NCBI GenBank assembly: GCA_900319235.1
Contig: ONNR01000001.1
Coordinates: 62,001-126,000, forward strand
Direction of reading: 5' to 3'
DNA: 64,000 nt
Source: an uncultured Prevotellaceae bacterium
GTDB taxonomy: Bacteria; Bacteroidota; Bacteroidia; Bacteroidales; UBA3663
Below the pieces are notes generated by a model. That model made no database searches. It saw only the letters and a program-made list of their open reading frames with translations, and was not told the origin of the DNA. How positions within the stretch are numbered: the first letter of the stretch is position 1; every line of letters begins with the position of its first letter. The translations under genes and the position numbers were made by a program. This document shows positions 1-64,000 of this stretch, one piece after another.

Positions 1-1397
1 CACAGATGGGTGATGTCTTCGGACTCAAGGAAACCGTCATCGATCCTGCCACTGGCGAGGTCGTAGTCGATCCCGATACCGGCCTTGCCGTGATGGCTCC
101 GCTCAAGACACCTGGTGACTTCATCGGCAAGTGGGTCTGCTATTTCGAGCACTTCCAGACTTTCAATCTTTGGAACTTCTTCATCGCCATCCTTTCCATT
201 CTGATCATCATTTTCTTCCCCAACTATGTCAAGAATGTTAAGGGACTGAACAAGATTCCAGGTTCTCTATATGCCATCATCTTCATGACGCTTCTCGTCC
301 TTGCAATGAAGAACTTCTTGGGCATTGAGGGTATCGACACCATTGGCGATCGCTACCAGATTGAGTCCAAATTGCCTCAACTTGCCGTTCCGACCATCAG
401 TTACGAGATGATTCACGACTTGATGCCAATTGCATTTACCATTGCTATCCTTGGTGCTATCGAGTCGCTGCTTTCTGCTGCTGTTGCCGATGGTGTGATA
501 GGTGATCGTCATAACTCGAACACTGAACTTATCGGTCAGGGTGTGGCCAACATCCTTTGCCCGATGTTTGGAGGAATCCCTGCAACTGGTGCCATTGCAC
601 GCACCATGACCAACATCAACAACGGCGGACGTACACCTGTTGCAGGCATCGTCCATGCTATAGTGCTTCTGCTCATTCTGCTTGTGCTGATGCCTCTTGC
701 CAACTATATCCCGATGGCATGTCTTGCAGGTGTTCTTGTTATTGTGGCGTACAATATGTCGGGTTGGCGTACCTGTCGTGCTTTGTTCAAGAGCCAGAAG
801 TCCGACATTGCCGTGCTCGTGATCACATTCCTTCTCACTGTCATCTTCGACCTGACCATTGCCATTGAGTTCGGTCTGATTCTTGCAGCATTGTTGCTCT
901 TCCGTCGTGTAGCTGCCACCAGTCATGTTTCCTTGCTGCATGGTGAAGTACACATTGAGGATGATACCGACCTTGCTACTGGCAATCTCGAAGTCGATCA
1001 CCTGCAGATTCCCGACAAGGTACAGGTTTATGAAATCGATGGTCCATTCTTCTTCGGCATTGCCAACAAGTTCGACGAACTTTCTGCCACATCGATGTTC
1101 AAACATCATTCGTATCCCGACGTGCGTATCATCCGTATGCGCAAGGTTCCGTTCATCGATGCTACTGGACTCCATAACCTTGAACTCTTTGTGCAAAAGA
1201 GCCATAAGGACAACATCCATGTCATTCTGTCGGGTGTCCGTCCTGAGGTGATGCGTGTAATCAAGAATACGTCGTTCTATGAGGAAGTGGGTGAGGAGAA
1301 TATCTTTGACAACATTCTCTCTGCCTTGGCACGTGCTCGCGAAATCATCAACGATCCGCATACCCACCATCGCAAACATCAGAACAAGGCTCAATGA
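1..1397 (+). CDS. SulP family anion transporter, C-terminal part (5' truncated by window edge)
   Basis: Inner-membrane SulP/SLC26-type permease for sulfate, bicarbonate or a related anion. The reading frame is open to the window edge, so the first transmembrane helices are missing. The visible part has several hydrophobic helices (for example around nt 180-240, 280-320, 430-490, 650-760 and 820-910). A cytoplasmic STAS domain follows from about nt 1000, with a typical GPFFFGIANKFDE segment and a DATGLHNL turn near nt 1160. An unusual hydrophilic insertion of about 40 residues rich in acidic and Gly/Val residues (nt 6-110) sits between predicted helices. The stop overlaps the next start by 4 nt (ATGA), so the GNAT-like gene may be translationally coupled. 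Transport substrate cannot be told from sequence. Confidence 0.9.
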   Translation, partial: QMGDVFGLKETVIDPATGEVVVDPDTGLAVMAPLKTPGDFIGKWVCYFEHFQTFNLWNFFIAILSILIIIFFPNYVKNVKGLNKIPGSLYAIIFMTLLVLAMKNFLGIEGIDTIGDRYQIESKLPQLAVPTISYEMIHDLMPIAFTIAILGAIESLLSAAVADGVIGDRHNSNTELIGQGVANILCPMFGGIPATGAIARTMTNINNGGRTPVAGIVHAIVLLLILLVLMPLANYIPMACLAGVLVIVAYNMSGWRTCRALFKSQKSDIAVLVITFLLTVIFDLTIAIEFGLILAALLLFRRVAATSHVSLLHGEVHIEDDTDLATGNLEVDHLQIPDKVQVYEIDGPFFFGIANKFDELSATSMFKHHSYPDVRIIRMRKVPFIDATGLHNLELFVQKSHKDNIHVILSGVRPEVMRVIKNTSFYEEVGEENIFDNILSALARAREIINDPHTHHRKHQNKAQ

Positions 1398-2554
1398 TAG
1401 TCATCGAGGAAATCAAGGGCAGAAGGGCGCTCAAACGATTCGTACAGTTTCAACTGGAATTGTATCGTGGCGTTGATGCTTTCGTTCCTCCGATGATTGA
1501 GTCCGAAATCGATTGTTTGGACCCCTCTAAGAATCCTGCCTTCGACTTTTGCGAGGCAGTTTTCTTCTTGGCTTTGCGTGATGGAAAGTTGGTGGGACGT
1601 GCTGCCGGCATCATCAATCGCCACTCCAATGAACGGGTAGGGAAGGAGCAATGCCGCTTCTGCTATCTTGATTTTATCGACGACGAAAATGTAAGTCGGG
1701 CTTTACTCGATAAGGTTTCGGAATGGGGCAGGAGCAAGGGTATGAAGGAAATCGTCGGACCATTGGGTTTGACCGATTTGGATTACGAGGGTTGCCTTGT
1801 CAAAGGTTTTGACCAACTGTGTACGTCAGCCGAACTCTATAACTACGACTACTATCCCAAGCATTTCGAAGCGTATGGGATGAGGCCGGAAGCATATTGG
1901 AACGAGTATCGAATGACGATGGTGGATGAAGTTCCGGAAAAACATCGTCGTGTGGCAGAAATATCCGCTCGTCGATATGGATTACGTGCCTTGAAGTTCA
2001 CCGACTCCAAGACGCTCGTCGAGCAGTATGGACATCGTATCTTCGAACTTTACAATCAGGCGTATTCCGAGATTTATGGTTTCACCCCGTTGACCGATCG
2101 GCAGATAGATTATTACATCAACCTCTATCTTCCTCAGGTTAGGCTCGACTTGATACGTCTTATTGTCGATAAGGATGACAATCTCCTGGCCTTTGGCATT
2201 GCATGTCCATCTTTAAGTCGTGCCCAACAGAAAGCCCGAGGTAAGATGTGGCCGATTGGTTGGTTCTATCTTGCTCGTGCGATGTATCTTAACCCCGACA
2301 GCTTCTGGGGAAGATTATTCCATGGTGGCACCGACACATGTGACCTCCTGCTCATCGCTGTTCGACCCGATATGCAGGGCAAGGGTGTCAATGCCCTGCT
2401 CTTCACAGAACTCATTCCTCAATTCAAGGCCAATGGGTATAAATTTGTAGAGTCGAACAACGAACTCGAAACAAACCATAAGGTCTCGAACCTATGGGGT
2501 GATTTTGAGAAACGGCTACATAAGCGTCGCTGCACATTCATCAAGGATCTGTGA
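1394..2554 (+). CDS. GNAT-fold acyltransferase-like protein (unknown substrate)
   Basis: A 386-aa protein of a type common in Bacteroidetes and usually annotated only as N-acetyltransferase. The C-terminal third looks like a GNAT fold: a beta strand DLLLIAVRPDMQGKG near residue 315 followed by helix GVNALLFTELIPQF resembles the acyl-CoA pyrophosphate loop (normally Q/RxxGxG/A). The N-terminal half has a second weaker GNAT-like pattern (FFLALRDGKLVGRAAGI near residue 57), so a tandem GNAT is possible. It overlaps the SulP gene by 4 nt and ends one base before the MMPL start, so it probably belongs to the exporter/ACP/ligase cassette. The N-acyl acceptor is unknown; an acyl-ACP donor is a reasonable inference from the neighbours. 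Confidence 0.65.
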   Translation: MIVIEEIKGRRALKRFVQFQLELYRGVDAFVPPMIESEIDCLDPSKNPAFDFCEAVFFLALRDGKLVGRAAGIINRHSNERVGKEQCRFCYLDFIDDENVSRALLDKVSEWGRSKGMKEIVGPLGLTDLDYEGCLVKGFDQLCTSAELYNYDYYPKHFEAYGMRPEAYWNEYRMTMVDEVPEKHRRVAEISARRYGLRALKFTDSKTLVEQYGHRIFELYNQAYSEIYGFTPLTDRQIDYYINLYLPQVRLDLIRLIVDKDDNLLAFGIACPSLSRAQQKARGKMWPIGWFYLARAMYLNPDSFWGRLFHGGTDTCDLLLIAVRPDMQGKGVNALLFTELIPQFKANGYKFVESNNELETNHKVSNLWGDFEKRLHKRRCTFIKDL

Positions 2555-2555
2555 G

Positions 2556-5036
2556 ATGAACATCCGATTCTTTGAGAAAACATATCAATATTTCGCCTCC
2601 CATCGCGGAAGGTTGTGGCTGCTGCTCTCTGTTGTGGTAGCCACACTTGTTATGCTTGTTTCTCGATTGGAATTCAAGGAGCAGATCACCGACTTCCTGC
2701 CTGTCGATGACGAGTACAAGCAGGCGATGTCAATCTATCAAGAGGTAGCGGCTGGTAACAAGATTGTCTTGCAGTTCATCGATGAGAAGTCAGTTTCTTC
2801 GAAAGCAGATCCTCACAAATTGATATCTGCTGTAGAGCATTTCGGCGACTTGCTTTCAGAACGAGACACCGCCCGATGGGTCAGTGATTCCTGGCAGCCT
2901 CGGGTCGATGTGGAGCGTATCCTCGATGTTTTCGACTTTGTTTATGCCCATTTGCCTTATTATTTGGAGGAGCGTGACTATCAGACATTTGACTCTCTGA
3001 TGTCAATGTCGCCTGACGCAGATTCAAACTATGTTGAGAAACGTCTTCATTGGATTCGGCAACGTATGGCTTCTTCGTCGGGAACCTTCCTACAACCGAT
3101 GCTGCAACACGATCCATTGGGACTTGGTAATCGTGTCGCTGCTTCGCTTCGAGATTTCCAGCCAGAGATGAATCTGGTGAATATCGATGGCTATCTCTTT
3201 ACTCCCGATACGTTGTGTCTTTTGGTCAATGTCACTTCACCTTTTGGAAGCAGCGAGAGTGCGGGCAATGCAGGTCTGATCGAGATGCTAGACAAAATAG
3301 GACAAGATGTACAAGTTGCCGACGGTGTGACCGTTCGAGCTACGGGTTCTCCGGTCATCGCTGTTGGCAATAGCACGCAGATTCGTCGAGATACGCTGTT
3401 TTCAGCTGTTTTGGCATTTCTGCTGATATTGGCGCTCCTGCTATATGCTTTCCGCAGTTTCAAGCAATTGCTTTATATTCTGGTAACCATCGCTTTCGGC
3501 TTCCTTTTCGGTTTGGGCCTAATGCGTCTGGTTCATGCAGAAATATCGTTGATTGTGGTTGGTATGACTTCCATTCTCATCGGCATTGCTGTCAATTATC
3601 CCTTGCATTTCCTTTGTCACAAGCAGGAGGGAGGCGATTGGCGCGAACTTGTTTCACCGCTTTTGATTGGAAATATTACTACAGTGGGTGCGTTCCTGGT
3701 TCTAATCCCTCTAAAAGCCACAGCAACGCGCGACTTGGGAATCTTTGCTGCCTTGATGCTTGTCGGCACCATCTTGTTTACTCTTCTTATCCTTCCACAT
3801 ATGGTAGGGAACGTAGAAGCACGACTTCCTCGTGGTGCAAACTATGAAGAAAAAACGACAAATGGTAGTCACAAGTCTGCACAACGATTCATTTTGGGGG
3901 GTGCCCTTCTCGTCTTGACACTATTATTTGGGTGGTTCAGTCTAGACACCAGTTTCGATACCGATTTGAATCACATCAACTATATGTCCGAGGAGCAACG
4001 TGCCGACTTTGCTCGTCTCACTGAGATGCAGGGACAGAAGGAAGATTGTGTAAACGTTTTCTTGCCTGTTGGTAGTTTGGCTGAACTTGAAGGTAAGACT
4101 CCTTTACTTGAAAGCCTTGTAGAGACGGGAAAGATTGCATCCTTGAAGAACCCGGCCGTTTTGCTCCCAAGTACGCTGGTTCAACAGAAACGTTTGGTTC
4201 TTTGGAACAATTATTGGCAAAGGCTCGAAAAAGAAGGACGATTCAGTTATTCGTCATTTCAGAAGAAGGCCGTTGCAGCTGGATTTACCGACGAAGCTTT
4301 TGCACCCTTTGCATCTCTTTTGGCCAAGACAACTGCTGACACTTGTCAAATCGATGATTTCACGCCTCTTACAAACAATATCCTTACAGGTCTTGTCCAG
4401 ACAGAGTCGGGAAAGTTTGTGGCTCAACTTTCGGTTCCTTTGGAGCATGTGGAAGAAGTGGAGCGAATGACTGGAGGCTTTGATCTGCCAGGTCTCAATC
4501 GACGTGTACTGAATACTTTGACTTCGGACTTCAACTACATTGGAATTGCCTGTTCGCTCATTGTCTTCCTTTTCTTGTGGATCAGTTTTGGCCGTATTGA
4601 ACTGGCAATCCTCGCTTTTCTGCCGATGCTTATAGGATGGGTATGGATTTTGGGCATTATGCAGTTGCTGGATATTCAGTTTAATATTGTCAACATTATC
4701 CTCGCCACGTTCATCTTCGGCCAAGGGGATGATTATACGATATTCGTGGTGGAAGGATTGATTAGCGATTATCGACAGTCTGTCAGGATGGGACGAACTG
4801 TTCATCGAACTTTGATGAGTTATCGTCGCAGTATTCTGTTGTCGGCACTTATCATGTTCATCGGTATCGGCACGTTGATCGTGGCCAAACATCCAGCCTT
4901 GCATTCTTTGGCCGAGGTGACTATCATCGGTATGGGTGTAGTGGTACTTATGGCTTGGATTGTGCCTCCGCTTTTATTCGATTGGCTTGTCAGCCATGAC
5001 AAATCTTTACATGATTATATTATAAAAGGTGTATAA
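2556..5036 (+). CDS. MMPL/RND-family exporter
   Basis: An 826-aa inner-membrane protein of the MMPL (RND superfamily) type, which moves lipids or lipid-linked products. The ATG at 2556 is chosen because it follows the preceding stop by one base; an in-frame upstream start at 2499 would overlap the GNAT gene. Two similar halves are visible. Each has one helix (about residues 18-38 and 444-463), a large periplasmic loop, then five clustered helices (about 275-415 and 658-815). The second half holds GQGDDYTIFV near residue 722, an acidic pair in a helix as expected for the proton-relay site. It sits directly before an ACP and an acyl-AMP ligase, an arrangement seen with aryl-polyene and lipid clusters, although no ketosynthase is present here. 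Confidence 0.85.
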   Translation: MNIRFFEKTYQYFASHRGRLWLLLSVVVATLVMLVSRLEFKEQITDFLPVDDEYKQAMSIYQEVAAGNKIVLQFIDEKSVSSKADPHKLISAVEHFGDLLSERDTARWVSDSWQPRVDVERILDVFDFVYAHLPYYLEERDYQTFDSLMSMSPDADSNYVEKRLHWIRQRMASSSGTFLQPMLQHDPLGLGNRVAASLRDFQPEMNLVNIDGYLFTPDTLCLLVNVTSPFGSSESAGNAGLIEMLDKIGQDVQVADGVTVRATGSPVIAVGNSTQIRRDTLFSAVLAFLLILALLLYAFRSFKQLLYILVTIAFGFLFGLGLMRLVHAEISLIVVGMTSILIGIAVNYPLHFLCHKQEGGDWRELVSPLLIGNITTVGAFLVLIPLKATATRDLGIFAALMLVGTILFTLLILPHMVGNVEARLPRGANYEEKTTNGSHKSAQRFILGGALLVLTLLFGWFSLDTSFDTDLNHINYMSEEQRADFARLTEMQGQKEDCVNVFLPVGSLAELEGKTPLLESLVETGKIASLKNPAVLLPSTLVQQKRLVLWNNYWQRLEKEGRFSYSSFQKKAVAAGFTDEAFAPFASLLAKTTADTCQIDDFTPLTNNILTGLVQTESGKFVAQLSVPLEHVEEVERMTGGFDLPGLNRRVLNTLTSDFNYIGIACSLIVFLFLWISFGRIELAILAFLPMLIGWVWILGIMQLLDIQFNIVNIILATFIFGQGDDYTIFVVEGLISDYRQSVRMGRTVHRTLMSYRRSILLSALIMFIGIGTLIVAKHPALHSLAEVTIIGMGVVVLMAWIVPPLLFDWLVSHDKSLHDYIIKGV

Positions 5037-5037
5037 A

Positions 5038-5265
5038 ATGAAAGAAAAAATTCGTATATTGCTCGAAGACCAGCTTCCATTGGTGGACCTTGATAGCGAA
5101 ACACTCTATCAGGAACTTGATTCACTGGGAGTGACTACGATTCTGATGACTTTGTCCGATGAATTCGGCATCCTCTTGGACAGTCGAGATGCTACGCCAA
5201 AGAATCTGCGTAGCCTTGATTCCCTGGTGGCTTTGGTCGAACGCAAACTTGCCGAGAAGCAGTGA
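5038..5265 (+). CDS. Acyl carrier protein
   Basis: A 75-aa carrier protein with the phosphopantetheine attachment motif DSLG, serine at residue 29. Acidic helical character and length fit the family. The ATG at 5038 is preferred over an in-frame GTG at 5029 that would overlap the MMPL stop. It ends in a GTGA overlap with the acyl-AMP ligase. Because a dedicated ligase follows immediately, this is more likely a specialised carrier loaded by that ligase than the fatty-acid-synthase ACP. Confidence 0.9.
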   Translation: MKEKIRILLEDQLPLVDLDSETLYQELDSLGVTTILMTLSDEFGILLDSRDATPKNLRSLDSLVALVERKLAEKQ

Positions 5266-6524
5266 GATGGATTGATTATGTTGCAAAGGTCGTGGAGCGT
5301 TATCCCGACGATCCCGCTGTGATTTGTCATGGCGAGCAGTTGACTTATGCCCATTTGTGGGAAGCAGTAGGGAAGGAGTCGCTCCGACTTCGCGACATTG
5401 AGCATATTCAGGAAGGACAATGTTATGTCCAGACCTGTACGCAGGACATCGCATATGTAGTGCGTTTCCTGGCCCTTCATTTGATAGGAGCACGATGCGA
5501 CATCCTTTATACGACAGGATCAACAGGCAAGCCCAAGGCTGTGCTTCTGAGCGATGAGGGAATGATTGCCAATGGTGAGAATCTGATCAATGCGATGGGT
5601 TTTCATCACGGGTTGACCTTTGTGATATGCGGTCCTCTGGACCATTTTGGTCCATGGAGCAAGATGCTTCCCGTATTTATGACAGGAGGCACGCTGCATA
5701 TTCTTGACGGATTGAAGGATATGGATGCATTGTTCGATGCACTTCGACCAAGCACATTCGCCAATGTCGAGGCAAAGTCAGCAACTTTCCTTGTGCCCAG
5801 CGCTATTCGTATGCTGCTGCAATTCAGTCGTGAACGCTTGGCAAAACTTGTAGACTGCATCGAATTCATCGAAACGGGTGCAGCACCCATGGCTACTTCC
5901 GATATGCAGCAGTTGCGTGAGGTCTTACCGAATACGAGGCTATATAATACCTATGCAAGTACCGAAACGGGTATTGTCTGTACTTATCCTTACCATCTGA
6001 CGCAATCTATATTACAAGGTTGTGTCGGTCCAGCGATGAAGCATTCCGAGGTTTCGATTGGACCTGATGGGGAAATCTGCGTGAGTGGGCCTATATTGAT
6101 GGCAGGTTATCTGAATGAAGATGCTGATGGGCACTTTCAACTTGAGCCTGTTGGCAAAAGTTTCCAAACCTCCGATCTGGGTTATTTGGATGAAGAAGGA
6201 AGATTGTTCCTTACGGGACGTTCCAGTGAATTCATCAACATAGGAGGCTTGAAACTGAGTCCCGTTGAGGTGGAAGATGCAGCCATGGGCTTCACAGGGA
6301 TTCTGGACTGTCTATGTATCCCAGTTTCTCATCCCGTGATGGGACAGGTTCCGAAGCTATTGATTGTACTTCAGGAAGGCGTGACACTCAACAAAAAGGA
6401 AATTGCCCGGTATTTAATAGAAAAATTGACCGAAACCTGGAAGGTCCCGATCAACTATGAGGTGGTAGAGGAGATTCGTAAGATGCCGAATGGCAAGAAG
6501 AATCGCAAGAGTTACATCATGTGA
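5262..6524 (+). CDS. Compact acyl-AMP ligase (AMP-binding, ANL superfamily)
   Basis: A 420-aa adenylate-forming enzyme predicted to activate a carboxylic acid and load it on the adjacent ACP. Core motifs are present: the P-loop-like YTTGSTGKPK at residues 83-92, NTYASTETG (A5 motif) near residue 229, an A7-like TSDLGYLD near 307, and the C-terminal catalytic-lysine region NGKKNRKS at 410-417. The translation starts at a GTG overlapping the ACP stop (GTGA). The protein is short for the family: the P-loop lies at residue 83 instead of about 150-190, so much of the first N-terminal subdomain is missing. The 3' end overlaps ruvA on the other strand by 13 nt. Substrate unknown. Confidence 0.85.
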   Translation: MRWIDYVAKVVERYPDDPAVICHGEQLTYAHLWEAVGKESLRLRDIEHIQEGQCYVQTCTQDIAYVVRFLALHLIGARCDILYTTGSTGKPKAVLLSDEGMIANGENLINAMGFHHGLTFVICGPLDHFGPWSKMLPVFMTGGTLHILDGLKDMDALFDALRPSTFANVEAKSATFLVPSAIRMLLQFSRERLAKLVDCIEFIETGAAPMATSDMQQLREVLPNTRLYNTYASTETGIVCTYPYHLTQSILQGCVGPAMKHSEVSIGPDGEICVSGPILMAGYLNEDADGHFQLEPVGKSFQTSDLGYLDEEGRLFLTGRSSEFINIGGLKLSPVEVEDAAMGFTGILDCLCIPVSHPVMGQVPKLLIVLQEGVTLNKKEIARYLIEKLTETWKVPINYEVVEEIRKMPNGKKNRKSYIM

Positions 6525-7105
6525 AGTCCTGCCTTGATGAGGGCTTGGACTGACATTGTAGGATCCTTGGCAAGCAGCTTGCTGATAGCCTTCTGCGCAT
6601 TGGCCTGCTGATACCCCAACGCCATGAGTGCCTGGATTGCCTCGTCGCCATTCTCGTTGCTGGCAATGAGCACGCTTGAGTCCTTCGTAGCTGCACTGAT
6701 ACCCAGTTTGCCCATTTTGTCGCGAAGGTCTACGATAATGCGTTGGGCTGTCTTCGTGCCAATACCCTTGACATTCTTGAGTTGCCGATCATTGCCGCTG
6801 CTCACTACGGCGACGAGTTCGTCGGGCGACAGGCTCGAGAGGATACAACGTGCTGTATTGGGACCTACGCCGCTCACGGTGATGAGCAGTTCGTAGAGTT
6901 CACGTTCCTGTTTCGACGAGAAGCCATAGAGAAGGTGCGCATCTTCGCGTATCGATTCACTGACATAAATCTTCTGCACCTGACCTTTCTTCAGGTGGTC
7001 GTAAGTATAGACGGAGATGGCACAGGCATAGCCTACACCATGACATTCGATGACGGCCATGGTCGGGTCAAGTTCGGTGATTTCTCCCTTAAGATATTCA
7101 ATCAT
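6512..7105 (-). CDS. ruvA: Holliday junction branch migration protein RuvA
   Basis: A 197-aa RuvA, the tetrameric DNA-junction binder that loads the RuvB motor. The start at 7105 gives the family N-terminus MIEYLKGEI; an in-frame upstream ATG at 7156 would add a non-conserved extension. The OB-fold domain (1-65) is followed by two helix-hairpin-helix motifs, seen as ITVSGVGPNTA near 75 and VKGIGTKTA near 112, and a small C-terminal RuvB-binding domain (about 150-197) after a flexible linker. It is convergent with the acyl-AMP ligase, with 13 nt shared. No ruvB or ruvC is nearby. Confidence 0.96.
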   Translation of the reverse strand: MIEYLKGEITELDPTMAVIECHGVGYACAISVYTYDHLKKGQVQKIYVSESIREDAHLLYGFSSKQERELYELLITVSGVGPNTARCILSSLSPDELVAVVSSGNDRQLKNVKGIGTKTAQRIIVDLRDKMGKLGISAATKDSSVLIASNENGDEAIQALMALGYQQANAQKAISKLLAKDPTMSVQALIKAGLHMM

Positions 7106-7215
7106 TTGTTGCAGATATTTCTTAAAAAACCATTTATTGAGGTGCAAAGATAGCATTTATTTCTTTAAAATACAACTTTTTTTCTTCAAATACTGCAAAA
7201 ATAGTTAATTTCTTT

Positions 7216-7245
7216 TTTTATGTGCTAATTATTTAATATCTTTGC
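7216..7245 (+). promoter_or_regulatory. Bacteroidetes-type promoter for the TolC/HlyD/ABC operon
   Basis: The -7 box TATCTTTGC lies at 7237-7245 and matches the Bacteroidetes consensus TAnnTTTGC exactly. A T-rich -33 region lies about 20 nt upstream. The first start codon is 33 nt downstream. Confidence 0.7.
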
Positions 7246-7278
7246 ACCAAATTTTCGAATATTATAACTTAACTATAT

Positions 7279-8763
7279 ATGAAAAAGTATCTATCTTTAG
7301 TTATTTTTGCTGCCTTATCCTTGCCCATCTTTGCTCAGATGACGTTGACGCTCGATAGTTGTCGAGCCATGGCACTTCGCAACAATAATCAGTTGAATGC
7401 CACTCGTCTCAAGCAAGATGTAGCCAAGGATGTTCGCAAGGCTGCGCGCACCAATTATCTGCCCAAGATTGATGCCGTAGGCGGTTATGAATACTTCAAC
7501 AAGCAGATCTCTTTGCTCAGTGATGAGCAGAAGGCTTCCTTTTCAAGTCTTGGTACCAATCTTTCTACGTCATTAGGTTCCAATCTGAGCACCTTGCTCA
7601 CGGGATTGGCACAGAATGGACTTATTTCGCTCACTACAGCTCAGGATTTGGGCACCATCTTCCAGAATCTTGGTCCCGGCTTGGCTCAGATGGGTGATGC
7701 CGTCGGACAAAACATCGTGGATGCATTCCACACCGACAATCGTAACATGTGGATGGGCTCCGTGATGGCTCGTCAGCCTATCTATATGGGTGGTGCCATT
7801 GTTGCAGCCAACAAGATGGCTGATATTGCAGAGAAGATTGCTGCGGATGATTTACGTGGCATGACGCAGAATACGCTTTATGACATCGACAAGACCTACT
7901 GGCTTGTAGTTTCGCTGAAGCAGAAGCAGCGTCTTGCGCACAGTTATCGTGACCTCGTGTCGAAACTTAACGATGATGTCCACAAGATGATTGACCAGGG
8001 TCTTGCAACTCGTGCCGATGGTCTGAAGGTTGATGTCAAAGTTAATGAGGCCGATATGCAACTCACCCAGGTGGAGGATGGTCTTACCTTGTCGAAGATG
8101 CTGCTCTGTCAACTCTGTGGTATTCCTGCCACCAGCGATATTACTCTTGCCGACGAGGATAATGAAGTGCTGAATCTCGTTGATGAGACTGCCGGACTCG
8201 AAGGCCTTTCGCCCGACAATCGTCCCGAACTCAATATGCTGGAACATGCAGTGGAACTTGGCAAACAGAGTACCAACCTTACCCGTGCCGCATTCCTGCC
8301 CCATGTCGCTTTGACTGGCGGTTACCTCGTTTCCAATCCAAATGTTTTCAATGGCTTCGAAAAGAAGTTTGCTGGTGTTTGGAATGTAGGTGTACTTGTG
8401 CAGGTTCCCGTTTGGAACTGGTTTGAAGGCGTCTATAAGGTTCGTGCCAGCAAGACGGCTACCAACATCGCTCGTCTGGAGCTGGATGATGCGCGCGAAA
8501 AGATTGACCTGCAGGTGGAGCAAAGCCGATTCAAGGTGGATGAAGCCAAGAAGCGACTGCAGATGGCTACCCGTAATGTTGCCAATGCCGAAGAGAACCT
8601 GCGTTGTGCCAACGTCGGTTTCCGCGAAGGTGTGATGGAGAGTACCGAAGTGATGGCTGCGCAGACAGCCTGGCAGCTCGCCAAGTCGCAGCTTATCGAT
8701 GCTGAGATTGATGTCAAACTCGCTCAGGTGAATTTGAAGAAGGCGTTGGGTATCCTGCAGTAA
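7279..8763 (+). CDS. TolC-family outer membrane efflux protein
   Basis: A 494-aa outer-membrane channel subunit. Residues 1-19 form a signal peptide ending IFA before Gln. Two long alpha-helical hairpin regions rich in Ala, Leu, Gln and Asn (about 20-190 and 250-490) match the OEP repeats. DSCRAMALRNN at 27-37 is the classic family start. It is the first gene of an operon with HlyD and two ABC-2 permeases and would form the outer exit of a tripartite pump. A Ser/Leu/Gly-rich insert of about 60 residues (nt 7530-7720) between helices lengthens the first repeat. Confidence 0.93.
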   Translation: MKKYLSLVIFAALSLPIFAQMTLTLDSCRAMALRNNNQLNATRLKQDVAKDVRKAARTNYLPKIDAVGGYEYFNKQISLLSDEQKASFSSLGTNLSTSLGSNLSTLLTGLAQNGLISLTTAQDLGTIFQNLGPGLAQMGDAVGQNIVDAFHTDNRNMWMGSVMARQPIYMGGAIVAANKMADIAEKIAADDLRGMTQNTLYDIDKTYWLVVSLKQKQRLAHSYRDLVSKLNDDVHKMIDQGLATRADGLKVDVKVNEADMQLTQVEDGLTLSKMLLCQLCGIPATSDITLADEDNEVLNLVDETAGLEGLSPDNRPELNMLEHAVELGKQSTNLTRAAFLPHVALTGGYLVSNPNVFNGFEKKFAGVWNVGVLVQVPVWNWFEGVYKVRASKTATNIARLELDDAREKIDLQVEQSRFKVDEAKKRLQMATRNVANAEENLRCANVGFREGVMESTEVMAAQTAWQLAKSQLIDAEIDVKLAQVNLKKALGILQ

Positions 8764-8842
8764 ATACTTTGAAAGCTTCAGTAGAGTTCTGAAAGGATTA
8801 GAAAGGTTCTGAATAGTTCGAAATATAATAAAACTTAATAAT

Positions 8843-9829
8843 ATGACAGAAAATAGAGAACATAACAACATCCTGCTGGCCGTATTTGGTCTTTTGGCAG
8901 TGGTAGTAGTGATTGGCCTCATTGGCTTCTTCACACTTGGTAGGAGCGAAGACATCATCCAAGGTGAGGTCGAGGTTTCGGAATTCCGTGTTTCGAGCAA
9001 ACTTCCCGGCCGTGTGCTCGACATCCGTGTCGAGGAAGGTCAGTATGTGAATGTAGGCGATACGCTCGTGATTCTTGAAGTGCCTGAGGCAACCGCTCAG
9101 CAGAAGGTGGCCCAAGCTACCGAGGGTGCAGCAGCAGCTTTGAGTGAGATGGCACAGATTGGTGCTCGTACAGAAACCATCCAGGGTGCTTTCCAAGTGT
9201 ATCAGGCTGCTAAGGCTGCCAGCGAAATCACCGAGAAGACCTACAAACGCGTGCAGAATCTTTTCGACGAAGGCGTAGTCAGCGCACAAAAGCGAGATGA
9301 GGCATATGCCGCATATCAAGCTGCAAAGGCACAAGTCGAGGCCGCCAAGAGCCAGTATGACATGGCCAAGAATGGTTTGCGCAGTCAAGAGAAGCAGGCT
9401 GCTCGCAAACAGGTTGAAGCTGCCCAGGGTGCTGTCGATTTGATTAACTCGATGCTTCGTGAGACCGTACAGGTAGCAACTGTTGCTGGAGAGGTCAGCG
9501 CCATCTATCCTATGGAGGGTGAACTTGTTGGATTAGGTTCCCCTATTATGACCATATCGATGATGGATGATATGTGGGGCATCTTCAATGTTCGTGAAGA
9601 CCAGCTCAACGGCTTGAAGGTGGGTGATGTAAAGACTGCTTATATTCCAGCTTTCAAGAAAGAACTGCAGTTTAAGGTGACGCACATGAAGGACGAAGGT
9701 TCATTTGCCACATGGAAGGCTACAAAGTCGAGTGGGCAATATGACCTCAAGACCTTCGAGGTAAAGGCTAAGCCTATGGAGAAACTCGAAGGACTGCGTC
9801 CCGGAATGAGTCTCATTGTAAAGGATTAA
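8843..9829 (+). CDS. HlyD/EmrA-type membrane fusion protein
   Basis: A 328-aa periplasmic adaptor. It has one N-terminal anchor helix (about residues 8-32), a lipoyl-like half-motif VRVEEGQYVNVGDTLVIL near 56-75, and a long Ala/Gln/Lys-rich coiled coil (about 80-200, strongly heptad-like). The second lipoyl half (VATVAGEVSAIYPMEGELV, near 211) and a beta-barrel domain follow. It would bridge the ABC permeases in the inner membrane and the TolC channel. The 79-nt gap to tolC holds short TTCTGAA repeats. The next gene starts 1 nt after this stop. Confidence 0.93.
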   Translation: MTENREHNNILLAVFGLLAVVVVIGLIGFFTLGRSEDIIQGEVEVSEFRVSSKLPGRVLDIRVEEGQYVNVGDTLVILEVPEATAQQKVAQATEGAAAALSEMAQIGARTETIQGAFQVYQAAKAASEITEKTYKRVQNLFDEGVVSAQKRDEAYAAYQAAKAQVEAAKSQYDMAKNGLRSQEKQAARKQVEAAQGAVDLINSMLRETVQVATVAGEVSAIYPMEGELVGLGSPIMTISMMDDMWGIFNVREDQLNGLKVGDVKTAYIPAFKKELQFKVTHMKDEGSFATWKATKSSGQYDLKTFEVKAKPMEKLEGLRPGMSLIVKD

Positions 9830-9830
9830 A

Positions 9831-11003
9831 ATGAACAAGCTTACGCGAATCATACATATTGCGGGTCGCGAATGCCGTATCCTGGTTTTCAAGAACCCCA
9901 TCTACATCTTCTGTATGGTTGTGATACCCATCGCTGTCATCTTCTTTATGACATCGGTGCTGAGTGCGGGCCAGGCAGTGGATTTGCCGGTGGGTGTGGT
10001 TGACCAGGATAATACGGCTACGTCGCGTCAGCTTATCCGTACACTCGACAGTTTCCAGACTTCGCACGTCGTGGGACATTATGCCAACGTGAACGATGCA
10101 CGCAATGCCATCCAGCGTGGTGAGATCTATGCTTTCCTCTTTATACCTGAGGGAACCACCGGCGGTCTGTCGTTGTCGCGTCAGCCCAAGATTTCGTTCT
10201 ACTATAACAGCGCATATATGCTGGCTGGTTCCTCCACGTTCCGTGACCTCAAGACTGTTGCAACCTTGGGTTCGGCGGGTGTAGGACAGCAGAAGCTCTC
10301 GGCTATTGGAAAGACGGAGCACGAGATACGTGCGTTTCTGCAGCCAATCTCGGTGGATCTTCACATGGTGAGCAATCCTTGGTCCAACTACAACATCTAC
10401 CTTTCTTCGACGCTCGTCCCAGGCTTGCTGATGCTGATGATCTTCCTCATTTCAGCATATTCCATCGGAACGGAATTGAAGTTCGGCACATCGCACGAAT
10501 GGATGCGTATGGCAGATGGTGATCCTTGGGTGGCAGTAATCGGCAAGATGATTCCGCAGACGATTGTCTTTCTGCTTATTTTCTATGGCTTCGAGTTCTA
10601 CATCTACTATGTGCTCGACTTCCCGCATCCAGGTGGCGTATGGCCCATTCTCTTGCTTGGTTTCATTTCGGTTGTCGCTTCTCAAAGCTTTGGCGTCTTC
10701 ATCTTCGGCTTGGCACCTTCGCTTCGAATGTCGATGACGTTGTGTTGCTTGTTGGCAATGCTTGGAATCAGTATGGCGGGAGCTACGTACCCAGTGTTTG
10801 CGATGGATGGTGCATTGCAGTTGTTGTCGTGGATCTTCCCATTGCGTCATTATTATATGATCTATCAGATCAATATATTCAACGGATTCCCGCTCCTATA
10901 CGCTTGGCCTTATTGGGCGATGCTAATCGTCTTTATGATGCTGCCGCTTTTCGTTATGCGCAACATCTATAGGGCTATGCTTGTGTATAAGTATATTCCG
11001 TGA
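9831..11003 (+). CDS. ABC-2 type permease (first copy)
   Basis: A 390-aa membrane subunit of the YhhJ/YbhR type. It has one N-terminal transmembrane helix (about 25-43), a large periplasmic domain (about 45-195) with the family pattern VGVVDQDNTATSRQL, and five to six C-terminal helices. These include STLVPGLLMLMIFLISAYSIG and a final helix ending at the IYRAML tail. It starts 1 nt after hlyD. It is similar in architecture to the next gene, so the pair probably forms a heterodimer. No nucleotide-binding subunit is encoded in the operon. Confidence 0.9.
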   Translation: MNKLTRIIHIAGRECRILVFKNPIYIFCMVVIPIAVIFFMTSVLSAGQAVDLPVGVVDQDNTATSRQLIRTLDSFQTSHVVGHYANVNDARNAIQRGEIYAFLFIPEGTTGGLSLSRQPKISFYYNSAYMLAGSSTFRDLKTVATLGSAGVGQQKLSAIGKTEHEIRAFLQPISVDLHMVSNPWSNYNIYLSSTLVPGLLMLMIFLISAYSIGTELKFGTSHEWMRMADGDPWVAVIGKMIPQTIVFLLIFYGFEFYIYYVLDFPHPGGVWPILLLGFISVVASQSFGVFIFGLAPSLRMSMTLCCLLAMLGISMAGATYPVFAMDGALQLLSWIFPLRHYYMIYQINIFNGFPLLYAWPYWAMLIVFMMLPLFVMRNIYRAMLVYKYIP

Positions 11004-11009
11004 TTATTA

Positions 11010-11062
11010 TCGGATTATTCCGATTTCTCCGAATAATCTGATAATTCCGATTTCTCCGATAA
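11010..11062. repeat. Short direct repeat between the two ABC permease genes
   Basis: ATTCCGATTTCTCCGA occurs twice, at 11017-11032 and 11044-11059 (27-nt period), within a run of TCCGA/TCGGA words just before the second permease start. The words resemble those of the Thr-Pro-Ser coding repeat at 40166-40239. Confidence 0.75.
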
Positions 11063-11071
11063 ATAATAACA

Positions 11072-12316
11072 ATGAAATTCGATAAACTAAAGCGAATCAT
11101 CAAGGAGGGCCTCCATGACATGTCGATCATCTGGGCAAACGAAATGAAGATGACCGTCAAGGATGAAGCTGTGCTCATCTTCTTCCTGCTCGCATCCACC
11201 ATTTATCCATTTCTATATTCATGGATTTACAATAATGAGGTGGTGCGCGAGGTGCCTGTTGCCGTGGTTGACTATAGTCATTCGGCCGAAAGCCGTAAGT
11301 TCATCCGTCTGTGCAATGCTTCGCCCGATGTCAAGGTGGCCTATCATTGCACAAGTCTCGCGGAGGCCAAGGATTTGGTGGGACGTCAAAAGGCAAAGGG
11401 TGTACTCTATTTCCCTTCAGATTTCGATACCAACATCTGTCGAGGTGAACAGGCCCACGTCAGTGTCTTTTGCGACATGAGTCTGATGTTGACCTACAAG
11501 GCCATCTACCAGACGGCACAAGCTGTGTCTTCACAGATGGGGTCGGAGATTCAACTTGCCAGTTCGACAGGTTTCACCGATCGTGATGACGAGGTGACTG
11601 TTCGTCCGCTTGAATTCGACGAAGTATCAATATTCAATCCAACTGGAGGCTACGGTAGCTTCCTGCTTCCCGCGGTGCTTATTCTTGTCATCCAACAAAC
11701 CCTGCTCTTGGGTATTGGATTGGCAGCCGGCACCAACCGAGAGAACAACCGTTATGGTGAACTGATTCCCATCGACCAGCATTACCGTGGCTTATTCCGC
11801 ATAGTCATGGGCAAGGCGCTTTGCTATTTTATGATTTATGCCTTGGTCGCTGCGTACCTCACTATGATTTTGCCCTCTTTATTCCACTTCCCATTACTTG
11901 GATCGCTAAGGTCTTTAATTGGGCTGATGGTGCCTTACATTCTTGCCTGCATCTTCTTCGGCATCACCCTGTCGTGTCTGGTGCGCTATCGTGAGAATGT
12001 GATGCTTCTGGTGGTTGTCACCTCGCTGCCCTTCCTTTTCCTTTCGGGTATTTCCTGGCCATCGGAAGGCATTCCTGCGTTTTGGAAAGGTATTTCGTGG
12101 CTTCTCCCCAGTACGTTCGGCGTGAAAGGATACATTGCTGTCAATAGCATGGGAGCCACGCTTCAGGATATCAGCCAAGAGTATTTTGCCCTTTGGGCTC
12201 AGTCGCTCATCTATTTCTTTACATCTTGTCTCTTCTACAAGGTGCAGATTGATAGAGCAATCAAACAGGAGAAAGAAGATCTTGATACTTCTGAAGTATG
12301 TCAAGACACGATTTGA
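11072..12316 (+). CDS. ABC-2 type permease (second copy)
   Basis: A 414-aa inner-membrane permease with the same plan as its upstream neighbour: an N-terminal helix (about residues 28-50), a periplasmic domain with VAVVDYSHSAESRKF near 66, and six C-terminal helices from about residue 190. It contains LPAVLILVIQQTLLLGIGLAAGTNRENN and the conserved LSGISWPSEGIPAFW loop before the last helices. With the preceding permease, HlyD and TolC it completes a Bacteroidetes-type drug or lipid exporter. A strong terminator follows. The ATPase must be supplied from elsewhere or the pump uses another energy source. Confidence 0.9.
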   Translation: MKFDKLKRIIKEGLHDMSIIWANEMKMTVKDEAVLIFFLLASTIYPFLYSWIYNNEVVREVPVAVVDYSHSAESRKFIRLCNASPDVKVAYHCTSLAEAKDLVGRQKAKGVLYFPSDFDTNICRGEQAHVSVFCDMSLMLTYKAIYQTAQAVSSQMGSEIQLASSTGFTDRDDEVTVRPLEFDEVSIFNPTGGYGSFLLPAVLILVIQQTLLLGIGLAAGTNRENNRYGELIPIDQHYRGLFRIVMGKALCYFMIYALVAAYLTMILPSLFHFPLLGSLRSLIGLMVPYILACIFFGITLSCLVRYRENVMLLVVVTSLPFLFLSGISWPSEGIPAFWKGISWLLPSTFGVKGYIAVNSMGATLQDISQEYFALWAQSLIYFFTSCLFYKVQIDRAIKQEKEDLDTSEVCQDTI

Positions 12317-12353
12317 TTTCAATATTTCTTTGACTATTTTTAATTCATCAATA

Positions 12354-12391
12354 AGAAATATCCTTGAGCCATTTTACTCAAGGATATTTCT
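12354..12391 (+). terminator. Terminator after the export operon
   Basis: A perfect 15-bp inverted repeat (12354-12368 pairing with 12377-12391; arm AGAAATATCCTTGAG) has an 8-nt loop and is followed by TGTTTT. It ends the TolC/HlyD/ABC operon. Confidence 0.9.
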
Positions 12392-12398
12392 GTTTTAA

Positions 12399-12463
12399 AA
12401 CGACAAGACGCGACAAAAATTGAACCAATTTATCCATTTTGTCGCCTAAGTAAATTTTTGTCG
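12399..12463. promoter_or_regulatory. Cluster of CGACAA/TTGTCG words upstream of the surface-protein operon
   Basis: CGACAA occurs at 12401 and 12411, and its reverse complement at 12438-12444 and 12458-12463. CGACAAAAATT (12411-12421) and AATTTTTGTCG (12453-12463) form a perfect 11-bp inverted pair. Lying just upstream of a promoter, this could be an operator; no regulator is identified. Confidence 0.4.
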
Positions 12464-12493
12464 TTATCTTTTTTTATTTTTTTAAATTAAAAG

Positions 12494-12525
12494 TTGGAAG
12501 ATATTTTTATTATCGCTATTTTTGT
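12494..12525 (+). promoter_or_regulatory. Promoter of the surface-protein operon
   Basis: The -7 box TATTTTTGT is at 12517-12525, with TTGG as -33 element at 12494-12497 and a spacing of about 20 nt. The first start codon is 40 nt downstream. Confidence 0.6.
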
Positions 12526-12565
12526 GCCATAAATTTTTCATTTTAACACTATAATATATTAGAAT

Positions 12566-12757
12566 ATGAAAAAACATTATCAAAATCCCAAGATGAATCT
12601 CGTTGAGCTCGATGAATGGCAGTGTGTGATTTGCACAAGCACTGAAGATGGTTTATCTGTAGCTATTACTGAGTTTGGTTCAGATGATACTGGTGGTTTT
12701 CATCAGTCAAATTCGAATAATGGAGCTCCACGAAGAAATGGACCATGGGACGAATAA
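12566..12757 (+). CDS. 63-aa small protein of unknown function
   Basis: A small protein with a basic N-terminus (MKKHYQNPKMNLVEL), a central CVICTS segment with two cysteines three residues apart, and a Gly/Asn/Asp-rich tail with several prolines and arginines. Small proteins of this general design (MKKxYxxPxxxxxEL then a cysteine-containing hydrophobic patch then a Gly-rich tail) are common in Prevotella and Bacteroides and have no assigned role. It has its own promoter 40 nt upstream and leads the operon of lipoprotein and giant secreted protein. No signal peptide is evident. It could be a secreted peptide precursor or a regulator; neither is shown by the sequence. Confidence 0.6.
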   Translation: MKKHYQNPKMNLVELDEWQCVICTSTEDGLSVAITEFGSDDTGGFHQSNSNNGAPRRNGPWDE

Positions 12758-12835
12758 ACAAACCAATAATCCATGATTATACAGACTCTAAGTGATACTT
12801 AATTTTATAGGCTTATTTTACTAAATCCACATATA

Positions 12836-13798
12836 ATGAATACAAATAATTACTTTCCTGCAATCTTTCTTTTGACTGTGTTTGCAAGTTGTTCTTCATC
12901 TGATGAAGAAATATTAGAAAATGATAGTGTACGCAAATTTCGCCAACTTAATATTACACAAATTGAAGGCGATGATGCTACTCGTTCTCTTTTTGATCTT
13001 ACTCGTGCTTCGTTAATAGAAGATATAGAAAATAAAAAATTGTCTGCGTCATGGACAAAAGAAGATAAGTTGACTTATTGTAACTTAAGCGATGCAGAAA
13101 CTCTTAATGAGACTATTGTTTCTATTTCTGGTACTTTGGAAGCTGAATCTACTAGTAAACAATCTATTTTTTCTGGATTGACTTATTGCACTGCGAATGA
13201 TCATTTGGCACTAATCTATCCAGCTGGTTTTTTTGAATACTCTTCTATTAAAATCAAAGATAACTATAATGTTTATCATAATACTGTCAAATGTACTCTA
13301 AATTTAAGCAATCAGGATGGAACTCTTGGAAAAATTGCAAAGAATTATTATTATTTATATGGCGATGTGAAAATTGTTTCTGCTGATAACTATACTGCAT
13401 CTGGTGAAGTAACAATGGTGAACATGCTTACAGTATGCAAGTTTTCTTTTGTAGATATAAACAACCAGACATCTCTAATTCCAATAAAAAAACTAATGAT
13501 TAAATATAATGATCAAAATGATTTTCTTGGAAAATATCCAGTTACTTCTACACTGATTGCTTATCCAGGCTATCATGAGTTGAGACCCAATTTATCTGAT
13601 GATGTGCTTGAAGTCATTACTCCGACAAATGATAATACACCAACTGAGGTCTATGTGGCATTACTTCCTACAGATGGTAGTGAGTTTCATTTTACTGTAG
13701 TGAACGATTTGGGCATTTATGAGGGCACTGCAGAAGCAACTCTTAAAGCTGGTAAATTTGTTCTTGGTCCTAAATTAAAGCTTACAAAAACTAATTAA
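12836..13798 (+). CDS. Fimbrillin-like surface lipoprotein
   Basis: A 320-aa lipoprotein. The signal peptide ends in the lipobox FASC (Cys at residue 19), followed by SSSDEE, a Ser/Asp/Glu-rich stretch typical of the Bacteroidetes lipoprotein export signal that sends proteins to the outer surface. The mature part is beta-rich with features of fimbrillin/Mfa-like proteins: a TRSLFDLTRAS region near 46, a SASWTKEDKLTY segment near 70 and a C-terminal GTAEATLKAGKFVLGPKL strand. It ends 7 nt before the giant protein and is probably cotranscribed. Base composition is distinctly AT-rich compared with the genes before and after, suggesting transfer or fast evolution. The fimbrillin assignment rests on pattern, not a domain search. 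Confidence 0.7.
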   Translation: MNTNNYFPAIFLLTVFASCSSSDEEILENDSVRKFRQLNITQIEGDDATRSLFDLTRASLIEDIENKKLSASWTKEDKLTYCNLSDAETLNETIVSISGTLEAESTSKQSIFSGLTYCTANDHLALIYPAGFFEYSSIKIKDNYNVYHNTVKCTLNLSNQDGTLGKIAKNYYYLYGDVKIVSADNYTASGEVTMVNMLTVCKFSFVDINNQTSLIPIKKLMIKYNDQNDFLGKYPVTSTLIAYPGYHELRPNLSDDVLEVITPTNDNTPTEVYVALLPTDGSEFHFTVVNDLGIYEGTAEATLKAGKFVLGPKLKLTKTN

Positions 13799-13805
13799 TA
13801 TATAT

Positions 13806-16800
13806 ATGAGACCTAAACATTTATTTCTGAAATTAGCCATGTCGCTCATCCTTTTAGCGACAGGCATTGCGCCCGTTTTCGCTGGTTGGGAATACCAGAA
13901 GATTGATGGCGGAGAAGGTGGTGGAGGTACCTATACCTTCAGGAACGAAAAACGTTATTTCGGCTATGACGGCAATAGTTACGATTCTAACCATCTTGAC
14001 TGGTTCTGGACGCGGAAGCGATTTGATGGAGACAAGGACCAATTCTATTTTGAATTCGAGATGCGTGTCTGCTGTGATATGATCATCGAATATGACAAAA
14101 AATGGTATAACAAGGCATTTAGTGATTCCGAAGTCAAACAGACTCTCCTCGAAGGAGAAGTTTATGTTGTGACTCAGGATGATGTACTCCATAAACTTGG
14201 CACATGGAAGAAGGCTAAGACCGATGGTTCGTATGTGACTTATTCCGTCGATGATGATCAACAATATGGTTCATTCCACACATACAACCTCAATACGGAC
14301 AATGGCCACGTCAATGTACGTTTCCTTCCCCGTCGTCAAGCATTTCTTGACGGAGTAAAGAGGATTATCTTCAAGAATCGTCTTGTATTTAAAGATACCC
14401 GTCAGTGGGGATGGTTCCAGTATGAAAAGGATATCGATTTGAATTATTTCAATGAGGACAAACCGATGCCTAAATTATCATACGATTGGAATGTAGACGG
14501 TTCGTTGACGTTCACAGCTACCGATATGAGGGATATTACTAAAGATTCTCGTTATAAGAGTCAAACCTATGATGTAACTCAATATTTATTTTTTAATAAT
14601 TCGAGAATAAAAAAACATGATGATTTTAATCTTGTTTCCGATGCAGTGACTCTCACCCATAAATCGGGGAATAAGATGGATATCCAATTCAGTAAATGGT
14701 ATGTCAATGGAGGAGCCTTTACTACTCCCGTCTTCTTGAAATATCGTGGAGAATCCAACGTTTCGACGAATGATACCGAATGTGGTTTTTCAGACGTTTG
14801 GTATTACCAGACATACGTTACCGTTATGGTGGATCCTTACACCCGACCTGAGAATATTGTAATTGAGTTCGATAAATGGAACAAATCCAATACCATCACA
14901 TGGTCCAAACGAGAGAAAGCATATTACTATGATGGTAGTAATACAGGCTCAGTCGATTGTAAGACCGATGGTAAATGGTATGTACTTCGTTATGACAAAG
15001 GTGTCAATGTCAAAACTGATGGCTACAAACTACTGGGCTCGTTTAATGGTACCAGCTCTAATCTTAAATATACAGATAAAGACATTGAGTATGATAAAGA
15101 TTACACCTATCGCGTGGTATTCCTTCCTTCTTTTCTTGAAGAGAAATATAAGGAGAACCTCGTAAACCTTCCTGGACAATCTTCTTCACATTCATCTTCT
15201 GATTTGTGGGATGAACGGACTGTCAGCACCCTGATGGAGGCTCCCATCAAGCTTTCACAAGACCGCTCCTATGAAAAAGCTGTTCGTCTGGTATGGGAAT
15301 ATAATATACAGCTGAAGGGCTTGGATTGGCGTATCGACTATCGTCCATTAGGTACAACAGCTTGGAAGACTTTAGGAGAAACTCTGCCCATTGATATCAA
15401 ACAATCAGAAACACATTTCGATACTGATGGTACGGTATGCGATCTCATTGAGTATCGCGTGAGGACTACTGTCAATGGCAAGGAAATCTATTCAAATATC
15501 TTGACTGGTAACCTCCCTGCAGGTAGTTATATCAGCGAGGTGAAGGCTACAACAGGCACAGAAGATGGCGAGGTGAAAGTGAAATGGAAAGTAGCTCGTG
15601 CCGACAAGACCAATGAAGCCTACTATCGAGTGCTTCGTCGTCCCATAGGAACTGAGGAATGGACGTTGCTTACAGACAATATTCATGGTACCGCTTCAGA
15701 GTACGAATACGAAGACACCCGTGTCGCTGCCGGCACCTATTATGAATATACTGTAGAGGCATATGGAGCCAAGTGCGACGAACAGTTTGTTCAAACGAGT
15801 TCTATGATTGCCCCAGGATTCTCGCAGGCACGTGGTACTATCACCGGACATGTCGCCTTTGGTTCTGGTACTGCTGTTAATGGTGTACGTGTCAATTTGG
15901 TAAAATCATCTGCTGACGAGTCTTCCGATACTCCTCAATACCTCTCACGTTATATTGATGGAGAAGGCAAGGGTCTTACATGGACAGCTGACTCAACTAA
16001 GTATGCGTCTATTCTCAATGGTAAGAGTGAACTTACCCTCCAGCTTTGGGCTAAACCTATGATGGAGGGCGGGGAGTCCAAACAAGCTTTTCTCCACTTG
16101 GCAAATGCCATTGAACTTGGTGTAAAACGCATCAGCGACCCCTCAGATTATGATGTGACAGTAGAACTCCCTGAAGGTTACGATGCTGACGGTCGCTTCA
16201 TTATCGCTTCGGTAGCCGACTGGGAGCACTTTGCCTCGTTGGTCAATAGTGGCAACACTAAGCTCAATGCTGTGATGGCAGCCGATATCGATCTTGACGA
16301 AAGCCAGACTATGATCGGTGATACCGAAGCTAATTGCTATCGCGGACACTTCGATGGCAATGGTCATACGCTTAAGGTGAACTATTATGTGCATAGCACC
16401 ACTGATAGAGATGGCAATTATCGCACGGCACCATTCAGTTATGTAGGTGACGGTTTCGAGCTTCAGAATCTGCATGTCACTGGTAAGATTAGCACCAATG
16501 CCAAATTTGCAGGAGGCATTGTTGGCGGTTGTGTCAATGGTGCGATATTGTTGACTCGTTGCTGGTCATCGGTTACCATTGAAGGTCGAGCTGCGGGCGA
16601 TGGAACTCATGGAGGTCTGATTTCCATTACCGGTGCTAGCAGTCTTAAAATCAATTCCTGTCTCTTTGATGGTGTAATCATGGGTGAGGGATTGACCAAT
16701 TGTGCCGGAATGGTTGGTTGGATTCACGATGGATATCAAGCTCAACTGACCAACTGTCTGGTCAATCCAGAGAGTGTGCCGGTTTCCGAAGGTTTCTACA

Positions 16801-19800
16801 CTTATGCACGTTCACGATACGGAAGCTCTCACAAGCTTAGCAATTGCTACTATACCAAGGTTATGGGTCATGAACAAGGCCAGTCAATTGCTGCAACAGA
16901 TTTGACACCCTCAATTTTGGGTGTTGACTGGACTTCCAATAATCTCAGCCAGGTTGTTCCCCAACTCATCGAAACTGAAGTGAGCAATCTTGTTTCATAC
17001 AATGTTAATGCCACAGTTAAAAATGCAAAGGTCAATGATCCGACCAATCCTGTTTACTGTCTCTATGCTGTTGACCTCACTTCTTCCGACTGGAGAGATT
17101 ATACGGTGACTGAGTTCCAGAATTTGCCGTTCAATAACTCTGACTTCACCCATGTCACTGCTCGTTATAAAGGTGGTAATTGGATTTTTTCAGTAGGCAA
17201 AGATAGTTTGATTTGTGATACTCTGACAATTTCCAATAATGTATGGAATTCATGTAGCCGACTTAGCTCTTCGACCCTTAGCTTGGGTGGTTCATCACAT
17301 AACACAGGTAGTACTTTCAAAGGCAATGTCGATGACGTACGTCTTTGGAGCCGTGCACTAACTACTAAGGAGATAGACAACAACTTCGATCGTATCCTTG
17401 GTGGTGTGGAAAAAGACCTTGTGCTCTACTGGCCACTTGATGAAGGCGTTAACATACGTGATTATGCTTTCGATGTAACCAAACAGGATGGTATTTGTCT
17501 TGAGAATCATCCAGAGATTGGAGCCAATGCTGTTCCATCGGCTGTAGTGCCCGAATCACTGAAGCTATATGGTATGACTGATGCTGAGGGAGACTACATC
17601 ATTCGAGGCATTCCTTTCCAGCAGGATGGAACCAATTATAAGGTTGTTCCCGCCTTTGGCATCCATCAATTCAGCCCCAATTCCTCTTCAATGTTCGTCA
17701 GTCCCACCAGTTTGACTGCCAATAACGTAAATTTTGAGGATGTTTCGGCGTTCCCAATGGAGGGCTATATATACTACTATGGCACCAACATACCAGCTGA
17801 GGGTGTTATGCTCTATGTCGATGGCGATTTGCAGTCGAAAGATGGAAAGGCACAGCAGACTGACGCTGATGGTTATTACAAGATCTCCGTACCCATTGGC
17901 AAGCACTATGTAGAGGCAAAACTCGATGGTCACACCATGGCTATGGGAGGACGCTTCCCCTACGAGGGCACCTACAACTTCGACCGTGCGATGACCTACG
18001 ACTTTGCCGACTCCACCTTAGTCAACTTTGTGGGCCGAGTAGGTGGTGGCGAACGCAACGACACACTGGCCGTCGGCTTTGGTGCATCGAAGAACAATAT
18101 CGGTATTGCCACCATCACTCTTAAACTCAATAATGAGTCATTCTCGTTCAATTGCCAGAATGACCATATTACTCCGGCAACTATGGATCGTTCATTCGAG
18201 AGTGACACTACTTCCATAAATAGCAATACATGGGCAGGTATTGGCAATAAGTCGAAGTACATTTACATTCGCACTGACTCACTTACTGGTGAATTCTCTG
18301 CTAAGCTGCCACCACTTAAGTATATTACGAAGAGTGTCAAGATTGATAGTAATCCTGATATCGAATTCACTTCACTCCCAGAGATAGATTTGACTACCGT
18401 AACAAAGACGTTGAATGATTCGATTAAAGTTACTAAAGACGGTGGCGTTACAAGCAGTGAATACTACAGTTATAATACAAAGCAAGTTTTTGCTTACTAT
18501 GCTGTACCAACGCTCAATATATGGCAGAGTGATAATTCAGAAGGAGCATTTGGCGAACGTAATATACTTCGTTATGAGATAGCTTCTGGAGATAGCATTG
18601 ACATCTATGACATTTGGAAAAAAGAAGCCGATGGTTCAATTAATTATCGCTTTAATTACCCAATTTTCCAGATGGATGAACCTTATACTTTTAAAATACG
18701 TGGTTACGAGGCCTATGTGAATAAGGATGCATCTTCAAAAGTTATAACCGATACTATACCACTGAATGATTTGACGATTACGATTGCTAATGAAATGGGT
18801 GACGAACAATCCGTCATCAGTAATATAGCTAATCCAGATTCAACGGGTCTTAAAGCAGGTGAGGTATATAACTTGAAAAAGAATCAGAAACAGCTTGACG
18901 AATATGGAATGGCGTCATATTCTTGGAATTGCGGTGCCCCAAATGTAACTGCACCTTATACACGAAACTTTAGTGTCTCGTTTGAAAAGAATGGACGCAC
19001 ATACGTATGGGATAAGCTTTATGCCATCGCTCTCGGCGAATTGTCTCAAGGCAACAATTTCGTTACCGAAGGTCCTGATAAGCCTCTGATGGTGCTTCGT
19101 GATCCCCCAGGAGCCAAGTCTAAGACCACTTGGAAGTCGGGTAAGACAACGACAAAGGTTAGAACATCCACAAAGGGATGGGTAGCATCTGGAGCTGCAA
19201 TCTTTAATCTTGCATGGGGCGTTAGAATGGAAACTGTTGAAGGTATGGGATTTGCGCTTGTGTCCAAATACCAGCAGAGTACAATCTGGGATATAAAAGG
19301 CAAACATCAGCATACATTGTTGAACAAGCATGAAGAAACTTGGTCAACGACTGTTACAGATGCTGTTTCAACGGGTACTGACATCTATCATGTTGGCTCC
19401 CCTGGAGATGTTTTCATTGGTATTTCTAATAATTTTCAATTGGGCGATTGTACTCGCTTAGGATTCTTTAAAGGAATTGATGGAAGCATTCATCTCGATT
19501 GTCGTGATGCCACCATGTTGTCACTACAAGAAAAAACTTCTTTCTACTATTCAGCATACGAAATTGAGAATGTTATGATTCCCAAGTGGAAAGAATTGCG
19601 TTATGAACTGCTGACAGAGTTGCCTACCAAGGAAGCATGTGAAAAATATGAAAACAACTCTTCCGAATCGGTCTATTTGACATGGTATAAAAAAGATAGT
19701 GAAGTGTATGGTGACAGCGGAACCTATATTTGGAAGGGTCCCAAAGATTTGCCTGGTGATGACAAGATCAATTATTATAATCAGCAGGTAAAACTATGGG

Positions 19801-22800
19801 AGGGTATCTTGGCCTGGAACGAACGTGACAAATGGGAGGCGATAAATGATATAAACATTAAAGATAATAAAAGCTACCATGTAAAGAATATCTCGTTCGA
19901 TGGCGGAACTAGCTATTCTTATTCTGAACGTAGAGATAGCACTGATGTTACTACTCATGATTATTCAGGTCAGGAAAGTGTATATACTAACTTCCGACAT
20001 CACATGAAAGCCTCGGCAGGTGGATATTTCGACTCTGATTGGGGATTCGAGATTGAGACCGGTTTCAAATGGAGTGAAGTAAGCTCCGATGAAGATGAGA
20101 ATACAAAGAATTATGTAGAGTTCTCCTATGATTTCAGTGATGGCAATCGTGGTACAGACTTCTCTGTAGATATTTACAAGTCGCCTAGGGGTTATAGTAA
20201 TTCTTTCAGCATTCTTGGCGGTCAGAGCTATAATCCCTACGAAGGTCCGGAATATGCCAAGTATTTTGAAAAGAAGGAGAAACACCTCCTTTCGAATGGC
20301 ACACAACGAATGGAACAGCCCGATATCCGTATCAGCGTTGACGGCCAACAAAGTGCCAAGACGCTTACGGTAACTGATATCCCTGCGGGTCAGAAAAAGA
20401 ATCTGGTGCTGCACCTCACGAACAACAATCAGACACAGCAACCTTTCGACATGACCTATAATCTTATTGTCGTCGAGACCTCAAACAATAATGGTTTACA
20501 GGTTTACATGGATGGAGTTCCTATGAACGGGCGTTCGGTACTCATCCCCAAGAATGAGACGGTATTGAAGAATATCACCATTAGTCAGACAGATCAGAGC
20601 AAGCTCAAACACGAAGGTGTGAAAATACGTTTCGCCTCACCTTATCAGCCATTATCCATCTATGATGAAGTGACCCTCAATGCCACTTTCGTTCCAAGTT
20701 CATCGCCTGTAGATCTGATCATCAGTGAGCCTGTGTTCAACAGCGACAGTCCAGACAGTCTTGAGTTGAAGATCGCCAACTTCGACCGTAACTTCACTGG
20801 CTTGAAGTATGTAGGTGTTCAATACAAGTTCGAAGGCAGTACATCGTGGTCGGAATTCTGTCGATTCGACTCGGCTTACATTGCTGAAAATATTGTCCCC
20901 GACCGTGGATATCTGCGTAAGTGGATTGATATGCGAAGTGATGTCAGCTATCCTCAGGGAAATTATACCTTCCGAGCATTCACAATGACACGATATGGCA
21001 GAGATGAAGTCTATGCCTATAGTGACGAAGTGACTGTCATTAAGGACAACATCTCACCGCGTGCACTCACCACCCCGACACCAGCCAACGGTATACTGGG
21101 CTTTGGTGACGACATGAGCATCGAATTCAACGAAGACATAGTGCCTGGTTATGTTGGTCCCAAGAACGTCATTGTTACTTCGAAACTTAATGGCGCTCCC
21201 ATCGACCATGAAGTGTCACTAAAAATGATTTCGCGAGGTTCTGCTTCACATACAGTCAATCCCGTCTTCCTTAATGGTGACTTTACACTCGACTTCTGGG
21301 TGAAATGGACCGAAGGAGGCCAACTGATATGTCAAGGTGTGACTGCACAACTGTTCCGAATTTCCATTGACAATGATGGTACCGTAACTCTCAAGATGGG
21401 TGACACCGAGCTGAAAAGTATCGTTAGAGTACCACGTGACACGTGGACCTATATGGTTATGAGTTACAAGAGCAGCGAACAAACAGTCTCGATGCTCGCT
21501 GAGTGGGACATCGAATCTAAGCTGCTCTTCGACAAGGAGACCGTTGATTTCTCAACCTTCGAGGCTTTGAGTAGCTCCAGTGAGAACTATCTCTACATCG
21601 GTCGTGGCATTGTGGGGGCGATTCATGATTTGGGTCTCTACAACGTGTGTCTTGATGTCATAGATGCTGCTTCCAAGAAATACAATTCGAAAGACAACTA
21701 CGTGTACGGACTACTCCATTATTGGCCTATGAATGAAGGCCATGGTACTGTGGCTGCCGATATGCGTCATATCAATGATCTGATTGTGAACGACCGATGG
21801 GAAATAAATAATGTGAACTATTCCCTTAATATCAATCGGACAGATGATGTTTATGCCGACATTTCTCGCATTAACACTTCAGCAGGCGAAAGCTATGCGA
21901 TAGAATTATGGTGTGAAGTCACAAATGAGAGCGAGTGCACTTTGTTTGAGACGGGACGTTCTGACTTGACGCGACTTAGTCTGCGCTATGATTCCTTGAT
22001 GAATCTTGTGCTCGACTATGGTGAGAAATCACAGGTCGTTGCCAACAATAATGATTTCCCTGACCACAGTCATTGGCATCATCTGGCTTTCAACGTGGTA
22101 CGTGGACAGGCTGCCAGCTTCTATTACAACGGCCAGCGAACTGCGGTCATTTCCGAACAGGATGTGCCCACGTTTGAAGGTTCGAGAATGAAACTTGGTA
22201 CTGGTCTCTCGGGATATATCGACGAACTGCGAATCTGGCACGCAACGATCACTGAGAAACGTTTGCTTGCTAACATCTATCAGTGCCTCGACACGGCCGA
22301 CGTCTATTCACGTGGCCTGGTGGCTTATTATCCATTCGAGAAACTGGACACCATCAACGGAGTTCCCACAAAGGGAGCTACATTGAAGAATCTGGCACCA
22401 GTCAGTCATGCAAATACCCTGGTCATTCATGCTGATGAGAATTCGTTGAAGAGTATTGCAGTTCCACCTCTTAAGAATGCTCCCGAAGAAACAAGACTTA
22501 TTGCTTCTCCTGTAGCTTCGGAACGCAAGGTGGTCGTAAATCTGACAGGTGCTGGCATCACTCCGCGTGACATCGAGGGAACGACGCTCAACATCACTGT
22601 CGCTCAGATCCACGATATGCATGGCAACGTATCGCAACCTATTCGCTGGACAGCCTATGTACAGCAGAACACACTCAAGTGGGAAAAGGATTCGGTCAAT
22701 GTCTTCAAGATGTATGGCGATGATGCATCATTCGACGTCAATATAGTCAACAAGGGAGGAACTGTAGAATACTACACGCTGCAGAATCTGCCACAGTGGC

Positions 22801-24413
22801 TTACACTGGTCGAAAGCGAGATTGCTGACGATATGGCTCCTCTTTCGACAAAGACACTTCGCTTCCGCGTTAATCCGCTTACACCTATTGGCGATTATGA
22901 TCTGAATATCGGCCTGCAGGGCAATTATGAGATCAGCGAACCTCTGCGTCTTGTGATGAAGGTTCGTGGCGAGAAGCCCAATTGGTCTGTTGAACCGACG
23001 GCATACGAGCATCAGATGACCATCATCGGACATGTGCGCCTCAACGGATTCATCATGGAGAATCCCGAGAGCCTTGTAGCTGCCTTCATCAACGGCGAAT
23101 GTCGTGGTCTGGCTTCTCCTGCTAATATTCGTAATGGTGCCTATGTGACACTCAACGTCTATGGCGACAGCTATGAAAATATGGACTATCACAAACCCGT
23201 CACCTTCTCCATCTGGGATGCGGCAACCGGCATGACCTATGTGGACGTCAATGTCACGATTCCAGATAATGAAAGTGGGCAGGTGCTCTTCGAGCATGAT
23301 CTTCTCTTGGGCGACTACAATAGTCCCGTGGTTTGGACCAAGAGCAACAAGGCAGAGCAGCATATTCCTGTCCATGTGAACTGGAACTGGATTGCTCTTG
23401 GCGTCCAGCCAGAGAACAGTAGTCCTTACAAGGTGTTTGCAGACTATGATGGCTGGGCTCTCACCATCAAGGACCATGGTTCACAGGTGGCTTGGAGCAA
23501 TGGCACGCAATGGAAGGGTACACTCTCCGTGGGCGCTAACACAATGTACAAACTCAGAGTGACCAGTTTGCCATCTAGTCCTGTACTACCTACGCGACTC
23601 GCTGTCACCGGTCAGCAGGTTAATCTGTCTGAAACGCCTGTCGAACTCTATGAGGAATGGAACTGGATAGCCTACACGCCACTCTACACGATGACGGTCG
23701 GTGAGGCGCTTGCAGGAGCCAATCCTGCCATTGGTGACCGCATCAAGTCACAGACGGGAATCGCCATCTATGGTCCGAACGGTTGGGAAGGCAATCTTAC
23801 CGCTCTCGAAAGCGGTCATGGCTATTTGTACTACAATTCGACTCCCGGCTTCAAGACATTCGTCTATCCAACGCAGACAAGTAGCAATGCTCCACTAAAG
23901 GCTCCACGCCTGATGGCTCTTGCTCGCATGAACGATGAGCCTACCCTCTTTACGCCTATCGATAAGCATCTCTATCCTGACAATATGACGATGGTAGTTC
24001 AACTCACCGATGGGGAAGCTACAGTTGATACCTGTGAGGTTGCTGTCTTTATCGATGGCGAATGTCGAGCTGCTTCCCGTTCCATCGATGGTCTCTATTA
24101 TCTCATCATTGCAGGTGAGGGCAGCAATGTTCCGATGGAAATCGTCACCTATCTGGATGGGCGCCTCGTCCTGCTCGATAATTCGCATGTATTTGTCAGC
24201 GACGACAACATCGGTGATCCTTGGTCGCCCTATGTCATCGACCTGCAGCATCTGCCTGATGGTATCAGCGATATTAATGCCGACGATTATGATCCCGATG
24301 CATGGTATACACTCCAGGGCTTCCGCCTCAGTGGCCGTCCCGAATTGCCTGGCATCTACATCCACAATGGACAGAAGGTTGCATTAGGCAAGAAGGCTGT
24401 CGAAAATCGTTGA
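13806..24413 (+). CDS. Giant multidomain secreted protein (3535 aa) with LamG, FN3 and GLUG-like modules
   Basis: Residues 1-26 are a signal peptide ending VFA. Modules recognised by eye: two FN3-like domains (about 478-565 and 570-675); a LamG-like strand ELTLQLWAKP near 740; a GLUG-type region (about 795-990, FDGNGHTLKV and GGIVGG); the rest of a LamG fold ending GNVDDVRLWSRALTTKEI near 1175-1195; a carboxypeptidase-regulatory-like domain (about 1315-1378); a central region 1750-2140 with no family recognised; and two more LamG domains (about 2475-2618 and 2667-2845). BACON/Ig-like domains near 2960-3060 and two FI(N/D)GECR motifs near 3096 and 3418 follow. The tail GIYIHNGQKVALGKK resembles Bacteroidetes C-terminal sorting tails. 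A surface adhesin or glycan-binding role with its lipoprotein partner is inferred. Composition changes from AT-rich to GC-richer along the gene, consistent with mosaic assembly. Confidence 0.85.
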   Translation: MRPKHLFLKLAMSLILLATGIAPVFAGWEYQKIDGGEGGGGTYTFRNEKRYFGYDGNSYDSNHLDWFWTRKRFDGDKDQFYFEFEMRVCCDMIIEYDKKWYNKAFSDSEVKQTLLEGEVYVVTQDDVLHKLGTWKKAKTDGSYVTYSVDDDQQYGSFHTYNLNTDNGHVNVRFLPRRQAFLDGVKRIIFKNRLVFKDTRQWGWFQYEKDIDLNYFNEDKPMPKLSYDWNVDGSLTFTATDMRDITKDSRYKSQTYDVTQYLFFNNSRIKKHDDFNLVSDAVTLTHKSGNKMDIQFSKWYVNGGAFTTPVFLKYRGESNVSTNDTECGFSDVWYYQTYVTVMVDPYTRPENIVIEFDKWNKSNTITWSKREKAYYYDGSNTGSVDCKTDGKWYVLRYDKGVNVKTDGYKLLGSFNGTSSNLKYTDKDIEYDKDYTYRVVFLPSFLEEKYKENLVNLPGQSSSHSSSDLWDERTVSTLMEAPIKLSQDRSYEKAVRLVWEYNIQLKGLDWRIDYRPLGTTAWKTLGETLPIDIKQSETHFDTDGTVCDLIEYRVRTTVNGKEIYSNILTGNLPAGSYISEVKATTGTEDGEVKVKWKVARADKTNEAYYRVLRRPIGTEEWTLLTDNIHGTASEYEYEDTRVAAGTYYEYTVEAYGAKCDEQFVQTSSMIAPGFSQARGTITGHVAFGSGTAVNGVRVNLVKSSADESSDTPQYLSRYIDGEGKGLTWTADSTKYASILNGKSELTLQLWAKPMMEGGESKQAFLHLANAIELGVKRISDPSDYDVTVELPEGYDADGRFIIASVADWEHFASLVNSGNTKLNAVMAADIDLDESQTMIGDTEANCYRGHFDGNGHTLKVNYYVHSTTDRDGNYRTAPFSYVGDGFELQNLHVTGKISTNAKFAGGIVGGCVNGAILLTRCWSSVTIEGRAAGDGTHGGLISITGASSLKINSCLFDGVIMGEGLTNCAGMVGWIHDGYQAQLTNCLVNPESVPVSEGFYTYARSRYGSSHKLSNCYYTKVMGHEQGQSIAATDLTPSILGVDWTSNNLSQVVPQLIETEVSNLVSYNVNATVKNAKVNDPTNPVYCLYAVDLTSSDWRDYTVTEFQNLPFNNSDFTHVTARYKGGNWIFSVGKDSLICDTLTISNNVWNSCSRLSSSTLSLGGSSHNTGSTFKGNVDDVRLWSRALTTKEIDNNFDRILGGVEKDLVLYWPLDEGVNIRDYAFDVTKQDGICLENHPEIGANAVPSAVVPESLKLYGMTDAEGDYIIRGIPFQQDGTNYKVVPAFGIHQFSPNSSSMFVSPTSLTANNVNFEDVSAFPMEGYIYYYGTNIPAEGVMLYVDGDLQSKDGKAQQTDADGYYKISVPIGKHYVEAKLDGHTMAMGGRFPYEGTYNFDRAMTYDFADSTLVNFVGRVGGGERNDTLAVGFGASKNNIGIATITLKLNNESFSFNCQNDHITPATMDRSFESDTTSINSNTWAGIGNKSKYIYIRTDSLTGEFSAKLPPLKYITKSVKIDSNPDIEFTSLPEIDLTTVTKTLNDSIKVTKDGGVTSSEYYSYNTKQVFAYYAVPTLNIWQSDNSEGAFGERNILRYEIASGDSIDIYDIWKKEADGSINYRFNYPIFQMDEPYTFKIRGYEAYVNKDASSKVITDTIPLNDLTITIANEMGDEQSVISNIANPDSTGLKAGEVYNLKKNQKQLDEYGMASYSWNCGAPNVTAPYTRNFSVSFEKNGRTYVWDKLYAIALGELSQGNNFVTEGPDKPLMVLRDPPGAKSKTTWKSGKTTTKVRTSTKGWVASGAAIFNLAWGVRMETVEGMGFALVSKYQQSTIWDIKGKHQHTLLNKHEETWSTTVTDAVSTGTDIYHVGSPGDVFIGISNNFQLGDCTRLGFFKGIDGSIHLDCRDATMLSLQEKTSFYYSAYEIENVMIPKWKELRYELLTELPTKEACEKYENNSSESVYLTWYKKDSEVYGDSGTYIWKGPKDLPGDDKINYYNQQVKLWEGILAWNERDKWEAINDINIKDNKSYHVKNISFDGGTSYSYSERRDSTDVTTHDYSGQESVYTNFRHHMKASAGGYFDSDWGFEIETGFKWSEVSSDEDENTKNYVEFSYDFSDGNRGTDFSVDIYKSPRGYSNSFSILGGQSYNPYEGPEYAKYFEKKEKHLLSNGTQRMEQPDIRISVDGQQSAKTLTVTDIPAGQKKNLVLHLTNNNQTQQPFDMTYNLIVVETSNNNGLQVYMDGVPMNGRSVLIPKNETVLKNITISQTDQSKLKHEGVKIRFASPYQPLSIYDEVTLNATFVPSSSPVDLIISEPVFNSDSPDSLELKIANFDRNFTGLKYVGVQYKFEGSTSWSEFCRFDSAYIAENIVPDRGYLRKWIDMRSDVSYPQGNYTFRAFTMTRYGRDEVYAYSDEVTVIKDNISPRALTTPTPANGILGFGDDMSIEFNEDIVPGYVGPKNVIVTSKLNGAPIDHEVSLKMISRGSASHTVNPVFLNGDFTLDFWVKWTEGGQLICQGVTAQLFRISIDNDGTVTLKMGDTELKSIVRVPRDTWTYMVMSYKSSEQTVSMLAEWDIESKLLFDKETVDFSTFEALSSSSENYLYIGRGIVGAIHDLGLYNVCLDVIDAASKKYNSKDNYVYGLLHYWPMNEGHGTVAADMRHINDLIVNDRWEINNVNYSLNINRTDDVYADISRINTSAGESYAIELWCEVTNESECTLFETGRSDLTRLSLRYDSLMNLVLDYGEKSQVVANNNDFPDHSHWHHLAFNVVRGQAASFYYNGQRTAVISEQDVPTFEGSRMKLGTGLSGYIDELRIWHATITEKRLLANIYQCLDTADVYSRGLVAYYPFEKLDTINGVPTKGATLKNLAPVSHANTLVIHADENSLKSIAVPPLKNAPEETRLIASPVASERKVVVNLTGAGITPRDIEGTTLNITVAQIHDMHGNVSQPIRWTAYVQQNTLKWEKDSVNVFKMYGDDASFDVNIVNKGGTVEYYTLQNLPQWLTLVESEIADDMAPLSTKTLRFRVNPLTPIGDYDLNIGLQGNYEISEPLRLVMKVRGEKPNWSVEPTAYEHQMTIIGHVRLNGFIMENPESLVAAFINGECRGLASPANIRNGAYVTLNVYGDSYENMDYHKPVTFSIWDAATGMTYVDVNVTIPDNESGQVLFEHDLLLGDYNSPVVWTKSNKAEQHIPVHVNWNWIALGVQPENSSPYKVFADYDGWALTIKDHGSQVAWSNGTQWKGTLSVGANTMYKLRVTSLPSSPVLPTRLAVTGQQVNLSETPVELYEEWNWIAYTPLYTMTVGEALAGANPAIGDRIKSQTGIAIYGPNGWEGNLTALESGHGYLYYNSTPGFKTFVYPTQTSSNAPLKAPRLMALARMNDEPTLFTPIDKHLYPDNMTMVVQLTDGEATVDTCEVAVFIDGECRAASRSIDGLYYLIIAGEGSNVPMEIVTYLDGRLVLLDNSHVFVSDDNIGDPWSPYVIDLQHLPDGISDINADDYDPDAWYTLQGFRLSGRPELPGIYIHNGQKVALGKKAVENR

Positions 24414-24436
24414 TTCGTCATCTACTCTGTTCTTAA

Positions 24437-24472
24437 AACAGCAGGCTCATCTATTATGGTGAGCCCGCTGTT
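24437..24472 (+). terminator. Terminator after the giant protein
   Basis: AACAGCAGGCTCA (24437-24449) pairs with TGAGCCCGCTGTT (24460-24472) with one mismatch, followed by a T-rich stretch. Confidence 0.75.
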
Positions 24473-24560
24473 TATTTGATGATACAAGTCTGAGAAAATA
24501 ACCTGACATAATCAAAAAAGCATTCCCAAAGTCGAATTTTTTTCATTTCTTGGCCATAGA

Positions 24561-24593
24561 TTTGGAGATTACTTGTAAAGTTGTTATCTTTGC
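24561..24593 (+). promoter_or_regulatory. Promoter of the DUF4298 gene
   Basis: The -7 box TATCTTTGC is at 24585-24593 with TTTG at 24561-24564, about 20 nt apart, matching the Bacteroidetes consensus. Confidence 0.75.
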
Positions 24594-24641
24594 AACATAA
24601 ATCAATTATTATTATAAGAAACATATAATTCTGCAAATACT

Positions 24642-24953
24642 ATGGATATTGAAAGAATCAAACAGATGGAGGAGCGTTTCGACCGGGTGTCGGACGCTGT
24701 GACGAAACTTTCCGAGTCTCTTGAGGCTTATCGTTCCGTACAAGACGAACTTTCGATCTTGAATTCTTATTATGGCAGCGACGAATGGAAACAGGACTTC
24801 GCTGACGACGAGGCCGGGCTTTTGCCCAAAGACCTTAAACGAGGTGTACTGTCTGAAGACAGTGTATGGGATGTGATGAGTGAGAATCAAGTTCTTTTGG
24901 TACAGATGAGGGAACTGTTAAGAGCTACATATTTTGATATCTCACAAGAATAA
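24642..24953 (+). CDS. DUF4298 family protein
   Basis: A 103-aa acidic, almost entirely helical cytoplasmic protein. The N-terminal coiled coil (ERIKQMEERFDRV..., residues 4-60) and the GSDEWKQDFADDEAGLLPKDL segment near 45-65 identify it as DUF4298, a small family of unknown function found in many bacteria. It stands alone with its own promoter and ends at a bidirectional terminator shared with uxaA. Nothing in the sequence points to a specific role. Confidence 0.8.
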   Translation: MDIERIKQMEERFDRVSDAVTKLSESLEAYRSVQDELSILNSYYGSDEWKQDFADDEAGLLPKDLKRGVLSEDSVWDVMSENQVLLVQMRELLRATYFDISQE

Positions 24954-24976
24954 TGCTTTACTATGGCAATAATAAA

Positions 24977-25011
24977 AATGCGTGCCTGGATTATTCGTCC
25001 AAGCACGCATT
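24977..25011. terminator. Bidirectional terminator between the DUF4298 gene and uxaA
   Basis: AATGCGTGC (24977-24985) pairs with GCACGCATT (25003-25011). A-rich on the left and T-rich on the right, it can serve both convergent genes. Confidence 0.8.
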
Positions 25012-25031
25012 GTTTATTGGAAAGGATCGGT

Positions 25032-26540
25032 TTAGAGTGTTACACCGTTCTTGAAGATCGAGATCTCGTGGATGCCGGCAACCTCATTGTGGGTGTACTC
25101 GCCATTGGCGACACGGAGAATCTTGGCGGTAAAATCCTTTACAACTTCATCCATGCTCTTGTCTTCTACCAAGACGCCGGCATTGAAGTCGATCCAGTTG
25201 GGTTTGCGCTGATAGAGACCCGAGTTCGTGCTGACCTTCATGGTTGGAACGAATGTGCCGAATGGAGTGCCGCGACCAGTGGTGAAGAGTACGATCTGGC
25301 AACCGGCAGCAGCCAAAGCGGTGGCGGCTACGAGGTCGTTGCCTGGAGCAGAGAGCAGGTTGAGGCCATTGTTCTTGAGGCGCTCGCCATACTCCATCAC
25401 GCCGCAAACTACCGAACTACCTGACTTCTGGGTGCAACCAAGGGCCTTCTCTTCGAGCGTCGAGATACCACCGGCCTTGTTGCCAGGAGAAGGATTCTCG
25501 CCGCAAGGCTCACCGTGCGAGAGGAAGTAGTTCTTGAAGTTGTTGATGAGCGAGATGGTCTCATTCAGCAGCTCGTCGTTGCCGCAACGCTCCATAAGGA
25601 TGGTTTCGGCGCCAAACATCTCAGGCACTTCGGTGAGGATAGTGGTGCCGCCCTGCTTCTCGCAGAGGAAGTCGGAGAATGCACCAAGGAGTGGATTGGC
25701 TGTGATGCCCGAGAAGCCATCCGAGCCACCGCACTTGAGGCCAATGCGCAGTTTGCTGGCAGGTACAGTCTCACGCTTGTCCTGCTGAGCCTTCTTGACG
25801 AGTTCGGTGAGGAGATTTACACCATAGGGAACCTCATCGCCCTGAACTTCCTGGCAGATCATGAACTTCACACGGTCCTTGTTGTAGTCGCCGCAGAACT
25901 CCTCGAAGATGCGAGGCTGGTTGTTTTCGCAACCAAGACCTACAACGAGAATGGCACCTGCATTGGGATGATGTACCATGTCGCGCAGGATCTTCTTGGT
26001 GTTCTCGTGGTCCTCGCTCAGCTGAGAGCAGCCAAAGTTATGGGGGAAGTTGAAGATGCCGTCGATGCCTTCAATCTTGTCACCACCAAAGGCTGCACGA
26101 GTCTTTTCGACGATCTGCTTGATGATGCCGTTGACGCAACCTACGGTAGGGATGACCCAGACTTCGTTGCGGATGCCTACCTGGCCATCGGGACGCACAT
26201 AGCCTTGGAAGGTGAGCTGTTCACCCGTCGGCTCATATTTCTTCAGTCCTTTGATGTGGATGTTGCTGTAGTCAAGCGTGCCGGCAAGGTTGGTCTTGAT
26301 ATCCTCGTGATCGAGATAGGAACCCTGCTTGATGGCATGGCGAGCATGGCCGATGGGGAAGCCGTACTTGATGATGTTCTCGCCTTCGGCAAAGTCCTTG
26401 AGTGCGCACTTGTGACCTGCGGGAATGTCGGTAATAAGGGTAATCTGCTGACCGTCAACATCGACAACTGTGCCTTTCTTCAAAGGCTGGAGTGCTACGA
26501 AGACGTTGTCGGCAGGATTGATTTTCAGGAATTGTTTCAC
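25032..26540 (-). CDS. uxaA: Altronate dehydratase
   Basis: Converts D-altronate to 2-keto-3-deoxygluconate in galacturonate breakdown. The GTG start at 26540 gives MKQFLKINPADNVFVAL, which aligns with the known UxaA N-terminus, and a length of 502 aa (family about 495). Residues 1-90 form the SAF domain and the rest the catalytic domain, with conserved segments GYVRPDGQVGIRN, a GCSQLSEDHENT Cys/His motif, and GLGCENNQP. It lies downstream of uxaB in the same direction, separated by a 104-nt gap with a hairpin. An ATG-initiated longer version (from 26609) would read through that gap and lacks family support. Confidence 0.95.
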   Translation of the reverse strand: MKQFLKINPADNVFVALQPLKKGTVVDVDGQQITLITDIPAGHKCALKDFAEGENIIKYGFPIGHARHAIKQGSYLDHEDIKTNLAGTLDYSNIHIKGLKKYEPTGEQLTFQGYVRPDGQVGIRNEVWVIPTVGCVNGIIKQIVEKTRAAFGGDKIEGIDGIFNFPHNFGCSQLSEDHENTKKILRDMVHHPNAGAILVVGLGCENNQPRIFEEFCGDYNKDRVKFMICQEVQGDEVPYGVNLLTELVKKAQQDKRETVPASKLRIGLKCGGSDGFSGITANPLLGAFSDFLCEKQGGTTILTEVPEMFGAETILMERCGNDELLNETISLINNFKNYFLSHGEPCGENPSPGNKAGGISTLEEKALGCTQKSGSSVVCGVMEYGERLKNNGLNLLSAPGNDLVAATALAAAGCQIVLFTTGRGTPFGTFVPTMKVSTNSGLYQRKPNWIDFNAGVLVEDKSMDEVVKDFTAKILRVANGEYTHNEVAGIHEISIFKNGVTL

Positions 26541-26582
26541 TTTTGAATTAGGATTAGATGATGTACTAATAGAAAGGAAAAT

Positions 26583-26634
26583 AGGACAATTTACGAGCGT
26601 GGTTTGCAATAAGCCAGGGCAGGTAAATTGTCCT
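26583..26634 (-). terminator. Intercistronic hairpin between uxaB and uxaA
   Basis: A perfect 12-bp inverted repeat: AGGACAATTTAC (26583-26594) and GTAAATTGTCCT (26623-26634), with a 28-nt loop that starts about 10 nt after the uxaB stop. Read on the minus strand it is followed by ATTTTCC. It may be a partial terminator or mRNA-stabilising hairpin that sets the uxaB:uxaA ratio. Confidence 0.6.
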
Positions 26635-26644
26635 AAAAAGAATA

Positions 26645-28123
26645 TTAGAGGATACCCTTAACGGTTTCGAGCATACCCTTAGCCTGGATCTGATTCAGGA
26701 AGTCGGTAACCATATCGGTCATGCCGGGAATCTCATTGAGGTTGCCCTGCTCTTTCCAGATAAGATCCACAGCGCCAAGTACGCCTTCAGCCACCTTGCG
26801 GGTGTCGCCGGTTGCCCAGAGGTTGGTGAGCAGATCCATGATCTCTTGTGCATCGTTGGGCTGGATTGGAGCACCATCGGCGCGTACACCACCCTTATAA
26901 TAGGTGATGATGGCAGCAAGACCAAGCACGAGGCCCTTAGGCAGTTCACCCTTGCGCTCGAGATAAACCTTCACGCCGGGGAGATCGCGTGTCTGATACT
27001 TGGGGAACGAGTTGAGCATGATGCTGGTCACCTGGTGATCGACGTATGGGTTGTCGAAGCGCTCCAGAACGTCGGCAGCGAACTGCTTCAGCTCGTCCAT
27101 AGGCAGGTTGAGGGTCTGCATGAGCTCCTCGAACTGTACCTTGTGGATGTACTTGCTGATTACGGGATGATGGCAGGCATCGCGTACGATGTTTACGCCG
27201 CTGAGATATGCGACAGGAGAGAGGACGGTGTGAGGACCATTGAGGAGGGTAACCTTTCTCTCATGATAGGGAGCCTCGCTCTCTGCGATGAGCACATGGA
27301 GACCGGCCTTCTCGGCGGGGAATTCCTTGCGCAGGGCAGCGCATGTCATGTTGGTAGGACGCTCGATAACCCAGAGGTGGAAGATCTCGGCCTGGATCAT
27401 CAGGTTGTCGGCATAACCTGCACGCTTCTGCAGCTTGGCGATGTCCTTGCGTGGGAAACCAGGAACGATGCGGTCAACGAGGGTAGCGCAAACATAGCAG
27501 TATTTGTTGAACCACTTCTTGAAAGCTGCATAGTCCTTGCCGAAGTCGTCCTTCCAGAGCTCGATGTACTTCTCGATGCAATCCTTGAGGTGATGTCCGT
27601 TGAGGAAGATCAGCTCGCAAGGCATGATGATGAGGCCCTTCTTTGGGTTGCCCTTGAAGGTCTTGAAGCGACGGAAGAGGAGCTGGGTGAGCTTGCCTGG
27701 ATAAGAAGATGCAGGAGCATCGGTGAACTTGCAGTTGGGATCAAAAGCGATACCAGCCTCGGTGGTGTTGGAGATGACGAAACGGATGTCCGGCTGATCT
27801 GCCAAAGCCATGAATGCAGCATTCTGGCTGTATGGGTTGAGGGCGCGGCTGATGACATCCACACGGTCGAGGGTATCAACGGGCTTGCCGTTCTGACGGC
27901 CCTGCAGGTTGACGTGATAGAGGCAGTCCTGGCCATTGAGCCACTCCACCATACCACGTTCGATTGGCTGAACGACAACAACAGAAGCGTTGAAGTCGGT
28001 CTTCTTGTTCATATTCCAGATGATCCAATCTACAAATGCACGGAGGAAGTTACCTTCACCAAACTGGATGATTTTCTCGGGAGCCACGCTCTTGGGCGCG
28101 GTTTGCTTGTTTAAAGCTTTCAT
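26645..28123 (-). CDS. uxaB: Tagaturonate reductase
   Basis: NADH-dependent reductase of the long-chain mannitol dehydrogenase family that reduces tagaturonate to altronate. At 492 aa the length is normal. The N-terminal Rossmann entry IIQFGEGNFLRAF (residues 19-31) is typical of UxaB, which departs from the classic GxGxxG. The C-terminal catalytic domain includes KVTLLNGPHTVLSPVAYL (Lys-Asn region) and DACHHPVISKYI. It shares a divergent control region with uxaC and precedes uxaA. A fructuronate reductase role is possible for this family, but the operon with uxaA and the FGEGNFLRAF N-terminus favour tagaturonate. Confidence 0.92.
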   Translation of the reverse strand: MKALNKQTAPKSVAPEKIIQFGEGNFLRAFVDWIIWNMNKKTDFNASVVVVQPIERGMVEWLNGQDCLYHVNLQGRQNGKPVDTLDRVDVISRALNPYSQNAAFMALADQPDIRFVISNTTEAGIAFDPNCKFTDAPASSYPGKLTQLLFRRFKTFKGNPKKGLIIMPCELIFLNGHHLKDCIEKYIELWKDDFGKDYAAFKKWFNKYCYVCATLVDRIVPGFPRKDIAKLQKRAGYADNLMIQAEIFHLWVIERPTNMTCAALRKEFPAEKAGLHVLIAESEAPYHERKVTLLNGPHTVLSPVAYLSGVNIVRDACHHPVISKYIHKVQFEELMQTLNLPMDELKQFAADVLERFDNPYVDHQVTSIMLNSFPKYQTRDLPGVKVYLERKGELPKGLVLGLAAIITYYKGGVRADGAPIQPNDAQEIMDLLTNLWATGDTRKVAEGVLGAVDLIWKEQGNLNEIPGMTDMVTDFLNQIQAKGMLETVKGIL

Positions 28124-28224
28124 GTCGTTTTTGAATAATGATTAAAGTTAGTATGTTAGGTTTATAATGCATGTTTATTTCAAAAAAAGCTCAAAAAACA
28201 GAGCAATAACATGTAAAATTCTTT

Positions 28225-28255
28225 GCAAATATACTAATTTTATTTTTTAATCAAA
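28225..28255 (-). promoter_or_regulatory. Promoter of uxaB-uxaA
   Basis: On the minus strand the -7 box TATATTTGC occupies 28233-28225, with TTTG at 28255-28252 about 18 nt upstream. The leader is about 95 nt. Confidence 0.7.
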
Positions 28256-28270
28256 AAAAAAACATAAAAT

Positions 28271-28304
28271 TTTTGCTTTAATTAAAAAAAAAACGTATCT
28301 TCGC
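28271..28304 (+). promoter_or_regulatory. Promoter of uxaC-kdgK-kdgA-exuT
   Basis: A near-consensus -7 box TATCTTCGC at 28296-28304 with TTTTG at 28271-28275, about 20 nt apart. It implies a leader of about 145 nt before uxaC, which contains ATTAGC/GCTAAT inverted words. No terminator-like structure is clear in the leader. Confidence 0.6.
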
Positions 28305-28455
28305 CCCATGAAATTAGCAAAAACACTACAAATTTTGCAGATTTCGCTAATGAAAACCTAAGCGTACGACTATAGTACACTAAGAATAGTTAATAGTAAA
28401 AAACTCCTCTAATCGGGTTTCATCTTATACAAACACAATAAACACTTTTTTTACA

Positions 28456-29871
28456 ATGAAAGCATTTTTGGACGAAAACTTCCTGCTGCAGACCGAAACT
28501 GCACAGAAGCTTTACCACGAGCATGCGGCTAAAATGCCGATCATCGATTATCACTGTCACCTCATTCCCCAGATGGTAGCCGAAAACAAGCGTTTCGAGT
28601 CTATCGCACAGATTTGGCTCATGGGCGATCACTACAAGTGGCGTGCCATGCGCAGCAACGGTGTGGACGAGCGTTTCTGCACCGGTAAAGACACCACCGA
28701 CTGGGAGAAGTTCGAGAAGTGGGCAGAGACCGTTCCTTACACTTTCCGTAACCCTCTCTATCATTGGACTCACTTGGAGCTCAAGACTGCTTTCGGCATC
28801 ACCGAGACCTTGAATCCAACCAATGCTCGCGCTATCTACGACAAGTGCAACAAGCTCATCGCTACCGACCCCAAGTTCACTCCTCGTGGACTGATGAAGC
28901 ATTATAATGTAAAGGTTGTCTGCACCACCGACGATCCCGCCGATTCGCTCGAATGGCACAAGATTGTTGCTGCCGATCCAACTGCCGAGACTCGTATGCT
29001 GCCGACATGGCGTCCCGATGCCGGTATGAACATCGAGGCTGCTACCTGGAAGGCTTACATCGAGAAGCTCGAGAAGGTGAGCGGTGTTGAGATCAAGAAG
29101 TTCGCCGACCTCGTTGATGCATTGCAGAAGCGCCACGACTTCTTTGCCGAGATGGGCTGCCGCCTGTCTGACCACGGCATCGAGGAGTTCTATGACGAGC
29201 CTTACACCGACGCTGAGATCGATGCTATCCTCGACAAGGCTTTGGCTGGCAAGTGCCTTACTGTCGAAGAGACACGCAAGTACAAGCACGCTTACCTCAA
29301 GGAGCAGGGCAAGATGGACTATGCTTCGGGTTGGGCACAGCAGTACCACTACGGCGCTATCCGCAACAACAACAGCAAGATGTTTGCCAAGTTGGGCGCT
29401 GACACTGGCTTCGACTCCATCGGCGAGTTCACAACCGCTAAGGCCATGAGCCACTTCCTTGACGAACTCAATGCAGAAGGCAAGCTCGCCAAGACTATCC
29501 TCTACAACCTCAATCCTTGCGCCAACGAAGTTATTGCCACCATGCTTGGCAACTTCCAGGATGGTTCCGTTCCCGGCAAGATCCAGTTCGGTTCGGGCTG
29601 GTGGTTCCTCGATCAGAAGGATGGTATGGAGAAGCAGATGAATGCCCTCTCGGTTCTCGGCCTGCTCAGCCGCTTCGTCGGCATGCTCACCGACTCTCGT
29701 TCGTTCCTGTCTTATCCTCGTCACGAGTACTTCCGTCGCACCCTTTGCAACCTCCTCGGCAACGACGTCGAGAACGGCCTCGTTCCATACGTTGGTTATG
29801 AGAAGGACCGCTTGAACCAGATGGTTGAGGACATTTGCTACAACAATGCCAACAACTATTTCAAATTCTAA
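28456..29871 (+). CDS. uxaC: Glucuronate/galacturonate isomerase
   Basis: Isomerises D-glucuronate to D-fructuronate and D-galacturonate to D-tagaturonate, the first step of hexuronate catabolism. At 471 aa it is the usual size. Residues 27-37 (MPIIDYHCHLI) hold the HxH metal-ligand motif (H33, H35) of the amidohydrolase-type TIM barrel. GSGWWFLDQKDGMEKQM near 380 and FVGMLTDSRSFLSYPRHEYFRR near 415-435 are UxaC signatures. First gene of a rightward operon with kdgK, KDPG aldolase and a hexuronate transporter. Confidence 0.97.
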   Translation: MKAFLDENFLLQTETAQKLYHEHAAKMPIIDYHCHLIPQMVAENKRFESIAQIWLMGDHYKWRAMRSNGVDERFCTGKDTTDWEKFEKWAETVPYTFRNPLYHWTHLELKTAFGITETLNPTNARAIYDKCNKLIATDPKFTPRGLMKHYNVKVVCTTDDPADSLEWHKIVAADPTAETRMLPTWRPDAGMNIEAATWKAYIEKLEKVSGVEIKKFADLVDALQKRHDFFAEMGCRLSDHGIEEFYDEPYTDAEIDAILDKALAGKCLTVEETRKYKHAYLKEQGKMDYASGWAQQYHYGAIRNNNSKMFAKLGADTGFDSIGEFTTAKAMSHFLDELNAEGKLAKTILYNLNPCANEVIATMLGNFQDGSVPGKIQFGSGWWFLDQKDGMEKQMNALSVLGLLSRFVGMLTDSRSFLSYPRHEYFRRTLCNLLGNDVENGLVPYVGYEKDRLNQMVEDICYNNANNYFKF

Positions 29872-29915
29872 TTTTTTATACACATTATTAATAACCAATA
29901 ATTCATTTTTAAACA

Positions 29916-30938
29916 ATGGGAAAGATCATCACCCTTGGCGAAATCATGCTTCGCCTTTCTCCTAACGGCCAGGACCGTTTCATTCAGACCGACGTATTCC
30001 GTATCATCCCCGGTGGTGGCGAGGCTAATGTAGCCGTAAGCTGCGCCAACTATGGACATGATGCATATCTCGTAACCAAGCTGCCAAAGCACGAAATCGG
30101 CCAGATCGCTGTGAACTCTCTTCGTCGCTATGGTGTCAACACCAAGTACATCGCTCGTGGCGGTGACCGTGTAGGTCTCTACTATTGCGAGACTGGTGCT
30201 TCGATGCGTCCTTCAAAGGTTATCTACGACCGCGCTCATTCTGCCATCGCTGAGGCTGATCCTTCAGACTTCAACTTCGACGAGATCATGGAAGGCGCTG
30301 ACTGGTTCCACTGGTCGGGCATCACTCCAGCCATCTCCGACAAGGCTGCCGAACTCACCAAGCTCGCTTGCGAGGCTGCCAAGCGTCATGGCGTTACCGT
30401 ATCGGTTGACCTCAACTTCCGCAAGAAACTGTGGACTTCCGAGAAGGCTATCTCTATCATGCGTCCATTGATGAAGTATGTCGATGTCTGCATCGGCAAC
30501 GAGGAGGACGCTGAGCTCTGCCTCGGCTTCAAGCCTGATGCTGACGTTGAAGGTGGCGAGACCAATGCTGCCGGCTACGAGGGCATCTTCAAGCAGATGA
30601 AGGAGGAGTTCGGATTCAAGTATGTTGTTTCGACCCTTCGTGAGTCGTTCAGCGCTACCTTCAATGGCTGGAAGGCCCTTATCTATGACGGCAAGGAGTT
30701 CTATCAGTCGAAGCGTTACGAGATCAACCCAATCATCGACCGTGTAGGTGGTGGCGACAGCTTCTCTGGTGGCCTTATCCATGGCCTTCTCACCAAGCCA
30801 ACCCAGGGCGAGGCTCTCGAGTTCGCAGTTGCAGCTTCTGCTCTCAAGCACACCATCAATGGTGACTACAACCTCGTAAGCGAGGCTGAGGTTGCATCTC
30901 TCGCAGGCGGTAACGCAAGCGGCCGTGTTCAGCGTTAA
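29916..30938 (+). CDS. kdgK: 2-keto-3-deoxygluconate kinase (PfkB family)
   Basis: Phosphorylates 2-keto-3-deoxygluconate to KDPG. It is 340 aa with the PfkB N-terminal sugar-binding segment PGGGEANVAVSCANYG (residues 32-47) and the C-terminal GGGDSFSGGLIHG (about 277-289), whose Asp is the catalytic base. Position between uxaC and the aldolase fixes the substrate as KDG better than sequence alone. It starts 44 nt after uxaC. A strong hairpin follows. Confidence 0.93.
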   Translation: MGKIITLGEIMLRLSPNGQDRFIQTDVFRIIPGGGEANVAVSCANYGHDAYLVTKLPKHEIGQIAVNSLRRYGVNTKYIARGGDRVGLYYCETGASMRPSKVIYDRAHSAIAEADPSDFNFDEIMEGADWFHWSGITPAISDKAAELTKLACEAAKRHGVTVSVDLNFRKKLWTSEKAISIMRPLMKYVDVCIGNEEDAELCLGFKPDADVEGGETNAAGYEGIFKQMKEEFGFKYVVSTLRESFSATFNGWKALIYDGKEFYQSKRYEINPIIDRVGGGDSFSGGLIHGLLTKPTQGEALEFAVAASALKHTINGDYNLVSEAEVASLAGGNASGRVQR

Positions 30939-30953
30939 TACATTAATTTATAT

Positions 30954-30993
30954 TACTGATTTACGATTGGCTCAGGCCTTTCGTAAATCAGTA
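30954..30993 (+). terminator. Intercistronic hairpin between kdgK and the aldolase gene
   Basis: A perfect 13-bp inverted repeat (30954-30966 with 30981-30993; arm TACTGATTTACGA) has a 14-nt loop and is followed by a weak T-run. No new promoter is visible before the aldolase gene, so it is probably an attenuator or RNA-stability element rather than a full stop. Confidence 0.65.
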
Positions 30994-31022
30994 GTTTAAT
31001 AACTTTTCCATTTATTTATATC

Positions 31023-31691
31023 ATGGCAAGATTTGATAAGTTTCAGGTGATGGCCAAGATCGGTGCCGCACCAATGGTTCCTGTATTCTACAACAAGGAT
31101 GTCGAGATTTGCAAGAATGTCGTAAAGGCTTGCTACGAAGGTGGTGTTCGTGCTTTCGAGTTCACCAATCGTGGCGACTTTGCACATGAGGTATTCGGCG
31201 AGCTCAACAAGTGGGCTGCCAAGGAATGCCCCGAATTGGCTCTTGGCGTTGGTTCTGTTGTTGACGCTCCTACAGCTGCCCTCTATATCCAGCTCGGCGC
31301 TTGCTTCGTTGTAGGTCCTCTCTTCAATCCTGATATTGCTCCTGTATGCAATCGTCGTAGCGTATGCTACTGCCCAGGTTGTGTAACTCCTTCCGAGATC
31401 GGCAAGGCTCAGGAACTCGGCTGCGAGTTCACCAAGATCTTCCCAGGTGATGTTGTAGGTCCAAACCTCGTGAAGGGTCTGCTCGCTCCAATGCCTTGGT
31501 CGAAGATCATGGTTACCGGTGGCGTTTCTCCTGATGCTGACAACCTGAAGAAGTGGTTCGACGCTGGCGTTTACTGCGTAGGCATGGGTTCGAAGCTCTT
31601 CCCGAAGGACAAGGTTGCTGCTGGCGACTGGGCATACGTTACCAACAAGTGCAAGGAGTGCTTTGATATCATTGCAGGATTCAAGAAATAA
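31023..31691 (+). CDS. kdgA: KDPG/KHG aldolase
   Basis: Splits 2-keto-3-deoxy-6-phosphogluconate into pyruvate and glyceraldehyde-3-phosphate, the last step of the pathway. The protein has 222 aa. The Schiff-base lysine is K138 in FTKIFPGD. E46 and R50 in FEFTNRG and the phosphate-site TGGVSPD near 164 are conserved. A cysteine-rich [13 protein letters not shown] stretch lies at 111-123, the usual PGC site. It sits between kdgK and the hexuronate transporter. Confidence 0.95.
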
Positions 31692-31720
31692 AGATTGACC
31701 CGATAACATAATTTTATTAT

Positions 31721-33178
31721 ATGGGAAATCCACAAGAAAAGAAAACTAATTGGCGCTGGTATCTCTGTGTCCTCTTGTTCGTGGCTACCACCGTGAATTA
31801 TCTGGACCGTCAGGTACTTTCGATGACCTGGAAGGAGTTCATCGCACCTGAGTTCCACTGGACCGATAGCGATTACGGCACAATCACTGGTATCTTCTCC
31901 ATCATCTATGCTGTTGCTTGTCTCTTTGCTGGTAAGTTCATCGACTGGATGGGCACCAAGAAGGGTTATCTTTGGGCAATCGGCGTATGGAGCCTTGGTG
32001 CATGTTTGCACGCTGGCTGCGGATGGGTTACCATGAAGTATACGGGCCTTGCCGACGTTGAGGCACTTCGCGCCGTACAGGCTGGCTCCGACCTGGCTGT
32101 TGCTATTGCTACCGTTTCGGTTTATCTCTTCCTCTTCTGCCGTACTGTCCTTGCTATGGGTGAGGCTGGCAACTTCCCGGCTGCCATCAAGGTTACTGCC
32201 GAGTACTTCCCCAAGAAGGACCGTGCTTTCGCAACCTCTATCTTCAATGCCGGTGCTTCGGTAGGTGCTCTTGCAGCTCCTCTTACCATCCCTGCATTGG
32301 CTAAGGCTTGGGGTTGGGAAATGGCATTCATCATCATCGGTGGTCTTGGCTTCATCTGGATGTTCTTCTGGGCATTCATGTATGACAAGCCTGAAAAGTC
32401 CAGCCATGTGAATGCTGCCGAGCTCGACTACATCCAGCAGGACGATGCTGCCGAAGCAGCTGCTGCAGCTGAGGCTGCTGCCACTACTGCCGAGGAGCCT
32501 TCGATTGGCTTGCTCGAGACCCTCAAGTTCAAGCAGACCTGGGCATTCATCTTCGGTAAGTTCCTGACCGATGGTGTTTGGTGGTTCTTCCTTTTCTGGG
32601 CACCCGCTTACTTCCAGGATCAGTTCGGTTACAAGGCTTCGTCGGGCATGGGTCAGGCACTCATCTTCACGTTGTACTTCATCGTTACGTTCCTCTCCAT
32701 CTATGGTGGCTATCTGCCAAAGCTCTTCGTCGAGAAGAAGGGTATGGAGCCTTATTCAGGACGTATGCGTGCAATGTTGATCTTTGCGTTCTTCCCCATC
32801 TTCGCCCTCTTTGCCCAGCCTCTTGGTGCTTACAGCGCTTGGTGGCCGGCAATCATCATCGGTTTGGCAGGCGCTGGTCACCAGGCTTGGTCGGCCAACC
32901 TTTATTCTACCGTTGGTGATATGTTTCCGAAGTCTTGTGTCGCTACCATTACAGGTATCGGCCAGATGATGGGAGGATTCGGATCATTCTGCATCAACAA
33001 GGGTTCTGGCGAACTCTTTGACTATGCAGCTGGTCAAGGCGCTGCTTTCACCTTCTTCGGTTTCGAAGGCAAGCCCGCTGCCTACATGATTGTATTCTGC
33101 ATCTGCGCAGTTGCATATCTCATCGCCTGGAACATCATGCATGCACTTGTTCCAAAGTACAAGAAGATTGAACTCTAA
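31721..33178 (+). CDS. MFS hexuronate transporter (ExuT-like)
   Basis: A 485-aa major facilitator of the anion:cation symporter family with 12 predicted helices. NYLDRQVLSMTWKEF near residues 27-41 and GIFSIIYAVACLFAGKFIDWMGTKKG are typical of ExuT-like transporters (GxxxD/RxGxR/K loop). The central cytoplasmic loop (about 230-256) is extended by an Ala/Glu-rich low-complexity stretch. Its place at the end of uxaC-kdgK-kdgA supports import of glucuronate or galacturonate. A perfect 12-bp terminator follows. Confidence 0.9.
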   Translation: MGNPQEKKTNWRWYLCVLLFVATTVNYLDRQVLSMTWKEFIAPEFHWTDSDYGTITGIFSIIYAVACLFAGKFIDWMGTKKGYLWAIGVWSLGACLHAGCGWVTMKYTGLADVEALRAVQAGSDLAVAIATVSVYLFLFCRTVLAMGEAGNFPAAIKVTAEYFPKKDRAFATSIFNAGASVGALAAPLTIPALAKAWGWEMAFIIIGGLGFIWMFFWAFMYDKPEKSSHVNAAELDYIQQDDAAEAAAAAEAAATTAEEPSIGLLETLKFKQTWAFIFGKFLTDGVWWFFLFWAPAYFQDQFGYKASSGMGQALIFTLYFIVTFLSIYGGYLPKLFVEKKGMEPYSGRMRAMLIFAFFPIFALFAQPLGAYSAWWPAIIIGLAGAGHQAWSANLYSTVGDMFPKSCVATITGIGQMMGGFGSFCINKGSGELFDYAAGQGAAFTFFGFEGKPAAYMIVFCICAVAYLIAWNIMHALVPKYKKIEL

Positions 33179-33201
33179 CGTACTTTTCAAGTATTTTTAA
33201 T

Positions 33202-33240
33202 CAAAACCACCCATATGTTTGGCATATTTGGGTGGTTTTG
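33202..33240 (+). terminator. Terminator of the uxaC operon
   Basis: CAAAACCACCCA (33202-33213) pairs perfectly with TGGGTGGTTTTG (33229-33240), and a T-rich tract follows. Confidence 0.9.
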
Positions 33241-33308
33241 TTTTGCTTTTTTTCATCATTTTTACTTGCTTTTTCGTCCAAATTCTTCAAAATACCAAAA
33301 AGTGGGTA

Positions 33309-33340
33309 TTGAATGAACGCCAAAATTGCCCTACCTTTGC
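33309..33340 (+). promoter_or_regulatory. Orphan Bacteroidetes promoter
   Basis: The -7 box TACCTTTGC at 33332-33340 with TTG at 33309-33311, about 20 nt apart. No credible open reading frame starts downstream before the next promoter. Confidence 0.65.
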
Positions 33341-33346
33341 AGCGTC

Positions 33347-33446
33347 AAAAATGATAATTTGTTTTATATCATAATAAATAGTTTAAGAAGAAATAGTTGG
33401 TACTAATAGAAGTGCAAATGGGCCGCGCGTGAGCGTAGCCCTTTTT
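33347..33446 (+). ncRNA. Candidate small RNA, about 100 nt
   Basis: Transcription from the promoter at 33309-33340 would start near 33347. It would end at a GC-rich hairpin (GGGC at 33420-33423 with GCCC at 33438-33441, inner CGC/GCG pair) directly followed by TTTTT at 33442-33446. The span has no start codon with an open frame longer than a few codons. A promoter and a terminator with nothing coding between them is the whole evidence. Confidence 0.45.
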
Positions 33447-33493
33447 GTTACTATTCTATTCGTTAATTATTTTTTGAAAATCTCCACGAAAAG

Positions 33494-33526
33494 TTTGCAA
33501 CATTCATAAAAAAACACTATCTTTGC
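33494..33526 (+). promoter_or_regulatory. Promoter of the glycan locus
   Basis: The -7 box TATCTTTGC at 33518-33526 with TTTG at 33494-33497, 20 nt apart. The start codon of the beta-helix protein is 38 nt downstream. Confidence 0.8.
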
Positions 33527-33564
33527 CCCCGAAATACATATATTAATACGCACACGCATACGAC

Positions 33565-35433
33565 ATGAAAGCGAAATCTGTATTGTTGTCTATGGTTATG
33601 GCATTGTCAGGCTCTATTTGCTTAGCAGAGCCTGTGCATATCTATGCTTCTCCCAATGGATTATCACCACACGAGGCGCTTCGTGAAGCACGCGAAATGC
33701 GGCGTCTGCATAAGGTCGGTGCTTCTGACACGCTGTATATTCATCTTGCCGAGGGAACCTATTATCTTGGTGAGACGTTGTTCGTGCGACCCGAGGATAG
33801 TGGTACTCCTTCTTCTCCCACGGTTATTATTGGTGCCGAGAATGGGAAATCTGTACTGAGTGGAGGTGTGCCTCTTAAGATGCATCAAGATTTAAATACC
33901 TGCAAGATTTCCCCGATTTATGAATCTTATGCTCTAAACGGTCGAAATCCTATATCTATTCGACAACTATGGCAGGATGACCGCAAGTTGCCACACGCCT
34001 CGCTCGTTCCACTCGACAGTATGATCAATATCGTTGATTTTCGTAAAGAGGAACGTGAGGTTTGGATTCCTTTGTCAGCATTCCAGCCTTTCCTGCAAAG
34101 TGATGTCGATCAGGAAATAAGCAATCTTGAGATGATTTTGCACCAGCGTTGGGCCATTGCTATCCTTCGTGTAAAGAGTTACGTCATCGAAGGAGACATC
34201 GTCAAACTGAAATTCGAGGAACCCGAGTCCAGGCTTGAGTTCGAGCACCCTTGGCCCCAACCCGTCGTCAACGAGGATAGGGGAGATGGTGTACTCCGAA
34301 CTTCTTCGTTCAATCTGCTGGGCGGAAAAGGTTTCATAAAGCCCGGTACTTGGTATCAGGATAATTCCACGGGTATCCTTCACTATTATCCCAAGGAAGA
34401 TGATTGTTATAATGAAGATAAATGTTCTAAAAAAGAATATCTTGCTGAAGGCAAACAGGATTGTGCCAGCAAAACATTCACAGCCCCCGTGCTTCAAACT
34501 ATTGTAGAAGTCAATGGCTCCCTCGAGCGCCCTGTGCATGACATCATTTTCCGGCATGTAAGTTTCCAGCATGCAGCATGGAATCGTCCTTCCTTCAAAG
34601 GCCACGTCACCTTGCAGGGAGGGATGTATCTCCTCGATGCCTATAAACTGCAGATACCTGGATTGCCCGAAAAGGAATATCTTGAAAATCAGGCGTGGAT
34701 TGAACGCCCTGAAGCCGCGGTAAGTGTACGTGGCGGTCAGCGCATCAACTTCGAAGGCTGTGAGTTCACGCATCTCGGAGCAACTGGTCTCGACTACGTT
34801 TGGGCAGATTCAGCCTGCGTGGTGAAGAGTTGTCACTTCCACGACATTGGAGGTACAGCCTTGGCGCTTGGAGCTTTCCCCGATCGTGGCTTCGAGACAC
34901 ACGTTCCCTTCCGCCCCGTCAATATGCGTGAGCTTTGTTCCGACTTCCTCATTGCTGATAATCTGATTGAGGACGTCACCAACGAGGATTGGGGATGTGT
35001 CGGCATCGGAGCCGGCTATGTCGCCGACTGCATCATCGAACACAACATCGTCCGTGATGTCAACTATTCCGGCATTTGCGTGGGCTGGGGATGGACGCCG
35101 CTCGACTCCGGCATGAAGAACAATCACATCCGTGGCAACAAGGTCTATCGTTTCGCGAAGATGCTTTATGATGCCGGTGGCATCTACACGCTTTCCTATA
35201 TGCCGGGTTCGACCATCGAAGACAATATCATCGACGAGATCTATCCTCCGAAATATGCCACCAATCTTCGTGGATTCTATATCTATCTCGACGAAGCCAC
35301 CGATGGCGTGACGATTCGCAACAATTGGTGTCCCGAAGAACGATTCGGCGATAATCGCCCCGGGCCTGATGTACATTGGATAAATAACGGCCCCAAGGCC
35401 ACACCCAATACCGATTGGCTCAAAAGCAAGTAA
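33565..35433 (+). CDS. Secreted right-handed beta-helix protein, GH141-like
   Basis: A 622-aa protein with signal peptide 1-21 (cleaved after CLA). Its N-terminal pattern, a parallel beta-helix entry with PNG, then AEGTYYLGETLFVRPEDSGT and VLSGG (residues 31-96), plus YSGICVGWGWTPLDSG near 505 and DAGGIYTLSYMPGS near 535, resembles GH141 proteins. That family includes an alpha-L-fucosidase from rhamnogalacturonan-II degradation and a xylanase. Consecutive DNxI-type repeats in 440-600 mark the beta-helix rungs. It is first in a locus with a GH31 enzyme, a corrinoid methyltransferase fusion, a symporter and a regulator. A polysaccharide lyase or epimerase is the alternative. The GH141 call is by recall of pattern, not by search. 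Confidence 0.6.
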   Translation: MKAKSVLLSMVMALSGSICLAEPVHIYASPNGLSPHEALREAREMRRLHKVGASDTLYIHLAEGTYYLGETLFVRPEDSGTPSSPTVIIGAENGKSVLSGGVPLKMHQDLNTCKISPIYESYALNGRNPISIRQLWQDDRKLPHASLVPLDSMINIVDFRKEEREVWIPLSAFQPFLQSDVDQEISNLEMILHQRWAIAILRVKSYVIEGDIVKLKFEEPESRLEFEHPWPQPVVNEDRGDGVLRTSSFNLLGGKGFIKPGTWYQDNSTGILHYYPKEDDCYNEDKCSKKEYLAEGKQDCASKTFTAPVLQTIVEVNGSLERPVHDIIFRHVSFQHAAWNRPSFKGHVTLQGGMYLLDAYKLQIPGLPEKEYLENQAWIERPEAAVSVRGGQRINFEGCEFTHLGATGLDYVWADSACVVKSCHFHDIGGTALALGAFPDRGFETHVPFRPVNMRELCSDFLIADNLIEDVTNEDWGCVGIGAGYVADCIIEHNIVRDVNYSGICVGWGWTPLDSGMKNNHIRGNKVYRFAKMLYDAGGIYTLSYMPGSTIEDNIIDEIYPPKYATNLRGFYIYLDEATDGVTIRNNWCPEERFGDNRPGPDVHWINNGPKATPNTDWLKSK

Positions 35434-35510
35434 TTGCTCTTCCATTATAAATTGAAATTCCATTGTAATTAAAATTCCATTGCAAGTTATATATTCTTTT
35501 GTCTAAATAT

Positions 35511-37853
35511 ATGAAACAGACAAACTACTATCTATTCGATTTCCTCGACTTCGACCCTGCCTTGCAACAGGATGAGTACCTTTGGAAATCTTATTGTCCC
35601 CGAAATGTAGAAGCTCGTGACGGCGCTGTATATATCACCGTTCCCTATCAGCGACAAGTGCGTCAGAATGATATGCTTGCCGACCTTTCTGTTCCTCAGC
35701 GCGAATTCACGTTGATCATTAAGGCATATACCCACAATATCATACGAGTATTCACGTCGTTCGATGGCTCTGAACCCGTCAATCAGGACGATATGCTGTG
35801 CTGGCATAAGAAGATACGCCCCATCGAGCTCAGTGTGAACGAAGATGCGGGATTCTATTGGATGGTCGATGGCAATGGAGAGGTGCGCGCCACGCTCAAT
35901 TGTGCCGAACCCGTCATCGAATTCTGGAGCGACCTGCAGCCTGCTCCTCAGCCTACCCTCGACCTGAAGCTCTATCCTGAAGGTGCCAAGAGCGAGGATA
36001 TTGCCGAAGGGACTGCCAAGAGTGTCAATCTCTCGGCCTACGATCATTTCTCGCCTCCGCGTTATGATGCCCTTCCCTTGGCTTTTGTCGAGCGTTGTGG
36101 CAAGCCTGCTACCGCTACGATGAGTTTCGAATGTCTTCCCGACGAGTGTTTCGTCGGCACGGGCGAGCGTTTCGCCAAGATGGACCTTTCGGGACATACC
36201 TTCCAGCTCAAGAACCAGGATGGCCAGGGCGTCAACAATCGTCGTTGCTACAAGAATATCCCGTTCTATCTGTCCAGCCGCATGTATGGCGTCTTCTACC
36301 ACACGTCGTCCTATTGCAAACTGTCCTTCGCCGATCATTCGACACGAAGTGTGCAGTTCCTCAGCGAAGAGCCGGTCATCGACGCTTTCATCATCGGCGG
36401 CAATACGCCCGAACAGATCCTGCACGGATATCGCTGCCTGACGGGATTCCCTCCAATGCTTCCGCTTTGGAGTTTCGGCATTTGGATGAGCCGAATGACC
36501 TATTTCTCGGCCGATGAAGTCAATAGCATCTGCAATCGTCTGCGTGCCGAACATTATCCCTGCGACGTGATTCATCTGGATACCGGTTGGTTCAAGACCG
36601 ACTGGCTCTGCGAATGGAAGTTCAACGAGGAACGTTTCCCCGATCCATTGAAGTTCATTCACGACCTCAAGGACAAGGGCTATCGTGTGAGCCTTTGGCA
36701 ATTGCCCTACATTGCCGAGGATGCCGAACAGATCACCGAGGCCCGCGCCAATCACTACATCGCCGAACCTCAGAAGAAGGAGCTTCAACAGGCCGAGGAA
36801 GGGCGTTCGAATTTCTCGTCGCTCGATTATGCCGGCACCATCGACTTCACTTCGTCCGCGGCCACTGCTTGGTACAAGAGCCTTTTGAAGCGCTTGCTCG
36901 AAATGGGTGTGACCTGCATCAAGACCGATTTTGGCGAGAACATCCACATGGATGCAAAATACTTTGGCATGCCCGCCGAGAAGTTGAACAACCTCTACGC
37001 ACTGCTTTATCAGAAGGCTGCTTTCGAGATCACGAAGGAGGTTTGCGGCAATCCATCGCATTATGCCAAGGCATTCGATACCACTGAAAATGCCGGCATC
37101 GTTTGGGCACGTAGTGCCTGGGCGGGTTGTCAGCGTTATCCCTTGCATTGGGGTGGCGATTCGGCACATTCCTGGGATGGCTTGGCCGGCAGTCTCAAGG
37201 GAGGCCTGCACTTCGGCCTTTCGGGATTCTCGTTCTGGAGCCACGATGTGCCAGGTTTCCACAGTTTGCCCAACTTTATGAACTCTCCTCTGCACGACGA
37301 TATCTACGTGCGCTGGACGCAGTTTGGCGTCTTCTCGAGCCACATCCGCTATCACGGCAGCCACCAGCGTGAGCCCTGGTGCTATCCGGCCATTGCGCCC
37401 ATTGTGAAGCGTTGGTGGAAGTTGCGCTATCACCTCTTGCCCTATATCTACGACGAGGCAAGGAAATCGACCGTGAGCGGCAATCCGATGGTGCGTGCCC
37501 TGCTCATCCAGCATCCCGACGATCCGACCGTTTGGCATATCGACGATGAGTATTACTTCGGCTCGAAGTTCCTGTGCTGTCCTGTGATGAACAGCCGCAA
37601 TCGTCGCAACATTTATCTGCCGGCAGGTGAGTGGGTGAATTTCTTCACCGGAACGCGCTACGACATGGCTGAGGGCGGTTGGCTCCTCGATCAGGAAGTG
37701 CCGCTCGACGAGATGCCTGTCTTCGTTCGTCCCGGCACCGAGATACCCATCTATTTCGACGAAGTGGATTGCACCGACCAGATGGATCTCGACAAGGCCG
37801 AAATGCTTGTCGTCGATGACGACTTTAATCCGAAAAACTGGAACCTATTATGA
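35511..37853 (+). CDS. GH31 family alpha-glycosidase, probable alpha-xylosidase
   Basis: A 780-aa enzyme with no signal peptide, so cytoplasmic or periplasmic action is uncertain. The ATG at 35511 is preferred over an upstream TTG at 35499. An N-terminal beta-sandwich precedes the TIM barrel. The nucleophile motif is IKTDFGE (residues 471-477) and the acid/base segment is GGDSAHSWDGLAGSL (about 544-558), both close to the YicI-type alpha-xylosidase subgroup, which has KTDFGE. The barrel also has WMSRMTYFSADEVN and PCDVIHLDTGWF. It overlaps the next gene by 4 nt, indicating translational coupling with the methyltransferase fusion. Alpha-glucosidase activity cannot be excluded. Confidence 0.9.
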   Translation: MKQTNYYLFDFLDFDPALQQDEYLWKSYCPRNVEARDGAVYITVPYQRQVRQNDMLADLSVPQREFTLIIKAYTHNIIRVFTSFDGSEPVNQDDMLCWHKKIRPIELSVNEDAGFYWMVDGNGEVRATLNCAEPVIEFWSDLQPAPQPTLDLKLYPEGAKSEDIAEGTAKSVNLSAYDHFSPPRYDALPLAFVERCGKPATATMSFECLPDECFVGTGERFAKMDLSGHTFQLKNQDGQGVNNRRCYKNIPFYLSSRMYGVFYHTSSYCKLSFADHSTRSVQFLSEEPVIDAFIIGGNTPEQILHGYRCLTGFPPMLPLWSFGIWMSRMTYFSADEVNSICNRLRAEHYPCDVIHLDTGWFKTDWLCEWKFNEERFPDPLKFIHDLKDKGYRVSLWQLPYIAEDAEQITEARANHYIAEPQKKELQQAEEGRSNFSSLDYAGTIDFTSSAATAWYKSLLKRLLEMGVTCIKTDFGENIHMDAKYFGMPAEKLNNLYALLYQKAAFEITKEVCGNPSHYAKAFDTTENAGIVWARSAWAGCQRYPLHWGGDSAHSWDGLAGSLKGGLHFGLSGFSFWSHDVPGFHSLPNFMNSPLHDDIYVRWTQFGVFSSHIRYHGSHQREPWCYPAIAPIVKRWWKLRYHLLPYIYDEARKSTVSGNPMVRALLIQHPDDPTVWHIDDEYYFGSKFLCCPVMNSRNRRNIYLPAGEWVNFFTGTRYDMAEGGWLLDQEVPLDEMPVFVRPGTEIPIYFDEVDCTDQMDLDKAEMLVVDDDFNPKNWNLL

Positions 37854-40800
37854 CTTGGAAATCCAATTTGGCTGAGACCAAGAGACATTACGTCAATTGG
37901 TGGAATCATCGGGGCATTGTGCTCAATATGTGGGAACACTTCCAGCAGGGAGTGGCTCCGCACGGACCGTATGCAGGCGAAAAGCCTATCGTGTTGACGC
38001 AGGAGGCCGCCAACAATTACGGTACGGGTAGTTTCAATCTGCCCGGAGCGCCGCAGACAAAGGATCTGAATCAGCGATGGTTCGATCCCCAATGGCGTGC
38101 CGAATTCCTCGATTGGTACGTCGGTCATTCCTGCCTCATGGCCGATATGCTCCCTGTTGCCAACACGCAGTTGGGACCGGGTTCGATGGCCGCTATCCTG
38201 GGCAGTGTGTTCGAAGGGGGAGAGGATACGATTTGGATTCATCCCGACCTGCATTATTCCGACGATTTCCGCTTTGATCCCAACCATCCCAATTTCAAGT
38301 TGCATAAGGATCTGCTCAAGGCTTGTGTCGAACGGTCAAAGGGCAATTACTACGTCGGTATGCCCGACCTGATGGAAGGCCTTGACGTGCTGGCTGCGAT
38401 GAAAGGCACCGACAAGGTGCTGATGGATACCCTGACGCAACCCGATCTGCTGGAGGAGCAGATGCAGCGCATCAACGATGCCTATTTCGAGGTGTTCGAC
38501 GCGCTCTACGACATCATTCGTTTCGACGGTCGCGATTGCGGTGGTCCCCTCGATCCCGATTATCGGGGCGCCAATTTCGGAACTGATGGCGAGATGGCAT
38601 TCTGCTATTTCTCGTTGTGGGCGCCGGGCAAGCTCACCAAGCTGCAGAGCGACATCTCGACGATGCTTTCGGTCGAGGATTATCGTCGTTTCGTGCAGCC
38701 GTTCATTCGCCAGCAGGCACAGAGGATTCCCTATACGCTCTATCATCTCGATGGCGTTGGCGCGATGCGTCATCTTCCTTCACTCCTTGATGTTGAGGAA
38801 CTTAAGGCCATCCAATGGACACCTGGCGTCGGCCAACCGCAGGGTGGTGACCCCAAGTGGTACGACCTCTATAAGCAGATTCTTGCGGGCGGCAAGTCCA
38901 TTATGGCTTGTTGGGTTACGGTCGATGAACTTCGTCCTTTGCTCGACAATATCGGTGGCGATGGTGTGCATCTCGAAATGGATTTCCACAACGAGGCCGA
39001 GGTTGAGCAGGCACTTCGCATCATCGAGGAGTATCAGACGTCGGAGGTCGAAAAGAAGGTGGACGAATGTATTCGTTTGGGCGATATGTCCGAAGAAAAG
39101 GCTTCGAAAACCGGTAAGCGCAAAGTCGTCGAAGGCGAATCGCTCACCATCGAGGCTCCTTCTTTCTCCGAAGCCATTGGCGATTCCGAACGTATCTTCC
39201 TGCTCGATGGTGGTATGGGAACTATGATTCAGCAGTACGATCTTGTTGAGGCGGATTTCGGTGGTCATCCCGGTTGCAACGATTACCTTTGTCTGAGCAA
39301 GCCCGAGGTGATTCAGGACATCCATCGCAGGTATCTGATGGCAGGGTCGGACATCATCGAGACAAATACCTTCAGCGCCCAGCGTATCTCCCTGAAGGAT
39401 TGGGAACTTGAGCAGGAAGTAAGGAATGTGAACCTTGCGGCAGCTCGTATCGCCCGTCAGATGGCCGATGCCTTCACGCTGACCAATCCTTCGAAACCTC
39501 GCTTCGTCCTGGGTTCGGTAGGTCCTACCAACAAGACCTGCAGTTTCAGCAGCGGTGATGAGCCCGCGCTCGACTACAATGCGCTGAAAGCCGCCTATCA
39601 GGAACAGATTGAAGCCCTTGCCGAGGGCGGTGTCGATGGCATCTTGATCGAGACCATCTTCGACACCTTGAATGCGCAAGCTGCTGTCGAGGCTGCCCAG
39701 GCCGTGAAACTCCCCGTGATGCTCAGTTTCGCACAGGTCAACGACCAGGGCGTGAATATGAACGGGCAGGATGTGTTCGCTTTCATCGACGACATTTGCC
39801 GAAAGTACGACATCTTCTCCGTGGGCTTGAACTGCTCGTCGGGTGCTGCCCAGATGGCTCCGATTATCGAGGACCTTGCGGCGCGTGTCCAGTGTCGCGT
39901 GAGCGCCTATCCCAACGCCGGTATCCCGAATGCGAAGGGCAGGTACGAGCAAAGCGGGGAGGAGTTTGCCCGTCAATGCTGGAGTATGATTGATAGCCAC
40001 AGCGTCGATATCATCGGCGGATGTTGCGGCACTACCGACCAGCATATCTCCGCCCTCCGTCCTCTGCTCGAACCTGCCCCCGGATGCTTCGTCAGCCCCA
40101 AGGGCGAAACTGCTGCCCGCCCTCGCTACAAGCAGCTCTATCGGGCGCCGATAGGTGGGAATAATCGGAGTACTCAGAAAACTCCGAGTACTCCGAATAC
40201 TCCGAGTACTCCGACCACTCCGAGCTCTCCGACAAACACCCCCTCTCAGCCCCTTGATCCCAAGGAGCGCCTCCTGCAAGCCATCGTCGCTGGAAAGCAG
40301 GACGAGGCCCTCGAAGCCACCAAGGCGGCCCTGGACGAAGGTGCCGATGCCACCAGCCTGATCAACAATCAGATGATTTGCGCGATGGGAATGGTGGGCA
40401 AGAACTTCGAGGAGGGAAAGGCTTTCGTGCCTCAGTTGCTGATGGCAGGTCGCGCCATGAAGGCGGCGTTGGGCTACATCAAGCAGCACGAGGCCGCCCA
40501 AGGCAAATCGGCATCCATACAGTCGATCGGAAAGATTGTCATCGGAACGGTGAAGGGCGACCTCCACGACATCGGCAAGAACCTCGTCGCCTCGATGCTC
40601 GAAGGTTCCGGCTTTGAGGTTGTGAACATCGGCATCGATATCGACGCTGATACTTTTGTCAAGGCGGTTGTCGATAATCACGCCGATATCCTTTGCCTCT
40701 CGGCGCTTCTCACCACCACGATGACCTATATGAAGGATGTGCTCGATGCACTCCAGAAGGCCGGCATTCGCGACAAGGTGAAGGTGATGGTGGGCGGTGC

Positions 40801-40903
40801 GCCCGTCAGTCAGCAGTTTGCCGATGAGATTGGGGCCGATGGTTATTCGTCGAATGCCAACGAAGCCGTGACTGTTGCAAAGAAATTGTTGAACATTAAC
40901 TAA
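37850..40903 (+). CDS. Three-part corrinoid methyltransferase fusion (URO-D/MtaA-like, homocysteine S-methyltransferase, B12-binding)
   Basis: A 1017-aa cytoplasmic protein. Residues 1-370 resemble the URO-D/MtaA methyltransferase superfamily; the usual HxC zinc motif appears as HLD in YHLDGVGAMRHL near 304. Residues about 444-745 are a homocysteine S-methyltransferase barrel (FLLDGGMGTMIQ) with zinc ligands C662, C725 and C726 (GLNCSSG, GGCCGTT). A Thr-Pro-Ser repeat linker (about 773-797) leads to a helical corrinoid cap and a Rossmann B12 domain with DLHDIG (D904, H906, G909), where H906 would be the cobalt ligand. The folate-binding and AdoMet-reactivation domains of MetH are absent. The design suggests methyl transfer from an unknown donor through cobalamin to homocysteine. 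It overlaps the GH31 gene by 4 nt and precedes a symporter, so a methylated glycan product is the inferred donor. Confidence 0.88.
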   Translation: MTWKSNLAETKRHYVNWWNHRGIVLNMWEHFQQGVAPHGPYAGEKPIVLTQEAANNYGTGSFNLPGAPQTKDLNQRWFDPQWRAEFLDWYVGHSCLMADMLPVANTQLGPGSMAAILGSVFEGGEDTIWIHPDLHYSDDFRFDPNHPNFKLHKDLLKACVERSKGNYYVGMPDLMEGLDVLAAMKGTDKVLMDTLTQPDLLEEQMQRINDAYFEVFDALYDIIRFDGRDCGGPLDPDYRGANFGTDGEMAFCYFSLWAPGKLTKLQSDISTMLSVEDYRRFVQPFIRQQAQRIPYTLYHLDGVGAMRHLPSLLDVEELKAIQWTPGVGQPQGGDPKWYDLYKQILAGGKSIMACWVTVDELRPLLDNIGGDGVHLEMDFHNEAEVEQALRIIEEYQTSEVEKKVDECIRLGDMSEEKASKTGKRKVVEGESLTIEAPSFSEAIGDSERIFLLDGGMGTMIQQYDLVEADFGGHPGCNDYLCLSKPEVIQDIHRRYLMAGSDIIETNTFSAQRISLKDWELEQEVRNVNLAAARIARQMADAFTLTNPSKPRFVLGSVGPTNKTCSFSSGDEPALDYNALKAAYQEQIEALAEGGVDGILIETIFDTLNAQAAVEAAQAVKLPVMLSFAQVNDQGVNMNGQDVFAFIDDICRKYDIFSVGLNCSSGAAQMAPIIEDLAARVQCRVSAYPNAGIPNAKGRYEQSGEEFARQCWSMIDSHSVDIIGGCCGTTDQHISALRPLLEPAPGCFVSPKGETAARPRYKQLYRAPIGGNNRSTQKTPSTPNTPSTPTTPSSPTNTPSQPLDPKERLLQAIVAGKQDEALEATKAALDEGADATSLINNQMICAMGMVGKNFEEGKAFVPQLLMAGRAMKAALGYIKQHEAAQGKSASIQSIGKIVIGTVKGDLHDIGKNLVASMLEGSGFEVVNIGIDIDADTFVKAVVDNHADILCLSALLTTTMTYMKDVLDALQKAGIRDKVKVMVGGAPVSQQFADEIGADGYSSNANEAVTVAKKLLNIN
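40166..40239 (+). repeat. In-frame 9-nt tandem repeat coding for a Thr-Pro-Ser linker
   Basis: About seven copies of a unit close to ACTCCGAGT lie in the methyltransferase gene and encode repeated (S/N/T)TP triplets between the homocysteine and B12 modules. Copy number is likely variable because the unit is a multiple of three. Confidence 0.85.
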
Positions 40904-40921
40904 TAAAGGGATAATCTGACC

Positions 40922-42541
40922 ATGAGCGATCAACTTCACTTCCTCGATTGGACTATTCTGGTAGTCTATTTCGTACTTCTCATCGTCATCGGACTATGGG
41001 CATCGCGCAAGCAGCAGAAGGCCGAAGGCAAGGACGGCAATTCGTTCCTTGCCAGCAAGTCACTTTCGTGGCACACCATTGGCCTTTCGATGTGGGGCAC
41101 AAACGTCGGCCCTTCGATGCTGATTGCTTCCTGTTCGTCGGGATTTGCGGCAGGCGTCGTATCGGGCAATTATGCGTGGTATGCGTTCATCTTCATTGCC
41201 TTGCTTGCCTTTGTGTTCGCGCCGCGTTATCTGGGCGAAAACATCTCCACCTTGCCTGAGTTTATGGGGCGTCGTTTCGGCCAGGGCACGCGCTCGGTGC
41301 TTGCCTGGTACACCATCGTGACCATCCTCATCTCGTGGCTGGCGCTGACCTTGTTTGCGGGCGGTGTGCTCATTCGTCAGATCTTCAATATCCCGATGTT
41401 CGCTTCAGCGCTCATCCTCTTGGCCATCAGCGCCTTCTTCACGATTCTCGGAGGATTGCGTGCGGTGGCTTATACCAATGTCTATCAGATGACCTTGCTC
41501 ATCATCGTGAGCACCATCCTCACGATTGCCGGCATCTGGAAGCTGGGTAGCGGTTCGTTCTTCGAAGGCATTGGCGTGCTGATGGACCCCGAAGTGGTGC
41601 CAAGTGGCTATTGGAACCTTTTCCAGCCGCTTTCCGACCCCGATTATCCCTGGCTTCCCATCCTGTTGGGTTATCCCGTGATGGGCATCTGGTTCTGGTG
41701 TACCGACCAGTCGATGGTGCAGCCTGTGCTTGCCGCAAAGAACCTGCACGAAGGACAGAAGGGCGCCAACTTCTGCGGATGGCTCAAGATTCTCGACGTG
41801 GCCATCTACATCATCCCCGGCATCATCTGCTATGCGCTTTGCAAGACGGGCATCTTCACGACCACTCCCAATGCCGACGATTCCTACCTTTTCATGGTGA
41901 CCAATATCTTCCCCATCGGTATGGTGGGCCTTGTAATGGCTGTGCTTACAGCGGCCCTGGTTTCGACCATCGGCTCATCGCTCAATGCCCTTTCAACGGT
42001 GTTCACGATGGACATCTACGTGAAGAACATCAACCCCAGCGCCACGAGCAAGGACATTCGCCGAATGGGTCGGATGGTCACCATCATCGGTTCGCTCATC
42101 AGCATCCTGATTTGCGTGGCCGTGGATCTCATCAAGGACATCCCGCTCTTCAACATCTTCCAGTCCGTCCTCAGTTTCATCGCTCCTCCGATGGCGGCCG
42201 TCTTTGTGATGGGCGTCTTCTGGAAGCGTTGTTCGGCATCGGCGGCACAGATGACGCTGACCTTTGGCACGGCGCTCTGTCTGCTGGTCGGCATCTTGTA
42301 CTATGTGATGCCCGAAGGCCTGGCATTTGGCATCAGGTGGCCGCATTTCATGCTCCTTTCGTTCTATCTCTTCGTGATTTTGATTATCAGTATGGTGGTT
42401 GTGAGCCTGATAGACAAGAATTCTCGCGAGGATGTTGTGCTTCAAAAGGTTAACCAACCAATGAAACCTTCCGTTCTGGTCGCCTGGTGCCTGCTGTTTG
42501 TCGTGATGATCTCGCTCTACGTCATCTTCAATGGCCACTGA
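40922..42541 (+). CDS. Sodium:solute symporter (SSS family, SGLT-like)
   Basis: A 539-aa inner-membrane transporter with about 13-14 helices. The first helices (LDWTILVVYFVLLIVIGLWA, 8-27) and GTNVGPSMLIASCSSG near 59 match the SSS fold's unwound TM1 region. GYPVMGIWFWCTDQSMVQPVLAAKN near 245-270 is the family's sugar-transporter signature (WCTDQ). It follows the methyltransferase fusion by 18 nt and probably imports the compound that the preceding enzymes release or modify. The exact substrate is open; WCTDQ favours a sugar or sugar-derived compound over an amino acid. Confidence 0.9.
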   Translation: MSDQLHFLDWTILVVYFVLLIVIGLWASRKQQKAEGKDGNSFLASKSLSWHTIGLSMWGTNVGPSMLIASCSSGFAAGVVSGNYAWYAFIFIALLAFVFAPRYLGENISTLPEFMGRRFGQGTRSVLAWYTIVTILISWLALTLFAGGVLIRQIFNIPMFASALILLAISAFFTILGGLRAVAYTNVYQMTLLIIVSTILTIAGIWKLGSGSFFEGIGVLMDPEVVPSGYWNLFQPLSDPDYPWLPILLGYPVMGIWFWCTDQSMVQPVLAAKNLHEGQKGANFCGWLKILDVAIYIIPGIICYALCKTGIFTTTPNADDSYLFMVTNIFPIGMVGLVMAVLTAALVSTIGSSLNALSTVFTMDIYVKNINPSATSKDIRRMGRMVTIIGSLISILICVAVDLIKDIPLFNIFQSVLSFIAPPMAAVFVMGVFWKRCSASAAQMTLTFGTALCLLVGILYYVMPEGLAFGIRWPHFMLLSFYLFVILIISMVVVSLIDKNSREDVVLQKVNQPMKPSVLVAWCLLFVVMISLYVIFNGH

Positions 42542-42554
42542 AAACCGTTTGTTC

Positions 42555-42592
42555 AAAAATAATTCGTGTAAATTCACGATAATTCGTGTTAA
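42555..42592. repeat. 38-nt dispersed repeat, copy 1
   Basis: An AT-rich sequence containing two AATTCGTGT words. 35 of 38 positions match the copy at 50538-50575. Both copies end about 12-14 nt before a start codon. Confidence 0.85.
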
Positions 42593-42605
42593 GTAAAAAA
42601 CACTT

Positions 42606-44348
42606 ATGACGCTCAGGTCCTTAGCCTTCTTTCTTATTCCCATTCTCCTGCTTGGAGCGTGCCATTCGTCGCACCCTTCCGTTCCTGAGGACGACGATGA
42701 CCAGCTTTACGACGAACCCTATGCGATGGCCAATTTCCTAAAGGAACCGCGTCAGGCGATGTTGCTCATCGACTCTGCCTTCGAGGCCCAGAATATCACC
42801 GACGAACGTCGCCAGTACCTGAAGGCCATCGTGATGTACAATGGCTTCTCGCATCCCGACAGCAGCCTGCTGATGTGCCGCCATCTGGTCGAAAGCGACG
42901 AGTGGGAGGAGGTGACCGATACGGTGTTGATAGTCGATGTCTATAGCTTGATGTCCACCGTGGCAGGAACCCTGAACCGTCATGTCGATGTGATCCATTA
43001 TGCCCAGTTGGCTTACGACCTGGTGCACGGCAATCCGGTATTCAGTGTCGAGGAAAATGATTTTTTGAGTCGAGTGGGTCGAACGCAGGCCTTCCTTGGT
43101 CAAAAGGAAGAGGGTTTGGAAAATATCAAGCAGGCCTTTGATAATGTGAAAAGTACGAAGTCCTGGCCCGCGCTGATGACTACGTTGAATATCGGACGTA
43201 AGTTGGCAAATACCCAACGTGAGATGAATCAGTACAATGAAGCGCTTCAAACGATTCGTTTTCTGATCAACAGACTGGAGTATTTCTATGCGCATACCGA
43301 GGAATTCGCCGACCTTCAGGCAAGTATGCGGCAGAACCGTAGGGCCGTCGATGATTATGTCAACTATATGCGTGTGCGTTGTTATGGTGGTATGGTCAGA
43401 ACCTTTGCCGGCATTGGTGCCCGCGATTCAGCCCTCTATTGGATGAATCTGATGGACAAATTCAAGGAATCGGACGATCCGCAGATTGTCCTCAATCTGA
43501 TACCTTCGATGGTGAAGCTGCACTTCGACGACCGTGTGATGGAGGATTTCGGCGATGTGATTCAGGCCATCGGTTCCGACACCCTGGACTTGGAGTATGT
43601 CCGTCTGCTGGAGGCGATGTCCGATTTTGAACGCAACCGCAACAACTGGCGAGCTTCGAACGATTACCTGCGTCGTGCATCCGACGTCCGCGACAGCATT
43701 GAGCAGGAGAGTTATCGCAGCCAGCTGACCGACCAGCTGACCATCTATCAGTTGCACGACGAACGTACGAACCGCATCGAGGCCGAAGGAAGGAATCGCC
43801 GCCTGTTCTTCGTTTCCGCCTCACTGAGCCTGTTGCTTTTGCTGTTGGCGATGATAGGTGTGGCATTGCGTATCTTCCGCAGCCTCAAGGTTTTGAGGCG
43901 CGTTCACGATGATACAAGAATCGAGTTGGATGAGGCAAAGCAGAAGATCGAGAAACTTTCGAAAGGCTATGTTCCCGAGACGCCCGAGCAGCTTTATGAG
44001 CGCATTATGGAGGTAATGGAGACCAAGCGTCCTTACACCGATCAGGACTTCGACATCCCTCAGCTGGCGTCGATGGTTCGTTCCAATCGAACCTATGTCT
44101 CGAAGGTCATCAACCGTCAGTCGGGTATGAATTTCCGTACGTGGTTGGCAAAATATCGCATCAACCTTGTGCAACAGTACCTAAAAGAAAACCCCGAAGC
44201 AAGCCTGGACGAGCTTTGCGTCATCGCTGGCTATGCTTCGAAGTCATCGTTGTTCCGTCATTTCAAGTCCATCACCGGCTACACTCCCGTCAACTGGCTG
44301 ATTAGTCAGGAGGAGGAGGAATCAGAAGGGGATTCTAAGGAATCTTAG
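42606..44348 (+). CDS. TPR/AraC hybrid transcription regulator, membrane-bound
   Basis: A 580-aa regulator of a type specific to Bacteroidetes. The N-terminus has a hydrophobic signal with a lipobox-like LLGAC (Cys at 19) and an acidic EDDDD stretch. Residues about 40-395 are helical TPR-like repeats placed in the periplasm. A transmembrane helix runs 398-422 (FFVSASLSLLLLLLAMIGVAL). A short coiled coil precedes the cytoplasmic AraC DNA-binding domain (about 485-570), with both helix-turn-helix motifs visible: IPQLASMVRSNRTYVSKVIN and LDELCVIAGYASKSSLFRHFK. It closes the glycan locus and probably controls it in response to a periplasmic ligand. A 38-nt dispersed repeat lies just before the start. 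Confidence 0.88.
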   Translation: MTLRSLAFFLIPILLLGACHSSHPSVPEDDDDQLYDEPYAMANFLKEPRQAMLLIDSAFEAQNITDERRQYLKAIVMYNGFSHPDSSLLMCRHLVESDEWEEVTDTVLIVDVYSLMSTVAGTLNRHVDVIHYAQLAYDLVHGNPVFSVEENDFLSRVGRTQAFLGQKEEGLENIKQAFDNVKSTKSWPALMTTLNIGRKLANTQREMNQYNEALQTIRFLINRLEYFYAHTEEFADLQASMRQNRRAVDDYVNYMRVRCYGGMVRTFAGIGARDSALYWMNLMDKFKESDDPQIVLNLIPSMVKLHFDDRVMEDFGDVIQAIGSDTLDLEYVRLLEAMSDFERNRNNWRASNDYLRRASDVRDSIEQESYRSQLTDQLTIYQLHDERTNRIEAEGRNRRLFFVSASLSLLLLLLAMIGVALRIFRSLKVLRRVHDDTRIELDEAKQKIEKLSKGYVPETPEQLYERIMEVMETKRPYTDQDFDIPQLASMVRSNRTYVSKVINRQSGMNFRTWLAKYRINLVQQYLKENPEASLDELCVIAGYASKSSLFRHFKSITGYTPVNWLISQEEEESEGDSKES

Positions 44349-45004
44349 GGATTGTCTAACACATATTGCCTATATGCATCACTTGCATGGAGTTTAACAA
44401 TGTGTAAGTTGACATATTCTCCTGCTTCGCGCAATGTCCATTCAGCCGCCTTAAACCATTCCATGGGAATATTATCGATTTCCTTTTCTGGTATAAATGA
44501 AAACTCTGTGTCAGGGATGTTACCGACATTCTGCTTGATCTTCGAAGAGATAATCCACAATTCTTCTACATCCTTGCTACTTCTTATCCTTCTGATTAAG
44601 TCATCATTATGCAACATCCTCGGTGCATATAGGCGAATTGCATCAATAAAATCATCCAACGACTTTTCACAACTCCACCAGATGTCTTTGATTAGATAAT
44701 CGTCTTCCTTATATTTGGCAAGTTCTTCATCGGTCATAAGGAATCCGGGTCTTTCTTCGCAATCTTTAGGGATGTCGCCCCACGTACAATATATATTTGT
44801 TGTTTTTGACAAATACAAATCTGCAGTAAAGGCATCATCATAATATCTATGTATGGTTAGCCCAACTGTCAGATAAAGGGAATCATCCACTTTCTTTGCG
44901 AAAAGTCCTTGTGCGCCACTTATAGAGTCTTTGAACCAGTGATAGCCAAGTTTCTCCATTTCAGGCTTTAACGCTTTAATTAGTTTTGCTTTTGTGAGTT
45001 TCAT
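44345..45004 (-). CDS. DUF4304-like hypothetical protein
   Basis: A 219-aa cytoplasmic protein beginning MKLTKAKLIKALKPEMEKLGYHW. A start at 45004 is used; the in-frame TTG at 45010 only adds two residues. The N-terminal third, a helix followed by strands AQGLFAKKVDDSLYLTVGLTIHR and FTADLYLS, resembles DUF4304 and toxin-immunity-type folds. The rest is helical. It overlaps the regulator's 3' end by 4 nt, tail to tail. Function unknown. A link to contact-dependent toxins is only suggested by fold type, and no toxin gene is adjacent. Confidence 0.6.
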   Translation of the reverse strand: MKLTKAKLIKALKPEMEKLGYHWFKDSISGAQGLFAKKVDDSLYLTVGLTIHRYYDDAFTADLYLSKTTNIYCTWGDIPKDCEERPGFLMTDEELAKYKEDDYLIKDIWWSCEKSLDDFIDAIRLYAPRMLHNDDLIRRIRSSKDVEELWIISSKIKQNVGNIPDTEFSFIPEKEIDNIPMEWFKAAEWTLREAGEYVNLHIVKLHASDAYRQYVLDNP

Positions 45005-45033
45005 TTTCAACTAATTAATTGCTATTTGCCCAT

Positions 45034-45102
45034 TGTTAATTGCTTTGTTAATAGCTTAGCCAATTATCAATTGTTAATTGTTAATTATTAATTGTTAATT
45101 GC
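45034..45102. repeat. AATTGTTAATT tandem-type repeat
   Basis: At least six overlapping copies of TTGTTAAT/AATTGTTAATT fill the gap between the DUF4304-like gene and the DUF4290 gene. The repeat supplies the stop codon and last codon of the DUF4290 gene. Confidence 0.8.
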
Positions 45103-45745
45103 TTCCAGCCTTCTTCTTCTTTTTCTTCTTCTTTTTCTTGGCGGGTGTCACAACAAGTTTGGTGGGATCAAATTGGATGTTGTCCTGCAGTTCCTGGGCG
45201 GAGTGGAGGAATACCTTGTAGATATCGTCCTTGAATTGGCCGTTGGTGTAGGCGAGGAGGTCCTGGATGATCTTGTCGTCGTCCTCATCAGCCGTGGGGT
45301 GGGTGATGTGGAAATGGAGTTTCATGTGGTTGGCACAACGCTCAAGGAGGCGGATGCGCTGTTCCTGGTCCTCTATCGCGCAGGCCTTGGCCACCATGTC
45401 TTCGATGACCTTGCCGTACATGCGCCAGGCGATGTGCTGTTGCTGTGGATTCTTTAACGTTTCAGGACGCTCGTTCAGGCTATCCTTGGGAATGATCTCT
45501 ACGGGATAGTCGATGTCAAGTTCGTAGTTCGAAATGAGGGCGAGGTGATCCCAAAGAATCTGCTTGAGGTTCTCCACCTTTTCGGCTTCGGGATAAAGGT
45601 CGCCCATAATGGATACGATGCCATAGGCATAGCGTGTACGCTTGTCACGGTCGGGTATCGTCTTGCAATACTCGACAAGTTCCTGCAGGTTGCGCCCATA
45701 CTCGGGGAGTTTCACCTTGGGCATCTGGGTATTGTATTGTTGCAT
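45095..45745 (-). CDS. DUF4290 family protein
   Basis: A 216-aa protein of a family confined to Bacteroidetes and of unknown function. LPEYGRNLQELVEYCKTIPDRDKR (residues 13-36) and a central KNPQQQHIAWRMYGKVIEDM are family hallmarks. The last 16 residues are nearly all lysine before AGSN, and the final Asn and the stop lie in an AATTGTTAATT repeat. Transcribed leftward with tsaB upstream, although inverted repeats separate them. Confidence 0.85.
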   Translation of the reverse strand: MQQYNTQMPKVKLPEYGRNLQELVEYCKTIPDRDKRTRYAYGIVSIMGDLYPEAEKVENLKQILWDHLALISNYELDIDYPVEIIPKDSLNERPETLKNPQQQHIAWRMYGKVIEDMVAKACAIEDQEQRIRLLERCANHMKLHFHITHPTADEDDDKIIQDLLAYTNGQFKDDIYKVFLHSAQELQDNIQFDPTKLVVTPAKKKKKKKKKKAGSN

Positions 45746-45760
45746 AATCGGAAATTAGGA

Positions 45761-45793
45761 GACCCCCTCGGTCCCCCTGCTTAGGGGGAGGTC
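45761..45793 (+). repeat. C-rich dispersed repeat, copy A
   Basis: Starts GACCCCCTC, then TCCCCCTGCTTAGGGGGA, which folds as a hairpin. It is an inverted partner of copy B (45846-45877) and similar to copy C (47631-47665). Confidence 0.75.
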
Positions 45794-45845
45794 TTGCTCG
45801 TCCGGGGGTGTTTATTTCTTGGGTGTATATTTTCGGGGCTTGGTT

Positions 45846-45877
45846 CTTCCCCCTAAGCAGGGGGATTAGAGAGGGTC
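45846..45877 (-). repeat. C-rich dispersed repeat, copy B, covering the tsaB stop
   Basis: Reverse-complement copy of the family. The tsaB stop codon at 45853-45855 and its last codons (TLSNPPA) lie within it. Confidence 0.75.
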
Positions 45878-46575
45878 TGAAGCAGGTCCTTCGGCTTGGA
45901 AGCCTCGAACTCCTTGAGATAGAAGGGGGTGAAATAGGCGGTGTCGGCGAAATTGCCGCGGTTGAAGGCCTGGATGCTGAGCGCCAGCATGTCGCGAGCC
46001 ATCACGCGAATGTCCTTCACGTAGCGGGCATTGGGGTACTTGGTCAGCAGGTCCTTGCACTTGTCGGCACCATCGCCGAAGAAATAAACCACCTTGTCGG
46101 CCAACAGGCTTTCGAGCCACTGTTCATCGACAACGACGGCACTTGGCGCCTTCACTTCGCCCAAAGCCTGGTCGTAGAGCGCCATATAGACTTCCATGCG
46201 GCGTGCGTCGATCATCGGGCAATAGAGCTCGCCTTCCTCCATCTGGATGTCGGTGTGGAACATCACCTGGCAGCACATTGCCTTCAGCGTCGAAACGGCG
46301 ATGAGGGGCACGTTCAGGCCGAACGCCAGTCCCTTGGCTTCGCTCACGCCGATGCGCAATCCGGTATAGGAGCCGGGGCCTTCCGAGACGGCAATCGCAT
46401 CGGGCAGGGCGCCGTTCTCACGCGCATATTTCATTACCTCTTCCACATATTGGCCGAGGACGGAGGCATGGTTGGGGCCCTCCAAGGTCTCGCGCGAAAA
46501 CTCTATCTGGAAGTCACGGCTAAGTGCGACGCTACATGCTTTTGCCGACGTCTCGATCATCAGAATATTGGCCAT
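45853..46575 (-). CDS. tsaB: tRNA threonylcarbamoyladenosine biosynthesis protein TsaB
   Basis: A 240-aa non-catalytic partner of TsaD in making the t6A37 modification of ANN-decoding tRNAs. ILMIETSAKACSVAL (4-18) is the ASKHA phosphate-1 region. SEGPGSYTGLRIGVSEAKGLAFG (65-87) is the diagnostic TsaB motif, and MIDARRMEVYMALYD follows near 125. The C-terminal tail is encoded by a dispersed C-rich repeat, so it may differ between strains. Divergent from yicC with promoters back to back. Confidence 0.95.
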   Translation of the reverse strand: MANILMIETSAKACSVALSRDFQIEFSRETLEGPNHASVLGQYVEEVMKYARENGALPDAIAVSEGPGSYTGLRIGVSEAKGLAFGLNVPLIAVSTLKAMCCQVMFHTDIQMEEGELYCPMIDARRMEVYMALYDQALGEVKAPSAVVVDEQWLESLLADKVVYFFGDGADKCKDLLTKYPNARYVKDIRVMARDMLALSIQAFNRGNFADTAYFTPFYLKEFEASKPKDLLQTLSNPPA

Positions 46576-46625
46576 ATTTGCAAACGGGGATAGTAAATAC
46601 TAAGTATATTATATCAATTTTCGCT

Positions 46626-46634
46626 GCAAAAATA
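46626..46634 (-). promoter_or_regulatory. Promoter -7 box of tsaB
   Basis: Minus-strand TATTTTTGC at 46634-46626, 51 nt before the tsaB start. The -33 element is weak. Confidence 0.5.
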
Positions 46635-46677
46635 CAAAAAAAATTGATATGTTGTACCATTGAATCGAAAAAATCAT

Positions 46678-46686
46678 TATTTTTGC
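46678..46686 (+). promoter_or_regulatory. Promoter -7 box of yicC
   Basis: TATTTTTGC at 46678-46686, 38 nt before the yicC start, matches TAnnTTTGC. An upstream TTG lies at about 46659. Confidence 0.6.
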
Positions 46687-46723
46687 ACAAAATTCATAAT
46701 ATTTAGAATCGTTTTACAAGCAA

Positions 46724-47623
46724 ATGATACAGTCAATGACCGGTTTCGGCAAGGCAATTGCCGAGATCGCGAACAAGAAAGTGACCGTCGAAGTCAAGTC
46801 AGTCAATTCGAAGCAGCTCGACCTGATGACCAAGGTCTGTCCGCAGTACAGGGAACGCGAAATGGATTTCCGTCAGATTGTGCAGCGCAAGATGCAGCGC
46901 GGCAAGGTCGAACTGATCGTGACGACTGAGGCTTTGGATAGTTCTGCCGAAAAACCGCACATCAATACCGCCATCATCAGCGAATACTACAAGCAGCTCG
47001 ATGCCACACGCAAGGAACTGGGCATGGCTGAATTCTCCGACCAGCTCACATCAGCCCTCGTCCTGCAGACGCTGTTGCGTTTCCCCGACGCCATCCATGT
47101 TGAGACTCCCGTCATCGAACAGGAGGAACTCGACGCTGTGGTCAAGGTCGTTGAGCAGGCTGTCGATAAGTTGGTCGATTTCCGCGTGCAGGAAGGCCAG
47201 TCGCTTTATCGCGTCTTCTCCGAGAAGGTCGCCAACATCCGCGCCCTGCTTGCGCAAGTCGAACCCTATGAGAAGGACCGCACCGAGCGCATCCGTCAGA
47301 ACCTGCTTGACCGTCTCGAGAAGCTGCCCGTCGATTACGACAAGAACCGCCTCGAACAGGAGATGATCTACTACATCGAGAAGCTTGACATCAACGAGGA
47401 GAAGCATCGCCTCGTCAACCATCTCGACTACTTCGTCGAGACGATGGATGCCGAAATGGATGCTGGTGGCCACGGCAAGAAGCTTGGCTTCATCGCCCAG
47501 GAGATGGGCCGTGAGATCAACACCCTTGGCTCCAAGTCCAACCAGGCCGAAATGCAGCGCATCGTCGTCAAGATGAAGGACGAGCTCGAGCAGATCAAGG
47601 AGCAGGTCCTGAATGTGCTGTAA
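46724..47623 (+). CDS. yicC: YicC family protein (endoribonuclease type)
   Basis: A 299-aa member of the YicC/YloC family, for which RNase activity has been shown in other bacteria. The N-terminal MIQSMTGFGKA (1-11), EVKSVNSKQLDLM near 23-35 and the C-terminal DUF1732 part IAQEMGREINTLGSKSNQAEMQRIVVKMKDELEQ are diagnostic. It precedes gmk, the usual order in many bacteria. The 187-nt gap to gmk is full of dispersed repeats. Confidence 0.93.
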   Translation: MIQSMTGFGKAIAEIANKKVTVEVKSVNSKQLDLMTKVCPQYREREMDFRQIVQRKMQRGKVELIVTTEALDSSAEKPHINTAIISEYYKQLDATRKELGMAEFSDQLTSALVLQTLLRFPDAIHVETPVIEQEELDAVVKVVEQAVDKLVDFRVQEGQSLYRVFSEKVANIRALLAQVEPYEKDRTERIRQNLLDRLEKLPVDYDKNRLEQEMIYYIEKLDINEEKHRLVNHLDYFVETMDAEMDAGGHGKKLGFIAQEMGREINTLGSKSNQAEMQRIVVKMKDELEQIKEQVLNVL

Positions 47624-47630
47624 GGCCCTG

Positions 47631-47665
47631 GACCCCCTCTAATCCCCCTTAAAGGGGGAAGACCC
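47631..47665 (+). repeat. C-rich dispersed repeat, copy C
   Basis: Starts GACCCCCTCTAATCCCCCTT and continues AAAGGGGGAAGAC; same family as the two copies flanking 45794-45845. It follows the yicC stop by 7 nt and may act as a terminator. Confidence 0.75.
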
Positions 47666-47674
47666 AGGCCCCGC

Positions 47675-47704
47675 TTGTTCTCGTGGCAGCCATCCTTGGC
47701 TGCC
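47675..47704 (+). repeat. 30-nt palindromic repeat, copy 1
   Basis: TTGTT lead followed by the hairpin GGCAGCCATCCTTGGCTGCC (47685-47704), which has a perfect 8-bp stem. Confidence 0.85.
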
Positions 47705-47745
47705 CCCTGTTCACCCTGGCAGCCGTGCCCCCGTGTTCCCGTTTT

Positions 47746-47775
47746 TTGTTTCCGCGGCAGCCGTCCTTGGCTGCC
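47746..47775 (+). repeat. 30-nt palindromic repeat, copy 2
   Basis: Same lead and palindrome as copy 1, core GGCAGCCGTCCTTGGCTGCC at 47756-47775. It lies 35 nt before gmk. Confidence 0.85.
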
Positions 47776-47810
47776 CTCTCCCATTTCAACCCCTCATCCC
47801 CCAAAAAAAT

Positions 47811-48383
47811 ATGTCCTCCGGCAAATTGATCATTTTTTCCGCACCCAGCGGCAGCGGCAAGACGACGCTGGTGCGTTATCTGCTTTCGCAGGGCCTCGAC
47901 CTTGCTTTTAGTGTAAGCTGCACCTCACGTGCCCCGCGTGGCACCGAGCAGGATGGCGTCGATTACTATTTCCTCACCCCCGACGAGTTCCGTCGTCGCA
48001 TCGAGAACGACGAGTTCCTCGAGTATGAGGAGGTTTATACCGACAAGTTCTACGGAACCCTCAAGTCCGAAGTCGAGCGCCTCTCCTCCGAGGGTCATAC
48101 AGTCGTGTTTGATGTCGATGTCAAGGGCGGCGTCAATATCAAGAAGTTCTATGGCGACCGTGCGTTGAGCCTCTTCGTGCAGCCACCCTCGATCGAGGAG
48201 CTGTCACGCCGTCTCCACAGTCGTGGCACCGACAGCGAGGAAGTCATCCAGCAACGCCTCCAGAAGGCCGCCTACGAGCTCACCTTCGCCCCCGAGTTCG
48301 ACCACATCATCGTGAACGATGTCCTCGAAAAGGCCCAGGCTGAAACCCTCTCAGTCGTCAACGCTTTCCTGAACGAAGAGTAG
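47811..48383 (+). CDS. gmk: Guanylate kinase
   Basis: A 190-aa enzyme converting GMP to GDP. The ATG at 47811 gives MSSGKLIIFSAPSGSGKTT with the P-loop at residues 9-18; an in-frame start at 47733 would run through a dispersed repeat and lacks family support. The GMP-binding segment SCTSRAPRGTEQDGVDYYF near 35-53 and EYEEVYTDKFYGT near 70 are conserved. Followed by nadD after 64 nt. Confidence 0.96.
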   Translation: MSSGKLIIFSAPSGSGKTTLVRYLLSQGLDLAFSVSCTSRAPRGTEQDGVDYYFLTPDEFRRRIENDEFLEYEEVYTDKFYGTLKSEVERLSSEGHTVVFDVDVKGGVNIKKFYGDRALSLFVQPPSIEELSRRLHSRGTDSEEVIQQRLQKAAYELTFAPEFDHIIVNDVLEKAQAETLSVVNAFLNEE

Positions 48384-48388
48384 CCCCT

Positions 48389-48418
48389 TTGTTTCAGTCG
48401 CAGCCATCTTTGGCTGCC
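48389..48418 (+). repeat. 30-nt palindromic repeat, copy 3
   Basis: TTGTTTC lead and GCAGCCATCTTTGGCTGC at 48400-48417, directly after the gmk stop. Two tandem CCCCTCGAA words follow before nadD. Confidence 0.85.
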
Positions 48419-48447
48419 ATAACCCCTCGAACCCCTCGAACCTTCCT

Positions 48448-49044
48448 ATGACCATTGGCATCTACAGCGGGAGCTTCAACCCCGTCCACAAGGGCCACGT
48501 GTCCTTGTGCAGTTATCTCGTCAAGCAGGGCATTGTCGATCAGGTGTGGTTGATACGCAGTCCTCTCAACCCTTTCAAGGTGGACAGTGCATCGACCCTG
48601 GCACCCGACGACGACCGCGAAGCCATGCTCAAGCTCGCTGTGCGCGGTCGCAAGGGGCTCCACGTCTCCAACATCGAGGACAATTTGCCCAAGCCCAACT
48701 ATTCGATCAATACGTTCCACGCCCTCGAAAGGAAATATCCCCAGCATCAGTTCCATCTCATCATCGGTGCCGACAACTGGCTCGCCTTCGACCGTTGGCG
48801 CGCCTACGACGAATTTCTCACGCGTTACCATCTGATAGTCTATCCGCGTCCAGGTTATGAGATGGGAGAGGAGGAGCAGCTGCGATTGGGGGAGGAGGCC
48901 ATCCGAAATGTGCGCTTTGTCGATGCCCCGCTCTTCGACATCAGCAGCACCGAAATACGCACCGACATCGCTTCGGGTCGTCAGCCTGCGATGATCTATC
49001 GGGGAGTGTATGCGTACATAGTAAAAAATAATTTGTATAAGTAA
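48448..49044 (+). CDS. nadD: Nicotinate-nucleotide adenylyltransferase
   Basis: A 198-aa NAD-biosynthesis enzyme joining ATP and nicotinate mononucleotide. The N-terminal GSFNPVHKGH (residues 8-17) holds the HxGH nucleotidyl-transfer motif. DISSTEIRTDIASG near 171-184 is the ISSTxIR motif. IGADNWLAFDRWRAYDE near 110-126 is NadD-specific and separates it from coaD. Downstream of gmk. Confidence 0.95.
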   Translation: MTIGIYSGSFNPVHKGHVSLCSYLVKQGIVDQVWLIRSPLNPFKVDSASTLAPDDDREAMLKLAVRGRKGLHVSNIEDNLPKPNYSINTFHALERKYPQHQFHLIIGADNWLAFDRWRAYDEFLTRYHLIVYPRPGYEMGEEEQLRLGEEAIRNVRFVDAPLFDISSTEIRTDIASGRQPAMIYRGVYAYIVKNNLYK

Positions 49045-49069
49045 ACATTCAGAAATAACTAATAAAAGA

Positions 49070-49306
49070 AGGTGAAAATGCAGACAACCTCGGCCCCAAT
49101 TGCCTGGTTGTATCTGCAAGAAAATGTGCAGGTCCAATACCTGCAGAAAATTGCACTTCGTGCAGAAAATAAACGGGTCCAAAGCCTGGTCACTACATCG
49201 ACCCTAATTATTTTCTGCAAAGCAATTTTCTGCTGCCATTGAGGCAGCACATTTTCCAGCAGCAGAGACAGGGCATTGAGCCCGCCGTCTCCTGCCATTT
49301 TCACCT
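49070..49306. repeat. Long imperfect palindrome, about 237 nt
   Basis: Four nested inverted pairs: 49070-49080/49296-49306 (AGGTGAAAATG), 49120-49129/49247-49256 (GAAAATGTGC), 49143-49154/49222-49233 (GCAGAAAATTGC), 49162-49172/49208-49218 (GCAGAAAATAA). The two halves align over about 90 nt each in inverted orientation. It fills most of the 332-nt gap between nadD and the DUF5063 gene. It could be a MITE-like element or a structured RNA; no coding sequence is credible here. Confidence 0.8.
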
Positions 49307-49376
49307 CTTGTCTATCTTTTTATATTCGTGTTAAATAACCACATATAATTATCAATAATATTGGTTGCTTACTTTA

Positions 49377-49937
49377 ATGAAATCGCAAGATAATCCAATC
49401 TATTCACCCGTCGTGATCGATATGGTCACGGTGTCGGCCGAATATTGTCTGTTTCTTGAGAAACTGTCTCTCTCGGGAACTACTCGCCGCAAGTTCCTTG
49501 AACAGATCACCCGGCTCCTGCCGCTGATCTACGTCAAGGCATCACTTCTTCCACGTCTCGATGATTCTGGCTATTTCAATTTGCCCATCACGGTCAGCGA
49601 GGACGACTACGACGAGGTGCGCCAGTCGGTGTGGCGTCTTTTGAAGGGCGACGACGAATACCTCGAAGTGTTCACGCCCGATATGCAGTACAGCGAAGGA
49701 GCCATGACGCATACCATCAGCGAAGATCTGGCCGATATCTATCAGGACCTCAAGAACTTCGTGGCAGTTTTTGCCGATCGCAACGAAGAGGCTATGAACG
49801 ATGCCATCGTGAAGGTTCGCGAAAATTTCTGCAACTATTGGGGACAGTGCCTCGTGAATGTGATGCGACCACTTCACGATTTGTTATATACTAAAGCCGA
49901 AGACGAAGAAGATGCCGACATCGCAGACTTTTCATAA
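49377..49937 (+). CDS. DUF5063 family protein
   Basis: A 186-aa acidic helical protein of a Bacteroidetes family without known function. The ATG at 49377 is used; an in-frame TTG at 49365 would add four residues. It shares 26 nt with the following exonuclease gene, an overlap that suggests coupled translation and perhaps joint action in RNA or DNA processing. Confidence 0.75.
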   Translation: MKSQDNPIYSPVVIDMVTVSAEYCLFLEKLSLSGTTRRKFLEQITRLLPLIYVKASLLPRLDDSGYFNLPITVSEDDYDEVRQSVWRLLKGDDEYLEVFTPDMQYSEGAMTHTISEDLADIYQDLKNFVAVFADRNEEAMNDAIVKVRENFCNYWGQCLVNVMRPLHDLLYTKAEDEEDADIADFS

Positions 49938-50535
49938 CACCATCAGCAAAGAGGAACTTGCCGACCTCCCCACCAAGGAGTTCGCAGGCTATCCTGTGAC
50001 GGTCATCAACGTCGAACAGGCCGAGATTGCTGTGCGCCAGATACGCGAATCGGGCATGATTGTCGGGTTCGACACCGAGACACGTCCCTCGTTCCAGAAG
50101 GGCGTGACCTATCGTGTTTGCCTGGTGCAGCTTTCGGTCGGAAAGGTGTGCTATCTTTTCAGGCTCAACAAGATCAAGGAGTTCCCCGATTGCCTGAAGG
50201 CGCTGCTCGAGGATGCCAATGTGGTGAAGGTGGGCCTATCGACGCAGGACGATTTCAAGAACCTGCGCAAGTGGGACGAGGAGCTCGAGCCCAAGGGCTT
50301 CATCGAACTGCAGCAGCTGGTCAAGACCTACGGCATCATCGACCTCAGTCTAGCCAAGATCTATGCCCTTCTTTTCGGGCTCAAGCTCAGCAAGCGCCAG
50401 CGCCTCACCAACTGGGAGGCCGACCAGCTCAATCCCCGCCAGCTCGCCTATGCCTCCCTCGATGCCATCGCCTGTGTCGAGATCTACGAAGCCCTAATGA
50501 CCCGTGGTCACGACATCATCAAGCAGGGGATGTGA
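49912..50535 (+). CDS. 3'-5' exonuclease, DEDDy (RNase D/WRN-like)
   Basis: A 207-aa nuclease domain. Exo I GFDTETRP (residues 49-56, D and E ligands), exo II VKVGLSTQDDFKNL near 104-117 and exo III YASLDAIACVEIY near 183-195 (Y and D) identify the DEDDy class. Without helicase or HRDC domains the substrate (DNA or structured RNA such as tRNA precursors) cannot be settled. Overlaps the DUF5063 gene by 26 nt. Confidence 0.9.
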   Translation: MPTSQTFHNTISKEELADLPTKEFAGYPVTVINVEQAEIAVRQIRESGMIVGFDTETRPSFQKGVTYRVCLVQLSVGKVCYLFRLNKIKEFPDCLKALLEDANVVKVGLSTQDDFKNLRKWDEELEPKGFIELQQLVKTYGIIDLSLAKIYALLFGLKLSKRQRLTNWEADQLNPRQLAYASLDAIACVEIYEALMTRGHDIIKQGM

Positions 50536-50537
50536 TA

Positions 50538-50575
50538 AAAAATAATTCGTGTTCATTCGCGATAATTCGTGTTAA
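50538..50575. repeat. 38-nt dispersed repeat, copy 2
   Basis: Differs at three positions from 42555-42592 and ends 12 nt before the start of the next small gene. A partial copy (ATTCGTGTTAAAT) lies at 49324. Confidence 0.85.
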
Positions 50576-50587
50576 AATACAGAAACC

Positions 50588-50782
50588 ATGCGCAAACTCC
50601 CCAAATATATCGTGATGCCCCTGGCCCTGGCCATCTTCTTCATCGCCGTCCTGATCCTCTCCATCAAGCAGAATCACGGCCACCTTCCCGACGACTTCGC
50701 CCTCATCGCAACCATCGAGGCCGTCATCCTCGTCTCCCTCTTCTTCGTCCTCCGCTATCTGCACCGGAAGAGGAATGGGTAA
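50588..50782 (+). CDS. Small two-helix membrane protein
   Basis: A 64-aa protein with two predicted transmembrane helices, residues 8-26 (IVMPLALAIFFIAVLILSI) and 38-57, a short polar loop (KQNHGHLPDD) and a basic tail (HRKRNG). No family is recognised. A 38-nt dispersed repeat provides its upstream region, and tandem GC-rich repeats begin 4 nt after its stop. Confidence 0.65.
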   Translation: MRKLPKYIVMPLALAIFFIAVLILSIKQNHGHLPDDFALIATIEAVILVSLFFVLRYLHRKRNG

Positions 50783-50786
50783 AACA

Positions 50787-50995
50787 CCCCTCCGTACCAA
50801 GCGGAGCGGCCTCGCCGCAGGATTGCACCCCTTCGTCCCAAGCGGAGCAGCCTCGCCGCAATATTGCCCCCCTCCGTCCCGCGCGGCGCAATCTCGCCCC
50901 GACCCGCCTTGTCCCGTTTGTTTTCGTCGCAGCCATGTTTGGCTGCGCATCCCCTCCGTCCCGCGCGGAGCACCCATCCCCGCAATATCCGCCAT
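50787..50995 (+). repeat. Imperfect GC-rich tandem repeats
   Basis: Four related units of about 40 nt built on CTCCGTCCC.AGCGGAGC and CTCGCCGCAATATTGC, at about 50787-50828, 50828-50870, 50870-50905 and 50948-50995. A 30-nt palindromic repeat copy interrupts them. Noncoding on both strands as far as can be judged. Confidence 0.75.
50916..50945 (+). repeat. 30-nt palindromic repeat, copy 4
   Basis: TTGTTTTCGTC lead and GCAGCCATGTTTGGCTGC at 50927-50944, inside the GC-rich tandem repeat region. Confidence 0.85.
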
Positions 50996-51064
50996 CTACA
51001 AACAAAGGGCCCGCATCAACCGATGCGGACCCTTTTCCTTCACTGAGAGTGAGCATTCTCACAA

Positions 51065-51469
51065 TTAATCGACCCTTATCCCATATCGATGCGCCACCTT
51101 GAGCAGCACGCGGTAGGACCGCCATCCGCAGCGCCGTGCCGCCGCATTCAGGCGGCGTATGCGCTCTTCCTTTGAGGCTCCCTTAGTCCCGCCGCCATTG
51201 TCGAAAGCAGCTTCCTTTGCCTTTCCTTGCAGCAGTTCCTGAGCCTGGAGCAGTCGCCACTGGTTGATGACGTCGCGCGTCGTCATCCCCGTCAGCAGGC
51301 GCACCGCCTGGTTGAGCTGGTGAGCATCGACATCCATCAGCGTAGCCAGATCGGCCACCGCGATGATCCGCGTCTTGCGCAGGCATTCCGCCATCTCGTC
51401 GAGGAGGACCTCGCCCGTTCCGTCCTTCCTCTCGTACAGCTCCTCCACGCTGGTCACTATCGGCTTCAT
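51065..51469 (-). CDS. AraC-like helix-turn-helix protein (short)
   Basis: A 134-aa basic protein with one recognisable AraC-type helix-turn-helix, IIAVADLATLMDVDAHQLNQAVRLLTGMTTRDVINQWRLLQAQELL broken as two helices (residues 35-80), and a degenerate second half (AARRCGWRSYRVLLKVAHRYG, 109-129) where the second HTH would be. It is a stand-alone DNA-binding domain without sensor. It lies 3 nt downstream of the DUF6261-like gene and is likely cotranscribed. Confidence 0.65.
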   Translation of the reverse strand: MKPIVTSVEELYERKDGTGEVLLDEMAECLRKTRIIAVADLATLMDVDAHQLNQAVRLLTGMTTRDVINQWRLLQAQELLQGKAKEAAFDNGGGTKGASKEERIRRLNAAARRCGWRSYRVLLKVAHRYGIRVD

Positions 51470-51472
51470 CGT

Positions 51473-52462
51473 TTAGAAGCTTACATCGTCACCATTCACG
51501 ACGCCATTCTCCGAAGGCTGGTTCGGGTCGGTGGTGTTGTCTCCTACGGAGGTGTTCGAAGGGTTCGAAGAGTTCGAAGGGTTCGAGGGGTTGCTTGTGC
51601 CGCTATTGCTGTCGGTGTTCGAGCCGCCGTTACCGCCGCCCTGGCCGCCCTCGTTCGAGCCGCCGTTTTCTGTGGGTTCTGTGGGTTCTGTGTGCCCTTC
51701 ATTCGAGCCCTCGCCCTCCTCGGTGTCGCCATTGCTGAGGCGCTGTTCGAGGCGCTTCTTCGCATCGCTGAGCAGGACGTTGACGTGGGCGATGAACGCC
51801 TGGCAGGCGGTGGCCTTCTCGGCATTCGCCTCGTCGGTCGAGTTGGCGAGGTACTGCACCGTGTAGATCATCTGGAGGTAGATGTCGTACATCTCGTCGC
51901 GCAGGCGCAGGGTCACGCCCATGTTGCCCTCGGCCTTCTCGGCGGTGCGCTGGGCGTAGGCAGCGATGAATTCGTTGTTGGCATCCTCGAGCGCCGTGAT
52001 GTCTTCGGCAAGGCCCAGGGTGGCGATGCCGCTGTCGCCGAGCTTCTCGTTTAGGTCGAGGATGAAGCCCTGGAGGATGGAGGTGCGCTCCTGGTAGGCC
52101 TTCGAGGTGACGGTGGCCACATACTTCGAAAGCAGGTGGGTGCGCACCACGTCCTGGATGGCGAGCAGCGCCTCGTTCTGCTCGGCCACCTCGACCATCT
52201 GCAGGCGCAGGCGGATGCGTCGGAAGATGAGGCAGCGGCGGTCGTCAGCAGCCTTCATAGCGGCGGTGAACTCCGAGCCCCGGCTCACATAGACGCGGTC
52301 AATGAGCTCCTGCAGCTTACTACCGAATGCCGGCAGAATGCCGATGACGCCCAGTTTCGAGGGGTCGTTGGTGGTGATGGCCTTCTGCACGTTGATGTAG
52401 AACGCCGTGATCTCAGCGTTGTTCAGGCGCGAGATCGAGAAGTTGGAATTGATTGAAAACAT
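51473..52462 (-). CDS. DUF6261-like protein with repetitive acidic tail
   Basis: A 329-aa protein. Residues 1-245 are helical and begin SINSNFSISRLNNAEITAFY, resembling the Bacteroidetes DUF6261 family. The tail 246-329 is low complexity: Glu/Thr/Pro then Gly/Asn/Ser repeats, including NPS triplets encoded by a GTTCGAAGG-type 9-nt repeat at 51541-51600. The gene starts from a good promoter with a leader of about 135 nt. Function unknown; the tail probably varies in length between strains. Confidence 0.65.
   Translation of the reverse strand: MFSINSNFSISRLNNAEITAFYINVQKAITTNDPSKLGVIGILPAFGSKLQELIDRVYVSRGSEFTAAMKAADDRRCLIFRRIRLRLQMVEVAEQNEALLAIQDVVRTHLLSKYVATVTSKAYQERTSILQGFILDLNEKLGDSGIATLGLAEDITALEDANNEFIAAYAQRTAEKAEGNMGVTLRLRDEMYDIYLQMIYTVQYLANSTDEANAEKATACQAFIAHVNVLLSDAKKRLEQRLSNGDTEEGEGSNEGHTEPTEPTENGGSNEGGQGGGNGGSNTDSNSGTSNPSNPSNSSNPSNTSVGDNTTDPNQPSENGVVNGDDVSF
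51541..51600 (-). repeat. In-frame 9-nt tandem repeat coding for Asn-Pro-Ser
   Basis: About five near-copies of a TTCGAAGGG-type unit in the tail of the DUF6261-like gene. The same 9-nt word class appears as CCCCTCGAA just before nadD. Confidence 0.8.
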
Positions 52463-52603
52463 AGTCTTTGCAAAAGTTTAGGTTAATACAATAAAACGAG
52501 TGAAATCTCTGCGCGGTCCCTGCCGGCCGGGTCAGTTCCCGTGGTGAAAACTCGCCGTTCAAGTCGCATTCCGGACTGCTCCTATCACTTTGATTTTCAC
52601 GGT

Positions 52604-52612
52604 GCAAAGTTA
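52604..52612 (-). promoter_or_regulatory. Promoter -7 box of the DUF6261-like gene, with long leader
   Basis: Minus-strand TAACTTTGC at 52612-52604. The leader (about 52463-52597) includes the palindrome CCGGCCGG and several GC-rich segments, unlike the AT-rich sequence upstream of the promoter, so a structured leader is possible. Confidence 0.55.
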
Positions 52613-52711
52613 GTAATTTTTTGTGACATTTCCAAATTTTTCGGACACTTTTTCACAAAAAAATAGAAGATTTTTTAGGAATGATTCGGACCCTTTTTGT
52701 TACTGAAAGCT

Positions 52712-53614
52712 TCACGACTTCGTCGAAACATAATAGTCGCTGAAGTCCTTGCAACCGGGTGGGAGCTGGTGGTGCTCGAGGTTGGGAAGAACCTGCTGGA
52801 GCTGGAGGAAGAGGCGTTCGCCAGGCTCGTCGCGATCGGGATACATGTGGAAGATAGTTGAGAGTTCAGAGTTGAGAGTTGAGAGAAGCGCCTTGTCAGT
52901 TGTTTTGAGCAAAGTGGCCGAAGGGATGGCAATCGCCTTGTGACCTGCCGAAAGCATCGCCCAGCAGTCGGAGCAACCTTCTGTGATGTAGAGTGCCTCG
53001 CCTGGGCGAAGCATATTCAATACCGGCAGATTGTAGATGCTGCATTGTGCCCCATAGGGAAAACGGAAGCGCGGCGAAGCCCCTTTCGTCAGATTTCGGT
53101 TTTGGATGCCTATCAGTTTGCCTTCCCGATCGTAATAAGGTATCTGCAGCCAATCTGTGCCATGCTTGTCCCGCCATGAGGTGAGTCGGCACCAGCGGAT
53201 GACGCGTTCGTCGAGCTTGCGCTCCTCGAAGAGGAACTGCCTTGCTGGCTCGCTCAGGATAGGATGCTCGAAGAAGCGGGCGTAGCGGGTGGGGTCGAAG
53301 GTGGTAGTTTGGCCGCCAAGGGTGGATGCCGACTGAGGATGCTTTTGAACCAAAATATTGTTCGCATCGGCGAGCCAGTGGCAGGCATCGAGGAAATCCT
53401 TTTTCAAAAGATGCATCACCAGGTCGATGCTCCCTCCCGAAGCCCCGCACACGAAGCAGCGATAGCGATTGGTGCGCACGCTGAACGACAGGCTTGCGTG
53501 ATGATCATCGTGGAAGGGGCAAAGGCACTTGTGCCGGCTCACCTGGAGTCCAAGTCGCTCTGCGACCCCCTCGATGGGGAGGTCGCGGAGCTTTTGAAGT
53601 TCTTGCTTTTCCAT
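52712..53614 (-). CDS. Primase-like protein with CHC2 zinc finger and TOPRIM domain
   Basis: A 300-aa protein. The start at 53614 forms an ATGA overlap with the preceding gene; a longer version from 53698 would lie inside that gene. The zinc finger CLCPFHDDHHASLSF...RCFVCGASGG (about 29-62) is the DnaG-type CHC2 motif. The TOPRIM domain has EALYITEGCSDCWAMLSAG near 203-221 and YPDRDEPGERL near 259-269 (Glu, DxD metal site). A short in-frame repeat encoding STLNSELST lies between the TOPRIM motifs. With the DUF3987 gene it forms a pair common on Bacteroidetes islands, likely for element replication. Confidence 0.85.
   Translation of the reverse strand: MEKQELQKLRDLPIEGVAERLGLQVSRHKCLCPFHDDHHASLSFSVRTNRYRCFVCGASGGSIDLVMHLLKKDFLDACHWLADANNILVQKHPQSASTLGGQTTTFDPTRYARFFEHPILSEPARQFLFEERKLDERVIRWCRLTSWRDKHGTDWLQIPYYDREGKLIGIQNRNLTKGASPRFRFPYGAQCSIYNLPVLNMLRPGEALYITEGCSDCWAMLSAGHKAIAIPSATLLKTTDKALLSTLNSELSTIFHMYPDRDEPGERLFLQLQQVLPNLEHHQLPPGCKDFSDYYVSTKS
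52857..52895 (-). repeat. In-frame GAGTTGAGA-type 9-nt repeat within the primase gene
   Basis: Four near-copies of GAGTTGAGA/GAGTTCAGA. It codes for STLNSELST in the TOPRIM region, between the conserved Glu and DxD motifs. Confidence 0.75.
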
Positions 53615-54918
53615 CAGCGCTTGCGATTGAGGTACAACTTCGTTTTTGAGTATAGGCCTGTCTGCGCCGAATACTCGATGAAGTGTCGGCTCACCCAAAC
53701 GGCCAACTGGCGCTTGGTGCCTTCCTTTGGCTTGCCTGCATTGGCACGAAGAGCTTCCAGTTCGGATTCGTTGAACGTATCACCCAGGTCCTCAAGCATA
53801 TTCCTTGGGCCAGTCTTGCCTATCTCCGAAGTGCTCGTGTCGCCATCTTTCAGCATATCGCCGAACACTTGCATCTTGCTCCAAATGTCGTGATAGACCA
53901 GCCACTCGACGAATTCACCCATGGCGCGCGTCCAGCATTGCCCGTTGAGGATATAGAGGATGCAGCCATTCTTCCAGGCTGAAACGATGGCTCGTTTGCC
54001 CATATCCCATACATCGTCATCGTCGGCAAGGTCGCCAATCTTTGCCATATCCTCAGCAAGTTTGTCTGCCAGCTTGTTCAACGGAGGAATGATGAAGTTC
54101 CCCTTGCAAGCCTCCAAGAGGATGATGTATTCGTCGAGCTTGGCGAGAAAATGGTCTCCGAACTTGCCTACGCGAGGAATCTTGCCGCTGCGACCTTCGC
54201 GTGCCTTGTAGGAGAAAGGTATGCGCCCAAAGGTGCCGACGTACAGCTCGTTCTTGTAGAACTTGCGTGCAGCAACAGGCGTAGAAGAAAAGGTGAGGTT
54301 GACTCGAAGCGTAGGATTGCCCGTCACACCATCGGCCGTAGCGCGAAGGGCACCAGCACGCTGCATGTCGTAGATGTTTCGGATGGTTTGGCTCACTTGC
54401 TTGTGCCCGCCGCAAAGGCGGTCGGCCTGTTCGATCTCGGTCATATTGAAGAACTGGGTATGACCTCCATAGGCTTCGCATGCCATGGCATTCTGGAGGA
54501 AAGCCGGATTGGTCGCATCTGAAGGCGGGAAGAAGAATGCGACCTCCGGACGAGCGGGTTTCTCCTTATTGGCGCCCTTGGTCTTGACAGCCTTCTGCCA
54601 GCTCACAAGCTTCTGCAGTTCCTCCTCGTCGTGCTTTCGGTTCTTGCGCATGATTGCTTCAATGCATGCCGTCAGTTGGCCTTTGCCCATGCCCGATTCG
54701 GCTATCAGATGGGCCATTGAGCCACAAAGTTCCTTCCAGGTGAGGTCGGCATACTGGAATTTTGCGCCACTTACATAGGCAGAAAGCGCCGGAAATATCG
54801 CGGGAATGATGGCCTCACGCATATCCGGACTGATCTGTGAAGCGATTAATTTGATGCATTCCAACCCATTCCCGAGGTTGGGCATCTTGGGTGCAATTGG
54901 TTTTGAGATATCGTACAT
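53614..54918 (-). CDS. DUF3987-type (VirE-associated) putative helicase/ATPase
   Basis: A 434-aa protein. IAESGMGKGQL (about 72-82) resembles a Walker A loop with Lys-Gly. PARPEVAFFFPPSDATNPAFLQNAM and VNLTFSSTPVAARKFY segments match the DUF3987 proteins found beside primase-like genes on Bacteroidetes mobile islands. It is coupled to the downstream primase by ATGA. The pair may serve initiation of replication or transfer of an integrated element, but no integrase or relaxase is visible in the window. Confidence 0.75.
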   Translation of the reverse strand: MYDISKPIAPKMPNLGNGLECIKLIASQISPDMREAIIPAIFPALSAYVSGAKFQYADLTWKELCGSMAHLIAESGMGKGQLTACIEAIMRKNRKHDEEELQKLVSWQKAVKTKGANKEKPARPEVAFFFPPSDATNPAFLQNAMACEAYGGHTQFFNMTEIEQADRLCGGHKQVSQTIRNIYDMQRAGALRATADGVTGNPTLRVNLTFSSTPVAARKFYKNELYVGTFGRIPFSYKAREGRSGKIPRVGKFGDHFLAKLDEYIILLEACKGNFIIPPLNKLADKLAEDMAKIGDLADDDDVWDMGKRAIVSAWKNGCILYILNGQCWTRAMGEFVEWLVYHDIWSKMQVFGDMLKDGDTSTSEIGKTGPRNMLEDLGDTFNESELEALRANAGKPKEGTKRQLAVWVSRHFIEYSAQTGLYSKTKLYLNRKR

Positions 54919-54968
54919 AATTGATATTCAGCTTAATAGATGAAAATTTTGAAGAAATTTCTATTTCA

Positions 54969-55140
54969 ATTTCAGTTATTTCAGTTTTTCAGTTGTTTTT
55001 TCGAAGGGTGTCATTCCCTTATTTTCCCTTATTTATTATATATAATTAATTAATTATTAGTAAGTTATATATTATAAGAAAGGGGTTTGAGAAATAATTG
55101 AACCTCTGAAATCTAACTGAAAAACTGAAATAACTGAAAA
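54969..55140. repeat. Pair of inverted CTGAAA repeats in a 247-nt gap
   Basis: Arms 54969-54994 and 55115-55140 are reverse complements at 25 of 26 positions. Each is built of CTGAAA-type units spaced 8-9 nt apart. The AT-rich centre has no credible gene. It could be an operator or iteron-like array for the DUF3987-primase pair. Confidence 0.75.
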
Positions 55141-55165
55141 ACTGAAATACCTGGTCACGAATTGA

Positions 55166-55522
55166 TCACCTCCCTTCCCCTACTAGGCCCGGGAGAGCTC
55201 GGCGGATCTCGTCGCTCATCTGGAGCGCGAAGCTATCGATGCTGAAGTCGGGACCTGCCTCGATGGGCTTGACATTCAGGCGAAGGCGTCCGTCATCGCG
55301 AAGCGTAATCGTGAAGAGCTCGCAGCTGTACACCTGCGGATTATGCTTGGGAGCAGCTGGCTTGACTGTCTCGATAAAGGTATAACGACCATCGTCGGGA
55401 CCAAACTCTTCACCCGGAACTTCTCGCCTCAGAATCCCTGGATAGTTTTTACCAGGCTTCAGGAGCACATCGTTCTGCATATGTGTCTTCAGATCGATGC
55501 AAAGCTCAACGTTCGTTTTCAT
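55166..55522 (-). CDS. 118-aa hypothetical protein
   Basis: A soluble beta-rich protein (MKTNVELCIDLKTHMQNDVLLKPGK, then YSCELFTITLRDDGRLRLNVKPI) with no family recognised. Its start overlaps the preceding 89-aa gene by 4 nt (ATGA), so the two are coupled. It lies upstream of the DUF3987-primase pair in the same direction. Confidence 0.6.
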   Translation of the reverse strand: MKTNVELCIDLKTHMQNDVLLKPGKNYPGILRREVPGEEFGPDDGRYTFIETVKPAAPKHNPQVYSCELFTITLRDDGRLRLNVKPIEAGPDFSIDSFALQMSDEIRRALPGLVGEGR

Positions 55523-55788
55523 GCTTCCTCTCCTTTCCCCGCGCTTTTCTCTTTCGATGCCAGGAACTTGCGGAAGCTCTTGGCGATAGGTTCATTACTC
55601 TCGAGGTACTCGTTGAGCACCTCGCTCATAACCTTAGGTTCACTCTTTGAACCGGATGGTCTGCTAAATTTTAAATCCTGTAACATATTAAAAGGATTTA
55701 AGCCGGTTAGACCATCTGCTTCGGCCACAACCACAGATAGCCGAGAACTGAGATATTCAATTCTCGGCTGCAAAGAGACTAATGGCAT
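55519..55788 (-). CDS. 89-aa hypothetical protein
   Basis: A basic small protein (EVLNEYLESNEPIAKSFRKFLASKEKSAGK near the C-terminus) of unknown function, coupled by ATGA to the 118-aa gene. An AGCCGAGAA/TTCTCGGCT inverted repeat (55739-55769) lies at its 5' coding end. It could instead be a control element, in which case the true start would be downstream. Confidence 0.5.
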   Translation of the reverse strand: MPLVSLQPRIEYLSSRLSVVVAEADGLTGLNPFNMLQDLKFSRPSGSKSEPKVMSEVLNEYLESNEPIAKSFRKFLASKEKSAGKGEEA

Positions 55789-55896
55789 TTTATGTCAGCA
55801 AGACATAAGACTTATGTTTTTTTATAACATTATTCTTGTGGCGTTTTATGGCATCCTTGATTATCAGCTATTTACATTTTTGAAAAAATACAAAAA

Positions 55897-55939
55897 AAAG
55901 CTGTAAATAACATCCTTTTTGTTATCTACAGCTTTTTAT
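55897..55939 (-). terminator. Terminator of the Argonaute operon
   Basis: A 17-bp stem with one mismatch (55897-55913 with 55923-55939; arm AAAAAGCTGTA then ATAAC) and a 9-nt loop. On the minus strand it ends in a T-run. It closes the pAgo/partner transcript. Confidence 0.85.
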
Positions 55940-55953
55940 GTTCTTATGCTTTA

Positions 55954-57150
55954 TTATTTTTCTTTATTCAATTTAATATTCATATAATCATCGTGAACTA
56001 TTTTAGAATATTCTGCAGCTTTATAAATTAACCTATTTTCTTTTCCTTCAGGTTTGCGTATTACATTGTAATTACCAGCAATAGCTCTTTCATTCGACAA
56101 ACTTAACGCATCCAACCAATGTTTAAAGACTGTACCTTTCGTAAGTCCTTTTTTCGAGTATGGATTGGCTTTTGCAAAATTATCCATCATCCATTTGTCG
56201 TAGTCGAGTTCACATAGCATAGCAACAGCATAGGCACCATAGTTATCAAAACGACTCACTATTAATCGAACAAGCTCACCTCGTTGGTTCGGAGTAAGGC
56301 AGGCAACAGCAGGACATTCGAAGAACTTATAGTTTCTTACTACTTCAACAAAATGATCATACTTAGTGATTATCTCATTCTCTGCTGCCCTTGCTCCTGT
56401 AGGAACCATCGATTCTTTTTCCTCCAGCTGCGGAAGGTTGGGTGTCTCGAGCACTTCATTTGCATTAGCATTAATCATCTCATTATACCTTTCAACAACC
56501 TCTTCATCTGGGAATTCACCTTTCCATTCGAAAATGAAATTCTCGAAGTCTGTTTCATAAGACTGAAAACTACTTTTCTCTAACAAAACTCTAAAGGTGT
56601 GATATATTTCAAAATATAGTTGGGTGAGAGACTCTTTAATGTAAAGATCGTTTGCGTCTTTACATAAAGATGTAATTGTAGAAAATAATTTGCGTATATA
56701 TGTCCTTACTACTGCATCATCATGAACTGATTCAACAAGTGAAATAAGAGACTTAACTGTACGTTGGCATTCGATTTTGACCAACAAATGTAGAAATTTG
56801 TCGGTTGGAGTTGTTTCATGGCCCGAATCGAAAACGCCATCAAGACTAAAAACTTCCTTGACTTCGGTAAAATTGTTTATGTCAAGGCTTACACCCTGTT
56901 TCCGTGCATTTTCCGCTCCTTCACGAACTTCAAGGTCATATTTATAATCTTCAGAAACTCGGACTAATCCGCTTTTTTCAACAGCTTCAAATAAAGACTC
57001 TTCTATACTTTTCAAGTTATTGTTGCCTTTATTAAATGATTTCATCAAGTCACGCCAAAGCAGAGAAATTTCTTTCTCTGTCTTCAGCGTGACGAGAATT
57101 TGCCTTCGCAAATCTCCTCTGAGCATACTGTCAATAATTGGTAAAGTCAT
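55954..57150 (-). CDS. Unrecognised partner protein of the Argonaute operon
   Basis: A 398-aa, mostly helical, soluble protein. The start at 57150 (MTLPIIDSMLRGDLRRQIL) lies 10 nt after the pAgo stop; an in-frame ATG at 57225 would extend into pAgo. No transmembrane helix, signal peptide, Walker motif, HxxxD or clear nuclease motif is seen. The C-terminal 130 residues (SKKGLTKGTVFKHWLDAL, then RAIAGNYNVIRKPEGKENRLIY) recall a helical region seen in Bacteroidetes mobile-element proteins, which is suggestive only. Because the adjacent pAgo lacks catalytic residues, this is the natural candidate for effector or accessory factor. AT-rich like pAgo, unlike the neighbouring hsd genes. Confidence 0.6.
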   Translation of the reverse strand: MTLPIIDSMLRGDLRRQILVTLKTEKEISLLWRDLMKSFNKGNNNLKSIEESLFEAVEKSGLVRVSEDYKYDLEVREGAENARKQGVSLDINNFTEVKEVFSLDGVFDSGHETTPTDKFLHLLVKIECQRTVKSLISLVESVHDDAVVRTYIRKLFSTITSLCKDANDLYIKESLTQLYFEIYHTFRVLLEKSSFQSYETDFENFIFEWKGEFPDEEVVERYNEMINANANEVLETPNLPQLEEKESMVPTGARAAENEIITKYDHFVEVVRNYKFFECPAVACLTPNQRGELVRLIVSRFDNYGAYAVAMLCELDYDKWMMDNFAKANPYSKKGLTKGTVFKHWLDALSLSNERAIAGNYNVIRKPEGKENRLIYKAAEYSKIVHDDYMNIKLNKEK

Positions 57151-57160
57151 AGATTTTTTT

Positions 57161-59275
57161 TTAGAGCATCCATAGATTATGTTTACCGAATTCAGGCAGA
57201 TCTTCATCGTTGAAATGAGGAACATACTGAGCTACCAACTCGGGATATGCAATAGTTATTGGTACATTCTGCATCTTGACAGATTTCCAATATAATCGAC
57301 AGAACTGGTACACCTGAGTGATAATGTCGATTGCATCTTCTTTCATTATATATCCTTCATTACTTGTGTTCGCACTAGTAATAGTTAATTTGATAGGAAA
57401 AAGAATATCCCCCTTTCCATTTTCGGTATATCTCTCGTTGTTGTATAGCAAGAATTGTGTATCTCGAAGATGCACGTAAGTGCCACTAATAGGCATAAAA
57501 TCATTCTTGCTGGTATCGAAAGCAATCAAGTCGTCATTAACTGCTGTGACCATGTTGACAACAAAAACGGGACATTGTAATCCATTCTGTTTGAGCATCA
57601 TTTCAATTTGTTCGCCTTCATCCTTTCGTAGTTTCTTGTAGTAGTGAATAATAAGTCGGTCTGGATTACCATACTGATTACAAAACTGCCACAATGCTTT
57701 CTTCAGGCTTGTTCCTAAAGCTTCGGTATCTTCTGCTTGACAGCAATCAAATTCACGAAATTGTCCTTTCTTGTCGAAACAGAATGCAGTTCCAAGATAT
57801 GGTTTTCTGCCGAGTTGCTTCGAAGCTCCAATCCCGACTATCATATCGTTTTTCTGAGACAAACTCTCCAAGCCCCAAGGCATACCGTACTGTTTGCCAG
57901 TAATAGCAGCCGCGATGTTTGGTATGAAATATTTAAAGTCTTTATTATCTATATTTGGGGCATAGATTACTTGCGATGTGATTTTAGATTTCATAAGTAG
58001 TTCTTTCATCCTATAGTATAGTTCATGCAACTTTGGATCTTGAAAGTCCTTATGAATCTCGCTGATTATTATTGCGATATAGTTAGTGCCAGGGATAAAA
58101 CGACTGTTATCCATCAGGTGACTTTGTAATTCCTGTAAGGCTGTATCGTAGGACTTGTATGCTAAGCTTAGATTCTTCACCCATGACAATGGCTGATTCA
58201 GGAATTCGCTTAAACGACGGTATCTATTTCCAGTTCCTTTTTCAATTATATCCTTATCAGATAATTTTGAACTATCAATGCCATTTTGGAAAATATTATA
58301 GAGTCGTATTCTAGCCACATTACTTTGGGAAGAATCCAAACTTACAAAGAAGTACTTGAAGGATTTCGGCTGCGCATATGGACCGTGCTGTGCAAATTCA
58401 TTTCGTGGTAAAGCCCCAACATACCCGTCTCCATAAAGAAGGTTTTTGGCCTTAAAATCCACCATGAATACGTCCTCAGGTTTAACTGGGATTAAAGCAC
58501 CATTATTCAATATGTTTATATCAAGCGCATCTTGAAATCCTGGAGTAACAAGGTATGTACTGATGAAATTTTTAATTTTGTTCATCTTAGTAACATATTT
58601 ATTCCTATCATAACAGCGTGGCTCTGTCAACTTCAGCACCTTTTTAGTGTATCTGTTAACAATAGGACAACCTCCGCTATATTTTTGGAAATGGCGTTGC
58701 TTGAGATTCTTTCTTCGCAATACCTCCGTACCAGCTATGACCTCAAATCCATGATCATCAAGGTCAACTTCATATAATGTTTTTTTGGAGCAACGACTTT
58801 CACCACTATGACTGACGTCAATTTGCCATCCATCCGTGATGTCCTTATAGTATGGTTTAAGAGTGTATCGATTATAGAGAATTGAGTCTCCTTCGTCTTT
58901 AGGAATCCAAATCTCGATTCTTCCGACAAAATCGCGGCACACAGGAAATCCAAGACCTCTGAAATAACGAACAATCTTCTGAGCCATTTCATGTCTGCCA
59001 ATACGAAAATCAGTATTTAAGTCTGCTGTTACTTGAAAATGATCTCCTTTAGGGATGTCTATAAGTTCCTCTTCCCATACGGTAAAGTAGGCATTTTCTA
59101 ACAAACTTAAGCACGGATTTTCTTTCCACAGATTACCACATGATTCTTGTCGAACACGGATTGTTGAATTCTTAAATGTTTTCTCCACTTCCTTGGAAAG
59201 CTCTCTACAACCTGAGAAGAGATCAATTACTTTGCAATTAGAGCGTCTTACTACTGCGATACTGTTAAATACCAT
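57161..59275 (-). CDS. Long prokaryotic Argonaute, predicted catalytically inactive
   Basis: A 704-aa protein. A MID-like region (about 395-470) has HELYYRMKELLMKSKITSQVIYAP and NIAAAITGKQYGMPWGLESL, the guide 5'-end-binding pattern of pAgos. The PIWI domain starts MIVGIGASK (478-486), where G483 stands in place of the first catalytic Asp. The third-Asp position reads LIIHYYKKL (H544, no RDG). The C-terminal motif is ITIAYPELVAQY (Y677, P678) and the chain ends in a hydrophobic NLWML. The N-terminal 390 residues would hold N, linker and PAZ-like parts. Loss of the DEDX set places it among inactive long pAgos, which act by guide-directed recognition through a partner protein. AT-rich. Adjacent to a type I R-M system. 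Confidence 0.85.
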   Translation of the reverse strand: MVFNSIAVVRRSNCKVIDLFSGCRELSKEVEKTFKNSTIRVRQESCGNLWKENPCLSLLENAYFTVWEEELIDIPKGDHFQVTADLNTDFRIGRHEMAQKIVRYFRGLGFPVCRDFVGRIEIWIPKDEGDSILYNRYTLKPYYKDITDGWQIDVSHSGESRCSKKTLYEVDLDDHGFEVIAGTEVLRRKNLKQRHFQKYSGGCPIVNRYTKKVLKLTEPRCYDRNKYVTKMNKIKNFISTYLVTPGFQDALDINILNNGALIPVKPEDVFMVDFKAKNLLYGDGYVGALPRNEFAQHGPYAQPKSFKYFFVSLDSSQSNVARIRLYNIFQNGIDSSKLSDKDIIEKGTGNRYRRLSEFLNQPLSWVKNLSLAYKSYDTALQELQSHLMDNSRFIPGTNYIAIIISEIHKDFQDPKLHELYYRMKELLMKSKITSQVIYAPNIDNKDFKYFIPNIAAAITGKQYGMPWGLESLSQKNDMIVGIGASKQLGRKPYLGTAFCFDKKGQFREFDCCQAEDTEALGTSLKKALWQFCNQYGNPDRLIIHYYKKLRKDEGEQIEMMLKQNGLQCPVFVVNMVTAVNDDLIAFDTSKNDFMPISGTYVHLRDTQFLLYNNERYTENGKGDILFPIKLTITSANTSNEGYIMKEDAIDIITQVYQFCRLYWKSVKMQNVPITIAYPELVAQYVPHFNDEDLPEFGKHNLWML

Positions 59276-59320
59276 ATAACTTATTTTTTAATTAATTAAT
59301 TAAATATGGAATTATAGACT

Positions 59321-59329
59321 GCAAAGATA
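59321..59329 (-). promoter_or_regulatory. Promoter -7 box of the Argonaute operon
   Basis: Minus-strand TATCTTTGC at 59329-59321, 46 nt before the pAgo start, is an exact consensus match. The -33 element is weak. Confidence 0.65.
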
Positions 59330-59445
59330 GAAATTATTTTTGTATAATGGAAAAATTTGCCCGAAAAAAATGCATATTTCTAAAGAAAAAACCATTTCGA
59401 CGAGAAAAAGACGCAGGTAAAAAGATAACTTGCGCAATATAAACA

Positions 59446-59479
59446 AAACGCTTGAACACATCAATATGCCCAGGCGTTT
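59446..59479 (-). terminator. Terminator of the hsd operon
   Basis: AAACGCTTG (59446-59454) pairs with CAGGCGTTT (59471-59479), with one G-T pair and a 16-nt loop, 49 nt after the hsdS stop. It separates hsdS from the pAgo promoter. Confidence 0.6.
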
Positions 59480-59527
59480 CATATTATCAGAAAGGGAGTA
59501 GTTGAGGATTTTCAGCGTATCATAATG

Positions 59528-60991
59528 TCACCCCTTCAACTTGTCAATCTCGCGCAGCAGCTTCTCCAGCTTGGTCACGATGCGGCGCTGCTCGGATAAG
59601 GGAGGGAGGGGGAAAAGAAATTGCTCAATATGAGAATTATTAATTGATGGAGAGTTATCACCTTTCATAAATTGGTTCAAACCATTGACTACATAAGGTG
59701 ATAAAACTAAATAAAAGAGATACATAGGGAATAGACCGCAAGTCGGTGTAATAACATAAAAGCCTGTACTTGCAATTGCATTGGCAAACGTTTCATCTAC
59801 ATAGGCAATATTTTTTAAATATGGTCTTACCATAGAGAAAAGAATATCGTGATTATGTAATTTTCGAGTTGCACGACTTGGTGCCTTAGAAGATGCTAAG
59901 ATTTTTGCATTATCTATCACATTGGTTTTATTATTTACGGCATCAACATCAATGTAAATAAATTGTTCACCACTTGGTTTGGTCGATTCCATTGGAAGGA
60001 ATACTGTATTTCCACGCACCCACACCCACCCCTCAGGAATATCAAATGGGATTTCGTCGGGGGAGATTGGTTTTTCTTCGAGGTCTTTCTTTTTCAGTTT
60101 GCCTTCCTTGACGAGACGGGCCTTCTCTGCTCGAATTCTTTCCAGCAGTACGGATGCGGGTTCCTCATTCGGATCTTGCGGCACCAGGTGACCTTGGATG
60201 GCTTCTTGCAGGATGCTCTGACGGAGTTTCTCGGGGAGTGAGGCATTGAGGGCATTAAGCGCTTCCTGGCTCTTCCCGTAGCTTTCGATGAGGGGCATCA
60301 GAGATTCAAGCTTCTCTACTATGCGGCGCTGCTCGGATAAGGGAGGGAGGGGAAATACAAATATTGAGATTTTTTCAGCATTGATATTACACTGTTGTAC
60401 ACCTATGGTTTTAACATCCTTACAATATGAACGAGCATAGTTAGAACCAAGAACATAATTCAAGTAATCAGAATTGATACAAATAGGTCTTAAGAGAATT
60501 AAATAACCAGCAAATATTGCTTGTCGATTCCCTCTAAAAATACCTGTCTTTCCTACGAGCTCAGCGCTATTAGTCCTATTAAATAATAAATCCCCTTTAA
60601 TTAGATTATATTTAGCATTGTCATCCTCGTTATTACTATAAACTAGTTTATCAAATACAATTTCACCATTTTGAATATTACCCATTCTTAATACTGGCAC
60701 AGAACCGGTTGCCAAAGATTTATTTGATGTACCATATTTGGGTGGATATATTACTTGTGATATTCTGCACCACACCCAGCTATCAGGAATATCAAAAGGT
60801 ATTTCTTCTTCTGAGATAGGTGTTTCTTCGAGGTCCTTCTTTTTGAGCACGCCCTCCTTCACCAATCTCTTCTTCTCTTCTCGAATCCTTTCAAGCAAAA
60901 CGCTTGCTGGCTCATCATGCGGATCTTGCGGTACAAGTTTGCCTTGTATCGCCATTTGGAGGATGCTGTTCTTTAGTTGTTGCCCTGTCAT
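59528..60991 (-). CDS. hsdS: Type I restriction-modification specificity subunit HsdS
   Basis: A 487-aa subunit setting the bipartite DNA target. Two half-repeats are plain: each starts with a conserved helix region (SILQMAIQGKLVPQDP at 9-24, SILQEAIQGHLVPQDP near 262), a variable target-recognition domain, then FPLPPLSEQRRIV (near 214 and 466). A 31-nt stretch is identical at 59581-59611 and 60323-60353, allowing recombination between halves. The start overlaps the hsdM stop by 4 nt (ATGA). Only one hsdS and no invertase are seen, so no shufflon is supported within the window. Confidence 0.95.
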   Translation of the reverse strand: MTGQQLKNSILQMAIQGKLVPQDPHDEPASVLLERIREEKKRLVKEGVLKKKDLEETPISEEEIPFDIPDSWVWCRISQVIYPPKYGTSNKSLATGSVPVLRMGNIQNGEIVFDKLVYSNNEDDNAKYNLIKGDLLFNRTNSAELVGKTGIFRGNRQAIFAGYLILLRPICINSDYLNYVLGSNYARSYCKDVKTIGVQQCNINAEKISIFVFPLPPLSEQRRIVEKLESLMPLIESYGKSQEALNALNASLPEKLRQSILQEAIQGHLVPQDPNEEPASVLLERIRAEKARLVKEGKLKKKDLEEKPISPDEIPFDIPEGWVWVRGNTVFLPMESTKPSGEQFIYIDVDAVNNKTNVIDNAKILASSKAPSRATRKLHNHDILFSMVRPYLKNIAYVDETFANAIASTGFYVITPTCGLFPMYLFYLVLSPYVVNGLNQFMKGDNSPSINNSHIEQFLFPLPPLSEQRRIVTKLEKLLREIDKLKG

Positions 60992-62496
60992 AGTTCTATG
61001 CCCAGCATATTTTGGATTTTGGTGAGGGTGCGGTCAATCTCGGCATCGAGTGAATTGCGACGCTCGTGGTATTGGCGCAGAAGTTCATCGGGAGGCAGGA
61101 TTTCCTCTTCCTCCTTGGGGAACTTGCATTGGTCGAAGTTGCAGCTGAGGTCGATGAGCTGCTGTGCGGTGAAGCAACGTGACTTCTCGTCGCCGTCCTC
61201 GCTGACGATTTCGTGACGATTGTGCCACCAGTCGCGAATGGGCTGGCAATGCTGGCTGAGCATGGGACGCGTCTTTGAGAAGTGCTTGTAGCCTTCGGGC
61301 ATATCGAGGCGATAGAACCAGGTGCAGTTGGTCTTGTAGCCTTCGGGTGCACCTTCGGCCTGCTCGTTGTTGAAGAAAAGGATGTTGGTGGCGATGCTCG
61401 TATAGGGCGAGAAGATGGAACCGGGCAGACGGATGATGGTGTGGAGGTTGAAGTCGCGGAGCATCTTCTGCTTGATGGCCAACTTGGCACCATCGGTGCC
61501 GAAGAGGAAACCATCGGGCACAATGACACCCGCACGACCCCGTTCACGGAGGCGGTACATGATGAGCACGAGGAAGAGGTCAGCCGTCTCGCTGCTGCGC
61601 ATATCCTGCGGGAAGTTGCCCTTCACACTGGCTTCGGTGGCACCTCCGTAGGGAGGATTCATTGCGATGACATCGACCTTGTCGCTTTCCTTGAGCTCGC
61701 GCACATTGCGGGCAAGGGAGTCGCCGTGCAGCACGTTGGGCTCCTTGATGCCGTGCAGGAAGAGGTTGGTCACGGCAAGCAGATAGGGGAACGGCTTCCA
61801 CTCCTGCCCAATCACGCTATGCTGGAAACGCTCGACGTCGTCATCGTCCTTCTGCTGAGGCTGGAGGTGATGGAGCGCCGAGGTGAGGAAGCCGCCTGTG
61901 CCCATGGCAAAGTCGCCCACGGTCTCGCCAATCCTGGGATCGAGCATTTCGATGATGAGGTCGGTGAGGGCACGCGGCGTGTAGAATTCGCCTGCGTGGC
62001 CGGCGCCCTGCAGGTCCTTGAGCAGACTCTCGTAGATGTCGCCAAAGGCGTGGATGTCCTGGCTGTCGGTGAAGTCGATTTCTTCTACCTTGTCAATCAT
62101 CTGACGCAGGAGCACGCCGTTCTTCATATATTGGTTGACCTCGCTGAAGACGTCGCGCACGATGCTCTGTCCGCGCTTGGTGTGCTCGGTGACGGGCAGG
62201 TTCTTGAGCGCGTCGAACATATCGTTGACCATGCGGAGCAGCTCGTCGCCCGTCAGCGCGGTGGCAACCTTCTGTCCGTTTTCGTCGCGCGAGGGTGCCC
62301 AGTTGCGCCAGCGGTATTGCTCGGGGATGATGCTCTGATAGTCTTCGTCTTCGCATTCCCAGTCGAGTTCCTGCGCATCATATACTTTGAGGAAGAACAT
62401 CCAGACCATCTGCTCGATGCGCTGGGCATCGCCATTGACGCCCGCGTCGCTGCGCATTATGTTCTGAAGGCTCTTTACAAGATTGTTTACAGCCAT
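60988..62496 (-). CDS. hsdM: Type I restriction-modification N6-adenine methyltransferase HsdM
   Basis: A 502-aa N6-adenine methyltransferase. The helical N-terminal domain (MVWMFFLKVYDAQELDWE, about 28-45) is typical. The AdoMet site is GDFAMGTGGFLTSALHHL near 192-209, and the catalytic motif is NPPY at 280-283. It is coupled to hsdS by ATGA. The 91-nt gap to hsdR holds a direct repeat. Confidence 0.96.
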   Translation of the reverse strand: MAVNNLVKSLQNIMRSDAGVNGDAQRIEQMVWMFFLKVYDAQELDWECEDEDYQSIIPEQYRWRNWAPSRDENGQKVATALTGDELLRMVNDMFDALKNLPVTEHTKRGQSIVRDVFSEVNQYMKNGVLLRQMIDKVEEIDFTDSQDIHAFGDIYESLLKDLQGAGHAGEFYTPRALTDLIIEMLDPRIGETVGDFAMGTGGFLTSALHHLQPQQKDDDDVERFQHSVIGQEWKPFPYLLAVTNLFLHGIKEPNVLHGDSLARNVRELKESDKVDVIAMNPPYGGATEASVKGNFPQDMRSSETADLFLVLIMYRLRERGRAGVIVPDGFLFGTDGAKLAIKQKMLRDFNLHTIIRLPGSIFSPYTSIATNILFFNNEQAEGAPEGYKTNCTWFYRLDMPEGYKHFSKTRPMLSQHCQPIRDWWHNRHEIVSEDGDEKSRCFTAQQLIDLSCNFDQCKFPKEEEEILPPDELLRQYHERRNSLDAEIDRTLTKIQNMLGIEL

Positions 62497-62505
62497 AGGT
62501 ATTTT

Positions 62506-62547
62506 GGAGTAAAAGAGTAGTAAAAGGGGAGTAAAAGAGTAGTAAAA
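62506..62547. repeat. 20-nt direct repeat between hsdR and hsdM
   Basis: GGAGTAAAAGAGTAGTAAAA occurs at 62506-62525 and 62528-62547, a 22-nt period. It lies directly upstream of hsdM on its coding strand and could affect its translation. Confidence 0.85.
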
Positions 62548-62587
62548 AGGACGTTACTATTGCTATTGACGACGTAGCGGAGTTACT

Positions 62588-64000
62588 TTAGCTGACTTCG
62601 TATAGTTCACGGATAAGTTCGGAAACGGCATCGCGATACTTCTGAGGTGTGCCGAACTTCTTCATGATGAAAGGCTTCTTGCCCATCTTGTCGAAGGGAT
62701 TGAGTTCGAGCACCTTGGTGTCCTCGAGGTTGATGCGCGTGGTTTCGGCATACTTGTCGAGCAGGGCATTGAGCACCTTCTGTGCTTCAGGGCTGTACTT
62801 GGCCAGGTAGTTGCGCTTGCGCACGTTCTCGGCACGTTCGCGCCGCGTGAGGGGCTTCTGGTCGAAGGCGACGTGGCAGATGAGGTCGAAGTCATCGACT
62901 TCGCGCAGCTTGGGATTCTCCTGACGCACGGCTTCGAGCAGCACGTCCTCCTCCTTGAGTTCGTCGAGGATGAGTTGCTTGCGGTCGGCCTTTGCCCAAG
63001 CACCCACAAAGGCATTGAGCGAGGGATAGATGTCGCGGATAGCTTTGCGCGTGAAGTCGGTGAGGCTTTCGGTGGTGAGCGTCTTGCCGTCGGGGCCGAG
63101 GTGCAGGACGTGTTCGTGCACAATGCGGATGTCGCGACCGTTGACACGATATTTCTTTCGCTTTTCGTCGTCCTCTTCTCCATCAATATCGTTGCCATCC
63201 CTGATGACCGGAGCTTCGTCCTCGTTGCGACGATGGCTATAAGAGGTGGTTCGGTCGGCTTCTCCATCGAATTCGGGATCTTGGAAGAGGCGGGTGACAT
63301 TGCGGAAGTCGAGAATCTCGAAACTCAGCTTGCCCTTCTCTTCAAGGATGCGCGTTCCGCGGCCCACCATCTGCTTGAACGACGTCATGCTGTTGACCTC
63401 CTTGTCGATGACGATGAGGCCGCACGTCTTGCAATCGACGCCCGTCTCGAGCAGCATCGACGTGGTGGCGATGACGGGAGTGGGCGAATTGACATCCTGG
63501 AAGTCTTCGAGCAGCTTCTTGCCCACGCGGTCGTCGCTGGTGATGCGCACCACGTAGTTGGGGTATTTCCTGCAGAGCTCGGGATTCATCTGGATGAGCA
63601 GTTCGCGCATCTTGAGCGCATCTTCGGTTTCGGGACAGAAGACGATGGTCTTGGTCATAGGTCCGATTACCTTGAGCATCTCGGTGATGCGTCGGGCGAC
63701 AATGATTTCGCGCTGGGTGATACGCAGGGTGCGGCCGATGTCGCTGCGCACAAAGAGGTCCTGCTCGATCCTTTGACCTTCGAGATCGACTTCATCAGGC
63801 TCGGGGATATAGCCTTCGAGATCGACCGAGAGGAACGAGCGCGTGACGCGATAGGGAGCCAGGAAGCCGTCCTCGATGCCCTGCTTGAGGCTATAGACAT
63901 AGACGGGAGGCCCGAAGTAGTCGATGTTGGAGGCGCCTTCGGCATCCTTGGGCGTGGCCGTCATACCAATCTGGATGGCTGAGTCGAAGTAGTTGAGAAT
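62588..64000 (-). CDS. hsdR: Type I restriction subunit HsdR, C-terminal part (5' end beyond the window)
   Basis: ATP-dependent translocase/nuclease subunit. The frame continues to the window edge, so only the C-terminal 470 residues are seen. GMTATPKD at the visible N-terminus is helicase motif III. TIVFCPETEDALKMRELL, PTPVIATTSMLLETGVD and KQMVGRGTRI are motifs IV-VI of the superfamily 2 helicase. An EcoEI-R-like C-terminal domain follows (DAVSELIRELYEV end). The N-terminal nuclease domain lies outside the window. Order hsdR-hsdM-hsdS is read leftward. Confidence 0.93.
   Translation of the reverse strand: MLNYFDSAIQIGMTATPKDAEGASNIDYFGPPVYVYSLKQGIEDGFLAPYRVTRSFLSVDLEGYIPEPDEVDLEGQRIEQDLFVRSDIGRTLRITQREIIVARRITEMLKVIGPMTKTIVFCPETEDALKMRELLIQMNPELCRKYPNYVVRITSDDRVGKKLLEDFQDVNSPTPVIATTSMLLETGVDCKTCGLIVIDKEVNSMTSFKQMVGRGTRILEEKGKLSFEILDFRNVTRLFQDPEFDGEADRTTSYSHRRNEDEAPVIRDGNDIDGEEDDEKRKKYRVNGRDIRIVHEHVLHLGPDGKTLTTESLTDFTRKAIRDIYPSLNAFVGAWAKADRKQLILDELKEEDVLLEAVRQENPKLREVDDFDLICHVAFDQKPLTRRERAENVRKRNYLAKYSPEAQKVLNALLDKYAETTRINLEDTKVLELNPFDKMGKKPFIMKKFGTPQKYRDAVSELIRELYEVS

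Follow-up and report, generated by a model that had tools for sequence, protein, structure and literature searches.

A protein from a rumen/gut Bacteroidales genome joins a putative methyl-ether-cleaving module, a vitamin B12 carrier module and a methionine-making module in one chain, and its gene sits with the enzymes expected to dismantle a methylated disaccharide of the plant pectin rhamnogalacturonan-II (RG-II) that Bacteroides thetaiotaomicron, the best-studied gut degrader, leaves uneaten. We consider it slightly more likely than not that this protein is a self-contained corrinoid O-demethylase which moves the methyl group of an RG-II sugar, most likely 2-O-methyl-D-xylose, to cob(I)amide and then to homocysteine, giving methionine. 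Substrate and catalysis are inferred from sequence, predicted structure and gene context. The gene was found in a 64,000-nucleotide stretch of DNA (the window) from an uncultured Prevotellaceae bacterium (GCA_900319235.1, contig ONNR01000001.1, positions 62,001 to 126,000). The features of the locus are collected in Table 1.

Table 1. Features of the fusion-gene locus, in window coordinates, with predicted roles and supporting evidence.
Feature	Position	Strand	Predicted role	Evidence
GH141	33565..35433	+	Secreted (signal peptide by eye); predicted to release 2-O-methyl-xylose-fucose from RG-II chain A	Pfam GH141_M 8.3e-38; only PDB relative 5mqp (BT_1002), 9.4e-130; catalytic Asp pair of BT1002 (D523/D564) aligned and conserved as D536 and D576; N terminus MKAKSVLLSMVMALSGSICLAEP
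GH31	35499..37853	+	Cytoplasmic (no signal peptide by eye); predicted 2-O-methyl-alpha-xylosidase; a better start may be the ATG four codons downstream	Pfam Glyco_hydro_31_2nd (PF01055) 5.9e-83; nearest NCBIfam alpha-xylosidase, below its cut-off; nearest PDB 5f7c; directly upstream of N in 38 of 78 loci
Fusion protein	37850..40903	+	Putative corrinoid O-demethylase/methionine synthase, 1017 aa	ATG start, overlapping the GH31 stop by 4 bp
N module (residues 1-400)	37850..39049	+	URO-D-superfamily fold (predicted); putative sugar-ether:corrinoid methyltransferase	Invariant H299-x-D301, mostly D378
S module (residues 451-737)	39200..40060	+	MetH-type homocysteine S-methyltransferase barrel	Pfam S-methyl_trans (PF02574) 1.8e-84; C662, C725, C726
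Linker (residues 754-800)	40109..40249	+	Flexible, T/P-rich	pLDDT under 50; sequence
B module (residues 806-1007)	40265..40870	+	Corrinoid-binding module	Pfam B12-binding_2 (806-878) and B12-binding (894-1007); nearest NCBIfam MtgC/MtbC, below cut-offs; D904-x-H906-x-x-G909
Sodium:solute symporter (SSS)	40922..42541	+	Predicted importer of the (di)saccharide; 18 bp behind the fusion gene	Pfam SSF 1.4e-54; present in 44 of 81 neighbourhoods
AraC-type (HTH_18) protein	42606..44348	+	Possible regulator	Conserved only in the closest relatives; its cluster occurs in 3 loci

First, we confirmed the domain content of the fusion protein. The original prediction had described a homocysteine barrel and a cobalamin module fused to an N-terminal MtaA/URO-D-like domain, with the folate and reactivation domains missing. 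Profile searches found the homocysteine barrel and the cobalamin module, but no folate-binding or Met_synt_B12 domain. The three Cys of the S module and the D-x-H-x-x-G motif of the B module are invariant in 43 aligned full-length proteins. The fusion is not an assembly artefact, as it recurs in more than 50 other rumen/gut Bacteroidales genomes, while others carry fusions of N with the B12 module or separate genes. The original prediction needs one correction with respect to architecture: the URO-D-like domain is at the N terminus and not at the position of the folate domain, which here is occupied by the disordered linker.

The N-terminal 400 residues have no significant Pfam, NCBIfam or PDB sequence match (Pfam URO-D: E 0.18, 11.2 bits against a cut-off of 23.9), so that N is a distant branch of the superfamily at best. 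A search of the PDB with the N profile found nothing, profile-profile comparison with the MtaA-like partner gave no significant match, and a search of a viral structure library gave nothing. In contrast, the AlphaFold2 model of this module (pLDDT 87.6) matches the Methanosarcina mazei methyltransferase 4ay8 best by Foldseek (6e-9) and URO-D next, with VIA Z about 20 for URO-D and 4ay7. Hence, the designation "URO-D-like" is right at the fold level. N is strongly conserved (63% mean column identity) with many invariant polar residues. The module is not MtaA-like in its putative metal site, whose location is inferred from strand order only: H-x-D is found in 56 of 56 sequences instead of H-x-C, a difference that the literature links to oxygen rather than sulfur substrates (PMC10418091). 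C354 is unlikely to be a zinc ligand, since this position is C, S or N across relatives.

The reading of the protein as methyl-donor enzyme, corrinoid carrier and homocysteine acceptor in one chain, as originally proposed, is supported by fold, by conserved residues, and by relatives in which N, corrinoid protein and acceptor are encoded by separate neighbouring genes. A search for a RamA/MtrH-like reactivase had also been suggested, but reactivation by a RamA/RACo-type protein is less likely than by a separate MetH-type activation protein. Such a protein is present elsewhere in the genome, as is an MtaA-like protein, and activation-domain proteins occur at 29 loci, whereas no RACo-type reactivase was found in the 86.5%-complete genome.

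The sugar context, which the original prediction did not include, is the more important part. Among 38 loci with full flanks, GH31 is present in 26, GH141 in 19 and the SSS symporter in 26. In the split-gene form, GH31 and SSS are present in 13 of 13 loci. The reverse test gave a consistent picture: among 393 Bacteroidales genomes, 7 of the 8 with this GH31 and intact flanks have the N gene beside it. BT1002, the only solved relative of the GH141, releases 2-O-methyl-xylose-alpha-1,3-fucose from RG-II (PMC10154630), and B. thetaiotaomicron cannot cleave this disaccharide and accumulates it (PMC7939467). Split loci also carry apiosidase-like GH140 and rhamnosidases, and the genome containing the window has GH140 beside GH95, more GH141, GH106 and fucose isomerase. 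A search with a Dysgonomonas N among 395 genomes spread over the phylum found only the genome of the window, against 14 of 99 near relatives.

Based on these observations we infer the following order of events. The secreted GH141 would release 2-O-methyl-xylose-alpha-1,3-fucose from RG-II side chain A, the SSS symporter would import it, and the cytoplasmic GH31 would split it into fucose and 2-O-methyl-xylose. The N module would then bind the sugar ether and probably polarise the ether oxygen at H299/D301, with or without zinc, while cob(I)amide on the B module takes the methyl group. The B module would swing on its linker to the S module, where zinc-bound homocysteine takes the methyl group, giving methionine and cob(I)amide. 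Accidental cob(II)amide would be rescued by the separate activation protein. It is about as likely as not that this locus both cuts the one RG-II linkage that B. thetaiotaomicron leaves intact and doubles as a methionine synthase, with a single protein, an oxygen-independent sugar-ether demethylase, turning 2-O-methyl-xylose and homocysteine into xylose and methionine. If so, this family would give anaerobic gut and rumen bacteria a route to remove a methyl ether from O-methyl sugars, which cap plant and algal glycans, explain how the last RG-II linkage can be broken and its sugar used, and save the methyl group as methionine. It would also place URO-D-fold methyltransferases, best known from acetogens and methanogens, inside the polysaccharide-degrading machinery of Bacteroidales. 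We found no description of this architecture, nor of an anaerobic route for demethylation of sugars, in the open-licence literature searched.

Several findings speak against this assignment. N has no sequence match to a characterised methyltransferase. No xylose isomerase was found in this incomplete genome, so that demethylated xylose may have no standard outlet here. The specificity residues of the GH31 differ from those of the xylosidase YicI: the YicI D-C-F-W residues align with D-T-G-W, invariant in 49 of 49 sequences, which are neither the YicI residues nor an alpha-glucosidase Asp. The nearest solved GH31, 5f7c, is annotated as alpha-glucosidase and probably originates from B. thetaiotaomicron, which does not cleave the disaccharide. 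Furthermore, 12 of 38 full-flank loci lack GH31 and GH141 nearby, and GH141 as a family also contains a xylanase and endo-fucanases (PMC5593877, PMC12786026).

Of the alternatives, the one that survives best, although unlikely, is that the same enzyme logic operates on another RG-II or plant methyl sugar, such as 2-O-methyl-L-fucose from RG-II chain B, or on 2-O-methyl-xylose while still joined to fucose. Fucose isomerase is present in the genome, unlike xylose isomerase, which was not found, and spent medium of B. thetaiotaomicron also shows 2-O-methyl-fucose (PMC7939467). On the other hand, the constant neighbour is an alpha-xylosidase-like GH31 and not a GH139 methyl-fucosidase, and GH141 of the BT1002 type releases the methyl-xylose disaccharide. 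Somewhat more doubtful is the possibility that the donor is a small non-sugar compound (methanol from pectin methyl esters, a methoxylated aromatic, a methylated amine or thioether) and that the sugar genes are only co-regulated. Known URO-D-type demethylases do act on methoxy-aromatics, haloalkanes and methyl-sulfur (PMC13222342, PMC10418091), and the corrinoid module is nearest to MtgC/MtbC. However, the linkage to one specific GH31 type holds in both directions and across split and fused forms, and N lacks the His-Cys-Cys site of sulfur-type enzymes. It is very unlikely that N is merely a binding or regulatory domain of an unusual methionine synthase that takes its methyl group from elsewhere: a fold alone shows no function and N matches no characterised methyltransferase by sequence, but N is strongly conserved, also occurs as a separate gene beside corrinoid, activation and acceptor genes, and is found in N-B fusions without the homocysteine module. 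Equally improbable is 4-O-methyl-glucuronate from xylan as the donor, since the genes for UxaC, KDG kinase, KDPG aldolase and a hexuronate-type transporter that lie just upstream in the window accompany the N gene in only 2 of 81 neighbourhoods, the window and its nearest relative, whereas GH31, GH141 and SSS recur.

Cobalamin-dependent methionine synthase (MetH) has a homocysteine barrel with three Cys ligands and a corrinoid module with the D-x-H-x-x-G motif, and the predicted product is also methionine. In contrast to MetH, the fusion protein lacks the folate and activation domains, contains the extra N-terminal module with a predicted URO-D fold, has a corrinoid module nearer to MtgC/MtbC, and scores below the curated metH cut-off (484 against 1011 bits). 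The same genome encodes an ordinary full-length MetH. The URO-D-superfamily O-demethylase systems (OdmB, VdmB, MtvB, MtoB) have in common with the fusion protein the fold of the donor-side enzyme, a corrinoid carrier, a second methyltransferase to an acceptor, and possibly a carboxylate at the metal site, whose position in N is only inferred. However, those systems use methoxy-aromatics and separate proteins, and the second methyltransferase of the acetogen systems uses tetrahydrofolate, whereas here the context is sugar catabolism, the predicted acceptor is homocysteine, and the modules are in one chain. The chloromethane methyltransferase CmuA combines a donor-side URO-D-type domain and a corrinoid domain on one protein (PMC13222342), like the N-B fusions, but has no homocysteine module and acts on a halide substrate, and N has no match to the MtaA/CmuA model TIGR01463. 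The core methionine synthases MesA-MesD form methionine independently of folate, as predicted for the fusion protein, MesA-MesC probably from methyl-corrinoid proteins (PMC7857596), but they lack a fused donor module and corrinoid domain, and MesA is MetE-related whereas the acceptor barrel here is MetH-type. Aerobic demethylation of 6-O-methyl-galactose from porphyran by cytochrome P450 removes a methyl ether from a polysaccharide-derived sugar (PMC10033563), but needs oxygen and gives formaldehyde, whereas the route predicted here is oxygen-independent and keeps the methyl group. Finally, the RG-II degradation system of B. thetaiotaomicron shares GH141 of the BT1002 type with this locus, and GH140, GH95 and GH106 with other parts of the genome, while the locus described here adds the GH31, the symporter and the putative demethylase.

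First, we confirmed that the open reading frame of the fusion protein encodes 1017 amino acids. Pfam identifies S-methyl_trans (1.8e-84), B12-binding_2 and B12-binding domains in this protein, and no folate or activation domain (see table for positions). NCBIfam places the corrinoid module nearest to MtgC/MtbC and scores the whole protein far below the metH cut-off (484 against 1011 bits). The residues C662, C725 and C726 of the homocysteine barrel and the corrinoid motif D904-x-H906-x-x-G909 are exactly where the original prediction had put them, and are invariant in 43 aligned full-length proteins. A model of the whole protein (pLDDT 79.6) shows three folded blocks joined by two low-confidence stretches.

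Locations of the fusion gene, its domains, neighboring genes and other features
Feature	Location	Strand	Description
GH141	33565-35433
GH31	35499-37853
Fusion gene	37850-40903	+	1017 aa
S-methyl_trans domain	residues 451-737
B12-binding_2 domain	residues 806-878
B12-binding domain	residues 894-1007
Low-confidence stretches in the model	residues 414-431 and 754-800
SSS symporter	40922-42541
Uronate genes	26645-33178		mannitol-dehydrogenase-type oxidoreductase, glucuronate isomerase, KDG kinase, KDPG aldolase, hexuronate-type transporter
Giant ORF	13806-24413	+	3535 aa; Laminin_G_3
Piwi-domain protein	57161-59275	-	704 aa
ORF overlapping the end of the Piwi-domain gene	55954-57225	-	423 aa
MtaA/CmuA-family protein paired with activation protein	L108 (locus on contig C37 of the same genome): 9150-10815
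Cluster c11 fusion	L088 (another locus): 1173-5780	+	1536 aa; GH78 rhamnosidase, BNR-repeat domain and xylose-isomerase-like barrel

We then turned to the N-terminal module (N). Sequence searches with residues 1-433 found nothing significant, and neither did a search of the PDB with a profile of 56 relatives. However, a model of residues 1-400 built on that alignment is confident (pLDDT 87.6, pTM 0.89). Foldseek ranks the M. mazei methyltransferase 4ay8/4ay7 first (6e-9, 6e-8), followed by URO-D and then MetE. Structural comparison by VIA gives Z about 20 over about 300 residues for URO-D and 4ay7, against about 10 for unrelated barrels. The nearest solved folds are thus those of the URO-D superfamily, which includes O-, S- and halogen-demethylases (PMC10418091, PMC13222342). 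N contains an invariant H299-x-D301 at the end of a barrel strand, where the MtaA-like partner protein has H-x-C. At the likely third position, D378 is present in 53 of 56 sequences. S-methyltransferases of this superfamily are reported to use His-Cys-Cys, while O-methyltransferases have carboxylates or non-ligands in place of one or both cysteines (PMC10418091). We infer that D301 and D378 may form a metal site. Some members of the superfamily work without zinc (PMC13222342).

A scan of genome contigs returned 80 loci, all from Bacteroidota and mostly from rumen and gut MAGs. Most of these encode fusions of N with the homocysteine (S) and corrinoid (B) modules, and seven encode N-B fusions without the homocysteine module. 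A Dysgonomonas/Paludibacter/Bacteroides sp. 214 set has N alone, usually with a separate corrinoid gene nearby. In the tree, the fused proteins form one supported group (98/96). In the split-gene loci, an MtaA-like protein (cluster c5, with H-x-C...C) and a separate homocysteine methyltransferase (cluster c39) exclude each other, 8 loci against 3. This pattern is expected if the two are alternative acceptor-side enzymes, a suggestion that remains tentative since many fused loci also contain c5.

In the window, the GH141 gene is followed after 65 bp by the GH31 gene, which overlaps the fusion gene by 4 bp, and the SSS symporter gene follows after a further 18 bp. As judged by eye, GH141 has a signal peptide, whereas GH31 and the fusion protein do not. 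Of 38 loci with at least 6 kb on both sides, 26 contain this GH31, 26 the SSS and 19 a GH141. The gene directly upstream on the same strand is GH31 in 38 of 78 loci, and all 13 annotated split loci have GH31 and SSS. In the reverse direction, 10 of 393 Bacteroidales genomes contain this GH31. Seven of these have N adjacent, two are cut by the contig end, and one (genome G612) has a GH31-SSS pair with a GH2 but no N gene nearby. This last locus (L125) represents a natural control for what GH31 and the symporter do without the putative demethylase. In contrast, the uronate genes beside the window copy (including UxaC, KdgK and MFS) recur in only one other locus, and lie next to the fusion gene only in the closest relatives.

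As to the possible substrate, the only PDB relative of the GH141 is BT1002 (9e-130), with both catalytic aspartates aligned and conserved. BT1002 releases 2-O-methyl-D-xylose-alpha-1,3-L-fucose from side chain A of RG-II (PMC10154630). B. thetaiotaomicron cleaves every RG-II linkage except the one inside this disaccharide, which it accumulates (PMC7939467, PMC12282258). A GH31 and a corrinoid methyltransferase beside such a GH141 are what would be needed to finish the job, namely to cut the alpha-xyloside and to remove the 2-O-methyl group, which would block an isomerase acting at C2. Split loci also carry apiosidase-like GH140, GH78-type rhamnosidases, GH2 and a mutarotase-like protein. In several of them (L087, L091, L098 and L127), a GFO/IDH/MocA oxidoreductase (cluster c38) sits between or beside N and the symporter and might oxidize the sugar before or after demethylation. 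At L088, the cluster c11 fusion lies next to GH140 and GH31. The genome under study itself encodes GH140 beside GH95, two further GH141-domain proteins, several GH106 and fucose isomerase. Two points weaken the xylose reading. The specificity residues of the GH31 are neither those of YicI nor those of alpha-glucosidases (T358/G359, 49 of 49), and no xylose isomerase was found in this 86.5%-complete genome.

These observations confirm the domain content of the original prediction, and its interpretation that one protein combines the methyl-donor, corrinoid and acceptor modules of a methyltransferase system stands. The new element is the conserved sugar context, which makes a specific prediction: oxygen-independent demethylation of an RG-II sugar coupled to methionine formation in one chain. 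Parts of this plan are known from URO-D-type demethylases, the donor-corrinoid fusion CmuA and MetH, but we found no description of the combination or of the sugar role in the open-licence literature searched. We consider methyl transfer by the donor, corrinoid and homocysteine modules to be very likely and an RG-II methyl sugar to be a likely donor, while 2-O-methyl-xylose in particular is only somewhat more likely than not.

Contig C37 of the same genome encodes a 233-aa protein with part of the MetH activation domain beside an MtaA/CmuA-family protein of the His-Cys-Cys type. This pair lies next to the bifunctional fucokinase/GDP-fucose pyrophosphorylase gene. Homologues of the two recur near the N gene in 29 and 27 loci, and the activation protein family keeps an N-R-x-S-P-G-Y motif that appears to resemble the SAM-binding motif of MetH. 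No RACo-type activator was found in this genome. Since an ordinary full-length MetH is encoded on contig C26, the fusion protein is an additional enzyme.

Elsewhere in the window, Laminin_G_3 is the only Pfam match of a giant ORF, which may encode a secreted or surface protein. A protein with a Piwi domain (1.1e-12), i.e. a prokaryotic Argonaute-like protein, is encoded together with a second ORF that overlaps its end on the same strand.
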